NCBI GenBank assembly: GCA_013076295.1
Contig: RQOL01000532.1
Span: 4,588,001 to 4,652,000 of the forward strand
Direction: 5' to 3'
DNA from: Sanderia malayensis
Lineage: Eukaryota; Cnidaria; Scyphozoa; Semaeostomeae; Pelagiidae
Length of the DNA: 64,000 nt
Each line of letters opens with the position of its first letter. Position 1 is the stretch's first letter. A model generated the notes under the pieces. That model had not been told where the DNA came from. It saw only the letters and a list, made by a program, of their open reading frames with translations, and ran no database searches. Shown here one piece after another: positions 1 through 64,000 of this stretch. A program made the translations under genes and the position numbers.

Positions 1-2
1 TG

Positions 3-877
3 TAGATGACCCCAGCAAGGCTTTTTGCAATTACATCTTCTCCAAATCTTTCATTTTGTTTTTCAAAATAGTTGTACAGTATGCACCATGCATAAGTAAC
101 ACACGGAAGGTGCATATGTCCATTTCCAGTTTCAGGGCATCAAACATTGCTTTGAGTTTTCAAAAAGCTAACTCTATGAATATTTTAGCTGACTACAGCT
201 TATGACCGAAAACTCCTCGCCTTTATTTTTGCCACCAGCTGGAGATTCCCTCATCAAGTATAGCAACAGAGCATGAGCTGGGTCACAAGAATGCACACAG
301 GAACAGTTTCATATGCTTCAAGATTCTCTCTTTCACAACTGGGAATTTTTTTTTCACACAAACACTTTTGGGGTCAAACACTTTTGTTTCTGAATTTGCA
401 AAGATCCTTGCACACACTTTCAGGCCGCTTTACCAAGATAACCACGAAGCAATACCTATAATCAAAAACAGTTTGCACATTGAAAGAGCATCTATTTTTT
501 CTATTCAAATAATCTATCGGGTTATCAGTTAGTCTGTTAATAAAAATATGTGTTCCGTCAATGCCACAAATGCATCGATGAACTCTATGGTATGTTAGAA
601 AGCAAGTAGTTCCTGCTTGAATTTCTTCTGCTGACGAATATGGTTGTCCAAGATACAGACAAATTACTTTACTAATTTTTCGTACAATCAAAGAAACAGA
701 TGATTTAAATGTGCCAAATGCATTGGCAACCTTCCTCACATGTCCTTCATCTGATATGTAGTGCAGTGTGTGAACGCAGTAGCTATCTTGGCGGGTTAAA
801 AGGAAAACAGACTGAGATGAAACGGTGTCGTGCGAACAGGTCCTCAGTGAAATGTTCAGTGCGTTTGACCAGTGCAC
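3..877 (-). pseudogene. PIF/Harbinger-type DDE transposase remnant
   Basis: The clean reading (minus, 877 to 374) has the HARBI1-like layout. A helix-turn-helix-like stretch (VANAFGTFKSSVSLIV) is followed by the motif around the first catalytic Asp, CGIDGTHI, and then by YLNRK and FNVQ, as in DDE_Tnp_4 proteins. Leftward to base 3 the similarity continues in shifting frames with stops, and a late segment resembles the family's C-terminal Cys/His region. The usual length is about 350-400 residues; here it is broken and the N-terminus is missing. No clear TIR was found. It lies upstream of the first visible APEH exon and so is probably intronic or just 5' of that gene. It is surely non-functional as read. 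The family call rests on motifs only. Confidence 0.75.
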
Positions 878-1898
878 TGCTAATCAACACTCAACATTGC
901 AGAAGTAATGTTAAGTGTTGTTCAGTGAAATGATCAGTACGTTCGAACCCCCGGCCTTGCTTGCAGTTTTCCATCATCGCATCATTCCAGTAAGCCCAAA
1001 CAAGTGTGGAAAAGCCACTAATAATGATCTTGATTCGCCTGGAATCTCTTTTTTGTACAATTTTTGTCATGGTGCAAATGTAGTAATACCTAGAAAGCTA
1101 ACACCACGCATTTTCAATAAGAATTTTAAGCACACGTCGTTAACTATCATAAAGAATATGAATTTAGAATTCAAACCCTGGAGAGAGGTCATCGGCCGAT
1201 TGGGGACTGAAGAGGTACATCTTTCGAACACAAAAGCAAATATAAGGATAAAATTACATTTGGCCTCTGCATGGCATTTTTGCAGCTGTTAAAATACGTC
1301 ACCAGTTGGTCTTCTTCATTTGGCGAGGAATATTTCTGCATGCTGAGATTATGGAATGGCATGGAATGACATAAAATCGTTTTGATTTCATTCCATGATT
1401 TCATTACCACAACATGTTAAAATATTCCTCTCCTATTTTCAATTGCACAATTTCAGTCTGCAATTTTAAATTCATATTCCTTATAAAGTGCAAGTCAAGG
1501 ACGTTTGTTTAGCATTAGCATTCTTATGGAAAATGGGTATCCCTAACTTTCCCGCTCTATCTGATGCATTTTTATCATCACAAGTAAAAACGTCTTTGAG
1601 AATTAAGATCATTATCAGTTGCTTTTTGTTTCTTCTTTAGGCCTAGTGGAATGATGTGATATGGTAGAATATTGCAAATACAATTGCGGTAATATGTTAG
1701 ACTAGGCACTATTGCAGCAAAATAAAACCCCGATTTAGCATTCTATAAATGAATATTGCAGCAAAAATTACCTAATGTAACCGGGCCTTCATATACGCAC
1801 AACAAAATTTTGTAGTCCCTAAATATCTGCGCCAACTGCCAAAATATCCGTTCCATATAAACAGATCTTTATCATGATATTTTGATTTTTCTTCGTAG
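878..1898. other. Non-coding stretch before first visible APEH exon
   Basis: I see no convincing exon or RNA gene here. Bases 835-945 hold a short imperfect internal repetition (variants of TTCAGTG and AGTGTTG) next to the Harbinger remnant. A 125-codon open frame at 915-1292 has no recognisable domain and I treat it as chance. The upstream APEH exon that should precede 1899 is not here. Confidence 0.5.
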
Positions 1899-4800
1899 AT
1901 CTGGTCAGAGAATGGACTAGAAAAGAATTTCAATTTAACTGCTTTTAAGAAACATGGTGATGTTTATTGCGATGGTAAGAATGTATTTTTATCCAGCAAT
2001 TCCACCACACTTTTCTTGAAAGAAAGAGAATGAATTACCAGGCACTACTGAAAGCAACAAAAGAGCAATAGGAGAACAGAAATGGAATATGATGTCGTAC
2101 GGTGGCGCATCATATTTTATATCATATTTTATCTTCAGCAATATAACATCCACGTATTTCACACTTCAGACCGTAAACTTCGTCCCCAAGCCTCCAACAA
2201 TGCTTCAACTTTTATACCGATGCGTCAATTGGAGTGCCCACTCTATTGCATCTTATATCCTATCTTTAGGGTTTTGCAGGTCTGATTGGCGGGATATTTG
2301 ATATGAACTAAAAACTTACTTGCGTCAGTCAATTTGAGGGACACCTGTGCATTGAATATTGAAAACAAACCAAACATAGCGGGGAGCGGAGAAATTGAAG
2401 CGATGAAATGATTTTATTTGGAAACATGTATGTGAAACAATGAGAATAAACGTTTCAAAATTTAAGCAGCAAATTTTTTAAATTTATTTATTATAAGGAC
2501 TTTTTAGATTTCTCGGGTTGAAGATGCAGAACTCGTAAATTCAAATAGTTGAAAAAGCAAGGGCTTTTCGAAACATTGCTTTTGCAAGTCCTGCTATCAG
2601 CAAATAAATCGCCATGTCAATGCAAAAGGAAAGGTTTTACAAATAAACGAACCAAACTCTTGAGAGTGTAAAGCAGACTCTATCAAACATTTGGAGGACT
2701 TTTTTGAGCTTCAAAATACCGGCCTATTCGCAAGCCCCTCTAAAAACTATAATATTTGCATTGAAAACACCAAACAAAATGTCTTTCCTGAACCAGCAAA
2801 ATGCATTACTGCTTTGACAATTTTTCTTACATACAAGTCGCTGAAAATCTTTCTAAACAACTCCGTCCTTATCCATCACTGCTCAAAAAATTCATACACT
2901 TAGTATGAATTTTTGAATAAGGAATGCTGAGCTAAATATGAAGCTAAATGTAGCTACTTATAAAAGCGTAATTTGAATACGGAAGTTTCTGTTTTTCATT
3001 CTATTCATTGTTGCATGCCATTTTAACCAGTGATTGAATATCTGTTGTGGCAAGAATAACGTCATAAAGACTTGATTTTTTCACAGTTTTGGCTCGAAGA
3101 ATCAATGCTTTTAGCCGTTCAGTAATTTATTCTCCTTTGTAATGATTATTACTTTGAAAGATTGGCTTTTATATATGATCTGAAGTTTTCTTTCTAGTTG
3201 CTATTTAGTCTTCTAATTGTATGCTTGAATTGCAGCCACTTTTTCTAGCCTTGAGTGGTCCGACGACTGCAGAAACATATTGTATATTGCTGAAAGTAAG
3301 CAAGAAGATGAACATTCCGTATTTTCTAAGGACCACTGTAAGTAGTTTTTTATATCATATATTATGTTTATTATTGATCATTTAATTCTTTTCCTGTTTT
3401 TCCGTACAATGTTGCCAGTGATTATAGAATTTGATTATAGAAACAAGTATTTGTTGTGAAGAATATTAGTTGCGTTATATTCCCAAGTCCTCTCGGTGAA
3501 ACCTTTGTTTTTTACTGAGCACGTACTATTTTTGTCTGCTTTCGTTATTGAATTTCTACTCTATTACCTCTTATTTGGGGCTTATTTAATTCTCCTATAG
3601 TTGACAATTCTTATATTCTTTAATTTTTTTCTAGGCTCTGCCAACAAGAGAGAATTGGATATTAAAAATGTAAGTACTTACTCCGCACACTTTAAAATTC
3701 ATTTAAAACAATGTTATTTAGGTATATTTTGAAAATGTTAATTTTATTGAACGTGATAGCAGTTAACTCAAGGTGGTTATGATGCTTTGTCAATCACCCA
3801 TCGAAACAGCAAGGCATTGATAATTGGCTCCACTTGGTAATTACAATTTGATTCCACACGCTTTTTAAAGGCGAAAATAGCAACATTGCAAATAACGCGC
3901 TCCATGTCATCTTGATCGCTGGTGTGTTTAGCAGTAGCTACTTTCATTTGCAAGAAATATACACGTCACATTGTTAGGCACATGCAACAATAATATAGCA
4001 AGCAAGCAAGCACACAGAGCACAGCACATTTACATAACATAGAAACTTTGTTACATAGATGAAACATACAATAAAATTTACCACGAATTTCATTCTATTT
4101 GTGTTCAAGGAGAAAAAGTTCATCTACGAGGAGAATTGGGGAGAACAGAAAACGACTATTAATCATCCAACCATTGTTATCTTTAACATGGCTACTATTG
4201 GTATGGAAATTATCAACGAAGTTCCCGATTATATAGCTCCTGGACAGGTTGCCATTTAATTTTTTCTTGCTTTTTTTAATGTGCCATGCTTCTTCGGCAA
4301 GTAACATTAAGAAAGATGCTAGTGAAGGAATGTTGATTTAGTCAGTTATCCAGAGGTTTTTGGGTAGCACCTATTTCTTGATATTTTGTTTGAGAGTTAT
4401 ATTTAGAAATTTAGTGAATGTGAATTGCCAAAGTATTTTTCAAATTATTGTCTTCTTTCAGTGCATTTGGGGACCAAATAATTCTATCATATTTGTTGGT
4501 TGGTGGCGTATCCCATATCAACTTGGATTAGTGTATTGTGAAAATAGAAGGTATGTTCCCCTTGTTGTTGATAATGATTGCATTTTTTTGAGTTATATAA
4601 TCATCATATGTCTATACTCTGTGACAGACAAATTCTTGTCTATTCACTGACTCGTTCATGCCATTATATTGTGATATTTTGCTATGATATACTGCTTGGA
4701 CAAAAGTGCCGAAATTATTTTGTTGCGACATTTTTGTGTGGAAGATTCTGTTACTTGTTTCACCACTGTTTCATCTAATATTGTTAACAAACAATATGAT

Positions 4801-7800
4801 ATAGTTTACATTTATCATTAACTTATGAAGGGCACATTAATCCCCAAAAATTTCGGACGGTTTAATTTGCGGACAAATATACAGTCCGAAAATTTAACTG
4901 TCCGAAATTTTTAGCATCCGAAAATTTTACCGTCCGAAAATTTTACTGCCAATAAACTATATATTAAAAGTTGCGAAGTATATTTCTTTATACTTCCGAT
5001 ATGTTTTATTGACCAAGCAAACAGTTGGAAAGTGACTGCAATGTTCTGTACAGGTAGAAACGAAATAGAAATAGCAAGCAAGTGTGAAAATACTTGGCTT
5101 TGTTAGCCATCACTTAAAAATGCATGCCAGGTGTAGTCAAACAGAAAACTATAGCTATGAAAGAGCCAACATTTCGTTCAGGCATCCAATACGAATATAG
5201 CAGGATTCTTCTCATCATTTGATTAGCTTGATTGATCCTCGTCGTCAGTATGATCATTATCAATCATGATTAGCAGCAGCTCAGCTTCCTCTAAGTTCTC
5301 TGATTCATTTCCTTTTGTGTTTGGAAGTGGTTCATCTGAGAATTTCCAGTTTCATTATCGACTTTCCTCGATTTCGATACAAACTAGAACTGTATTCATG
5401 TACTCAATCATTAGTGTTGTGTGTTTTGTTGAAGATCTCATCGTTTTGTTGTGTTATGAAACTTGAAGATACTATCCGAAAGTCCTTCGAGTCTCTTCAC
5501 ATTTTGTCCGAAATTGTTGTCCGAAATTGTCCGAAATCAGGATTTTTCAGTCAGAAATTTTCTGCCCGAAAATTAAACGTCCGAAATTAAACCGTCCGAA
5601 ATTTTTGGGGATTAATGTAATTCATGAAATTTTCAGTATATTTTTCCCCCAAAATATTCATTGAAATCTGTTTCAGAAATCACTTATTACTGAGGAGGCT
5701 TTTAGGAATTTGTAGACGTGATTGAATCAGGTGTTATAATACTTTTTAACGGCGGTGTATGTCCATGCTTTCTATAAAACCATTTCTATGTCACTTATTT
5801 ATGTCTATTAATATGGCTGTAGCCTTCTTTATCTGGAATGCTTTGTCATTTTTTTGGACTCAGTACTCACTCTTGAACACAAGAATGTTGGACAAGTTTT
5901 CAGTAATCTTCAGTCATGACCCAGTTCTTTTAGCTATGTGTTGTATGGTTCCATGTGGGGGTAATATGATTTTTTCAGATTGCTAATTAGCAATAACCGA
6001 TATTTTTTGATAACCTCTTCGCAGTTGATAACATGTTTTTTAAACCGAGCCTGCACTGTGCCAAATTTTCAGATCATTTTACGTTTCACATCATTTCCAA
6101 TACAATGGAGCCTCCATGTAACGGACACCATTGGGACCAACATTTTTATCCGTTGTAGAGAGGTGTCTATTGTACAGAGGCTGCATTTGGAAAGAGATAA
6201 CCAGTTTTCACAAGATTTTAAACAAGAAAATTTGTCCGTTCAGAGGTATCCGTATAGAGGTGTCCGGTAATGCAGGTTCCACTGTGTGTTATTCAATGTG
6301 TGACTCGCTTCTTTTTCGAAATTGTTGTTTTGTGTAAGATCAAGTGAAGGGATAGGGAACAATATTGTACTTTTTTAAACGCATTTCTGGTTAATTGAAA
6401 ATTCTCGGTACTAAAAGGAATGACATGGCATTATAATGCCATGGAGAATTAGGAAGTTCTTAAATAGATTACATCTAAAAGCTGGATAATTACAGCATGT
6501 AAATGTGCACACAAGGTGCTGTAAATTTGAACACAAGGTGATTGTAAATCTGCCAGAAGTAAACATGGAAAGTTTTTATTGCTTGCCGATAAATACAACG
6601 TTAAAGTTCTAATGCAAAGGTGTTTTACATAATGTTTTATTTATATATCTATATATTTCAATGCACTGAGTAACATGGCGCAAATATAATTTGTTAATTA
6701 TGTATACCTTTTTGGCTATTAACCTTTAAAGTAGGCAATTATGCGAAAAATAATGCAACGCAGAACATCACCGTGATGTCATCCAAAGTCATGTCTACAT
6801 CTTTGAAGAAGCATGCTTTCTATTCAAATTCAACATGGCGAGTTGTGACTGAGCACATATAACGAGTATCTCCAAAGTAAATATATCATGTAACCATTCA
6901 CATGTCGTAGAGATGCATAATGGAGGCAATTGTAGGATTGCTCAGTATTGGGAGAAAGATCTTGTCATAATGTTGCTGATATTTAAAGCCAAACAAACAA
7001 ACGTGACGAAACATAAGATTAATTATTGTGTTTTCATTTGACTTGTGAATTGGACAACATCGGGCCCATGTGCACTAAAGCTTGGAAGAAAAGCCATTAG
7101 TCAACTTTTGCAATTTGCCATTTCTGCCTTCATGTAGACATTAATAAAAGTATGGTATTAAAGATAGCATGTATATCGGGAAGCAGGAAAGGAAAGGTGT
7201 GCTCAGTGTATCCTCATAGCAGTATCCTCCCATTGTCTTTTTGAATGACACAGTGATGATGATATTCAAGCTTTGGCTTGCCCGCTTGCTTTTAGTTAGA
7301 TAGAGATAAACACAGTGACACGCATGGATAATTTTTAGAATTAGTTTCCACAGTTTGAGTTCAGTTCAGTGTTTCATTTCCGTCATTCATTATGAGAAAG
7401 TCTAAACCGTACGATCAGAAGTTTCGAGATGAGTGGCTGTTGGATGACAATAAAAAGAAAATGGCTTCAGAGAACGAAGACAAATGGGGATTTCTGCAAA
7501 TGGTGCAAGGTACCTACACGAAAACCTACACGAAAAAAACAATCGGCATCGAAGTTTTGAATCAAGTTGTTCTGGCACCAATGAAGTGGCATCTTATTTT
7601 TGAGAAAAGGGAAACATAAGCGAGGAGACCAAAAGAGCAGAGCTGATGATTACAGGATTTATCATTGATCACAACATTCCATTCAGAGTCATGAACCACC
7701 TTTCAGAAGTCCTACCAAGAGCTTTTCATGATTCAGCAATAGCTAAAAATTTTGTCTTTAAGAGAACGAAAGCTACCTGTTTGGCATACAATATTTTGGG

Positions 7801-10800
7801 AGAGGAGCTCAAGACTGCAGCAGTAAGGGACATTGTTGATACGAAACACTTTTCAGTCATCATAGAGGAATCAACCGATCGTTCTACAACCAAGTCGTTG
7901 GCAGTAGCTCTTAGATACTTTTCAATGAAAAACGCGCAGAGATAGGATATAAGATACACTAGAGTGGGCACTCCAATTGACGCATCGATACAAAAGTTGA
8001 AGTATTGGTCGGCCGTGTTGGAGGCTTGCGGAGGGAGTTTACGGTCTGAAGCCTTATAATTCAAATGTAAAGTACGTGGATGTTATTATTGCTGAAGATC
8101 AAACCAATACTCAAGTGTTTCTAAAATCATGGTCGGTTCAACATAATAAAGTTTTATTGGTGGATCGAATGTATTACTACTATTTCCAGAAGACCATATT
8201 TTGCAGATGAAAACAGTGGCCTTGGTAATTTGCGATACGAAGTACTGGCGAATTGGTATTGTACGGACGACGCCCAAACGGATCAATTGATAGGCAATTT
8301 GGAACAGAATCGCCTGTGCATGGAAAATATGATAGGATTCTCTGCTGACACCAGTAATGTAATGTTCGGATGCAACGATTCAATTGTAACGCGAATCAAG
8401 GAAACCAGTCGATCTTGCCTTGTTCTAAAGTGTGTATGCCATTCAACTGCTCTGAGTGTCAGCCATGCTTCAAAAGTTTTGCCAAGAACCATCGACCAAC
8501 TGCTCAGGGATATTTATAATTATTTTTCGCAATCAGCCAAGAGAATCGACCAATTCCAAGAATGTCGGACACACCACAGCACAGAATTCTACGATTCAAC
8601 GACATAAGATGGCTCTCTCTGGTCGATTGCGTGTGAGGAATTCTAGAGCAATGGTCAGCATTAACCTTGTTTTTCCCAGGCCAGTGCTTGATTGATCAAA
8701 TTCAAGCCTCAGAAAAAATGGCTGTGGGGTTGGGATGTATTTTCAACAAGTTTTACTTCACGTTTCTCGATTTCATCCTCTACATTACCAACAAGCTGTA
8801 GACACTATTTCAAAGTCAAAGCCCTAAAAATCACACAGAGTGCATCTTGTTCCTTTTTTTTTCAAGAAAGAGATGGTAAAGCGCTCCGAAAGTGAGCTAT
8901 TCAGGATGGATCCGGGAAATGTTGCGCTCCACGTCAAGCTACATCAACTTTACTTTGGCACGAATGTGATAAAGCTGATGCTTGACCCGGGATTCGTAAG
9001 TAAGCCTGCAGCTGCTCGTCAAGAGGTATTGCAGAGGTGCAAAGATTTTTTAGAAATGTTAGCAAAGGAACTCAAAAAATGATTGCCATATCAATGAAGT
9101 GATGCGTGGTTTGAGATTTTTACAGCCACAAGTAGCAGTTTCTGGTGAAATTGCATCAATTTTTCCATTGTTGGAAAAGCTACCAAACAGCATCCAACCT
9201 GAAATGCACCAAGAGTTGGACGTGCAATGGCGAAAAATGTCAATGGAAAGTGAGGTGGAATCCATGCTAACAGGACCCAATGGAGAAATAGTTAACACAA
9301 TAGAGTTTTGGGTTAGCATTTGCAAGAAAGATGGCTTCTCCATCATATCCAGATACTAGAGAAAGCTGTTTATTATCAGGTTATGAAGTACTTGGAGATT
9401 AACAGTCTAATTAACAAGAACCTTTCTGGGTATCGAAGATTTCATTCAACGACAACTGCCTTAATTAAGATCACAGATGACATTCTAAGAAACATGGAAA
9501 GAGGCTTTGTAACATCACTTATACTCACAGACCTTAGTAAAGCATTTGATACCGTTGGCCAAACCAAACTACTTGTCAAACTATCTAAGTACGGTTTTGA
9601 TTACCATTCAATATTCTCGTTCGCACTCACAATGTGGTGTCCCTCAAGGATCTGTTCTAGGTCCAGTTCTTTTTATGATTTATCTCAATGACTTACGATT
9701 AGCACTTGCAGAAGATACAAGGCCTTCACCATTCCCAACTCATCTCCATGGATATGCTGATGATACCCAGATGTACAATGCTGCACCTGCAAATCTGATT
9801 TCTGCAGCACATATGCAGATCCAGGATGATGTTCATATTCTCATAGAGTGGCTTACTCAAAATAAGTTGAAAGCAAATCCGGACAACTTTAAGTACATGC
9901 TGATTGGCACAGCACCCATGTTAAAGAGAATTCCTGAAGAGTTCTCCAAATTGAAATTGACAACAATATTTTGACTAGGGCAGAAGCAGCAAAAAATCTA
10001 GGTCTAGTTGTTGATCAGAATCTTAAATGGGATGCACACATAAAAAGTATGACAAAGAAATGTAACGAACAGCTTATACAATTGACTAAAATTAGGAAAT
10101 GCATGAATCCAAAAACAGTTGAAAACTTAGTCAAAGTATCCTATACATCAACTCTTGACTGTTGCGATATCGTTTATGGAAATGCCTGTAAGAGAGGACT
10201 GCAAAAATTCAAAGATCTCAGAACTTTGCTGCCAGAGTTGTCACAAATAAGCGAAAGTATGATAATATTTCATCAACAATCAGCGAGCTGGGTTGGCTAA
10301 CTATGGATAAGAGACGATTTGTACACAGAGTAAATCAGATCCACAAATGCTTCCATGGAAATGCTTCGCAATATCTGACAGAAACTCTGACGATTAATAG
10401 TAACCTTGATCAATATTGTACACGTCAGTCTAATGAGTTACACATACCATTAGCTAAAACTAACAGCATAAAGAGAACATTTTAATACATGGGGTCTGCT
10501 GACTTTAATTCTCTGCCTACCTTAGCTCAGCATACAACTAATAGAAAAAGTTTGTTAGCCCACGTTAATTCCTTATTTTGAGACTTTTTTTATATAAACG
10601 ATTTCAAGGTTTAAATTTTTTTGTTTTCTATTTCTTTTTCATGGGTATTATGTAGCAACTTATCATTTGTATCTTAATATTGAACTTTTTAATGCTTTAT
10701 ATATTGTAGTTTTAGGTAGCACTTGAAAACCATGTAAATGGATATTGTGTTATTATATTATATATTATATATTATATCCTTGCTGGCGAAAAAGCTGCTT

Positions 10801-13800
10801 TCCTTGTCAGTTTCGAATGTTGCTTGTGAGCGGATATTTTCGCAGGTAAATTTGCTAAAAACAAACCAGCGAATTAGATTCACTGTCCCTAGAGTGGCAA
10901 CGCATTTGTTCACAAAGGAAGGAATCCGTGAAGGCAATGACCACAATTCTACCAACTTTGAGCCAACAAAATCCATGAAAATTAACCAAGACATTTACAA
11001 AAATTTTTTAGATATTGTAGTTGATTTGGAAGATTTAAAAGATAGCGAAGACGAGTGCCAAGTAATAGAATGAATAGCTGACAGTTGCAGTTTGTAGAAG
11101 CAGTTCAGTTGTGGAAATATGTTACTAACACGAAATTGGTGTGAATTTTCATCTTCTGCGCCTCTTATTCAATCAAAACAGCCTCGATTTGAAATTCAGC
11201 ATAATGTTGGGAAATCTAGCATAATTTTATGACTTTTTTAGCATAATCCCGAACTTCCAGTACTGCTTTTGCTTTCAAATAAGATAACAACGATATGTCA
11301 AATTGTGTTGCATCAGCACTTTATGTTACCGCATAAAATCTTCCCTTTATTGATACTAGTTTTTTTAGTTGATCATTTGAAAGTTTAAGCTATGAATACT
11401 ACCACTTATCTGCAATTCTCGATTTTGAATTTTTTTAGGAGTGCAATCTTTGAAATCAACTTGGAAGGCTGTCATAAGAAATGCAGTGAGGCATTTTTAT
11501 TTTTCTGTAGTTTAGTTTATATCTCTTATTAACACGTGTTGAAATATATGTTGGTACCAAATATGTGAATATTTCTAGGAGTGATATGATATGGAATTTC
11601 GTATATTGTACTCGCGCGTTTTCCAATCTGTGCCACGTGAATTAAGGCGTTCTGAATCGAGCCGTGCATTTTGGTAGTAAAAAATTTGAACCTGCTAACT
11701 GATGTGAAGTCATGTGTAGATACCCATGACTTAATTCCAAACAAAATACATCGCCTATCCGCTATTGCCATTTAGGTACAACTACATTGAGGTGATTAAG
11801 TGGAAATGACTTCATAACCTGCAATACTTAATGTGGACATTTTTAAGTATGTCCCTTTTTCCATTTGGGATGTATGATTCTATCATGTTTTGTTTCAAGT
11901 TTTTATCCAAAAATCTCTTTTTATTTTTTTCAGTTCAGGTTAGCAATAGTGGCTGTGCGGTTCACTCACCACGAATCTCACCTGATAAGTCTAAAGTGGT
12001 AATTAATAGATAACAGAAATGTTACATTATTTTTTTTGGGATAGCAACCTCTGCAGATGATGTCTTTGTTTATTACCGTAATAAGGCCTGGCTATTTATA
12101 GAATAGCAGGAATAAGTTAAGGGAAGACTTGATCTTAGAAATTATATCTCATTGTTTCTATTTGGACTTGAATATATTTAGAGTTCTACATTTACCTGTC
12201 AATTACCGTACTACTTTAGCTGTCACTAAGAATTTAGTGTTTTGTACATAGATATATCTGGAAAGAGATGCAGGTGGCCCACATCGAGGTTGCGAAAGAC
12301 TCATGGTGGTATGAAGATTGCTTAAATGTTACGATTTTTATTGGTGTTTTCTGTATTGAAAACTATGTTAATACTGAATTGCTTTTTTAGTATAGTTTTG
12401 AAACAAGAAGTCAACCGCATTTGCTTTATGACATAGTAGATTGTGTTTCCGGTGAGCATTTACTTATTTTACACATATACAAGAATATCTATACTATTTT
12501 ATATGTACAAAATGTAAAACATATGTGTACCAGAAGACAGAATTCTTGCTTCTTTCATTTTCTCTATCTAATGATTTTATTTGGTAATTTTGCTGCCATT
12601 GTGAAATAAATCTAAGTAATTAAATGCGAAAATTTGAATTTGAACCGATAATGCTATGATATCAGAAGTATAACAGTTTTAATTTTTTTTGCTGTAAAAC
12701 TGAACATTCTTGAATTCAATGTGTACGTTTGCTAAATTTTTATGACAGTATCATTTAGCAACGTTTATTAGAATGATAATTCAGATGGAAAAATTGTGGC
12801 AATCTTTTTGCCCTTGTTGTTCTCTACTTTTCATTTGACAGTTGTTTTTGTTTTTGTTACAGAACATAAAATTGGGCTATTTTGTTATTCATTGCCTCAA
12901 AAGTGTTGGCTGTCTAATGGTAAATTTGTTGTGATGCAAACGAAGTTTCGAACTAATCAGGTAATAAACAATTTCCTATAAATATTACTAGACATAGTAA
13001 ACATTTAATTGATTATATCACAAACAGAAAACATTTTTTTGTTACATTCTTTCTAAATAAATATAATGAAGAAGTTTATAATAAATATCATTTTCTTGAT
13101 CTCTTCAACTGCTATTAAAGATTCTAGTACTGGTTGATGTATCCACAGGAACACTGACGAAGATCACAAATGAAGGTATGTGTCTCTTTTTTGCTGTAAA
13201 TGAGAGAATCATTTTTGCTGCTGCGTAGTGAAGCGTTTGCTAGTCCAGTACTTTTTGGGAAAAAATCTTGTGTCGGGAAGAAACTTTCGCGACTTTCGCG
13301 TTTTTAGCCAAAATTCGCGAAAGTTTATTCTCGCGAAAAAGCTATTGTGAAAAACTGGTAATCCCAAAGTGGAAGGCGATTAACAAAGAAAAATATTTAT
13401 TCATTAGTTAGTTTCATGGAAAGAAAATGGAAAGCAAAAAGCCAGAATCAAGTAGAGTCAAGAGTGAATATGGCTTCGTTTCCATATTCAAGAGTCAATA
13501 TGGAAACGAAGCTGACCCTCTTGAGAATTTGATAATGAATAATTTTATTATCTATTATTGCGTAAATCCCAAAATCCAGCAACAGCATCAACTACTCTCA
13601 TCGAATGGCGATGCTCGCATTTTTCAAATTCAAGCATAATGTAGACGTAATGTTTTATGAATATAACTAGCGATCATTGCTCGGGACCCTGCAGGTGAAA
13701 AATGCATATTGTGGTTCGTACGCTGCTTTCGCTATTGTTGACGCCTCTGGGTATCCTGGATATATTGTGTGCACTCGATCCGCCCGCCTGAGAATAATTT

Positions 13801-16800
13801 AGCAATTGTTAACTGGTATACTTGCTTCTGCGTGCTATTTTGGCTATTGCTTACGCCCCTACATCGCCCACATAGCCATATTCTTGGCTCACTCATTTTT
13901 ATTTCATCTTGTCATTTTTAATACACAACACCTTCATCGGCTATTTTTAAAAATTTTAAAAGAATAATTTTAATTGTGAAAGTAAAGGTTTTTCAATAAA
14001 ATGTTAGAGATTACCGATTATTGGTCTTCCTAGGGATTGTGCTTCAAGGATGAATTCAATTTCTCGGAAGTTCCTTCAGTTTCTTTCCAAAGGTGCAGAC
14101 AGTGCAGCCTGTTTTTATTTTTAATGGAATCCCGTTCCATATCTGTGCAGCTGTGTAGAAAAAACATGTTTTGGAGAATGCTAGAATCTTGGGATGTTTA
14201 GATCCAATTGATTTCTTGCTTGATATTTTGAAATCTGGGATCTGTTGATGAGTTTTTCATTTAGGCTCCGAGCAAAGACCGTCAAGAATTTTATATATCA
14301 ATATTGCCTTCAAATTTTATTTAGTTGGAAACTGAGAGCCCGTTGTAAGTGCGCCCATTTTCCAATTTATAGCCCTCTATCAGCGTCTGTGCTCTGTTTT
14401 GGAGACGCTGGTGGAGATGATTACATTTTGTATTTGATAAACTGCATTATTCTGCATTCGAGCAGCGCCTTATACACTTGATCTCGTTTTAACTGCTGAG
14501 GTTCGCGTCTTATTTTCTGCAGAGACGAGATCACAATGTTTATTTTCTCTTTGAGTTTTTGATATTAGCTACTCATTCCATATCAAGTTTTCATGTAAAC
14601 TTTGCTCGTCTTGTCATCAATCATTTATGACGCATTATGTACCCACATCCTACCCTTCTCGTCAAAATTCGTTTCTGAAACTGATAATGGTGTGAAGTTT
14701 GCTAAAATACTCTTTCCACAGGAAAATCAATCCACCCCAGAAAATTTCAGCTCAATCTCTATTAATTTATTTACCAAAGCGTAGCTCTCGATGCAGCCGG
14801 TTAAAAATAATTTGAACACTTAAGAACATAATTCTGAATTGCTGGTAAAGATTTACTGGGAGGTGTTTTGATCAAATTCCAAAGCTGGGGAGAAACAAAG
14901 GCTTTATACCATCTTAACCAACGTTAAGCCTTACTTACTCTATTAGTTAAGGCTTTCAGACAATTCAACACCGCGTTCCAAATACCAAGGGAAAAATACG
15001 AGTTAGTTGGACAATATTTATCAAAAGTCTTTGGTACAAAAGGAAATGATGTTTGCAAGTTGAAATTGATTTTTGAAGAGTGCAAGAATTTTCCGTCTTG
15101 CAAGCAGGATACAAAGGAATTTTGTAAAGGTGATTAATGTTATCTCAAGAAATTGGGCGGTCAGCCTACCGGCCCGGATTGCTTGAGTAGCAAAACACAT
15201 TTTACGGTCGGTGACCCCGATTTGCCGTGCAAATTCCGGGCGGTACACCTGGCAGTACTCCCGGATGGGCGAACTGCAAATCATAACAAAGAAAATACTC
15301 AACAAAACAATATATAAGGAGAGGGAGGGAGGGAGAAATTGAACCTTTGTTGTTGGTCCCCAAGAGTCGAATGATGGAATGCTTTAGATTGTTACTATGA
15401 TATGATCCAGCTAGCTCTCACACACAGTATGATCACAGTAAGACCCTTAACACTCAACCCTCATAGGAAGTAATGTCAAGGACTGGTTCCTTGAAGTTAT
15501 TATCATTATTACGCCCAGAAATGATGTGATTCAGCATGCGTCATTATAAACATTTCTTTCGAACATTAACCCTGCTTAAACAAGGTTTAACCAGCATTCA
15601 AAAGCCACTTACCAGTTGATTCCTAGAGATCTTAAATTGAAATCCCGAGCAAAAAAGCAGCAAAAATATATCATATCACCTTGTGAAAATAAGTTCCATC
15701 CTATTTTCCCATCTAAATTACTAAATCAGATTTTACTGCTTAAGCTTCGCAGAAGGAACTTTACCTACATACTGCATACCGATGTAACTACATACTTACA
15801 CAGATGTATCACGGATACATACATGTCATATCATATAATGCAAGGAAATGATAAAATACTTACATTCCATACCATACTATGCCATACTATACGATACATA
15901 CCATACCATATCGTACCTACCATACTATATACCATACCATATTGTACCATACCAAACCATACCCTACTATAACATATAATACATACTATGCTATACTATG
16001 CTATACCACAGTATTCCCCATCATTATTATACCATTACTATGCTATACCATGCCACATTGTACTATACCATATCATACATATCATACCATACCATACCAT
16101 ACCATACCATACCATACCATACTATACGATATCATAGCATTCCATCCCCTTTTATATGATACATACTATACCATATTGTACTACACCATACGATACATAC
16201 TGTTCCATACTATGCTAACTATACCATACTATGCTGTACAATACTATATGGAGAAATGAAAGGAAGCCGCAAAGGAGTGCTTTAAACATTTTTTACAAAA
16301 ATTATCACATTGGAGTAAGAGAAACAGGAATAAGTATAAAGTTTTCACATAAGACTGCCCCAATGTTCATTTAAGAATAAGGTTCTTTCAACTTGGAAAA
16401 GTCTAAAAAGATCTACCGTAACTGTTTTTTCTTTGTTTTGATGCAAAATGTTTAATAGAGGAATTTGCACACGCTGGAGAAATTTCCCCCTGAAAAGAAC
16501 AAATATTACTTTGCAAACCGCATAATTTCGTAAATACGTATTTATACGTATTACAGGTATTTAGGTAAATCCAATGTTCTAGAAGCTAGTTTTTCTGCAT
16601 TACTATTTTCTCTATATATCATTGTGTCATTTGCCAGATATTTTATTGCCTGCCCTAACTTGGTTTTATTACTATGAGGTTTATAACTTATGAAGCAGCC
16701 TATAACTTATTACATGCAGATTTATGACATATAAAGCAAATATCAAATTGAGTTTGGTGTCTTTTATTTATTTTATTTTACCTTTTATTTCATAGACGGT

Positions 16801-19800
16801 AGCTGGAATATTCTTGATACCCACGAAGACCTACTTTTGGCCTCATTTGCAACACCGAATCTGCCACCCTCATTGGTATATATTTTGTCTGGTTATATTG
16901 TTTTAAATACATTTATATTTAAATATTTCTTGTATTCTTTATTGGCCTTCTTGATGACTGCTCGATGCTTTAATATTTTGTTATTTTCATTTTTATGAAG
17001 AGACTTGGCCGCCTGAATGAAAAGAATGGTGTTTCCTGGTCGCATTTTGCACAAGGTATACTTTTTTGTTTGATTCTCTAGTATCTATTTTTCAGAGCAT
17101 AATTTGTTAAAATTCAATCACAACGGCTCTAAATGGATCAATCCTTTTCTAACGAATTGCAAGTTATATATATATTTGCTTTTATTTTGTCTTTAGAACC
17201 AAAGATGTATGCGACTTTGGTAGCTGGTATTAATTGGGAGAAAGTCGTCATTTCCGTGGATTCTAATAGAGATGGTAAGGTTTGTTTATTTTTGTCCAAA
17301 TAGCTCAGAAACGTCACTGCTTGTTGACTTGATTTAGTTTTGTTTGCTACTCTCTTGATATACCACATTGCCTACAGGGAATTTCATCTCGTACATATTC
17401 GTAATTTTGTACTCATCTTGTATTTATCAACATTAACAAGTCTTGCGAATACATTTTCAATTTTCATGGTATTGCAATTAAGTTGCAGTTTGCCCAATAG
17501 CTGGGACACCCATTTCCAAGAATCAATTTGCCACTAGAGTGCAATCATTCATATTTTCGTATTTCATCTTTATTTTAGAAGAAGTCATAGAGTGTTTACT
17601 TGTCACGCCAGAAATTCAGCATTTTGGGGCTAAGCATCCAATTATTATCTGGCCCCATGGTATGTGTCAATAACCCAGTCTAACTTTCAACATGCTTTTT
17701 TGTATTGCAAATATTTCATGGCACCATATTTCAGAGTATATAACCTTATCTTTATTTTTGTTTTTCAGGAGGTCCGCATACTGTTATGTCCGCAGATTTT
17801 CTTCTGTATCAAGCAGCATTTGCAAGCCTTGGTTTTGCCCTCCTCTTGGGTAGGAAGGTTTTTTTCCTCATAATTCGCTTCCAATTTTCTCTGTTTTTAA
17901 TGTGAATTTTTCTGTGAAATTACACTTAACTATTATGCAGGGTGGGCCAAGGAGAGTAACCCCGTAAACAAAACATTTTTTAGGGAGGGCATCTTATAAA
18001 CAATTTTTCGCAAATTTTTACCATAAAGTATGTATGGCAGAAATTATATACCATGTAACACACAACACTGCGCCATTGCATTAAGCTATTCACCGAGCAT
18101 GGGGCTTGTTAAATACATAAATACATATCAATGTTAAATACATAAATACATGTTAAATATCTCCCTGTTAAATACATATTCCACTTTACAAGCCCGCAAA
18201 GTCGTCGATTTTGCCATTTCAACTGCGACAACCGTGACGTCAAAACCATGACACATTTCAAGTTTTTGTATTGAAGAGTATCGTAGCGTTTTATTGTACT
18301 CTTTATAGCTTGACAAATAGCTCATAAATCAAAAATCGTTTCCCAAGGCATACATATTAAAGTACTTTCACAAATTTGAAAATTTTTTTCATAATTTTAT
18401 TAAACGATTTGTGGGGAGTAATTGGGGTCTGAAATGGGGCAATTTTGGTCATGACGTTAAACTGCGGGAGGGCGATCAGCCGCGGCGGAGAGCGTAAGCA
18501 AACAACGGGGATTATCAGTGTCGATATAAAATAAAAATACTCTTGTATTTGTTTGACTTGACTGAGTCGCATATGATGTATAACACGCTTTTTTTATAAG
18601 GAACCTAGCTCGGGCCTAGTTCTTTAAATTCCTTATTTTGAGACCTCTTTTGACCACTTTGTAGTTGTAAAAGTTCCTTAATAGTTCCTTAATTTTAAGT
18701 TCGCATTTAGTGGATATAATTAGTACAGACGCAAGAAAAGCATTTAAATTCAACGTTTTGCTATAAACATGTGAAAAGATAACAGGTAAAAACATGAAGA
18801 AGCTTCATATAATGTAAAAGTACTGAAAATCAATGGAACCGGCTTCCCAATTGTAAATTGTGCGGAAATATAAATATATTCAAAATTAAAAAGTTCCTTA
18901 GTGATTTGGCCTTTAGTAGCAAAAGTTCCTTAAGTTTTTTGACCTTCTACATGTAGGTTCCTTATAAACGGTTCCTTATAAAAAAAGCGTGTATGTGAGA
19001 GAATGAAGAGATGTTTTCAGAATCTACATGGACTATTTATGCTCAGAGTTGGCCTTTTTGGAACGCCAAGTAACACTCTTGATGTTCAGTCACTAATTGG
19101 CTGCCAAGTCTTTTGCTAGGGCAAGAACGAGAGTTGAGTATCTCTCCAGCTGGAATCTTACTATAGGGGAGCAATCACCCTTATATATACCCTCTGCTTG
19201 GGAATTACCCCCACTACGTAATCAAAATCATTTACATCATCAATTAAAGATATAATTACAACAGCTTGACTGTCCCAACTAGATACAGTTTCTCGTACGA
19301 ATTCGGTTGGACATGCTTAACTTCTACAAGAACTTTACACCATAACGAGGCCATTACGTCATTGTTCTCGCACTCCCCTCTTTAGTCGCGTCCCTTCGCA
19401 TCAGTCACTGTTCTAGCTACTTCGATCAGCTTGTGGTTTCTCGCTAATCAGCACAGTCTGTACAGAATTTTAATTGTACTTGAACTTGAAAAAGACAATG
19501 TATTTCAATGCTCGATTTTCACTGTAAACGTTTTGTGATTTTTTGAAAAAGATGGGCCTTGAAACATGGAGTTTCTGTTTTATCCCTTGATATCTCCAGT
19601 GTGACTTTTATGTCTCTAGAACCATGATTATGCCTGTACAATATGGTTCTGAATGTGGAAAAATATTTCAAAATTTGGACTCTACGTCATAATAACTTAT
19701 AATACTAATTAATGTTTATAAATGAGTCTACCACATAGTTCAAAGCGTGTTTTAATTCCAGACTTGTTTTTTCAACAGTGAATTATCGAGGATCTCTTGG

Positions 19801-22800
19801 TTTTGGGGAAATGCCTTTGAGAGGTTTACTTGGGAAGATTGGCGTACAAGATGTTGGTGATGTGAAGGTTTGCTGATGTTTGCCTATTTATATCTTTACA
19901 TTAAGAAATTATTTAACCAATACAGAATTTTGCTTTTTATATGGCCCCTGTCAATTTTGAATTCGCCCCTTCCAAGGAGCTCTTAATGAAAAAATTACCT
20001 TCTATGATTATCGAGTGAAACGTAAATTTGTAGAGTAAAAATTAGGACAATTTGCGGCGAAAAATCGACTTTTAAGTGTTGATTGTATTCAAGCTATTTA
20101 AATTCCGCGCTTCACGTATACAAAAAGCAACTAGCTAGCTACCATGCAAAGAGTTTGAGTTTCACGTCATCAGTCAATCATCTATCCTGCAGTACGTTTA
20201 CCTGCATGAAATACACACCAACCCATCTTTCCACTTAGCTACCTATCAAAGACAGCATGCAAGCGAGAGTAGCGAGTGCAACACACTTTGTAGAAAAATA
20301 AGCCAAAGAAGTGAATTTCCATTTTAAAATACATCCGTACTTTATCATAATATCATCATTCCACCCTTCCATCAGAAACCGCCTTTGGTTCACAAAATGT
20401 TTTTGTGCGTTCCTTAACTCTTGTTGTTGTTTATTTGTTTAAGTTGTTTATTGTTTTCTAGAAAGCTACGGACTATATTTTGGACTCTGGAAGATTTGAT
20501 GGAGATAACGTTTTTATTTTTGGTGGTTCTCATGGAGGCTTTTTATCAGCTCATCTCATTGGACAATACCCTGTATATCCCTCACGCTTTTTTACAATTT
20601 CATCAAAATTTAGAATTATGATTACTCTATAACCAGTATTCCATATTCATAGCATAAATTCAGTCGTTCTATTTGTAGGGCTCATACAAAGGCTGTGTTT
20701 TGAGGAATCCTGTCATCAACCTAGCAGGTAATTTCTTTAATTATTACTTACCTTAATTAGCTATTTAAGTAACGAATTCGTGTATAGTGTGAATTTCAAA
20801 GTCACTGTATTTAATATGAATAGTGCAGAAGGCTAACACTCTTGATGTTCAGTCACTAATTGGCTGCCAAGTCTTTCAAGAAAGGGAATTGAGTAAAGCC
20901 CACTTTACTCAGCACTTTTTTAATTGAAAATTTAACCCGCGCTAAAGCTAACCCGAGTTAAATTTTGTGGTGTAAAGCGAGGCAACCTGGGTTGAACCGG
21001 GGTTAAGAAACTCCTACTCAAGAGGTGGGCTGAACCAGGGCTTAGTCGATTCATACTGGGTTTACGCATGCGTCGTAAAAGAAAAGCGCCAAAATCCAAT
21101 GTTTTTCTTCCTTTCGATTGCATTCGATACTGCACTGCAAGTGAAGGCATGCATATTGCATCAGGGAAATGGAAAAAGGAAACATTACTCAAAAAGTAAT
21201 GTTTGTCAACGCTGAAACATTCATTCTTCGCCTCATCTGCAAATCTGCAAATTTTTTGCAGCTGCCTTTTACCTTTTGTCATGTTTTACTCTTGCAATAG
21301 CGGTATTTCGTCTACAGATAAGAAGCAGCAACTGGAAAAGTCTCGTGAAAACCACAATTGCTCGATAGTTTGCCATTTTGCTCAACCTCCACCACAACAA
21401 CACAACAACCAAAAATTCGACCCGCATGCGCGTAGATTATTTTAACCCGGGTTGACTTAAACCGGGCTCCACCTGGGTTGAGAAATGCCGTGTAAATTGG
21501 GCTTCAGGCGTGATAATAATTATATAGTACCATACATGAAAACTTTTATCTCGCTTATTTGCCAGATAAAATAAACTGTTAAAATGTACGTGTTTTAACA
21601 CATGTGTATCAACCATTCGAATCCCTTAGTTACGCCATAGTCAATAGCTACACCATCTTTAATTATGGAACTGTGTCTATTGAATGCCCATTATAACAGT
21701 ACTGTTACAAGATCACATCAAATGAGTCATCACATACAGCAACACAGTTTTATATAGTAAAATCATTATTTTACAGTAATATTTCGACCCGTATTTGTCC
21801 AGGTCGTTATCATTGTGTTGTTTGATAAAACTATGTGTGTTGCCGCATGTGATGACTCATATTAGTTTGTTACTACACACTAGTAGAGATGACTCTAAAA
21901 GATTAAATGTAGTTTTATTTATTTTATTATTTGTTACATTTTTTTCATTTTGTCTTTTAACTTACATTTCTTGTGTTGTTGTAAATTGAGCCAAATGGTT
22001 GAAACATCTTTTTACAATAGCTAAATACCGTATTTCCTCTATTTAGCGTAGCGCCCACCCTCTTTTAACCGTCCCCTCCAATAAGCGCCCACCCTAAAAT
22101 CAAAAGTGTGAAATAAGCGCCCCCCTTTATTGACCGCCCAGGGCGACTAATTGAATCCTTACATTTTCACTGTTTGGTTCAAATAATAGCGTAGAAACTC
22201 TTTAAGGCTGGAAAAACACTTTCATCAGGTCGTGAGCATTTGGAAAATGCAATGCAGTCAAGATCAGCAGTTGATGTTGATCTTGATTGTTTGATATTGA
22301 ATAACATTCGGAACTATATAAGATTATTTTTTTGTTTTTGAGGCTGTTTGATTTTAAAATTTCAGGACTGTGAAATGAGCGCCCCCTCTTTTAAGCTCCC
22401 CTTCTAATAAGCGCCCACCCAATTTTGCAAAGTATTTAATGAGTGCCCGGGTGCTTGTTAGAGGAAATAAGGTATTACGATCTACTGTTCTGCTGCTACA
22501 CTTGACCAGGGTCAAATTTTCTTGAAAATAATGCCCTGCACCCACTTATTTACAGTTAATATCAAATAATCAGCTCAAACTAGGCTAATGGCAGTTGCTT
22601 TACTCTCTTCTCACACCTTGCTTCCTTGTTGTGTTAGCTTTACCCATGACAGCATTTGCTTGCCTAGGCATCCAGGACAGTAAAATTCCATATCAGAACT
22701 TGGATTTTACATAGACCGTGTACTAGTTCTAAGCGATAAAGCACACTTTCAGAAATTTATCTTAAAATAGGTGGTCTAAAATTGCATTCATGTACATTTT

Positions 22801-24658
22801 ATCTATTGGTAACCTTTCAGGATTATTTTTAATTAAATCAGAGCAATGACTTAAATTTCACATGCAAGGAATACCTAGAAATACTGAGATTTCAGGCTTT
22901 ATGTTCTTAAAAATGGGCTCTTTTTAAATGTGGATCTTTACGGTACAGATGTCTCACATGGCTTACATTTATTTTACGTAGAGTATTACTACACTATGTT
23001 TGTAACATTCCAATTGCCAATCGGTGAATATCTGAATTGCTAATTGCACTGCTAATGTTGTCATATAAATGAAAATAAAATTTTAATTTGTTTTAGCAAT
23101 GGTAGAAGTGACAGATATTCCTGACTGGTAAGTTCCTTAAAAAGTGTCAGTAAATGTTATCTACATCTTATTTCTGTAGGAATGTTATGTACTGAGTGTG
23201 TGAAATGTTTTGCTTGTCATAATTGTTCAATGACACACATTTTTAGGTGTTATACTGAGGCTGGCCTTGAATTTTCTTATGACACCATACCTACTGCAGA
23301 ATCTTATGCTAAGATGCTGGAATGCTCTCCAATTTTTCATGTTGACAAGGTTTTTTTTAACTTTTTTTCTATGATTGCTTTTTCATACTACAGTCAAATC
23401 TGCATAGTTCGAACTCGTGTAATTCGAACTTTATCTAATTCGAAGGATGTGACGAAGGTTGTGACGAAATATTTCGATTGTTTGTCCATTGCTGTAATTG
23501 TTATCAATTTACCAGTAGACTCACTTGGATACTAATTGGGTCTCATTGAAAATGCCACCAAAATACCTGTTATTTTCAGAGTCATGTTTGAAGTTTGCTA
23601 TTTTTGAAATTTTATTCTATATATTGACTCGACTTTTTGGTCATAGATCTTGGCCAATGTTTTATTTTCGGATGGAACAATTTTAATAACATAGTCTTAA
23701 AAAGCTATATTAACAGTTAAGCCATTTATGGCACATAATATTCAAGTAGTTATTTGTTCACGACTAATTTTTTAAAGGAAACTGTAGTAATCTTCTGGTT
23801 TTATAATTGTCACAGAGCTCCGTTGGCTATTAAAGATTCTAACTCACTTCAAAGAAGAAGAATGGTAAATAATTTATTAAATATTCAATTCTATTTTGTT
23901 ATAAAGGTACGAACTCCTGTTCTGATATTGGTTGGTGGAAGCGATGTGCGAGTTCCGCCATCACAAGGAAGGAGTTACTACCGTGCATTAAAGTCAAAGA
24001 AAAGGAGTGTAGAGTAAGTACACGGTTTTGTGTTTAATTATTTTCCATGTACATTTTCATATGCATATTTAACAGAGTAAGAATTACAGGAACCTGTTGG
24101 ACGATGTCAATCGATGATGATCATTGTACCCCTTGCCAAATTGTACTCAGTCTCGGATTTGCGCATTTTTTTCCCGAACTTGCCTTTATTAAGGCTATCA
24201 ACGTTATGAAGAAAACTGATTTTCAAGTAAGCTTTCAACCTTGCAAAATGGAGATCGCAGAGAGGCTCCATACTTGTTGAATTCGGGAACTCTTATTTTT
24301 TTATCGCAATCAGTTATAAAATAAGCAGCGGTTGCCGAATTGTGTTAAATGTGAACTCGAAGTAGGACACTATTGAGCGTGTATATTGCTTTTGTTTTAT
24401 TATCTTGGTTTAACATATCTCGTTAGAATGCACTCCTTGTATATATATATTTTTAAGCGTTCTACACTTATGGATATAATATGTTTCTAATTCTGCCATC
24501 ACACTCTGAATCAGAAAGTAGGAACCTATTCAGACAATGATCGTTTTGTTTTTAGAATGATGTGGTATCAAGAGGATTGTCATCCATTGAACAGAGTGGA
24601 ATCAGAGGCTAATGCATTTGTGAAAGTAGCGACCTGGCTCTTTACTCTATTGCACTGA
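1899..24658 (+). CDS. APEH: Acylaminoacyl-peptidase (acylpeptide hydrolase), 23 exons, 5' partial
   Basis: A cytosolic S9C serine peptidase that removes N-acylated residues from short peptides. Exons: 1899-1974, 3236-3337, 3635-3669, 4110-4247, 4462-4550, 11439-11485, 11934-11998, 12252-12308, 12391-12451, 12863-12960, 13121-13175, 16796-16875, 17001-17055, 17197-17274, 17579-17659, 17769-17849, 19779-19867, 20462-20572, 20679-20727, 23097-23127, 23247-23349, 23907-24013, 24556-24658. All join in phase to 597 codons including the stop, close to the matching part of the roughly 730-residue animal enzyme. The beta-propeller part shows SLEWS, FVGWW and SPRISPDKS. The alpha/beta-hydrolase part shows PHGGPH, NYRGS, GGSHGG (Ser 20528), VGGSD (Asp 23943) and DCH (His 24581). 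Most splice sites are GT-AG; donors at 4248 and 23350 are weak, and 12305 versus 12308 is ambiguous. The N-terminal exons lie left of the window. No premature stop was seen, so the gene looks intact. Confidence 0.95.
1975..3235. other. APEH intron with dispersed repeat, otherwise unremarkable
   Basis: The intron lies between exons 1899-1974 and 3236-3337. It contains the inverted copy of a dispersed repeat (2110-2275, listed separately). The rest is AT-rich and shows no coding or RNA feature I can support. Confidence 0.6.
2110..2275 (-). repeat. Dispersed repeat R1, inverted copy
   Basis: The reverse complement of this stretch matches 7940-8100 over about 150 bases with small indels. Shared landmarks include GTGGGCACTCCAATTGACGC and TTTACGGTCTGAAG. 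The two copies are in opposite orientation in different APEH introns. Neither end shows an obvious TIR or target duplication, so the class is unknown. Confidence 0.8.
4836..5617. mobile_element. TIR element (MITE-like), about 780 bp, in the 6.9-kb APEH intron
   Basis: The left end (TTAATCCCCAAAAATTTCGG, continuing GACGGTTTAATTT) is repeated inverted at the right end (5580-5617). Subterminal copies of CCGAAAATTT / CCGAAATT run inward on both sides. The ends meet TTAA-containing flanks, so TTAA or ATTAAT may be the target duplication, but this cannot be separated from the TIR itself. On the minus strand, 5440-5230 reads as a short acidic tail ending in a stop, possibly what is left of a transposase C-terminus. 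It is otherwise non-coding. Confidence 0.8.
6103..6284. mobile_element. Short pogo/Tigger-like MITE, about 180 bp
   Basis: The left end CAATGGAGCCTCCATGTAAC, followed by GGACACC, is mirrored at the right end, whose reverse complement starts CAGTGGAACCTGCATTACCG. The CAGTGGA(A/G)CCT start is typical of pogo-type TIRs, which use TA target sites; a TA precedes the left end. There is no coding capacity. It sits in the 4551-11438 APEH intron. Confidence 0.7.
6285..7391. other. Intronic sequence between MITE and hAT remnant
   Basis: AT-rich intronic DNA. I found no exon, RNA gene or clear repeat structure. The 5' TIR of the following hAT element is expected here but I could not identify a matching pair of ends. 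Confidence 0.4.
7940..8100 (+). repeat. Dispersed repeat R1, copy inside the hAT remnant
   Basis: It matches the reverse complement of 2110-2275. The hAT-like reading is lost at its left edge and hAT-like signal resumes beyond it, so it looks like an insertion into the transposase. Confidence 0.75.
9345..10590 (+). pseudogene. Non-LTR retrotransposon (CR1/jockey-like) RT fragment nested in hAT
   Basis: The order is that of a LINE reverse transcriptase: an ILEKAVY..Q start, [13 protein letters not shown] (about 9430), DLSKAFDT (about 9530), [12 protein letters not shown] (about 9635), and the catalytic GYADDTQ at 9750. The post-RT region follows ([28 protein letters not shown]) to about 10590. 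Frames shift at least three times. Tens of residues are missing between YGFDYHSI and the QCGVPQGS motif, an internal deletion. The 5' endonuclease part is absent, the usual 5' truncation. A TATATT-rich run at 10740-10780 may be its tail. The hAT dimerisation block resumes just after. Confidence 0.9.
11074..11438. other. Intron tail after hAT remnant
   Basis: AT-rich sequence between the hAT stop and the acceptor of APEH exon 11439-11485. It probably includes the hAT 3' end, but no TIR was identified. Confidence 0.4.
13176..14025. other. APEH intron with TTCGCGAAA motif cluster and a short hairpin
   Basis: Bases 13280-13345 hold several overlapping forms of CGCGACTTTCGCG and TTCGCGAAA, the kind of self-complementary motif seen at transposon ends. 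A second end was not found. A hairpin at 13472-13513 is listed separately. No coding sequence was recognised. Confidence 0.4.
13472..13513. repeat. Short inverted repeat (hairpin), 17-bp stem
   Basis: The left arm GGCTTCGTTTCCATATT (13472-13488) pairs with the right arm AATATGGAAACGAAGCT (13497-13513) with one end mismatch and an 8-base loop. It lies within an intron. Function is unknown; it may be the tip of a decayed foldback element. Confidence 0.75.
14030..14480 (-). pseudogene. Non-LTR retrotransposon C-terminal remnant
   Basis: On the minus strand the end of a LINE ORF2 is recognisable: an [14 protein letters not shown] motif near 14150 (compare the usual ..WN.LP..) followed by a [12 protein letters not shown] end. 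Upstream of this, toward 14480, only weak similarity in other frames remains. It has frameshifts and stops. It lies in the 13176-16795 APEH intron. Only the post-RT tail survives. Confidence 0.6.
15021..15305 (-). CDS. Unrecognised 94-codon open frame in a GC-richer island
   Basis: The middle of this minus-strand frame (about 15140-15275) is clearly richer in GC and in CG dinucleotides than its AT-rich intron surroundings. It reads smoothly as [20 protein letters not shown] and so on. I do not recognise a family. It could be a fragment of an unknown mobile-element protein, or a CpG-rich repeat that is open by chance. There is no evidence that it is expressed. Confidence 0.25.
   Translation of the reverse strand: MLSIFFVMICSSPIREYCQVYRPEFARQIGVTDRKMCFATQAIRAGRLTAQFLEITLITFTKFLCILLARRKILALFKNQFQLANIISFCTKDF
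15860..16250. repeat. Pentanucleotide microsatellite (CCATA)n, degenerate with a perfect core
   Basis: Nearly 400 bases built from CATAC / TATAC units with single-base variants. A perfect run of CATAC repeats occupies about 16083-16131. The long open frames across it are by-products of the 5-base period. It is in the APEH intron 13176-16795. Confidence 0.95.
17850..18582. other. APEH intron segment with short local repetition
   Basis: Bases 18110-18178 repeat GTTAAATACATA-type units three to four times. The rest (including a GC-richer patch at 18415-18500) matches nothing I recognise. Confidence 0.4.
18583..18992. mobile_element. MITE, about 410 bp, TIR ACACGCTTTTTTTATAAGGA
   Basis: The left end ACACGCTTTTTTTATAAGGA continues ACC. 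It is exactly mirrored at the right end, where GGTTCCTTATAAAAAAAGCG runs into TGT at 18970-18992. Inside, AGTTCCTTA-type motifs recur on one strand (18670-18690, 18890-18935). It is non-coding and sits within the 17850-19778 APEH intron. The terminal match is about 23 bp. Confidence 0.9.
19067..19110. repeat. Dispersed repeat R2, first copy
   Basis: About 43 bases (TAACACTCTTGATGTTCAGT, then CACTAATTGGCTGCCAAGTC) are identical to 20836-20878 in a different APEH intron, same orientation. Flanks differ. This could be a conserved block of a short interspersed element. Confidence 0.85.
19111..19778. other. APEH intron remainder before exon 19779
   Basis: No exon, RNA gene or clear repeat was recognised between repeat R2 and the acceptor at 19778. 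Confidence 0.4.
19868..20461. other. APEH intron before the catalytic-serine exon
   Basis: Nothing recognisable apart from ordinary AT-rich intron sequence. Confidence 0.4.
20836..20878. repeat. Dispersed repeat R2, second copy
   Basis: Identical to 19067-19109. It directly precedes the left TIR of the MITE at 20896. Confidence 0.85.
20896..21504. mobile_element. MITE, about 610 bp, TIR AAGCCCA(A/C)TTTAC
   Basis: The left end AAGCCCACTTTACTCAGCA is mirrored by the right end, whose reverse complement reads AAGCCCAATTTACACGGCA. Subterminal AACCCGGGTT-type motifs, also inverted, follow on both sides (AACCTGGGTTGAACC on the left, AACCCGGGTTGAC on the right). There is no convincing transposase. 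It sits in the APEH intron 20728-23096. Confidence 0.85.
21721..21858. repeat. Small inverted-repeat (foldback) unit
   Basis: ATGAGTCATCACATACAGCA, continuing ACACAGTTTTAT at 21721-21752, pairs with ATAAAACTATGTGTGTTGCC, continuing GCATGTGATGACTCAT (21823-21858), with a few mismatches. The spacer is about 70 bases. It is probably a tiny MITE. No target duplication was identified. Confidence 0.75.
22026..22474. mobile_element. MITE, about 450 bp, with GCGCCC-rich subterminal repeats
   Basis: Left TACCGTATTTCCTCTATTTA is mirrored by the right end (reverse complement TACCTTATTTCCTCTAACAA). AATAAGCGCCCACCC-like motifs recur just inside both ends, at 22050-22150 and 22370-22425. It is non-coding. 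Elements with such TTTCCTC...GCGCCC ends are common in marine invertebrate genomes (general knowledge). Confidence 0.85.
22475..23096. other. APEH intron remainder before exon 23097
   Basis: Ordinary AT-rich intron; nothing recognised. Confidence 0.4.
23388..23460. mobile_element. Single pogo/Tigger-type terminus
   Basis: CAGTCAAATCTGCATAGTTC, followed by repeated AATTCGAACT-type motifs, looks like one end of a pogo/Tigger element. The matching inverted end was not found nearby, so this may be a truncated or solo end in the 23350-23906 APEH intron. Confidence 0.5.
24014..24555. other. Last APEH intron
   Basis: It runs between exons 24013 and 24556 with a GTAAGT donor and a TTTTTAG acceptor. 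No other feature was recognised. Confidence 0.6.
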
Positions 24659-25083
24659 CGTGTATTCGTAGTGATATTATTTTTCCAATTGTGGTTGTGT
24701 TTTGCTATATAGCTGCATTATTCGAGCATAGCAAGAAAGCAAAGATAGCCACATATTTATTTTTCCGCGTGCTCTGTTTGCTTACGTTGGTTCGATGATT
24801 TCGGGGTACGATTAGATAAACCTTGCTAACACTTGCCTAACAACAAAGTGAATAACCTTTCGGTTCTACAGTAAGATAACATTCAACCCCAGCGGTGTAA
24901 AGTCGACATGTAATTTAAATCTAAGTAAATATAGAGGATTCAATTTTTTGACATATTAAACTTTAGCATCACAAAACTATTAATGAATTCTCATCAACTA
25001 TTCGACTTAGATCAGAGCTCAGGGAGTATTCAAATGAATTCTACTCTGGAGGTCCAGAACGCCACGTGAATGATAAGTATTTT
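24659..25083. other. APEH 3' flank / intergenic
   Basis: Probable APEH 3' UTR and intergenic DNA. No AATAAA signal stands out close to the stop; polyadenylation could not be placed. Confidence 0.4.
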
Positions 25084-25370
25084 TCAATTCAATTCAATTC
25101 AATTATAATGAATTCAAGCTTTTAATTACGGGGCTACATGATTAAACTTAGTTACAATTAATAAAGCTAAGGGCAAATAAAAAGAACTCAGATGAGCTAT
25201 CGAGTTATTTGCCCTATTACACTGCATGCACGAAATTACATTGAATTAGAAAAGTTTACAACATTTTTTGGATAAAGATTAAGGTTAACAAAAACAAAGT
25301 GAAGAACTAATTAATAAAAAACAAAAATAAAGAAAAAGGAAAAAAGAAAAAATGCCAAAAACCAATATTA
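25084..25370 (-). mobile_element. 3' end of a non-LTR retrotransposon with pentanucleotide tail
   Basis: On the minus strand the sequence runs from an A/T-rich UTR through TTTGCCCTTAGC and TAGCCCCGTAATTAAAAGC. It ends in a short (ATTGA)n array (25084-25104 on the plus strand). Short tandem tails of this type are typical of CR1/L2-like LINEs. There is no ORF. It is a 5'-truncated copy. Confidence 0.6.
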
Positions 25371-25575
25371 AACCTACTATGCTCATAAATTGAGAATTGT
25401 CAGTTTTCCCGTTGTATTTATTCGTTACATTATTTTCAAGATGACAAAGGCAAGCCCACCTCTCAAATCCATTAGTTTCTCTTGCTCATCTTTTTTAAAT
25501 ACAACAAGCTCCCACAAATCAGACATTTACAATTTTCTTATTTCCTGCAATTATGTTAGAGTGGTGTTATCTACC

Positions 25576-25730
25576 ATACAGTAAACACCCGCGTATAAGA
25601 ACCTGTGAATTCTGCATCCAGCCTATTGTCCAACTACAATAGCTTATTGTCTTTTCTATTGTTTTGAGCAGGGATTTCAGCCTGGAAGGTTCTTAATTCA
25701 TTTGTTCTTATACGCGGGTGTTTACTGTAT
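25576..25730. mobile_element. 155-bp MITE with near-perfect inverted ends
   Basis: ATACAGTAAACACCCGCGTA continues TAAGAAC at 25576-25602. It is mirrored without mismatch at 25704-25730. TA lies at both outer edges, so a TA target duplication with a CAGT start (Tc1/mariner-pogo type) is likely. It is non-coding and lies 230 bp upstream of the physin start codon. Confidence 0.9.
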
Positions 25731-25961
25731 ATCAGAGTAAAAGACAAAGTAAATAAAAGACAAAGAGAGTAAAAGACAAAGTGTAGGTTCCATCTCAAAA
25801 CGAGGTTGTGCATAAAATATTTTTGGACTTTGGACCTCAAGCTGAGAGGCATTTTTCATCTTTCCTTGTTTGTTCGTTCTCCGCTTTCATTTTCAGCAGT
25901 CTGTTCTGTCAATTTTCTGGAGCTGGGAGGAGTCGAAACGAAGTTTGATAATTCTAATAAA

Positions 25962-27755
<1,794 letters not shown>

Positions 27756-28074
27756 TATGAACAATGTTTATATTTAATACAACATTGGACTCTTACTTTG
27801 CTGCATTTTTTTGTGCCCTCTTTTTGCACACTATATATATTTGTTTATGTATGTATTTGCTCTTGTCCACCGCTTTATGTTGCTAAAATATTTCTTTGTA
27901 TACTGGCTTGCTATTGTTGACTATTTGCCATCTATTCCTGTTTATAATCCAGACTCATTTCCTTTTAGTACATGTTGTATTCAGGGTTGGAACAGGAAAA
28001 ATGACAACTTTTACTTCTTTTCTTCCCAAATATATACAAAACATAATATCCCAAGCTAAACCAACAGTTTAGTT

Positions 28075-28220
28075 ATACAGCTGTGACTGTACCTCTGTTC
28101 TATCCCCTGAGAGTCTATTCCCATCTAAATCTCTATAAGCTTTACCTTTAAACATCCTAGATCACGTGATTGTTATACGTAAACCCGTTTCTTTCAGCAG
28201 CAACAACAACCCTTACGGTA
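28075..28220. repeat. Dispersed repeat R3, first copy
   Basis: It resembles 49085-49260 in order and spacing of blocks: GAGAGTCTATT, then TAGATCACG(T/C)GAT, then TACGTAAA(C/T)CCGTT, then CAACAACAAC. Identity is moderate. It may be an LTR or UTR piece of a BEL/Pao relative. Confidence 0.55.
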
Positions 28221-28274
28221 TACATCTGAATCCATTTATTGACTTATCTGCTTTTTAGTGCTTGCTTACTCCAC

Positions 28275-28280
28275 AATAAA
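28275..28280 (+). terminator. Possible polyadenylation signal of the physin gene
   Basis: An AATAAA hexamer about 520 nt after the physin stop. No transcript evidence exists; other A/T-rich hexamers could serve instead. Confidence 0.3.
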
Positions 28281-28676
28281 AGAGAACAGTACCTCTGTAG
28301 CTTTTAATTTCTGGAACGAATTTTTATTTGGAAAACTATTGATCTGTGTAATTTTTACTTTTGTGTATTTTCAGCTGTTACTATTATTACACTCGGCGAT
28401 TGCGTTGCGACAGGTCTGACAGCTGAACCTATTAAAATTAAACTATTTTCGTTAATATTTGAAAACGTGAGCCTGACGCTTCCGCAAATTTGTGAGGTCA
28501 CAGTCATGAGTTGTGATGTTTTGCTAAAGTTGGTTTGTTTTGGAAAATGACACAAGAATGTCACGTTTTGCTTAGAGGCTTGCTGCAATCAAAAGTAACT
28601 TTCTCGTAATTTTGCACAAGATTCAATTTCAATGTTTACCAATTACTATGGTACCTGTTTCGCTAAAAACACAACA

Positions 28677-29370
28677 TGTCACGCCCTCAAGAGTAGAGAT
28701 GCAAGATATGTAATGGTAGGCAGATTGACCCAAGAAACAACAAGTTATTTATGAAACAAGTGTCTCTTGATCATAATCAATTCGTTAACAGAACTGACAG
28801 AACGATAAACGATAGAACGATAGAACTAACTAGCTGAACAAATTACAGCGTTTAAATACAAACTTAGAATTACGTAAATTAATAAAAGAACCAATAGAAA
28901 TTGAGAATAACAGGAAAGATGAATAAGAAGTGAAAGATTGAAATATGCATTCATGGCTATAACGAAGTAGAAATATACGTAAAATATGACTAATCATAAG
29001 AACCGAACAAGTTGAAAAACAAGTTAGTCATGCGAGAAAGGAAAGAAAGATTATCATTGAGTAAAGGGTGTGAGGCAAATACTTAACAAAGAAGAAAATA
29101 TATCGTAATGAATGAACGAAAGGAGAGTGTCGTGACAGATACAAGGCGAGCAGATGACCATTATTGACGTCGATGTCGTCTATTTATGTGGTAAGTAAAG
29201 CGTAGAAAATATATTTTTAAAGCTACAACTTATATATACGTGGTTATAACGATAACAAATAAAGTTTACGTGTCCATATCTACGTGGATAATACCTTTAC
29301 TCGTGCAACTAACTTAGCCACAGTATGGACAAAACAAAGTGTCCTTTATGAATATAAAATTACTATGACA
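28677..29370 (-). mobile_element. Putative 3' LTR of BEL/Pao copy 1
   Basis: Bounded by TGTCACGCCC on the left and TATGACA on the right, i.e. TGTCA...TGACA ends. It lies directly beyond the integrase C-terminal coding on the minus strand. The outer end TGTCACGCCCTCAAG(A/G)GTAG is also found at 52867, where it would be the inner edge of the 5' LTR of copy 2. The 5' LTR of copy 1 is not present. The length (694 bp) is inferred from the ends only. Confidence 0.55.
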
Positions 29371-31357
29371 AATACTCTTGTTTACAGTTGGTAGCAAAGA
29401 TGTCTCCAAGACTTGGCACACATTTCCAGTGTTTTTCGGCATTGCAATGCTGCTGTTGAAAGTCTCCTTCAGGAGCAGACAATCTATCAAACTTCTGTGT
29501 CAGTAATGTGGCCGGTGACAGTACTATAGGCAAGTCTGGATCCGTGGAGATATCCACGAGAGGCCTCGAATTTATTATTTCATGGCTTCGCAAAGAACTG
29601 TGGTTAGAATCTCGTGCGTCAGTTCTTTTTCTTTTAACAGTATGGGGTGAAGGATTTTTTTGGTAACTCCAATCATTATCTCCCTGGTCCCACCCATGCG
29701 AGGAGCCTTTGAAGGGGCGGAAATCCAGTTACAATTTCTTTTCTGAGCTAGTTGTCTTACTTTGTTGTTCAGCAATAAGGTCAAGCTCATTGGCTGTTCC
29801 TACAAAGTTAGTGCTTTGATCGGATCTAAGGATTTTGCAGGACCTCTAAAGGGAAAAAATCTGCAAAGAGCATTAATAATGTAAGTTGTCCCAAATATTT
29901 CAATGTGAACAGCTCTTGAGAAAATGCAAGTAAACATGACCGCCCATCTTTTGCTGTTAGCAGACTCTAGTTCTTCTTGCCATGACTTCCCACGGACCGA
30001 AGACATCCAAGCCGACACTTGTGAATGCTGGGCATGGTGTCATACGGCCTGCTCGCAGATCCGCCATTTTCTGGGTGGTGATCGTGTATCTGAGTTTCTT
30101 GCAAGCAACACAGTTTCTAATAATAGAAGACATCAAGCCTTTGCTTTTTGTGATCTAGACACGGGAACTTCAGATGACACCTTATGTTATTTTGTGTCCT
30201 TGATGTTTTTTCTTCATTGTAACAACGGGGCATCAATTTTGCGAAGTGACGATTCTGTGGGAAAACAACTGGGTGTCGCTGATCTAATGGAATTTCCTGC
30301 TTCGTGTAACAGACCGTCTTAGGAACGGTGCGAGGCTTCTGATGGATTTCCCTTTTTTCATGTTCTTGTCGTTTTGCAGCAATTTTAGTTCTTGTCGGTA
30401 GCTCTCAGCTTTAACAACTTTGAAAATTACAGTTGAAGCTGAACTCCAGTTCTCGTCCTGAAAACCTCTAGAAACTTGGATCAACATGGCGAATTCCTTT
30501 GCAGCTCGAGAAACTCATACATCTGTGGCCGCCAAGGTTGAGTGACTGCAAAGCCGTTTTGAAAACAGTAGATTCTTGTCTCACTTCGGAATCAGAGTCT
30601 GGCTCGACAAGGTCAAACTCTCAAGCCTCTTTTTCGTTTTAGCACCCATGGCTTTGATTCAGGGATGTGGGACCTTCAAGCCAATTGCTTCTACTAAGAT
30701 CCGTAGCTGATGATGGCCTTGAAACAGTATCCTCAGGATTGTTGACTGTGCTTACATAATGCCATTGCTTGGGGTTGGTTGATTGTCGAATCCTGTTGAT
30801 TCTATTCGCTACGTAAGTATAAAAGCGAAATTATGTGTTATTCATGTAGCCAAATCTGGCTATCTTTGTAGAAAATCATTTGTTGAAGTGGAAAATCAAT
30901 CTCTTTGCCGATTGTTCCTAACATCTCTACAACTAGGATTGCAGCGAAAAGTTCCAGTCTAGGAATGGCCTGGGCTGCTTTGGGAGGGCCCCTTGACTTG
31001 GCAATAACAAAATCTATTTTCTAAATCTACTCTCGCTGTCATAGAAGACTCTTAAATAGATGACTGCACCAATGGGCGCTGTAGACGCATCAAAAAATAT
31101 AGGCAGTTCTACCTTTGCAACAGTCTTCAGTGATGAGTCCATGTAGCATCTTCGTGGTGATAAATTGTTGAGATCTTCAAGAGAGGATACCAATGCATTC
31201 CATTTTGCTTTCTTTTCTGGCTCGATTGGGTCGTCCCATGGTTCTGTTCCAGCTGACAGATCTCTGACAAGCAATCGTTCTTCTAGAGTGACTGGTGCTA
31301 CAAGACCCAATGGATCGTATACCCTGTTGACCATTGACAGTAAACCTTTTCGTGTAA
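29371..31357 (-). pseudogene. BEL/Pao copy 1: RT C-terminal part, RNase H region and integrase
   Basis: The minus strand reads in element order. The block GLLSMVN.VYDPLGL.APVTLEERLL (31340-31240) is the hallmark of Pao after the RT. WDDP and RRCY follow. The integrase then shows QKMADL, an FTCIFSRAVHIE-like stretch near 29950-29920, a GTNFVG-like patch in another frame, RMGGTREIMIG (about 29700), INSRPL (about 29570) and EYLS at the end. Frameshifts and stops are frequent. At its upstream edge the frame is cut by the 7,986-bp element; the 5' half of the RT resumes at 40316-41090. Confidence 0.88.
31350..31357. repeat. 8-bp target-site duplication, left copy (TCGTGTAA)
   Basis: TCGTGTAA directly precedes the left TIR of the composite element; the same octamer directly follows the right TIR at 39344-39351. 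In the Pao target it lies in the codons for the T-R of the conserved TRRGLLS-type motif. Confidence 0.9.
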
Positions 31358-31519
31358 GTAGGAGAGGGAGTGGGCGTCCTAGGACACGCATGCGCAGTAG
31401 AATTTTTTATTTATTTTAGTGTTAAGATCACGCATGCGCGAGAGTCTTCGAGAATTGAAAAGAGCATGAACAGTAAAAAATAATCGAAAACGATAACGGG
31501 AGGTTGTGGAAAGTTAGTT
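31358..31519. repeat. Left terminal inverted repeat of the composite element (162 bp)
   Basis: Matches the reverse complement of 39181-39343. It contains two CGCATGCGC motifs and an AT-rich middle. Confidence 0.92.
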
Positions 31520-32795
31520 ACGTAGTAAAGTAAGCCAAAGAATTACGCAGATTCTGACCGATGTTTCCAAAACTCTTAGAAACAAGAATTCTTCTCCATC
31601 CTTCTGCATCTAGGCCTGACGGACCACTAGAGCCTCTCGTCTGCATTGCTGCTTTCATAATTATGGAATCATCCAGGTTCTCGAAAAACACGGGGTCGAC
31701 AAAAGGTATTGGACCTTGTAGCAAAACACTTTCATCAATATCTGCTGCTTGGGGATGTTTTTTTTGCAATTCCAGGATGGTATCATTAGACAAAGGCAGA
31801 ACACCACCTCGTGTGGACTGATCAAGTAGGTTCAAAGCAGCTTTTACTTTGCCTTCAAGCATTAGTTTCGAGAAAGTCTTAGCGAGTTGTTCATCAGTCA
31901 ACTCCTTTCGAGAAGATTTCAAATGCTTCTGAATGGCCCTCACTTCTCTCAGAATAGCTTCAAAGTCACCAGAATGCCACAAGGCTAGGCGGCGAGAAAG
32001 ACACAATGTATGTTGCTTTGATGTAGACTTATAAGATGGCTTTTGTAGAAGGAGAGCGGGCATCACCATAACAACTTTCATGGCAATATCTTTGAAATTT
32101 ATTGCATCACTATTCCAGTGATCGAACCATTTTACCAACTCGTGGACAAACTTCTTGCCTTCCGAACCTGAGGGAAGTTTGAAAAGATTTCTCCTCCAAA
32201 ACACAATTTCATTATAGATTGAATCGAATTTAACAATAAGATCTTGAAAAGTATGATTTCCCCAAATTTGTAACTCTTGTAAAGCAGGAGGATCAGAATC
32301 CTGAGTTTGTTGATATTTTGGCATAACTGTTGATTGTTGTTGAGCTTTGAGTGTTGCATTGATGTTTTGTTTCTTTAAACATGTTCTCAAGTGAATTGAA
32401 CGCCCGTGTTCTGAAGAAAATGCACGAGGACATAGCGAGCATTGATACGATTTTGATTGCATAGGCGCAGAAGAATGTGGCGTCAAGTTCGAGTTCCATT
32501 GATGCGACGAGGTATCGTTCGAAAAAGTCGTTGGATTTGAAATAGAATTTGAACAAAGTTCAGTGCTAACTTCACTATCAATCCCAATATTATTACTTGA
32601 ATTTGAAATAGAACTGATAAAACTAGATATTTTACCACAAGATTGCAAGTGCTTGCTTAGACTACTGTTTGTTCGGAACAATCGGCTACATAAATTGCAA
32701 AGGAAATCTTCTTTCGGATTAACCAACACAGAATCAATGTGATAAATCAATTTTGTCAGATAATGAAGCACAAGGTTGTTTGCAATTATCAACAT
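31518..32795 (-). CDS. Truncated retroelement ORF: two CCHC-type zinc fingers and a GPSGLD motif
   Basis: An open frame of 425 codons. Two fingers of C-x2-C-x12-H-x3-C form are seen at residues 33-53 and 119-139. A helical region follows, then a KKHPQAA stretch, and then GSSGPSGLDAEGWRR at residues 389-402. This last motif is known to me from reverse-transcriptase-like proteins abundant in cnidarian and other invertebrate genomes, where the RT core follows; here the frame ends 23 residues later, before any RT core. Its stop codon falls on the inner edge of the left TIR (31518-31520), so the ORF was cut by a deletion or captured. A second ATG at 32853 opens an overlapping frame (MDFAAVQDLSV...) that would join this one after a single shift. 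Expression is unknown; it lacks the catalytic part. Confidence 0.6.
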   Translation of the reverse strand: MLIIANNLVLHYLTKLIYHIDSVLVNPKEDFLCNLCSRLFRTNSSLSKHLQSCGKISSFISSISNSSNNIGIDSEVSTELCSNSISNPTTFSNDTSSHQWNSNLTPHSSAPMQSKSYQCSLCPRAFSSEHGRSIHLRTCLKKQNINATLKAQQQSTVMPKYQQTQDSDPPALQELQIWGNHTFQDLIVKFDSIYNEIVFWRRNLFKLPSGSEGKKFVHELVKWFDHWNSDAINFKDIAMKVVMVMPALLLQKPSYKSTSKQHTLCLSRRLALWHSGDFEAILREVRAIQKHLKSSRKELTDEQLAKTFSKLMLEGKVKAALNLLDQSTRGGVLPLSNDTILELQKKHPQAADIDESVLLQGPIPFVDPVFFENLDDSIIMKAAMQTRGSSGPSGLDAEGWRRILVSKSFGNIGQNLRNSLAYFTT

Positions 32796-33055
32796 TTAGA
32801 TGACTTACTTCACCATCAGTAACTGATAAGTCTTGTACAGCAGCGAAATCCATTATGATAGCATACTGCACAATCTGCAGGCGTACTACTGCCAATACCA
32901 AAGCAGATCCAAAATACAAGTTGAAGAAAATACAACAAATAAACAAACCAGACGAAATCGCCAAATGAACAAAAATGATCCAGATAAGTCGTTTTGCAAC
33001 CAAAAACTATATTTAGGTGACTTCACCGAAGATATCGGCAGCCGGCAGCAAAATA
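32796..33055 (-). other. 5' region of the zinc-finger/RT-like ORF
   Basis: It contains the alternative ATG at 32851-32853 (minus) and a GAA-GTAAGT context at about 32810 that could be a splice donor. It ends at the left edge of the foldback element at 33056. Confidence 0.4.
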
Positions 33056-34666
33056 CGCTCTTTAACCGGAAATGAATTTTCATTGGCTAACGCGATTTTT
33101 CTTAGCGACGTGGTAGCAACGGGTCTGGCCATGGATCTTCACAGTGAAAAACCTATGGAGCTGCGCCCAACTCATGTTTTAAAAGTGGGTTTTATCGCGT
33201 TATTTTGGCAAAATATTGAAAAAATATGCTTTTCTTGCGGGTTCGTATATGATATTTCGAATTTGTCAAGTTTTTTTGTCTATTTTTGTTTCTCGGCTGT
33301 ATTTTGCGGTGTGTCAAAATGTGCCCTATATATACAAAATTTAGGCCCGTCCGCTAATCAATTGGTCAGTAACTCAATTTTTGGGGTTATGTTTCATTTC
33401 GATTCAGCAAATGATGAATTGCAGAAAACACTAATCATAAATAATAATCATTTTGAGGAAAATGGTGCGGGGTTGTGCTGTCTTGGTTAATTTTCAAACG
33501 CCCCTTGTGGAAGCTAATGTTTTACAGACAAGGTACATCAAATCAAATCAATATGCAGCTCTGAGTTGTTCTGTGTCCATATAACAAAAGGGCCCATTCA
33601 AGACTGACTGATAGCAGTGCAACTGGCATTAAAAACTAGCAATTTAATTCTCTATCCAAGTTTACATTTTTGCAAGTTAGAAACTATCCTCTTTAACTTA
33701 GACCTTCAGTTAAGCCTGAGCAATCTTCTCGAATGTGCTACTTCAATAGAGTCATTTGATCTCCAAGGTCCCTCTTACTTTTATTAGAGGGTGTTTCAGT
33801 GATACCATCCAGGGTGCACCTTATTAGTATACTTGGAAAAAGGTCCAAGCCAGTTGGTCGAATGTTATTTCCTGTGACTTTCATATATTACTCAAGCAAG
33901 TGTTTTATACATTTGAACCTTATATTATTCCATCTTTCATCCCCAATGGGATCAAGTACAAGCTGAACTGACATCAGCCCTTATTGAATGGACCCATTTT
34001 GTAATATGGACAGCAAAACAGCTCAAAACTATTGATGTAGCAAAAGAGAATTTACTTGGAAAAATGCCATCTATATATTTGCAAAATTTCTGAAATGGGT
34101 GAGATTATGCCATCCTACTATCAAAAAAGGTCAAAATCAATTAAAGAAAAATATAACATTTACGAATGCGCAATTCATCTGCACTCCTCATACAAGTGAA
34201 ACATAACATTTCATTTCGTACATTAGCTGCGTTTGAAAACTAACGGGTGTTTGAAAACTAACCGAGATAGCACGAACCCGCAATATTTATGATTAGTATT
34301 TTCTAGAATTCTGTATTTCCTCGATTGAAATGAAGTATATAACCCTAAGAGTTGAGTTTACTGACCAATTGACTGGCGGACGAGCCTAAATTTGGTATGT
34401 TTTGACAAGGCGCAAAATAAAACCCAGAAGTGAAAAATGTTTGAAAAAACTTGACAAATTTGAAATATCATATACGAACCCGCAAGAAAAACATATTTTC
34501 TTCAATATTTTACCAAAATAACGCGATAAAACCCACTTTTAAAACATGAGTTAGGCGCAGCTCCATAGGCTTTTCACTGTGAAGATGCATGGCCAGATCC
34601 GTTGCTACCACGTCGCTAAGAAAAATCGCATTAGCCAATGAAAATTCATTTCCGGTTAAAGAACGC
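33056..34666. mobile_element. Foldback element with about 310-bp inverted arms
   Basis: The left arm, starting CGCTCTTTAACCGGAAATGA (33056 to about 33375), is mirrored by the right arm (about 34365-34666, reverse complement GCGTTCTTTAACCGG...). Shared blocks include GCGACGTGGTAGCAACGG and AATGGTCAGTAA-like ends, with small differences throughout. The unpaired middle (about 33380-34360) shows no coding domain I recognise. No target duplication was identified. It is nested in the composite element. Confidence 0.85.
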
Positions 34667-35163
34667 ATAACAATTAATCAGATCTTTTCTTCACAGCTAG
34701 AAATACACGTCCGTCCGCCGTGAAATTCAATTCATTATTCACAATCCGAAGACTCGAAACCGAAATAAGTAATCCCCTCGGGGAAATCGCCCTGACGTCA
34801 TATTCAAAAGATTTTTCCAGAGGCAGAAAAATTCCTGCAATCTGATTGGCTAATGAAGATGACTCAGCAAAATTAGGAAATCACTGAGCCCCACATTCGA
34901 AAGATTTTTCCAGAAGCGGGGAAATCCCCTGACGTCACATTGAAAGATTTTTCTAGAAACAGAAAATCTCTGTAATCTGATTGGCTGATAGCCAAGATTT
35001 CGAGTCACTTTAAAACAAAACTTGAAATGGACATTATTCAAAACAAAATGTGCAAGCTGTTGAAGAAACTATTTTAACACGTTTCAAGAAGAAAGACGCC
35101 ATGAAAAAGAGACCATTTTCTTCATTAGCAAACAATAATATCTAAACCTTTTTATAAGCATTG

Positions 35164-35650
35164 TTATATCCTACTATATGGAAATGCTGGAGTACTATTA
35201 AATACAAGTTCATTCACAGCAGCATCCTCAGAATCACTAGCTTCCTCTTCTTCGTCATTCTTTGCTTGACGTATGATGAGATATTTTCTTTTCTCAACAG
35301 CATAATCTAAGGCCTCTTGCATATCCATATCATCTTCCCTCTGTGCTTTTTGCATCGTTGCTATAACTGCAGTTACAACAGCATCATTTTCAAAACTTCT
35401 ATTGTATAAAAATTTACGTTTGAAAACTTGCAATATGTTTTCATCTTCATGAACTTCCTTACGCATGGAAGGCCATACATTCCCTAAAGGAAGATCCTCC
35501 TTATTGTTGACAGTTTCATCATTACCATGATCACTTTCAACTTCTATCTCATCATCTGAGTCAGACTCTTCACTGCTTTCCCGTCGTGCATCTCTTCTTC
35601 ATGTCGTGTAACATTACTTTTATACTTGGAAGAAAATTCACATTGATCAA
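35164..35650 (-). pseudogene. Left-arm copy of the acidic zinc-finger gene, frameshifted
   Basis: It is nearly identical to the right-arm gene 37893-38393 in inverse orientation, including the C-terminal 100 codons (open from 35466). Near 35580-35590 a small indel breaks the frame. Upstream of the second Cys of the finger the sequence is different (the YKC part is lost and satellite-like sequence follows), and the promoter segment of the right arm is missing. It is therefore a broken duplicate. Confidence 0.85.
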
Positions 35651-35689
35651 CTTCATCTGCATTACTCTCTTCTTTCTGCATCATCAAAT

Positions 35690-36572
35690 TCATAGTCATT
35701 ACTGATCATCAGTTGATCTTTAGCTAATCCTTGATAATCCTAGCCAATCATACCTAATCATTAGCTGATCACGAGTTTATCCTTAACTGATCCTCAGTGA
35801 CCCTTATAGTCATTCATAGTCATTACTGATCATCAGTTGATCCTTAGCTGGTCCTAACTAATCCTTACCAATCATACTTAATCATTAGCAGATCATCAGT
35901 TGATCCTTAACTGATCCTTACGAATCCTTACTAATCATTCTTAATCATTATCTGATCATCAGTAGATCTTTTACTGATCCTTGATAATCCTAGCCAATCA
36001 TACCTAATCATTAGCTGATCACGAGTTCATCCTTAACTGATCCTCAGTGATCCTTATGGTCATTCATAGTCATTACTGACCATCAGTTGATCCTTAGCTG
36101 ATCCTCACCAATCCTTACCAATCATACATAATCATTACCTGATCATCAGTTGATCCTTAGCTGATCCTCACTAATCCTTACCAATCATACTTAATCATTA
36201 GCAGATCATCAGTTGATCCTTAACTGATCCTTGCTAGTTCTTATCAATCTTTCCTAATCATCATCTGATCATCAGCTGATCCTTACTAGTCCTTACCAAT
36301 CATTCCTAATCAATACCTGATCCTTAGTTGTTCCTTAACTAATCCTTACGAATCCTTACTAATCATTCTTAATCATTACCTCATCATAAGTTGATCCTTA
36401 ACAGATCCTTCTAATCCTAATTATTCATTACTAATCATAGCTAGTCATTACATAATCATTAGTTGATCTTTAACCGATCCTGGCTTTATCCATTCAACAT
36501 TTATCCTTACTAATAATTTCTTATCATAACCCAATCCTTGTTAATCCTTGCCCAGATTTTATTAATCTTCAG
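35690..36572. repeat. TGATCA-rich satellite, left arm
   Basis: Short degenerate units of the form (T)GATCCTTAGCTGATCCT, AATCCTTACCAATCAT and ATCATCAGTTGATCC, reading in the opposite sense to the right-arm array. The high content of GATC/TGATCA makes it locally self-complementary too. Confidence 0.9.
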
Positions 36573-36611
36573 TTGATCCCGGTTCTGTACTGAACACCCT
36601 CCACAGTACTG

Positions 36612-37730
36612 CTGAAGATTAATAAAATCTAGGCAAGGATTAATAAGGATTGGGTTATGATAAGAAATTATTAGTCAGGATTAGTAAGGATAAATGTTGA
36701 ATGGATAAAGCCAGGATCAGTTAAAGATCAACTAATGATTATGTAATGACTAGCTATGATTAGTAATGAATAGTTAGGATTAGAAGGATCTGTTAAGGAT
36801 CAACTAATGATGAGGTAATGATTAAGAATGATTAGTAAGGATTCGTAAGGATTAGTTAAGGAACAACTAAGGATCAGGTAGTAATTAGGAATGATTGGTA
36901 AGGACTAGTAAGGATCAACTGATGATCAGATGATGATTAAGTATGATTGGTAAGGATTAGTGAGGATCAGCTAAGGATCAACTGATGAACAGGTAATGAT
37001 TATGAATGACTATAAGGATCACTGAGGATCAGTTAAGGATAAACTCGTGATCAGCTAATGATTAGGTATGATAGGCTAGGATTATCAAGGATTAGCTAAA
37101 GATCAACTGATGATCAGTAATGACTATGAATGATTGTATGGATTATCAAGGATCAGCTAAGGATCAACTGATGATCAGTAATGACTATGAATGACTATAA
37201 GGATCACTGAGGATCAGTTAAGGATAAACTCGTGATCAGCTAATGATTAGGTATGATTGGCTAGGATTATCAAGGATTAGCTAAAGATCAACTGATGATC
37301 AGTAATGACTATGAATGACTGTAAGGATTATCAAGGATCAGCTAAGGATCAACTGATGATCAGTAATGACTATGAATGACTATAAGGATCACTGAGGATC
37401 AGTTAAGGATAAACTCGTGATCAGCTAATGTTTAGGTATGATTGGCTAGGATTATCAAGGATTAGCTAAAGATCAACTGATGATCAGTAATGACTATGAA
37501 TGACTGTAAGGATTATCAAGGATCAGTTAAGGATCTTCTGATGATCAGGTAATGAATAGGTATGATTGGTAAGGATTAGTAAGGATCAGTGAAGGATCAA
37601 CTAATGATCAGGTAATGATTAGGAATGATAATCAAGAATGTATTGAGGATCAAGTATTGAGAAGGTAATGACTAGGAATGATTAGCTAGAATGGAGTAGT
37701 CATTAATCAGGATTAGTTAGCATTTTCCAA
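36612..37730. repeat. TGATCA-rich satellite, right arm, with a 185-bp higher-order unit
   Basis: Units such as GGATCAGCTAAGGATCAACT and GATGATCAGTAATGACTATG recur. In 37010-37530 they form a higher-order repeat of about 185 bp: TATAAGGATCACTGAGGATC appears at 37011, 37196 and 37381. The rest is more degenerate. Confidence 0.9.
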
Positions 37731-37815
37731 GGATTAAGTTTTGTTTATTCGGAAATATCGTTCAGTGCGAGGGCAGAATCCCTCTCCCGTATCATATTGA
37801 ATGGAGGAACTTATC

Positions 37816-37822
37816 TATAAAA
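37816..37822 (+). promoter_or_regulatory. TATA box candidate of the right-arm zinc-finger gene
   Basis: TATAAAA, 71 nt before the ATG at 37893, lies in the only unique segment (37741-37865) between satellite and ORF. It is absent from the left arm. Confidence 0.4.
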
Positions 37823-37892
37823 TCAAGCGAGTTGAGACTCTAGAATTCAGGGATTTAAGAGTTAGTTGGTAATTATAAGTAAACAGCTAGCC

Positions 37893-38393
37893 ATGAGTCA
37901 GTATAAATGTGATCAATGTGAATTTTCTTCCACGTATAAAAGTAATGTTACACGACATGAGGAAGAGATGCACGAGGAGAGCAGTGAAGAGTCTGGCTCA
38001 GATGATGAGATAGAAGTTGAAAGTGATCATGATAATGATGAAACTGTCAACACTGATGAGGATCTTCCCTTAGGGAATGTATGGCCTTCTATGCGTAAGG
38101 AAGTGGATGAAGATGAAAACATATTGCAAGTTTTCAAACGTAAATTTTTATATAATAGAAGTTTTGAAAATGATGCTGTTGTAACTGCAGTTATAGCAAC
38201 GATGCAAAAAGCACAGAGGGAAGATGATATGGATATGCAAGAGGCCTTAGATTATGCTATTGAGAAAAGAAAATATCTCATCATACGTCAAGCAAAGAAT
38301 GATGAAGAAGAGGAAGCTAGTGATTCTGAGGATGCTGCTGTGAATGAACTTGTATTTAATAGTACTCCAGCATTTCCATATAGTAGGATATAA
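37893..38393 (+). CDS. Small acidic C2H2 zinc-finger protein carried by the giant palindrome
   Basis: 166 codons from ATG 37893 (context CTAGCCATGA). One N-terminal C2H2 finger lies at residues 6-27 (C6, C9, H22, H27). A long Glu/Asp/Ser run follows (residues about 28-58). Next comes a mixed-charge helical domain (EDENILQVFKRKFLYNRSFE..., about 70-135), a second acidic run (EEEEASDSED) and the tail NSTPAFPYSRI. I do not recognise the family. One C2H2 finger plus acidic stretches suggests a nucleic-acid or chromatin contact, but this is inference. The frame is intact although the left-arm twin is broken, which hints at selection or recent origin. An in-frame TTG extension to 37866 exists but the ATG is preferred. 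Confidence 0.6.
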   Translation: MSQYKCDQCEFSSTYKSNVTRHEEEMHEESSEESGSDDEIEVESDHDNDETVNTDEDLPLGNVWPSMRKEVDEDENILQVFKRKFLYNRSFENDAVVTAVIATMQKAQREDDMDMQEALDYAIEKRKYLIIRQAKNDEEEEASDSEDAAVNELVFNSTPAFPYSRI

Positions 38394-38815
38394 CAATGCT
38401 TATAAAAAGGTTTAGATATTATTGTTTGCTAATGAAGAAAATGGTCTCTTTTTCATGGCGTCTTTCTTCTTGAAACGTGTTAAAATAGTTTCTTCAACAG
38501 CCTGCACATTTTGTTTTGAATAATGTCCATTTCAAGTTTTGTTTTAAAGTGACTCGAAATCTTGGCTATCAGCCAATCAGATTACAGAGATTTTCTGTTT
38601 CTAGAAAAATCTTTCAATGTGACGTCAGGGGATTTCCCCGCTTCTGGAAAAATCTTTCGAATGTGGGGCTCAGTGATTTCCTAATTTTGCTGAGTCATCT
38701 TCATTAGCCAATCAGATTGCAGGAATTTTTCTGCCTCTGGAAAAATCTTTTGAATATGACGTCAGGGGGATTTCCCCGAGGGGATTACTTATTTCGGTTT
38801 CGAGTCTTCGGATTG

Positions 38816-39180
38816 AATGACAAAACAGAACTTACTTTGAACTTGAAAGAGCAGCAACTCACCTTGGATTTCAGAAGACAGAGATTTGACGCGTACATTC
38901 GAACGTCGCATTCGAAAGTTTCTGATTGGTTCTTTGAATTCAATCTCGAGCCGAGAACGTGAATTTTTCAGTTCCTCGATATTTTTGTGTTTTCTTGCGA
39001 TTTATTTAACAAATCCTTATCATCTTATAAGTGCATGAAGAATATGAAATAATTCATTCAATATAATCAAGAGATTTTCTTTTTATTGGTGTAAAAATCT
39101 TTTTCGTAAACAAATCCGTTTTTTAGTTACTAAGCTTTTTATGGGTTTTTTATCAGCTTTGGCGATGTTTTGCAACTTCA
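38816..39180. other. Unique segment between palindrome and right TIR
   Basis: About 365 bp with no recognised coding. If the nested inserts are removed it would be the 5' region of the minus-strand zinc-finger/RT-like ORF. Confidence 0.4.
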
Positions 39181-39343
39181 AACTAACTTTCCACAACCTT
39201 CCCGTTATCGTTTTCGATTATTTTTTACTGTTCATGCTCTTTTCAATTCTCGAAGACTCTCGCGCATGCGTGATCTTAACACTAAAATAAATAAAAAATT
39301 CTACTGCGCATGCGTGTCCTAGGACGCCCACTCCCTCTCCTGC
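39181..39343. repeat. Right terminal inverted repeat of the composite element (163 bp)
   Basis: Mirror of 31358-31519 with one added base and about one substitution. Confidence 0.92.
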
Positions 39344-39351
39344 TCGTGTAA
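39344..39351. repeat. 8-bp target-site duplication, right copy (TCGTGTAA)
   Basis: Identical to 31350-31357. A short piece of Pao coding continues to 39371 before the next insert. Confidence 0.9.
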
Positions 39352-39371
39352 CCTTTTTTTCTTTAGTGGAA

Positions 39372-40315
39372 TTGTTGGGAGATGAACATCGTCCGTTTTC
39401 AGGTTGCTCAGAAATTCCCATATCTGCGCAACCGCACTAACGCTTTCTGAAAATCACTCAGATTTCACCGCAATGGAGGAAATCCTTGAAGCTATGCTAT
39501 GGAGCCAAGCTTTTTGGTGGCATCTTTGCGCTGAAATTTTCAACTGGAAAATTATTTTTTCAATTCTTGAAATATTAAGAATATATCCGGAGCAGTGAGT
39601 ACCTTTGCCAAAAGTACGCCTGGACAGATGCTTGGGCCACAAACTTTAGCTAAGCCCTCAAGCTAGGATCGCATGACCGGGCGCAGGCCTAAGTTACGAA
39701 CAAATCTGAACAACATCAAGGAGCACTCTAACAGAAGTTTAAATATAACTTGAACTATTAGGGCAGAACAAATATATTACACATTATCTTAAAACAAATT
39801 CTGTGCACAAACCAGACTACACGGTAAAATTAAAACTGGAATTCGGCTGAACCAAATGAAACACAACAATCTTTGAACAAAACGATTCCAAACATATCAT
39901 TTCCTGAGCAGAACAAGATCTATGTACATTATATGTAGTGTATAAAAAAGCTAATGAAAGTAATTCAGTGAGGAGTATCAAATTTTCTTTTCTTTTGAGA
40001 ATCAACAACTCTTCAGAAAAGAGAGTATCGCTTTTGATTGTACGAAACATTTGATAACACGGAATGGTGTTTGCTGTGTTTCTTCATCTTCTAAAATTTG
40101 AGCACGATCACGGAAGTGAAATGGAACTTCCGTGATCACTTGTGAACTGAGATTAATCTTGGTTGGCAGTTTTGATTGGCGAATTTCAAAACGTGCATTA
40201 CGTCATTACTGAAAGATGCGCAATTGCGCAGATATGGGAATGTTTTGATTGGTGAAACAAAACCGTTAAAACAAAGGACTGAAACAAAGGATGGCCATGT
40301 TCATCTCCCCAACAA
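39372..40315. mobile_element. 944-bp MITE in BEL/Pao copy 1, TIR TTGTTGGGGAGATGAACAT
   Basis: Left TTGTTGGGAGATGAACAT (39372) is mirrored at the right end (reverse complement TTGTTGGGGAGATGAACATG). A second shared block, TTCCCATATCTGCGCAA, lies further in on both sides. GGAA flanks both ends (39368-39371, 40316-40319), and removing one copy plus the insert brings the two Pao RT pieces together, which supports a 4-bp duplication. Two related ends occur at 49536 and 52731. It is non-coding. Confidence 0.85.
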
Positions 40316-41090
40316 GGAACTCTTCCCAAGAACATGTCTTCTGTCAGATTCCAAGCGATTCCAAGACTTCTCTGAAGCATAAGTTCATCTTTAGAAAGAT
40401 CAATGTCCTTCGGGTTGTTGGCGACGTTTTCCATGTTAAATGCTGCCACAGCCTCGGTACATTGGATGCTACCTTGTGCATTTTGATGTTGCTGCTTGAA
40501 AACATTGCCTTCGTTCGTTTCAGCAGATCAACAGCTTCTTCTGGGGTATTTGTACTAATGAGTCCATCGTCAAAGTAGAAGTTTCTTTTGGCATCTTTAC
40601 CATATTCAGCTGCCCGCTCATCAGCTCCCTTTCCCAGAAGGTCAATTGCTACCGAAGGCGATGGCTTGTTCCGAAAAACGTGAACATTCATTCTGTAGTC
40701 AGTGGGTTCTTTTGTCAAGTCGTTGTCCTTAGACCAAATAAACCTCAAGTAGTCGCGATGGTTCTCTCTGACGCAAAAGTTGTAAAACATTTGCTGGATG
40801 TCAGCCATTACTCCTGTTGGTTATTTCCTCAACCACAAGAAAACACAAAGTAACGAATTATTCAAGTCTGGTCCACTTAGGAGAATATCATTTAAAGACA
40901 CTCCTTGTGGTAACTAAAATCACGTCTTGGAGTCGTAAGCAATTCTGAACTTGCCAGATTTCATCGAATGCAAGACTTGCAATAACGGTAAATAGAATAC
41001 CTCATTGCTATCCCTCTAGGGTGGAACTAGTTCCGCGTGTTTGCAAAGATATTTTCCATGAAAGCTTGATACTGCTCAGTGCTCAGCTAA
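40316..41090 (-). pseudogene. BEL/Pao copy 1: 5' half of the reverse transcriptase
   Basis: Minus strand, in order: GVSLNDILLSGPDL (about 40910-40870), VMADIQQMF (about 40815), YLRFIWSKDND, YRMNVHVF, then the catalytic box as NFYFDDGL (about 40580), EEAVDLLKR, and ..LGIAWNLTEDMFLG next to the MITE. These are diagnostic Pao RT blocks; the usual Y-x-DD box is F-DD preceded by Y. Upstream of about 41090 the signal is lost, so gag and protease are missing. There are stops and frameshifts. Confidence 0.88.
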
Positions 41091-41265
41091 CTTGTGGTCC
41101 ACCCCTTTTGTTTTCTCACCCAACTCCTTCACTATGACCTGACAACACTGTTACTAACTTTAAAGTCTCGTTGGCTCCTGCGCTGCGCTCTCTCTCATCC
41201 AACTCCTTCACTCCTGGCTGGTAACTCATAGAATTAAAATCAACCTTCAACTTCCAGGTAAGTAT
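41091..41265. other. Junction between Pao and gypsy gag fragments
   Basis: A short stretch with two partial CAACTCCTTCACT direct repeats (41120-41150, 41200-41215). No gene was seen. Confidence 0.4.
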
Positions 41266-41794
41266 CGGTTAATTATAAATTTGTTTGCTTTGGAATTTAT
41301 TAATTTTATCCCTGCGGCCGTCTAGTAACAATTTTTTAAGATCATATTGCGGGTCTCGTAAAGCCTCTTTACGAATTCGTGAAGAATTTCCCTCCATCAT
41401 TATCTGTTCCTCAAGTTCAAAATCTAAGTCATCAAAATTACAGGGCATTGCAAGTGTTCTCAAGTGAGTATGATGGTGATCTAGAGTTTTTTGTGTTCTT
41501 GATACGCTTGCCGAAAGACATAAACATCATACCGTCGATTATGTTGAGGCTCGAAATAGGCCTTTAGCTTCTCTTTGGCAGTTTCGTAAGCATCAGCAGG
41601 TCCTGTTCCAGGGAGTTGCGAGAAAATTTCCCTCATCTGAGGGCCAGCTTGGTACAGCAGTAATGCTCGTTTTCTGGTATTACTTGAAATTCCAGATGCT
41701 AGGACATACATCTCGAAGTCTTTAAGCGATTTCTTCTAGTCTGTTGACAAACCTGCTCCAACTTCATAGTCTGGGTTGAATTCATGTACCGGTT
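41266..41794 (-). pseudogene. Ty3/gypsy gag fragment, minus strand
   Basis: The readings KRALLLYQAGPQMREIFSQL, then AKEKLKAYFEPQHNRRYDVY, then LRTLAMPCNFDDLDFELEEQ are the capsid-like part of an invertebrate gypsy gag. There are at least one stop (41740 region) and frameshifts. It ends at the left LTR of the next element, which interrupts it. It belongs to a different family from gypsy-1. Confidence 0.8.
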
Positions 41795-42253
41795 TGTCAC
41801 AGTTGTGTTATAGTTAGGCCCATTCAGCGAGTTCCTTTTTTCATTCATTTAGTTAGGTTTCTTTTGCATATCATTAGCGTGAATGCCCCTGCGTCATTCG
41901 TGGTTGAAAGGTATCCCCGTTAGTGTTCGTCATGAAGGTGCAGTATTTTCTCAGTATTGTTGTAACCCCAGTTATCCGTTTTAGTCATATTTTATTTGCT
42001 TTTTCATGATTTTTACGTTGGATGTAAGTAATTAATTAGCCTCTCCCTTCCTTTTAACTGTTATCACTCGTGTAGACTTACGTTCATGTATGTTTAACTT
42101 TGGATCTAGATTTAGATATATGTAGCTCAATTTTTAGTAGGAGTCAGTCGGTGAGATTGAGAGTTAGGGCCGGGTCAAAGCAGAAAACAAAGATACTAGA
42201 AAGCTAAAATCTTTTTCTAATTCTGAGTTATACGCTGCCTTGTGTTCGCGACA
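41795..42253 (+). repeat. 5' LTR of gypsy-1
   Basis: Matches 46629-47076 along its length (shared TTATAGTTAGGCCCATTCAG, GTATCCCCGTTAGTGTTCGT). Confidence 0.92.
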
Positions 42254-42336
42254 ATTTGGTGACAGAGGTTTGGATTTTAAATTGAAAATCAGATTTAAAC
42301 GAACCCAACAACAAGAAAAAGAAGAACAAATTCATA

Positions 42337-43360
42337 ATGGCACGAAGGGATGACAACGAAGCTGAAGCAATCGAGCTGATTAGACCAGTACCTGCGCCGA
42401 GGCCAAGAAAAACGATCGTGGATATCAACTCGCAGGAAAAGACAGCAAAGATGTCACAGAATGGCTCGTAAATTTGGAAGTTGCATCTGCAGCAAATGGA
42501 TGGACTGAAGAGCAACAAGCTCAACTAATTCCAGCGTACCTTGCTGGCAGAGCGGCTAGTACGTTTTGGAGAATGTCAGCACGCGAGAGGCAGGATCTTG
42601 ACGCCTTAAAAGAAGCCTTGGACGACACCTTAAATACCGAGGAGAAAAGATATCTGACCCGACAAAAATTGCAAGAAATAACGAAGGGACCGAGGGGAAA
42701 CAGTAGTCAAGTTCTCCGAAGGGGTTTATCAACTAGTAACAAGAGGTCACGATGGTCTTGATTCGCCGGGACGCAAAGATAGAATAGCGTGTGAATGCTT
42801 TGTCGAAGGACTGCGAGCAGAAATCAAGGAAGCGTTTTGGGAGAAATGCCCAGCAACGTTCCAAGAAGCTGTGACCACTGCCGAGCGTAGAGAAGTGTTT
42901 GTTTTTAAACACCATGGGGCGAAGATCCAGGGTGAACACAGTAGCTCGAAGCAATGAAGCCATCTAGAAAGCAATAGATAGCTTAACAGCAGCTGTACAG
43001 AATTTAACAGCTCAGACAGCCCCAGGCGATGCAAAATGCCTAGTTTACCCAACAGCAAGCAGCATTTGTACCGTACCACCCAGGCGTGCGAAGATCGAGA
43101 CAACCGAGAGACCCAAAGGATGTAGTCTGTTTCCAATGCAAGCAGTTGCGGCATTTCGGAAGAAATTGCCAGGAATTAACGAACCATCAAGGAAACTCAG
43201 GAACAAGCAGTGGGCCCAAAGACGTCCTGATGCCCGAGTGTTGGAGAGGTTGGAGAGGGGACTCCGACTTTTCCGAGAACACAAGAGATCTCTGTCGATT
43301 TGAATTCCTCTGTGACGTCACGATTGGTGGAACAAGGTGTGTGAGTGAGAACAAAACTTA
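42337..43360 (+). pseudogene. gypsy-1 gag
   Basis: An ATG near 42337 opens a short basic/acidic N-terminus and stops at about 42470. The capsid part follows (GWTEEQQAQLIPAYLAGRAA; FVEGLRAEIKEAFWEKCP). A CCHC zinc knuckle CFQCKQLRHFGRNC lies near 43130. Several frameshifts. Confidence 0.8.
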
Positions 43361-44734
43361 ATAACCTCGATTTGGATGTTTTTGTTGATACCAGCGCTAA
43401 GCATTCCTTGATTCTCAGTATGGGGTGTGAAAACAGGTTTCCTTGGGGCAGGAGATGGTCAGTTCTGCAGCATGTTTGATAGGTGTTGGAGGAGAAAGAC
43501 TGCCTGTTGTTGCTGAAGGAAGAATATGTTTGCAAATTACGGGGTTGCAGTTTGATTTGCCGGTAATTATTGTTGATGAGTTTAAATTTGATTTGCTTTA
43601 GGGAGACGAATTTTTGCGGAGTAAAGGTGTAATCATAGATTATGGTGTAAAGAAATTAAAGTTGTGTGGCCTTGATGTTTCGTTTAAAAGTCTGCCTTCT
43701 GACTGTGTACTTGTTTTGAAATCTGTTGTGACATTACCAGCGGGGAAGCCTGTGCGGAGTTTGGAATCATTGTTGTTTGGATTTGTTCGGAGAAAGGCAA
43801 TTGGTGACGACTGATGAGAGGGTCTTGGTAGCACCTGTTGTAACCAAAGCTGATTCCGACAAGTTTGTTTTGGTCGAGGTGGCAAACACTACTTGCAGCA
43901 AACTTCCCTTGCAGCCTGGCATCAAACTGATGCATCTGCAGCCATTTCTGTCTGACGTCAATACTGTCCGTGCCGAACAGACTGCTAAAGATGTTACAGA
44001 ATTACCCATAGAAGAAATGAAGATCAGCCACTTGTCAGAAAAACAGAAGTCAAGTTTGCTTTTTGTTTTCAAGAAACACGACGTTTGGCCGAAGTCTGGA
44101 CGATTGGCGACCACGCCTCTGGTAGAACATGCTGTCGACGTGCAAGGAGGAGAACCTGCCAGACAACGACCCTGCCGTGTGCCTGAAACGAAAAGAAACG
44201 TAATAGCAAACGAAGTGCAGAGGATGCTGTTGTCAGACGTTATTCGACCATCAGCCAGCCCTTGGAGTAGTCCAGTGATACTATTGGAAAAGCCTAATGG
44301 TGAATACCAACTCTGTTTCGACTACCGGTGACTGAACGAAGTGACGAAGAAAGACGCATATCCTCTGCCTCGAATAGACAAAACGTTAGATGCGGTTGGC
44401 AATACAACCTGGTTCAGCACTTTGGATCTCCAATCAAGGTATTGGCAAATACCTATGAGGGAAAGCGACACCAAGAAAACAGCGTTCATGACTCACCATG
44501 GCACTGGGAATTTCGTGTGATGCCTTTTAATATGGCCAACGCCCCAGCTACGTTTCAGAGATTGGTGGATCTAGTGCTATCAGACCTGCATTGGACACAT
44601 TGCTTGGTATACCTTGACGATATCGTTGTATTTGCTGCTACAGAAGAAGAACACATGCGAAGACGTGACTTGGTTCTGGAAAAAATTGCGGTTGGACTGT
44701 GAAGCCATCGAAATGTCAGTGACTGCAACGACAA
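43361..44734 (+). pseudogene. gypsy-1 protease and reverse transcriptase
   Basis: The protease active-site stretch reads FVDTSAKHSLI near 43380 (D-T-S where D-T/S-G is usual). RT blocks follow: SPWSSPVILLEKP (about 44265), LCFDYR (44325), DAYPLPRID, STLDLQS, MPFNMANAPATFQ, and the catalytic YLDDIV near 44610. There is a stop directly after FDYR and several shifts. Confidence 0.88.
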
Positions 44735-45240
44735 GTGAAGTCTCTCGGCCACATTGTATCCAGTGAAGGCGTAGCAGTAGACCCAGCAAAAGTAAAAGCA
44801 GTGAAGTCTTTTCCAGCACCGAAAAATCAGACAGATGTGAGAAGTTTCGTTGGCCTGACGTCCTACTACCGAAGATTTATTCCGGAGTATGCAAGTCGTA
44901 CTAAAGCCCTTACGGAGTTGACAAAGGAGAAATGCGAATTTAACTGGAGTGAAGAAGCTGACAAGTTTTTTGAAGATCTGAAAAACTGCCTGTCTACAGC
45001 ACCCGTACTACGATGTCCTGATTTCAATCTGCAATTCAAGCTGTACACTGACACATGTGGTTACGGGATTGGCGCTGTTTTAGCTCAAGAAAATGCCGAT
45101 GGAGAAGTCGTCATCGCATACGCTAGCCGTGTGTTGAAGTCATCAGAGAAGAAACACGCAGTGCTGCAGAAAGAAGCCCTAGGTATTGTGGGGTCATTGA
45201 AACATTTCTATACATACATGTATGGCTGACGATTCACTGT
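44735..45240 (+). pseudogene. gypsy-1 RT connection and RNase H
   Basis: LGHIVSSEGVAVDP, SFVGLTSYYRRFIP, then the RNase H block with LYTDTCGYGIGAVLAQ, YASRVL and KEALGIV. The frame is open to 45229 and then stops. Confidence 0.88.
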
Positions 45241-46540
45241 TGTCAAAGATCACAGACCTTTGAAGAGGTTGAAAACGATGACAGCACCGATGATGGCTCA
45301 GTGAAGAAGCAGTTTCTTGTTCCAAAGTCGAGAGTTGGACAGTTGCTGGTGGAGTACCACGACAACCCTCTATCTGCGCATCCTGGATTCTACCGTTGTT
45401 AAAAAAAGAGTCACATGGCATATTACTGGCCCACAATGAAGACTGATATTTAGCGACACATCAGACAAGAATGCGCCAAATACAAATCTACAAAACCGGC
45501 TTGCCAAATACCACTGAAGTCTATAACTACAGAAAGACTGATGCAAGTTGTTGCGATGAACTTTGTTGGCCCTCTACCAAAGTCAGACCGAGGAAATTTG
45601 TATACGCTCGTGACGACCGATCATTTTACTCGATTGCCGATCGTTTACCCGACTGAAAACCTAGAAGCTGAGACAGTGGCAAGGAAATTGGCAGAATTTA
45701 TACATATTTATGGATGTCCAGAACAACTTTTATCAGACAGAAGAAGCAACTTCACTTCAGCACTAATAAAAGCACTTTCAAGCAGCTTGGAGTAAAGAAG
45801 ATCTTCACGTGTGCATTTTGTCCTTCTTCAAATGGACTCAACGAACTCTCTTCTGAATGGAATCTGAATGGAACTCTCTTCAATGCTATAAAGATGTACG
45901 CTTCGAAGAAACCTTTTGTTTGGGACAAGTATCTGGATGCAGTTACTTTTGCCTACCGAACAACGCCACATTCTGTAACGCAGCACACACCAGCTACTCT
46001 GATGTTTGGACGAGAATTCACCGCTTGACATGAAACCGCCAACTCGCCTCTATTCTGATCAATATCTGAAAGTCATGCAAAATGAGCGACAGCAGGCGTA
46101 TTCTTTGGTTAAAGAGCTGGTTGCGAAAGAGCAGCAGCAGCAAAAAACACACTACGACAGAATATAAGGCAGCTGAATGTGAAAGTTGGCGAAAAAGTGT
46201 GTATCCGAGACTTCATCGTGAAAAAAGGATCGTTGAAAAAGTTTTACCAGCCTTGGGTGGGGCCGTATGAAGCCGGTAAAGTAGTAGAAGAAAACAACGT
46301 CGAAATTATCATCCCGAGAAAGAAAAACAAAAAGACCAAAAGAGTGAACATAGAGCCAGTGAAATTGGTGAAGGAAATAGACGGAAAACCTGAAGACATT
46401 ATCAAATTCATGACAAATTGCGGACAAGGCTTCCAGGACAGCGACGTGTGACAAGATACTTTGTCGAGTTTCATGATGGCCATACTCGATGGATCGAAAC
46501 AGAGTTTGTACTGGATAATCTGCTGGAAGACTTCAATGCA
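45241..46540 (+). pseudogene. gypsy-1 integrase
   Basis: The tail of RNase H is partly deleted. HHCC-like residues appear in broken frames near 45345-45490. The catalytic core is visible as MNFVGPLPKSDRG, then SDRRSNF (S-D-R-x-x-x-F in place of the usual D-x-G-x-x-F), then CPSSNGLNE. The C-terminal part (KVGEKVCIRDFI..., 46179-46451) is open. Several frameshifts. Confidence 0.82.
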
Positions 46541-46628
46541 TGCAAGTGAACAATGATGAAAACGGTATTATGTTAGATTAATAGGGTATAGTGTCTTCGA
46601 TAATATAATGAATCTAAGGGGGAAAGTG

Positions 46629-47076
46629 CGTCACAGTTTCGTTATAGTTAGGCCCATTCAGTTACTTCCTTTTTTTCATTCATTTAGTTAGGTTTCTTTT
46701 GCATATCATTAGCGTGAATGCCCCTGCCCCATTCGTGGCTGAAAGGTATCCCCGTTAGTGTTCGTCATGAAGGTGCGGTATTTTCTCAGTATGGTTGTAA
46801 TCCCGGTTATCCGTTTTAGTCATATTTTATTTGCTTTTTTACGTTGGATGTGAGTAATTAATTAGCCTCTCCTTTCCCTTTAACTGTTATCACTCGTGTA
46901 GACTTACGTTCATGTATGTTTAATTTTGGATCTAGATTTAGTATATATGTAACTGAATTTTTAGTAGGAGTCAGTGAGTGAGATCGAGAGTTAGGATCGG
47001 GTCAAAGCAGAAAACAAAGATACTAGAAAGCTAAAACCTGTTTCTAATTCTGAATTATACGCTTGTGTTCGTGATA
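46629..47076 (+). repeat. 3' LTR of gypsy-1
   Basis: See 5' LTR; it ends GTTCGTGATA. Confidence 0.92.
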
Positions 47077-47944
47077 GATCGTAGCGCTAGTGTAGCCATT
47101 TTCAAGCCAGTGATTTACAAAACTATCGACCAATAACTACAGTTCAAAATTTTCCTCGTCGCCAGTTTAATATTCTTGAAGCTTAACCAAGAAATACGAG
47201 AGAAACTCAGAGTGATTTTGTAACACAACCATAATATAAAACTCTCAAAACAAAAAGCTTCTAAGAAACATGCGGTGCGAGCTTTAGAGGTGTGGGCCCT
47301 AGTCTAAATACTACATGTGACTTTGATGGTGTCATTATCTATGAATTTTGAGTAATGTAGTTTCTCAGCAAAATTGGCTACAGACGGGTACGAATGAACC
47401 AGGAGACTAACCAATGAACCAGCAGCAGGAACAAATCAAAGGCACACAGTGCTGGAATTACCTGGTTATAGGTTGCTCGCTAAATAGAAAATGCATAACA
47501 ATTAATGTAGATGCATAAACAATTAGATTGAATATCTACTATATTCTACAATAAATTACTATCTATAAACTTATTATCTGTTTGTCTTCGTAGCTGTAAG
47601 CACTGTATTTTTTAAGTTCGAACTTAAGCACAGCTCATCACATCAGGAAAAACAATGAAGCCGTCCTACTTAGACGTCTATCATATTTGACTTCTCGATG
47701 GAATTGAGAACTTGCACACACGAAAACCACACCTGGTAGCCTTTATAGCTACGAATCCCAAGGGTAAATGAAATGCACGAACTTACAACAAGATCAAAGG
47801 TCAAACAATATCAAAACCAAACAAGTACAGAGTTCAAATACTATCAACAACAACAACAACAATTACAAAACATTGAAAACAAAACTACTCTTGACTTATC
47901 GCCCTCAAACAGGCGATAAGTCTGCTTCTTTCCTCAATAAAAAT
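47077..47944. other. Segment between gypsy-1 and BEL/Pao copy 2
   Basis: No gene was recognised. By position it should hold the 3' LTR of Pao copy 2. A hairpin ACTTATCGCC/GGCGATAAGT lies at 47899-47926 next to a purine-rich run that could be the polypurine tract on the minus strand. (AAC)n occurs near 47845. Confidence 0.4.
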
Positions 47945-48967
47945 CTATGTCGAATTTCCAAAAGCAGCTTCCAGCAAACATAGCTTTGCTACAGGTCTTC
48001 TATATTCTGAATTCATGCCCTTCACTTTCGCTGATCGGACAAGTCCACCTCTTCCCGTGTTTGCTTCCACTATTCTTCCCAACGGCCATTGATTTCTGTT
48101 ATGCGATTGTTCCATAAGGAGTACCAAATCATTCTCTTTCAGATTGCGTTCGATTGAATTCCAATTCTGTCTCATTTGCAGAGTCGGCAAATATTCCTTT
48201 GTCTGCTCCATCTTCCAAAAAACGTCAGCCATCATTTGAACCTGCTTCCATCTTCTCTTACTATATGACTCTTTACTCGTAAAAACACCAATTGGGCAGT
48301 TTGATTGGATCTTAGGAGCAACAGGAGTTATTGCATTGAAATCTTTGGGATCGTCTGATATCCTATTGAGTTGTCTTGCATTCAGTATTCGGCTCTCTGA
48401 ACTTGGACCCATTGTCACCACGTATTCTGGATCTCCGCGTTTCGAAATTAATCTTCTGAGTGCTCTTATAAATGAACCTAATCTGTGTCCATACTGTGAA
48501 CAGTTTCAGGATGACTCGCTCTTATGGAAATGCAAATAAATATGACTCCCCATCCCTTTATCCCTTTACGTACATCTTCCTCGCTTGACCATAAACGCCC
48601 GAAACAGTCGATTCCAACAAAGGAAAACTGTGGTTTATCTGAGCTTATTTTATCTTCGGGCAAATCCGCCATCTTCTGCGTGCCAGAATATCCACATCGA
48701 CGCTCACAGTCGAAGCAGTTCTGATGATACGACGCACTGATGGTCTTGCCTGGATGATCCAAAGCTTTTTCGAATACATGCCAAAACATACTTTGGTCTA
48801 AAGTGTCCAGGGCTCTGATGAAAATATCGAATGACGAGATCGCTTACGTGATGCTGTTCACGTAAGCGTGAACAGCACCACGTGACACTTATATATCTTA
48901 ATAACCAAGGAACGGACTTCTTTAGAGCAATCCAGTTGCAGAACTTGCAAAATGTCTGGTCAGTCAT
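47945..48967 (-). pseudogene. BEL/Pao copy 2: integrase region
   Basis: Minus strand: HHVSDLVIRYFHQSPGH (about 48850), the integrase zinc domain with CFDCERRCG, QKMADLPEDKI, FVGIDCFG, then a gap, and the C-terminal part RRWKQVQMMADVFW...EYLPTLQ...NDLVLLMEQS...QWPLGRIVE...RRPVAKLCLLE ending at 47945. The C-terminal 158 codons are open; the catalytic core between them is largely deleted (48422-48477). It is the same family class as copy 1 but clearly diverged. Confidence 0.88.
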
Positions 48968-49042
48968 ATCATTGGATGGGCTGATTTGAACTGAATGCGT
49001 CTGCAGGATCTTCTTAACTTCGACATCATCTTTTTTTCTTCG

Positions 49043-49079
49043 ACCAATATTGGCCGAAGATTTTCTTCGGCCAATATTG
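49043..49079. repeat. Perfect short hairpin, 17-bp stem
   Basis: CCAATATTGGCCGAAGA, 3-base spacer, TCTTCGGCCAATATTGG. CCAATATTGG is itself a palindrome. It lies at the edge of the Pao copy 2 coding sequence. Confidence 0.9.
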
Positions 49080-49084
49080 GTTTA

Positions 49085-49260
49085 GTCATACAGTTTAGTC
49101 ATATATCCACGACTCTACCTCTATTCGTGAGAGTCTATTTCCTATCTTATTTTAATCTAATCTATTTAATTCTCTAAACGTTTACCGTAAAATACTATAG
49201 ATCACGCGATCGTTTACGTAAATCCGTTCTCTTTAACTACAACAACAACAGCCATTCCCT
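49085..49260. repeat. Dispersed repeat R3, second copy
   Basis: See 28075-28220; same block order. Confidence 0.55.
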
Positions 49261-49415
49261 GGTTGTTTAAACCGTTAAACAACATCATGTGACTAAATAT
49301 TTCGAATTACAAGATAATACAATACTCTATAATATAAAATGTAAAGTTGAAAATATAATAAAAGTTCCTTTAATTGGAAATACTAAAAAACCTTTAAGTT
49401 GTCCCTCCTGGTTAG

Positions 49416-49535
49416 TTCTGCGATAACTGCTGCAAATCGTTTTGGCCCACCAGATGCTGTATCTGGCTTGCTTTGCACCTGCGCTGCCTTTGGCTTGCTT
49501 TGGAGACAGGCAACAGATTCCTGCAGGTTGCTAAT
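49416..49535 (-). pseudogene. Possible internal gag fragment of BEL/Pao copy 2
   Basis: An open minus-strand stretch (ISNLQESVACLQSKPKAAQ... FAAVIAELTRRDN) ends at the left TIR-like end at 49536. The piece on the other side of that insert (52733-52831) is also open on the minus strand and begins with ATG just inside an LTR-like edge. Together they suggest the start of a retroelement gag. This is inference only; no gag motif is diagnostic. Confidence 0.3.
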
Positions 49536-49990
49536 TTGTTGGGGATATGAATTTTGGCCGGTATTGTGTTAAACAATGAAAGATCGACAAGTCTGAGCCA
49601 ATAAAAACTTGCATCATTGGAGCATGCGCAGAATTTAGTGCAAATGTGTCTATGATAAGCAGCGCGCGCACGTGCGCGGAAATTTCACTTCGAGTTCTTA
49701 GGCCAAGGTTGTGTTTTTGTTGCACCGAAAGGGTTTCGGATTTCTTTAGGGTTTAGTGTTCCATTAGACCGGTTGGATAGCTTTCTAATTGGTCAGTTAG
49801 ATGGGGAGCGTTGGTCTAGATAGCGAGGAAACGGCTTGCCAGCGCAAATTCGCTGTAGAAGGCCTGTGAGTAATACTCGTCTATTCTTGTTTGACCGACA
49901 ATCCCTTAGCTTAAATTCAGATTAATATAATTTAGGAACAATTAATTAAGGTTTAAAATTTAGTGAATTAAAAGATAATTACAGAAGTAT

Positions 49991-50903
49991 CTCTATAGCG
50001 GTCTAATCGTGCACCATAGTGCTCAATGTACAGAAGTACAGAGCGGTAATAGAGTAGAAGCAAGAAAGGAGACTAGTTTTCTGTAACTCAGAGTTTCATG
50101 CTCTTGCAATCATCAGACAGACTATAATGATTTACATCCTGATCCACGACGAAATTTATTTACAAGGGTGCGATAAGAAAAAACAAAGGGCGCTATTTTT
50201 ACATGGAAGTCAATTAGTTACTTGGCGAAAATAAGTTCCACAAAATCTTCAACAAAAAAAAAACGTAAAAATAAGTTACAGCTGTACAGACAACATGGAA
50301 TCCATCATAAGCAAACACAATAAGAAAGCCACCAACACCGCCACCACTGCCAACAACTCAACCGACAAGACATGCAACTCTCATAAGAAAGACCAATGCC
50401 CGCTCAACAACAACTGCCTCACGTCCAGCATCATCTACAACGCAAAAGTCACAACCAACGAAGACTCTACGCAAAAAACTACATTGGGCTTACTACAGAG
50501 AGAACATTCAAGAAACGTTACACACGGCACAAACAATCTTTTAGAAACCACAGATACGCCAACAGTACCGAGCTTTCGAAATACATCTGGGACCTCAAAG
50601 ACAAGAACAAAGACTACGACACACAATGGACTATCATCACCTCAGCCAACGCCTACAGCAACATCACAAAAAGGTGTGACCTTTGCCTGACAGAGAAACT
50701 TTACATTATTAACGCAAACAATGACTCACTTCTAAACAAACGCTCTGAGCTGATTTCTAAATGCCGGCACGAAAATAAATTTTATCTGAAGAACAATAGA
50801 ACGCAAATAACTAATTGACTTCCATGTAAAAATAGCGCCCTTTGTTTTTTCTGAAATGAAACTCTGAGTTACAGAAAACTAGTCCTCTTTCTTGCTTCTA
50901 CTC
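49991..50903 (+). mobile_element. Penelope-like element fragment with GIY-YIG endonuclease
   Basis: A 15-bp direct repeat TAATTACAGAAGTAT flanks it (49976-49990, 50904-50918), a clear target duplication. Inverted flanking repeats (50031-50217 and 50812-50903, sharing GACTAGTTTTCTGTAACTCA and AGGGCGCTATTTTTACATGG; written for the left copy) resemble the pseudo-LTR arrangement of Penelope-like elements. The middle encodes the GIY-YIG-type endonuclease only. The RT is missing. Confidence 0.8.
50295..50818 (+). pseudogene. Penelope-like GIY-YIG endonuclease domain, one frameshift
   Basis: The N-terminal part (frame from 50295) has CPLNNNCLTSSIIYNAKVTT, the GIY-like strand with its preceding Cys motif. 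After a shift near 50470 the second frame gives KNYIGLTTERTFKKRYTRHK, then SFRNHRYANSTELSKYIWDL, and ends with CDLCLTEKLYI and LNKRSELISKCRHENKF before the stop at 50818. This order is the C-terminal endonuclease of Penelope-like elements. The reverse transcriptase that normally precedes it is absent. Confidence 0.85.
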
Positions 50904-50918
50904 TAATTACAGAAGTAT

Positions 50919-51299
50919 ATAGAATTACAGCACAATTTCGAAGAAATAGTTGTCTAGGACGCTGAAAGAACCGAAAGTGTTTTCGAGCCCAGCACCCTAT
51001 TTAGTGTATCAAAATAAGTCATAACATGAAATAGAGTTAGTGTTTTACATTATATCATAATAATATATTATATCATAGCATCTAATATTATATCGTAGCA
51101 TATATCATCATAACAGAGCGATCAAGATAAATTACTCAATAATTTAGATACGTGTTTCATCAACAATTTAGTAAGAGTAAAGAATTGGAATAAAAATTTA
51201 AAAATAAAAAAGATAAAATTTAATAAAAAATAATTGAAGATAGCTTAGGATAGAGGAATTCGCCATGTCGGGGTTTCGGGTGCAGGACTAATACAGATT
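50919..51299. other. AT-rich non-coding stretch
   Basis: It contains repeated ATATCATA-type words (51050-51115). Nothing else was recognised. Confidence 0.5.
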
Positions 51300-51656
51300 T
51301 TACAGTACAAGCACAAGAAAATGCAGACATTGTGAGTACTCAGAATTCAATATTACATGGAAAGCCACTACCATTGTAAGTTTTGCCCAATGACCATGAG
51401 AGGTTTAGCGAAAGCCAGAATGGAGAAACATACAAGAAATAAGCATGCAGAGGAATTTGAAGGTTATGGAACAGAAGAGGCTAGCTCTCCATGTTTTAGC
51501 ACTCTGTATACCCACTCTGTCTGCCCATCAATGACAACACTTGCTTGTTGTCAATCTGTATCAATAAGCATTGCAACAATTACAATAACCACTGGAAGTG
51601 TTCCATCAATGACATCAGCATCGATCAGCTCTGATGGTGGTCCTGCCCTGGAATGA
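51300..51656 (+). pseudogene. Zinc-finger protein remnant (two C2H2-like units in different frames)
   Basis: One frame gives RKCRHCEYSEFNITWK (about 51315-51365); another, open from ATG 51357, gives YHCKFCPMTMRGLAKARMEK followed by HTRNKHAEEFEG, a C2H2 finger. The rest of that frame to 51656 is Ser/Thr-rich without a domain. This could be the N-terminus of a mobile-element protein or a split host exon. The function is unknown. Confidence 0.4.
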
Positions 51657-51923
51657 ATTTTTTCTTCCCCATTTAGCCCTTGACAAAGTGCTATTGTTAA
51701 GAAAAGTAAGGTGTCAACTCCTTTGTCTTCAAAGCCAGGAAATGTTGTCTTCTCTCCACCATGCATTTCACCTTTACATTATAAAAGTACCCTTTCTTAC
51801 CATGCTGATAATAGTGAAGCAGTGTCAAACCTTCTCACATTTGAAGAGTGGGTGTCGTTACAAAATATAGTTGGGTGAAATCACATGGATTTGTCAAATG
51901 TAAATATATGGTAAATACTGTTA

Positions 51924-52045
51924 TACATAAATGTTTCTTAAGAATCTGTTTTGTTGACTTGGTGGCTCTGTTTGCCTCAGCTTGTACATAAACGTTTGTT
52001 CACATTCTGTTTTGTTGACCTGGTGGTTTTGTTTGGTTCAGTTTG
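51924..52045. repeat. 61-bp tandem duplication
   Basis: Two adjacent units starting TACATAAA(T/C)GTTT and containing TCTGTTTTGTTGAC(T/C)TGGT, at 51924-51984 and 51985-52045, with several substitutions. Confidence 0.9.
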
Positions 52046-52054
52046 TAAATAGAC

Positions 52055-52200
52055 AACTTCATGGACTGTGACCTTGACGTGGTGAAGATGCTTGTGTAAC
52101 TCTTCGACCCATTAGAGCTTTACTAGCTGGAGCACTACCTGCTCCTTTGTAGGGCTACCCTTGCTAGGCAGGTCAATGGTTAGAGTTCCGACAAAATCAG
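52055..52200. mobile_element. Possible non-LTR retrotransposon 5' fragment
   Basis: The stretch with GACTGTGACCTTGACGTGGT...GCTTGTGTAACTC and CTACCTGCTCC...GGGCTACCCTTGCTAGGCAG resembles 5' regions of some LINE families that I know only loosely. There is no ORF. Confidence 0.25.
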
Positions 52201-52555
52201 TCCACTTTACAAATTTTTAATTAATAAAACATTTGTAAGAAATTCAACTCTCGTCAATGAAAAGTTGAGAAACCTCTGTACTTGGTCAAATTTATTTCTG
52301 AGGAGCATATTCTTTATGGTGGATCACAAATCGCAATTTCATTTTCACTTTGTCACTTGATGCATATTATTATTCACTTGCAAGCATACAAAAATGCAAG
52401 CAAGCAACTTGATGGCCTCATTCCTTCCCACGAAGCATTGTTGATTATTCGAAGTGAGGTATAGTTCATTAATATCAAGTCAACACTTTGGTAGTGAAAT
52501 GAATACATACGCAGTTCTCATACAATCCCTTTTTCCGTTTGTGTACTTTAAGACT
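52201..52555. other. Non-coding stretch inside the TIR-bounded insert
   Basis: No feature recognised. Confidence 0.4.
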
Positions 52556-52732
52556 TTAATCTTGCACCGCAGCTCCCCTGTTGCTCACCGCCATTAAACT
52601 TTCACTTCTGTCTGTACTTCGCAAGTTTGAAATTTCCGCGCTTTGTAAAGCCCTACTACGCATGCTCCAATGACGCAAAAACGACGTCATGCCAAATTCC
52701 CCAAACTTACTACGATTCATCTCCCCAACAAG

Positions 52733-52831
52733 TTGGTAGCTTGAAGCGGCATATCGTGGGTTGCTAGGTCTTGTCGTATATGTGACGTCATCATCAAGAA
52801 GACCGTAAGTTGTACCCTGTCTTTTTGACAT
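52733..52831 (-). pseudogene. N-terminal fragment of a retroelement gag (BEL/Pao copy 2), interrupted
   Basis: ATG at 52831 (minus) opens MSKRQGTTYGLLDDDVTYTT and so on; at 52731 the frame enters the TIR-like end and continues by chance to 52556. It lies 35 bases inside an LTR-like edge (TGTCACGCCC at 52867, shared with the copy-1 LTR), which is where a BEL/Pao gag would start. A host first exon is an alternative, since a GTAAGT follows at about 52709, but that lies in the TIR. Confidence 0.35.
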
Positions 52832-52866
52832 CGCAAAGTCGTGCAGAAGGATAGATTTTTTACTGT

Positions 52867-53193
52867 CACGCCCTCAAGGGTAGCGAGTACTCTTTAGGCG
52901 AGCAGATAATCAGGTCCGAAAACACAACAGTTGATTGGCTGGACTTTCATAATGTTCTGAACAATCGTTTGGTAACTAAATAACAAACAGAGTTACAAAT
53001 TTTTTGATAGATTCTTGAGAAGAGTCATGGATAGGATAGATCTATTTTTTCTCAAAGAAAAAATGCATCTGATGTTGGTTACAATATATAAAATTTGTTA
53101 CTTTAAAACTTGAGTTAATTATGCACGGATGTTTTGCATCGCGTGATCCACGCTCATCAACAAGGAAAGTTCATATATTCCCTCCCTTTGGTA
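52867..53193 (-). mobile_element. Partial 5' LTR of BEL/Pao copy 2
   Basis: The edge TGTCACGCCCTCAAGGGTAG matches the outer end of the copy-1 LTR at 28677. Beyond the first 20 bases similarity is weak. It is cut on the right by the truncated gypsy-2 LTR at 53194. Confidence 0.45.
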
Positions 53194-53302
53194 ATCCTAA
53201 CACTTAACCATATTTATCAATTATTATCTAAACAAACATATTCATTAGCCTTTTATACTCTTAACCTTATTTGCTTAAGTATTTACACACACCCAACCTC
53301 GC

Positions 53303-54791
53303 GGCATAGTCTATTAATCGGACCTTGAGACTATGGACCCCGGACCCCGGACCATACCATGTGACCGGACCGTAGGACCGGACCATAGGACCAGACCATA
53401 AGACCAGACCATAGTTTCGGACCAGAGGGAATCCCCACATTTATGAAGTATAATTTAAATTAATTGTTACGGCTTCGGTGATGTCTTCGGTGATATTTCC
53501 GGGCATCACGATATTTACATTCGTGACTTCTTGATAAATTGTCAACTTGGTTCCTGTCTACTAAGGGTCTACTCTTTCTCTGTTCACCAATATATCTCTC
53601 ATGAGATTCGAACAAGCAAATAGTACGCACACATACAATACACAAAATGACACAATCATATTTATTCCTTCATTTCTGTCACGAAACCAAGAGCTTCTTT
53701 AAAGCATACAATAACGACTGTCGACAAACGACAAACAACGACAAACAACGACAAAAGTATCTCCAACACTGCACAAACGGCGGCCCAACAACAATAAATC
53801 CAAAAGACTACGTCAAGGCAACAAGATCTTTCTCAAGCATCCTCATCCCCAACGTTAGGTTTCTTCCCCTCGATCACAACGAGTTACTTGTAGAAATATA
53901 TTTTTGAAACTCGATTTTGCTACCAGAGGTTTCTTGAGTCTTTATGAAATTTTTGTATACGGAAACGTGCTAGATTTTAAGTAGTTTTTGTAATGTAACG
54001 TGTATCAGCAGGACACATATCCAGAGATATACTTATTTATTATTTATTTCAACAACAATAAACATAATAATAAACATAATAATAATAAACATAATAATTT
54101 CAACAACAATAAACGTTTCGTGTGGCAGAATCAAATTTAACAAAACTTTCAGCATTTAACAAATTTAACACTCAAGAAACCTTTGGCAGCAAAATCGAGT
54201 TTCAAAAATATATTTCTACAAGTAACTCGTTGTGATCGAGGGGAAGAAACCTAATGTTGGGGATGAGGATGCTTGAGAAAGATCTTGTTGCCTTGACGCA
54301 GTCTTTTGGATTTATTGTTGTTGGGCCGCCGTTTGTGCAGTGTTGGAGATACTGTTGTCGTTGTTTGTCGTTGTTTGTCGTTTGTCGACAGTCGTTATTG
54401 TATGCTTTAAAGAAGCTCTTGGTTTCGTGACAGAAATGAAGGAATAAATATGATTGTGTCATTTTGTGTATTGTATGTGTGCGTACTATTTGCTTGTTCG
54501 AATCTCATGAGAGAAATATTGGTGAACAGAGAAAGAGTAGAGCCTTAGTAGACAGGAACCAAGTTGACAATTTATCAAGAAGTCACGAGTGTAAATATCG
54601 TGATGCCGGGAAATATCACCGAAGACATCACCGAAGCCGTAACAATTAATTTAAATTACTTCATAAATGTGGGGATTCCCTCTGGTCCGAAACTATGGTC
54701 TGGTCTTATGGTCTGGTCCTATGGTCCGGTCACATGGTTTGGTCCGGGGTCCGGGGTCCATAGTCTCAAGGTCCGGTTAATAGACTATGCC
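53303..54791. mobile_element. Foldback Mutator-like element (MULE-type), 1,489 bp
   Basis: The ends GGCATAGTCTATTAA are perfect inverted repeats. A 9-bp duplication CAACCTCGC flanks the element (53294-53302, 54792-54800), the size used by Mutator-like elements. The arms are about 630 bp each (53303 to about 53941; about 54169 to 54791) and nearly identical, so the same open frame appears once on each strand (53647-53907 plus, 54202-54462 minus). That frame has no recognised domain. The arms start with a degenerate GGACCATA minisatellite. The spacer of about 225 bp is AATAATAAAC-rich. It is non-autonomous. Confidence 0.92.
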
Positions 54792-55020
54792 CAACCTCGC
54801 AACTTATATTTAATCAAGCGCAACATTTAGTTACTCAGTTAGCAGTTAATTAATTAAGCATTCATTTTGGTATCATACACACAAGAAAGAAATTGACATC
54901 GTTTCTCTTCGAGCCTTCTGACTACAAACTTCAAAGCAACTACGGAAGCTGGGTAAGTGTCTTGTAACTTATTTCGATTAGTGATTATAGTAGCTACTTC
55001 AGCATTACTAAATTACTAAA

Positions 55021-55323
55021 TTGGTGACCACTACGCGACCCGAAGGAACAGCTTTCGTTCCTAATTGCTTTATATATTTACGCTACATACGTATTATCTT
55101 AACTTGGCCGAAGCATACGAAAAAGAACAATACCGTAATAAAAACACATATACATTATTTTGCATTTTATCGATTGAGCTAATCACACACGCGGCAGTTT
55201 ACAAAGTGTAAACATATAAACAATTTCACAAGTTTTTGAGACATTCGTCACCCTCAGCGTGAACCACCTTTGCAGTCAAAACAGGCCTACAATTAAATAC
55301 AAAGGAAATACACCAACAAAAAC
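55021..55323 (+). other. gypsy-2 leader between LTR and gag
   Basis: It starts with the primer-binding-type TTGGTGACCACTACGCGACC and is otherwise non-coding. Confidence 0.6.
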
Positions 55324-56213
55324 ATGACAACCGAGCCAAGTTCTCCAAATTTTATACCTACGCCCTCGCACGAACTGCAAGATGTGTCTACGACAGCACC
55401 AATGGCTGCTTACAACTTAAAGCTGCCTCCATTTTGGCCTCACGATCCTACGATCTGGTTCGCCCAAGTTGAGGCACAGTTTCGTACAAAAAACATTACG
55501 ACCCAACGCCAACGTTTTGCTCATGTCGTCTCAGTGCTTCAACCAGAAATCGCTGAGGAAGTTAGAGAAATGTTGCTGAACCCATCAATTCTCAACCCAT
55601 ACGATACTTTGAGGAACGAACTAATTAAACATACCTTACTTTCCGAACAAAAACGATTGCACCAGCTCTGCTCTTGAATGCCGAAGAGTTGGGCGATCGC
55701 AAACCATCTCAACTTCTTCGTAAGATGCAACAGTTGCTTGGTGAACAAAGGCTCGACCAAAAAATATTTCGTCAACTATTTTTACAACGATTACCAATAA
55801 ATGTTCAACTCATTTTGGCTTCCACAACTGATGAAATGGCGTTAGATCAACTGGCTTCATTGGCTGACAAAATACTCGAAGTCAATCCAGCAATTTCTAC
55901 CATTTCGACAATCTCTCCCAAACCATCTCCTACAGCCTCCGTTGATTCTCCATCCCTTCTCCAATTGCAAATCAATCAATTAACCAAACAGGTAGAAGCT
56001 CTCACTACTCAAATCAATTCCGAATCCAATTTTCGAAGACCAAATTATTCTCAACGCTCACGATCGCCATTTCGAAACAACTTCAGCAGACAGCGTTTCC
56101 GTTCTCCCAGTCGTCCGGACTTCATGCCACAGCCAATATGCTGGTATCATAAGAGGTTCGGTCCACACAGGCCCATCGTTGCATCCCACCTTGCTCATAC
56201 GTTGCTGACGTAA
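55324..56213 (+). pseudogene. gypsy-2 gag, one frameshift
   Basis: ATG 55324 opens a capsid-type gag: PPFWPHDPTIWFAQVEAQF and FAHVVSVLQPEIAEEV are typical of this gypsy lineage. The frame stops at 55677; the natural continuation (EELGDRKPSQLLRKMQQLLG) is one frame over, running to 56213, where a further shift occurs near the CWYHKRFG zinc-knuckle start. So gag carries one or two frame breaks. A Ser/Arg-rich segment lies before the knuckle. Confidence 0.9.
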
Positions 56214-56249
56214 CCCCTACTGCTCCTCCACAGCCAGCTCACAGTGCAC

Positions 56250-56664
56250 AACAACAGGGAAACGGCCAAGCCAGAGTTTAGCGGCGACAAGACCCTCTGG
56301 CACATTACACAATAGTCGTCTCTACTACGTCACCGACCGTTATTCGGGAATTAGATTTTTAGTCGATACCGGCGCATCCGTTAGTGTTATTCCATGTCGT
56401 CTTTCGGACAAGCGTAACCAGGTCACTAACCTCCAACTTCAAGCCGTTAATAACTCGTCCATTGCAACGTATGGTGAACGATCGTTAACCTTGAACCTTG
56501 GTTTGCGTCGACTCTTTCGTTGGATTTTTATTATTGCGGATATTCCCACACCTATTATTGGAGCCGATTTCCTTTCATATTTTTCGTTAAATGTTAACGT
56601 TCGTCATCGTCTATTATTCGATACAACAACTAATTTAAAAATTCAGATAAATATGATATGGTGA
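56250..56664 (+). pseudogene. gypsy-2 protease
   Basis: The pepsin-like site reads FLVDTGASVSVIP (Asp near 56364), followed by IIGADFL (about 56560), the usual second landmark. The frame ends at a stop near 56663 and differs from the pol frame that begins at 56698. Confidence 0.85.
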
Positions 56665-56697
56665 AGTCTCTGATGAAGGAATGCCTTCATCAGAGGA

Positions 56698-59469
56698 ATG
56701 ACTTCACCTCAGCTAATGTTTGCGATTCCCGACGTTAACCAAAAATACAAGGAACTTCTTACTAAATTTAATTCAATAACAAGACCAAACTATGACGAAT
56801 CAGCAGTTAAACATAATGTTACACACCACATTGAAACAAAAGGTCCTCCTGTCTTCAGCCGTCCACGCCGTCTTGCACCTGATCGATTGGCAATAGCCAA
56901 ACGTGAATTCGATCACATGCTGCAACTTGGTATCATTCGGCCCTCAAATAGCAGTTGGTCCTATCCACTTCACATGGTCCCTAAGCCAACCCCAGGAGAT
57001 TGGAGACCATGTGGTGATTACCGCGCACTTAACAATGTCACAATTCTGGACCGTTACCCCATTCCACATATTCAAGATTTTACAACAATGCTACATGGAA
57101 AAACAATATTTTCAAAAATTGATCTCGTCCGCGCCTATCATCAAATCCCCGTAGAACCTGCTGATATTCCCAAAACTGCTATTACTACCCCTTTCGGATT
57201 ATTTGAGTTTGTCCGCATGCCATTTGGTCTACGTAATGCTGCACAAACATTTCAACGCTTTATTAATCAAGTTTTACATGGTCTTGACTTTGTTTACGCT
57301 TATATTGATGACTTACTAATTGCCAGCGCTTCAGAAGCAGAACACCTTCAACATATAGATCTGCTCTTCACTCGTTTATCCGAATTTGGCGTCGTAATCA
57401 ACCCAGCAAAATGTGTCTTTGGTTCATCTTCACTCGAATTTCTCGGTCATCACATCTCCGTAGAAGGAATTTCTCCGCTGCAAACCAAAGTTTCTGCAAT
57501 ACGCGATTTTCCGGCACCAACATCACTACGTCAACCGCGCGAATTCCTAGGTTTAATCAACTTTTATCGTCGTTTTATTCCAAACTGTGCAACCATCGTT
57601 CAACCACTCACAGATCTTCTGGGCGGTAAACACACCAGAAACGCCCTTCATCTCGACGACGCTGCACTTGCTGCATTTACAGCCATTAAATCAGCACTTT
57701 CCGATGCTACGTTACTGGTACATCCATCACCCGATGCTCCCTATTGCCTCATGGTTGATGCATCTAATGTTGCCATAGGATCTGTTTTACAACAACGCAT
57801 TAGCGGTTCTTGGCAGCCGATTTCATTCTTTTCAAAACGATTACAGCCCGCCGAAATCAAATATAGTACATTTGGTCGTGAACTACTCGCCGTTTATCTT
57901 TCACTTCGTCACTTCCGACATTGTTTGGAAGGTCGCAAATTTTACGTTCTCACCGACCATAAGCCATTAACGTACGCATTAGCCTCGTCTGCCGATCGTC
58001 ATTCTCCTCGCGAAATCCGCCATCTTGACTTCATATCGCAATTCACCACCGACATCCGCCGCATTACTGGCAAAGAAAATGTCGTTGCTGACGCTTTGTC
58101 AAGAACTGACGTTAATTCCTTACACCTGGCATCCCCGATCGATTTCACACTGCTCTCCAAGGCACAACAAGAAGACACAGATCTACATCAATTGAACGAC
58201 ACATCTTCACTTCAATTAAAGGAATTTCCCATTCCTAACGCCCCTGGCACCATACTCTGTGATACAACGACTAGTACTCCGCGTCCATACGTTCCAGTCC
58301 CTTTTCGTCGTTCCATCTTCGATCACTTGCATTCTCTATCTCATCCGGGTATTCGCGCCACACAGAATCTGATCACCGCACGCTACGTTTGGCCTAACAT
58401 CAACACTGACCTTCGACGTTGGACTCGTTCCTTCATTCCGTGCCAACGATCCAAAATTCAACGTCACACTGTCGCACCTATTGGCACATTTGCAACGCCA
58501 GATGCTCGATTTGATCATGTACATATCGATCTCGTAGGTCCACTTCCACCTTCGAACGGGTTTTGATATCTCCTGACTTGTATCGATCGATTTACACGAT
58601 GGCCAGTAGCAATTCCAATTGCAGATATCACAGCTAAAAATGTCGCACGTCACTTCCTTCACCATTGGATTTCTCATTTCGGTATCCCTTCCACCATTAC
58701 GACCGATCGCGGCGCACAATTTGAATCTTCGCTCTTCAAAACACTCACAACACTCCTTGGCATTAAACGTATACGCACTACCTCATACCACCCATGTGCA
58801 AACGGTATGGTAGAACGATTTCACCGCCAACTCAAGTCCTCCTTGAAAGCACACCCAGATGCAAGCAAATGGTCTGAAGCATTGCCCCTCGTCCTCCTTT
58901 CAATTCATAATACAATTAAAACCGACCTCGATTGCACACCTTCTCAGCTCGTCTTTGGAACAACTTTACGTTTACCTGGCGAATTCTTTACTCCGTCTCG
59001 CAACCAATCAGACCTCGATCCAGCCAACTACGCTCATCGTCTTCAGCTAGTCATGCAAAAATTATCTGCAATTCCACTTCGCCAACAATCACCCTCTTCG
59101 CACATACCAGCTGACCTTGCCTCCTGCACACACGTCTTTGTCCGACACAATGCTGTCCGAAAGCCTTTGCAAGCACCTTACGATGGCCCTTACAAAGTTC
59201 TTCATCGCACCGACAAGCATTTTCTACTCGCCATCAAAGGCAAACCTAATGCAGTCAGCATTGACCGCCTCAAAGTCGCACACCTCGACACGGCCTATCT
59301 ACCTCTTACATCGCCACCACCTCTGCTTTCCGACAACGCCCCACTTACTCCCGCATCTACCGAACAACAACCACCTCCACAACACCTGCCCGCCCAGCCC
59401 TCTCTTCAGCGCACTACTCGCTCTGGAAGACACGTCCATTTTCCCGTTCGCTACGGATTTGACTCTTAA
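56698..59469 (+). pseudogene. gypsy-2 pol: RT, RNase H, integrase; one in-frame stop
   Basis: 924 codons in a single frame, broken only by TGA at 58564-58566. [47 protein letters not shown] and the catalytic YIDDLL at 57301. RNase [35 protein letters not shown]. Integrase: HSLSHPGIR, zinc ligands with FIPCQ (the first Cys of C-x2-C is Phe), HIDLVGPLP (Asp), TTDRGAQFES (Asp), NGMVERFHRQLK (Glu), so the D-D-E triad is present. The C-terminus is Pro-rich and basic, ending RSGRHVHFPVRYGFDS. Only the stop and the Cys-to-Phe change look damaging. Confidence 0.93.
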
Positions 59470-59576
59470 AACTGTTAAGCACATTCTTTCACTTTTATAT
59501 CATATTAGTAATCATTTCGTATTTTGTTTGCTATATCGAACGCTTCAATCCGCTCGCCTTCTAGGAGGGGAGCTAT

Positions 59577-59989
59577 TGTAGTGTGCTCAGCAGCCTTACC
59601 AACGAGCACTTCAACTAACTAGCGAATCATAACACCCATCCTAACACTTAACCATATTTATCAATTATTATCTAAACAAACATATTCATTAGCCTTTTAT
59701 AGTCAAACGTCTAACCATAACATACTCTTAACCTTATTTGCTTAAGTATTTACACACACCCAACCTCGCAACTTATATTTAATCAAACGCAACATTTAGT
59801 TACTCAGTTATCAGTTAATTAATTAAGCATTCATTTTGGTATCATACACACAAGAAAGAAATTGACATCGTTTCTCTTCGAGCCTTCTGACTACAAACTT
59901 CAAAGCAACTACGAAAGCTGGGTAAGTGTCTTGTAACTTATTTCGATTAGTGATTATAGTAGCTACTTCAGCATTACTAAATTACTAAA
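59577..59989 (+). repeat. 3' LTR of gypsy-2
   Basis: It starts TGTAGTGTGCTCAGCAG after the purine tract and ends ATTACTAAA, matching the 5' LTR end at 55020. It shows the full LTR (413 bp), including about 60 bp missing from the truncated 5' copy. Confidence 0.9.
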
Positions 59990-61620
59990 GACATTCCATT
60001 GTGGCGTGCTTGACACGAAAATGAGACAGATTGAGAACGAGGTGGTGACTTAGTTTTTAGTTAGAAATATATACATTTTAGAAACCATTGCAGATTAGAA
60101 GGTTAACTATTTGTAACTCTTTATAAAGCTTGCAGCTTCCAGTTCTAGTCATACTTCTCTTATTCATGCTGCCGATAGTTTGTGTTCAGAATAAAACGTG
60201 CTCGTATTTCGTGTGTCTGCTTTTATCAAGAAGTTGATCTGAATAGTTGTGTATTGTGACTATTTTGATGGAATGTGTTCTTACTTGAAAAAGATAAATG
60301 AAGTAAACTCGAAAAGAAATAATATTCATAAAAACAGCAAAATCATGATACGTCAGGCCAGGAGTAACTCGAACCTCGGGTAACTAAGGCCCATTTGCAT
60401 CCCATGGAAAACTTTGCAAGTGTTTTCTAGCCGTCAAAAACTCAATATACCTGCGCAGTGCAGGGTGCAATAATAGTAATAATGATGAAAACGATTATAA
60501 TGATGAGCATGATGACGTTGATAAGGTTTCCATGTTTCGTTGCTTTAGCTGTTGTTATGTTGTGATATATTCACATTTTGTTGCTATATTTGATGGATGA
60601 TAACAAACACCGACGTTACAATAGCAGAATAGTCTTTCTGCATTTACATAAAATGCTTTAAAATTGTTCTCTCTTACTACCGGTGGTTTCAGATTGCGCA
60701 ACGCTTCTGAAAAGGGTGGAAGTTTGATTACGGTGCAAATGTCAATGTCGTGGCTCCACAGGATTTCGATTACTGCCACCACAGTTTCCTTGCTTACGAT
60801 ATGAAAACCTCAGTGATTTGCAACGACAGCGTGCTTTTTTCGACAAAATTGCTTGCTCGAAAAGCATTTATTTCTGTTCCTATGCTCACCAAACTGCGTT
60901 TCATGCTTCAAAACAGTGCCTTTGACTTCGCTACAATAATTACAGTGAAAATAATGCAAATTTCGCAGCTTTACAGACATGGGTCGTATTTCCCTAGGTC
61001 GTATAGTCGTGCGTCAGGAGAGTCCCCGAGTCGTGGGGTCCAGCGATTAGAACTACCCTCATAATTCTTCATAATTCTTTATAATTCTTCATAATTCTTT
61101 ATAATCTTCACAATCATCGTAATTCTTTATAATCTTCATAATTAGTCGTAGTACAAAATTCACCTGCAACTCGTTGCAATTCGATACGTGAATTGTTGCC
61201 GCTCGCAATAATCAAATATAATAATAAAAATAATGAAATAGCCGCTACAATGATAATAATAATAATGATAATAAGATGGGCCCCATGACATACCATGAAA
61301 AAAAAGCGACTGATACTAAGTTAACCATCCACAAACGAACCAAGCAGAACGATAAACTTCGTGATATATATACTACTGCGAGCGTGTTGCAGCTAAACGT
61401 TACTTGTTGTCCATATAAGATTCTATTCACGGAATATGATATCCCAGTGTTATATTACGAAACCGCGGACTGGACAACAAACCGTGGGTACGTAACAGCT
61501 TCTAATTTTGATACATTCATGCTTTGGCAACTTATCATATACCTACCATGCTATCTGTTATCACCACCAGACAAAGAAGAATCATGGATTTTATATATAT
61601 GTAAACTTTAGTAGAAATTG
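59990..61620. other. Region without recognised genes, with simple repeats
   Basis: Bases 61061-61142 hold a tandem ATAATTCTTC/ATAATTCTTT array; 61205-61275 is (ATA/AAT)-rich. Open frames at 60555-60782 (minus) and 61276-61611 (plus) have no recognisable domain. No RNA gene was seen. Confidence 0.5.
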
Positions 61621-61741
61621 CCCGATAGAATAAGTATTTCATTTGTGGAAGGCGTGTAATTCGACCGCCATATTTTATGTCTACATTCCAACTGTTTGAA
61701 TTTAATATATTTCATAGTATCCCTGTGACCACATTACTACA
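61621..61741 (-). mobile_element. Start of the 3' LTR of gypsy-3 (left end not placed)
   Basis: On the minus strand a purine tract (AAAAAGGAGGTGG, 61742-61756) is followed by TGTAGTAATGTGGTCACAGG, a likely LTR start. The other end could not be fixed. Confidence 0.45.
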
Positions 61742-61825
61742 CCACCTCCTTTTTAGAAATTATCAATAACATAACAAAACAAATAAAGTTAAATTTTGGT
61801 CCATATCCAAAAAAGTCATATCTTG

Positions 61826-63390
61826 CTAAAATGAAAGTCCAAGTCCATATAGTTCCGGTATCTTCCTTGCTCGTTCCGATCTTCTGACATAAATCTGATT
61901 TCGTTGCGGTTCTGCTTCAACAATTGGTTCATCATCATCACTGCTGTCTACACTCTGAACTTGTTTCGGAATCTTCTTGAAATGAGAAATGTTACGTGTG
62001 ATTCTATGTTTATCTCCATTTTCTGCGATTATTGTCACACCTTTCCGCTCTATAACAACATAGGGCTTCTCATTAAACTTAGGCATCAATTTACGCTTTT
62101 TCTCTTGACGAACTAATACAGTATCACCTTCTTTGATGTGACTTTCCTTTGCATGTCTCTGTGTATCAGCGTACTGCTTATTATAATCTTTACGAATGAG
62201 TTCATTACTTTCAGCTTCCTTGTGACGATTAATGATCTTGCGTGGTTGTAATTCTGGTAACGATCCACGTACTGAACGATTGAATAATAATTCCGCTGGT
62301 GGTACACGAGTAGTACTATGTGGAGTCGTCCTGTACTGAAGAAGAAATCTAGTTAAAACTTGTTGCCATTTCTTTCCTTCAGTTGTAGCAGTTGTTAAAG
62401 CTTTGTTCAAGGGTTGCATAAATCTTTCGACTTCTGCGTTCCCTTGAGGCCACTTTGGAGTAGAAGGATCATATTTTACTCCAAGTAATTTTAGATACCG
62501 ACGAAGCTCGTCACCGTTAAACGGTGGACCATTGTCCGATGTCAACTCATACGGAATACCACCGAAAACATCTTGTCCAATTTTGGAATTACCACTGAAG
62601 CTTTCGTAGATTTAATAATTTCCACTTCTGGATAGCGCGAATACCGATCAACCACAACCAAAAGTAACTCTCCAGAAGGAAGAGGTCCGAAGAAATCAAT
62701 GTTTAGTCTATACCACGGTTTTCTTTTCCAACAGCTTGACAAGGTAAGCATTTATCGATGCTTTGCTTGATGAGTTGATCCATGTTTGGAAACCATAATT
62801 TTTCTCTGCTGAGTGCTTTGGTCTTTGAAAGACCTTGATGAGTTATGTGAGCGATATCTATAGCGCGTTGTCTGAGCGAATCTGGAAGCACGATTCTCGA
62901 ACCTCGTAGAATGATATTAGAAGGTCCGATTGACAATTCATCCTTGACATGAACGAATTGTTTGACAGTATCTGTGTTCCAAGAGCTTAATTGTATAGCA
63001 GCCCGAAGCGCTTTCATGGTTTTATCTGAGTTTGTTGCTTCTTTGATTTCAGAAGAGGTCATGGTTTTTGGCACGGAGTGTTCAACTATAAAGTTGATGT
63101 ACTCTTCGGGAATGTGTCCTTGATCACCATTCGAATGGACCGAAGGATGACGCGAAAGAAAAACAGCATGATTGCTAGGGCCTGGCCTGTATTGTACTTT
63201 AAAGTCATACGGCTGAAGGCGCAAGACCCATCTTTCTATTCTAGCCGACGGCTTAAAACGAACATTCCCGTATATCACTTCAAGAGGCTTATGATCTGTG
63301 ATTAATGTGAATGTTGACCCGTAAAGGTACAGATGGAAGTGTTCGATAGCCCATACTATTCCAAGAGCTTCTTTTTCGGTTTGCGAATAA
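61826..63390 (-). pseudogene. Ty3/gypsy element 3: RNase H and integrase, 5' truncated
   Basis: Minus strand: SQTEKEALGIVWAIEHFHLY and LITDHKPL (RNase H, 63390-63270); the integrase zinc domain H-x3-H (HITHQG) and CLPCQ (about 62735); WYRLNIDFFGPLP (Asp); after one shift SDNGPPF (Asp, 62535) and GNAEVERFMQ (Glu, about 62420). The C-terminus is basic and ends with RRSERARKIP...LSF, stop at 61826. This fits the K02A2.6/Mdg-like invertebrate gypsy lineage. Frame breaks lie near 62540-62700. Upstream RT and gag are missing; it is joined to Pao sequence at about 63391. Confidence 0.88.
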
Positions 63391-63609
63391 CTGTGGAGAA
63401 CGGAACGAAGACAAACACATCGGATAAATATATACAAAACTGATATATCGAATACTAATGAAACGTGAATACAAAAGCGTAATGTTAGGAAGAACGTAAT
63501 AATAAAAAGTGAGCGACATATGATCAGAACGATAAAATATAATTGGGCTTTGGTAACTAATGTCAATCATATGAATTACTGTCAATCATGTGTGTTCTAC
63601 TTGACATAC
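63391..63609 (-). mobile_element. Possible LTR piece of BEL/Pao copy 3
   Basis: On the minus strand, after the purine/G-C tract GGCCGGGCCCCAG, TGTCAAGTAGAACACACATG could start an LTR. It is cut at about 63391 where gypsy-3 RNase H begins. Confidence 0.4.
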
Positions 63610-64000
63610 TGGGGCCCGGCCAAAAAGCATCATGCGACTGATCTATTAGCTGGGCGAAAATTTTGTCTCGAGCAGCGGCAGCTGCGGTCCGTTTCGGACG
63701 TGTTGTGGCCGTAGAGTGTTCTGCATGTCCTTCAGACACGTTAGGTTCCTTGTGTGGTTTTCCAACATTCAGTTCTAATGGATAGAGTTTGATAACCGAT
63801 CGCGTTGTGTGTCCGTTTGCTGTGCGTATACATGCGGCTCTACAAAGATGATCAGAGCCATACAATAACTTTATGACGAAACCCAGTGGCCAGCGATGTC
63901 GCAGCGAATCTGTATCTGCAACGAGGACCACATCACCTTCTTGCAGAACATTTCTAGACGGATGTGTCTTGTTGTTGTGGTGAGCGTGTGTTTCACGAAG
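63563..64000 (-). pseudogene. BEL/Pao copy 3: integrase C-terminus, runs off the window
   Basis: The minus strand reads GDVVLVADTDSLRHRWPLGF, then IRTANGHTTRSVIKLYPLEL and RPKRTAAAAARDKI, the conserved C-terminal tail of Pao polyproteins. It is open for at least 122 codons to the window edge side and ends in a stop at 63563. The rest of the element lies right of the window. Confidence 0.85.

What the first reader, a model, noticed from the sequence alone, without database searches (positions are those of the whole stretch)
34742..38815. 4-kb giant palindrome with satellite arms and a zinc-finger gene present as one intact and one broken inverted copy
Arms of about 2 kb mirror each other, with only 39 nt between them. 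The right arm has an intact 166-codon acidic C2H2 gene with a TATA box; the left-arm twin is frameshifted and lacks the promoter. Transcription through the centre would give a very long hairpin RNA. I know of no described element with this layout.
Basis: partly seen in the sequence, partly recalled or inferred. Interest (0 to 1): 0.75.

Follow-up and report, generated by a model that had tools for sequence, protein, structure and literature searches.

The report
Palindromic hitchhiker of a virus-like transposon
The giant mirror-image sequence is one copy of a family of mobile elements that share the ends of a large virus-like transposon (Polinton/Maverick), are built almost entirely as a palindrome, and carry the same small zinc-finger gene in both halves.

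Summary
The palindrome is real, but it is the inner part of a larger element, window 31357-39344, flanked by a 6-bp target duplication (CGTGTA); its left arm was later broken by two unrelated repeats. It belongs to a family: 117 gene copies in the 184-Mb genome, 80 of them in 40 divergent (palindromic) pairs. Of 24 elements with both ends read, 19 have exact 6-bp duplications; shuffled mean 0.08. At least eight pairs are intact in both arms, so the window's broken left gene is local decay. The terminal ~470 nt match full-size Polinton/Maverick elements in the same genome (94.8% to one): 13 of 56 such ends have a Polinton integrase piece within 30 kb inward, 1 of 56 outward. In seven elements the two arms differ by 0-0.66%; between elements the minimum is 1.57%, so arms are equalised near insertion time. 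Best reading: a non-autonomous Polinton derivative with snapback-genome architecture, mobilised in trans by Polinton integrase and protein-primed polymerase (the trans action is inferred). The literature searches run listed no such element. A long hairpin RNA is not supported: both genes point outward from the centre.

The parts
31351..31356 (.). left target-site duplication CGTGTA
   Evidence: direct; exact match to 39345-39350
31357..31519 (+). left outer end of the element, 5'-AGTAGGAGAGGG..., surviving 163 nt of the left terminal inverted repeat
   Evidence: 98.8% to 39181-39344 inverted
31524..33042 (.). later insertion 1: unrelated repeat unit, overlapped by a 425-codon open frame (31518-32795, minus) with C2H2 fingers
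   Evidence: five other full copies at 99%, homology limits at 31524 and 33042; Pfam zf-C2H2
33053..34669 (.). later insertion 2: unrelated 1.62-kb element with its own ~390-nt terminal inverted repeats
   Evidence: 33053-33443 vs 34284-34668 at 85%; 33 other near-full copies at 93-98% among 40 candidates scored
34742..35649 (-). left arm: inner end segment and broken copy of the 166-codon gene
   Evidence: 97.9% to 37910-38815 inverted; stops and frame change
35688..36571 (-). left satellite arm (~63-bp units, 250-bp higher order) and inner arm
36572..36610 (.). 39-nt unpaired centre; similar loop in other copies
36611..37740 (+). inner arm and right satellite arm (185-bp higher order), to about 37740
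37816..37821 (+). TATAAA box 77 nt upstream of the ATG
   Evidence: sequence match only
37893..38393 (+). intact 166-codon gene: one C2H2 finger, acidic stretch, conserved block (residues 71-137)
38394..38815 (+). right inner end segment with degenerate ~37-nt repeats
38868..39344 (-). right Polinton-type terminal segment, 94.8% over 477 nt to the C404 Polinton; the inverted-repeat end reads 5'-AGCAGGAGAGGG
39345..39350 (.). right target-site duplication CGTGTA

Best explanation
It is a non-autonomous derivative of a Polinton/Maverick. It has the Polinton's terminal ends but no polymerase, integrase, ATPase or protease gene that I found. It consists of two inverted copies of one arm (terminal segment, 166-codon gene, satellite) around a ~30-40-nt loop. 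A resident Polinton supplies the integrase (giving the 6-bp target duplication) and the protein-primed polymerase. During replication the two arms are copied from one another (displaced strand folding back, or end panhandle), so a newly inserted element has nearly identical arms, which then decay separately. The palindrome arose once, by a snapback-type inverted duplication of half of a single-gene ancestor, and was then amplified as a palindrome. Shown: ends, TSDs, shared ends with integrase-bearing elements, near-equal arms, similar centre, a single-gene relative. Inferred: the trans-acting enzymes, the fold-back copying, the single origin and the birth by snapback. The 166-aa protein most likely binds element or helper DNA through its zinc finger; that is a guess.
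For: 6-bp TSD exact in 19 of 24 elements with both ends read (23 family members plus the C404 Polinton), 5 of 6 bases in 2 more; shuffled mean 0.08, maximum 2 in 2000. Terminal 477 nt 94.8% identical to C404:5428-31888, a 26.5-kb element with rve plus chromodomain integrase, Pox_A32-type ATPase, a weak adenovirus-type protease hit and a 747-aa frame whose listed relatives include proteins with PF03175 and PF02945, e.g. P0010 with both at 56% identity. With all 141 integrase matches, 13 of 56 distinct ends have one within 30 kb inward and 1 of 56 outward; six lie on the same strand at 5.2-7.2 kb. Arms within 7 elements: 0-9 differences over 1.08-1.37 kb (0-0.25% in six, 0.66% with 15 gaps in one); 98 between-element comparisons: minimum 1.57%, median 2.6%. 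Similar centre in nine copies, one of them partial; 98.5-99% palindrome over 3.2 kb in four of six examined. Single-gene form with the same ends and TSD GAGGTC. Vertebrate Mavericks: 6-bp TSD, TIR 46-1447 nt, (AGT)2 or (AG)3 end motifs (PMC8097293, passages).
Against: No activity was seen; extrachromosomal forms, RNA and helper dependence were not testable. The C404 Polinton itself shows no 6-bp TSD: outside its ends the flanks are inverted repeats for 253 nt, and it is damaged, with frames that look copia-type by eye lying inside it. The TSD of another full-size Polinton was not read. Three of the 24 rows fail the TSD test: C404 and two C559 copies (which share their flanks, so are probably one event). 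Five of the 13 inward integrase pieces are on the opposite strand, and distances go up to 24.9 kb. Equal arms could also come from gene conversion.
Confidence: 0.8

Rival explanations
1. A classical foldback cut-and-paste transposon (Mutator- or P-type) with satellite arms, unrelated to Polintons.
For: Anatomy: long inverted arms with internal tandem repeats and a short loop, as in Tetris and Galileo (PMC4079207, PMC3573991, passages).
Against: TSD is 6 bp, not 8-10 (Tetris) or 7 (Galileo). The ends are those of integrase-bearing Polintons.
Confidence: 0.06
2. The arms stay equal because of ongoing gene conversion within each chromosomal palindrome, not because of the replication mode.
For: Arms of large palindromes can convert each other (recalled); arms within an element are 0-0.66% apart in seven elements.
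Against: The window's own arms differ by 16 of 866 with 2 gaps and have shifted satellites; in C817 the inner satellites are out of register while the outer arms are 94-100% per 100 columns. Conversion that kept all copies equal should not allow this. Only eight elements were compared.
Confidence: 0.2
3. Assembly mirror artefact.
For: Palindromes are prone to mis-assembly; the C432 array looks suspicious; no reads were available.
Against: 40 divergent pairs against 3 convergent and 8 same-strand neighbours, distinct flanks with exact TSDs at 19 elements, arms with private differences.
Confidence: 0.02
4. The palindrome forms anew at many loci from single-arm elements instead of having one origin.
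For: A single-gene form exists.
Against: The loop sequence is similar in nine copies.
Confidence: 0.05

Closest known systems
Polinton/Maverick self-synthesizing transposons
   Same: Terminal inverted repeat several hundred nt starting 5'-AGTAGG in most copies read, 6-bp TSD, ends shared with integrase-bearing elements in the same genome
   Different: Complete copies of 4.57 kb (C817) and 5.0 kb (C303), others longer; no Polinton core gene found in the window element; almost wholly palindromic; satellite arms; a gene with no match in the C404 Polinton
Foldback transposons (Tetris, Galileo, Drosophila FB)
   Same: Giant inverted arms made partly of tandem repeats, rearranged copies
   Different: 6-bp TSD, Polinton ends, a conserved protein gene in both arms
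Snapback / defective-interfering virus genomes (AAV snapback genomes, PMC8235507, passages; adenovirus symmetric recombinants, recalled)
   Same: Half genome duplicated as an inverted repeat, keeps the helper's end, depends on helper enzymes (here inferred)
   Different: Integrated, inherited and amplified to tens of loci; encodes its own gene; satellite in the middle

Membership tests
Polinton/Maverick | 6-bp target-site duplication | tested here: met
   19 of 24 exact; feature in PMC8097293
Polinton/Maverick | terminal inverted repeats of tens to >1000 nt with AGT- or AG-type end motif | tested here: met
   AGTAGG-type ends in the copies read (AGCAGG at the window's right end); shared terminal segment ~470-530 nt. 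The second triplet is AGG, not AGT or AG-AG as in vertebrates
Polinton/Maverick | encodes protein-primed PolB, RVE integrase, ATPase, protease | tested here: not met
   Frames of 60 aa or more from ATG in the window's palindrome: the 166-aa gene, a 100-aa remnant of its twin, and a 68-aa frame at 38756-38962. The single-gene form shows no other frame of 110 aa or more. Hence a derivative, not a Polinton proper
Polinton/Maverick (as non-autonomous derivative) | ends shared with a gene-bearing relative in the same genome | tested here: met
Polinton/Maverick (as non-autonomous derivative) | mobilised by the relative's enzymes | not testable with these tools
   needs experiment
Foldback of Mutator or P type | 8-10-bp or 7-bp TSD | tested here: not met
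   6 bp
Foldback (as anatomy) | inverted arms making up nearly the whole element with internal tandem repeats | tested here: met
Snapback defective genome | inverted duplication of one half with one helper end at both termini | tested here: met
   arms equal incl. ends
Snapback defective genome | replicates as a folded molecule with helper polymerase and interferes with it | not testable with these tools
   no replication data

The most novel reading that the evidence does not exclude
A germline-inherited, palindromic satellite of a Polinton: a snapback (defective-interfering-like) genome that became a transposon family, kept a helper's ends, acquired its own zinc-finger gene in two copies, and uses that protein to favour its own replication or integration over the helper's.
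Probability: 0.3. Interest if true: 0.82.

Novelty: new variant of a known kind. Interest (0 to 1): 0.62.

Why it matters
Polintons are thought to replicate by protein-primed synthesis and are linked to DNA viruses, but how they copy and move in animals is little observed (recalled). A family of near-perfect palindromes with Polinton ends and recent, near-equal arms is a natural record of how those ends are copied, and makes the fold-back step testable. It would also show that foldback anatomy can arise from Polintons, not only from cut-and-paste transposons, and that Polintons have inherited parasites with a gene of their own.

Tried and rejected
Structure prediction of the 166-aa protein: mean pLDDT 47.7, so no fold search was run. 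Solved structures: one weak zinc-finger hit, E 0.053. Viral contigs: 13 pattern matches, no relative by tblastn. NCBIfam: nothing near a cut-off. Homologous proteins: only 4, at 98, 88, 86 and 75%, from contigs of at most 2.1 kb and unnamed origin.

Selection on the gene: evidence is mixed. Pooled pN/pS 0.44 in 30 copies chosen by protein score, so biased. One arm from each of 27 elements: 54 nonsynonymous, 22 synonymous changes, not different from neutral (p 0.22); 67 changes private to one element look neutral (ratio about 0.96); the 9 shared ones look constrained (about 0.26, p 0.045). Window against C170 and C45: 0.67 and 0.61; C170 against C45: 3.6 on one synonymous change. Codon-model log-likelihood -1351.1 free versus -1354.2 with omega 1 and kappa both fixed. 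Protein-level heterogeneity in 5 sequences (57 of 67 residues invariant in block 71-137, 49 of 99 elsewhere, p 2.8e-6) argues for a constrained domain; the block was chosen after seeing the alignment.

The 18-kb copy at C859:6.11 Mb was considered as an autonomous form: its extra DNA shows repeated transposon-like frames and none that I recognised as Polinton; these frames were judged by eye, not scanned. Literature, listings only: Polinton with palindrome (20 of 44 papers listed), Maverick/foldback/non-autonomous (20 of 29), non-autonomous Polinton names (3 of 3), Polinton/foldback/tandem repeats/sponge (15 of 16), Polinton TSD (15 of 37), adintovirus/satellite/palindromic (12 of 314): no title or abstract start described such an element. 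Searches for adenovirus palindromic defective genomes listed none usable, so that parallel is recalled. The founding Polinton paper is not held.
Full report
WHAT IS THERE. The mirror at 34742-38815 is real, with a 39-nt unpaired centre, satellite arms and an intact 166-codon acidic C2H2 gene at 37893-38393. The left twin is broken and lacks the TATA-bearing stretch. The window lies at G000:C479:4588001-4652000 in a 184-Mb, 918-contig genome of an unnamed organism.

THE TRUE ENDS. Outward from 38815 the sequence keeps matching other copies of the family, after a ~60-nt stretch that most of them lack, as far as 39344, where the matches stop. The same terminal 163 nt recur inverted at 31357-31519 (98.8%). 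Just outside both ends stands CGTGTA, a 6-bp target duplication. Between 31520 and 34741 the left arm has been replaced by two unrelated repeats: 31524-33042, with five other full copies at 99%, and 33053-34669, a 1.62-kb element with its own inverted ends and 33 other near-full copies at 93-98% among 40 candidates scored. The left arm has no counterpart of 38816-39180 (365 nt).

A FAMILY. A genome search with the protein gave 144 matches, which merge to 117 gene copies. Of neighbouring copies within 18 kb, 40 pairs are divergent (minus then plus), 3 convergent and 8 on the same strand; 80 copies are in divergent pairs and 37 are unpaired. Some unpaired ones lie at contig ends; C571:314005-317626 is a single-gene form, whose own gene has a stop and a frame change. 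Eight pairs were read intact in both arms (C613, C817, C605, C432, C569, C913, C559, C622), and the table shows more. In 28 loci chosen by their ends and not by the gene, 27 gene copies were found, 13 of them full length without stop or indel. The centre is shared: the window's copy and eight others have similar loops, one of them (C817) only in part; of the six examined for symmetry, four are 98.5-99% palindromic over 3.2 kb, one is 95%, one is rearranged. I infer that the palindrome arose once and was amplified as such.

TARGET DUPLICATIONS. For 26 entries I looked for both ends. Two had only one end recognised by the pattern (C807, C571); C571 was then read by eye: GAGGTC on both sides. Of the 24 with both ends (23 family members and the C404 Polinton), 19 match 6 of 6, two match 5 of 6, and three fail: C404 and two C559 copies that share the same flanks. 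Shuffling the right flanks gave a mean of 0.08 and a maximum of 2 in 2000 trials. The C432 entry pairs the first left end and the last right end of an array.

THE HELPER. The terminal segment is shared with larger elements. C404:5428-31888 has both ends (94.8% and 94.5% over 477 nt) and between them an RVE integrase with chromodomain (E 1.1e-10 and 2.6e-7), a Pox_A32-like ATPase (6e-7), a 747-aa frame with an endonuclease VII domain, and a weak adenovirus-protease hit (0.0038, under the cut-off). Pfam did not see a polymerase domain in the 747-aa frame, but among its 120 relatives listed are proteins with DNA_pol_B_2 and Endonuclease_7 domains, e.g. P0010 with both. This fits the Polinton gene set listed in PMC4028283 (passages) and PMC6431247 (passages). 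The copy is damaged: frames that look copia-type by eye lie inside it. Genome-wide, PF03175 gives 7 matches and the integrase 141. each scored 40 candidates and together give 56 distinct ends. Of these, 13 (12 elements, since both C404 ends count) have an integrase piece within 30 kb inward and 1 of 56 outward, at 28.6 kb (all 141 matches; with 65 of them gave 13 and 0). Eight of the 13 are on the same strand as the end, six of these at 5.2-7.2 kb. At least 27 of the 56 ends have a 166-aa gene piece within 6.5 kb inward (26 gene places typed in, so a lower bound); none of these has an integrase. The gene had no DNA match in the C404 element.

HOW IT WORKS. Shown: the ends and TSDs are Polinton-like, and integrases sit inside such ends. 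Inferred: Polinton integrase and polymerase act on the palindrome in trans. Arms of one element are nearly equal: 1/1237, 3/1217, 2/1082, 3/1256, 0/1258, 0/1366 and 9/1373 differences in seven elements (the last, C559, also with 15 gaps), against 1.57-3.6% in 98 between-element comparisons. So the arms are equalised close to the time of insertion, while the window's own, older arms differ by 16/866 with 2 gaps. In a protein-primed, strand-displacement scheme the displaced strand of such an element can fold on itself and the arms are templated by one another; that step is inference from adenovirus-like replication (recalled). The single-gene form is end-satellite-gene-inverted satellite-end, with inverted ends of about 1 kb that include satellite. 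Doubling its satellite-gene-end half around the satellite, by snapback of a broken strand, would give the palindrome; the ~400 nt between gene and terminal segment in the palindrome are not in that form. AAV snapback genomes are a documented parallel of form (PMC8235507, passages).

THE PROTEIN. It has one C2H2 finger (PF13909, 26.6 bits, just under its cut-off of 27), an acidic stretch, and a conserved block at residues 71-137. Four relatives were found. Evidence for selection in this genome is weak (details under Tried and rejected): changes private to single insertions look neutral, as expected after insertion, the few older shared ones look constrained. Function is a guess: DNA binding at satellite or ends.

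THE HAIRPIN RNA IDEA. Both genes read outward and the TATA box lies between satellite and gene, so ordinary transcripts would not cross the centre. It was not tested by RNA.

COMPARISON. Foldback transposons share the anatomy but have 8-10-bp (Tetris) or 7-bp (Galileo) duplications (passages). Vertebrate Mavericks share the 6-bp TSD, a similar end motif and TIR sizes of 46-1447 nt (PMC8097293, passages); 6-bp TSDs are also stated as typical of the RVE integrase in Polinton-like viruses (PMC12220804, passages). The element fails the Polinton definition by gene content and is filed as a non-autonomous, palindromic derivative: a new variant of a known kind. The searches named in Tried and rejected listed no such element in the held open-access library; repeat databases and closed journals were not searchable.

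Noticed in passing
L070/L072/L099/L100 (G000:C404 around 5175-5427 and 31889-32141): Outside its ends the C404 Polinton is flanked by the same 253 nt in inverted orientation (1 mismatch) with no target duplication at that border; insertion into an inverted repeat, recombination and mis-assembly cannot be told apart.
   Followed up: partly
G000:C432:107697-127932: Four left ends and left gene copies at a regular ~4.88-kb spacing with a single right end found: a tandem array of the palindromic element or an assembly problem.
   Followed up: no
window 33053-34669: A separate 1.62-kb element with ~390-nt inverted ends; 33 other near-full copies at 93-98%; a 157-codon frame in it (33017-33490) has no Pfam match.
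   Followed up: partly
window 31524-33042: A 1.52-kb repeat unit with a 425-codon frame bearing C2H2 fingers, five other full copies at 99%; may be part of a retroelement (guess by eye).
   Followed up: partly
window 43732-45229, 55629-59469, 61826-63566: Frames that read like LTR retroelement polyproteins (by eye); the window is rich in mobile elements.
   Followed up: no
window 53303-53942 and 54167-54791: A further inverted repeat, 96% over 640 nt with 224 nt between the arms.
   Followed up: no
G000:C859:6110674-6128115 (L073, L074): A palindrome copy with a 6-bp TSD (GGTGTA) with other transposon-like frames inside, repeated twice in tandem, one resembling Tc1/mariner by eye.
   Followed up: partly
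window 38816-38876 and L011 (G000:C859:5778659): A ~60-nt stretch in the window's right arm is absent from most copies; its first 43 nt recur at the same place in the C859:5.78 Mb copy, so a subfamily may exist.
   Followed up: no
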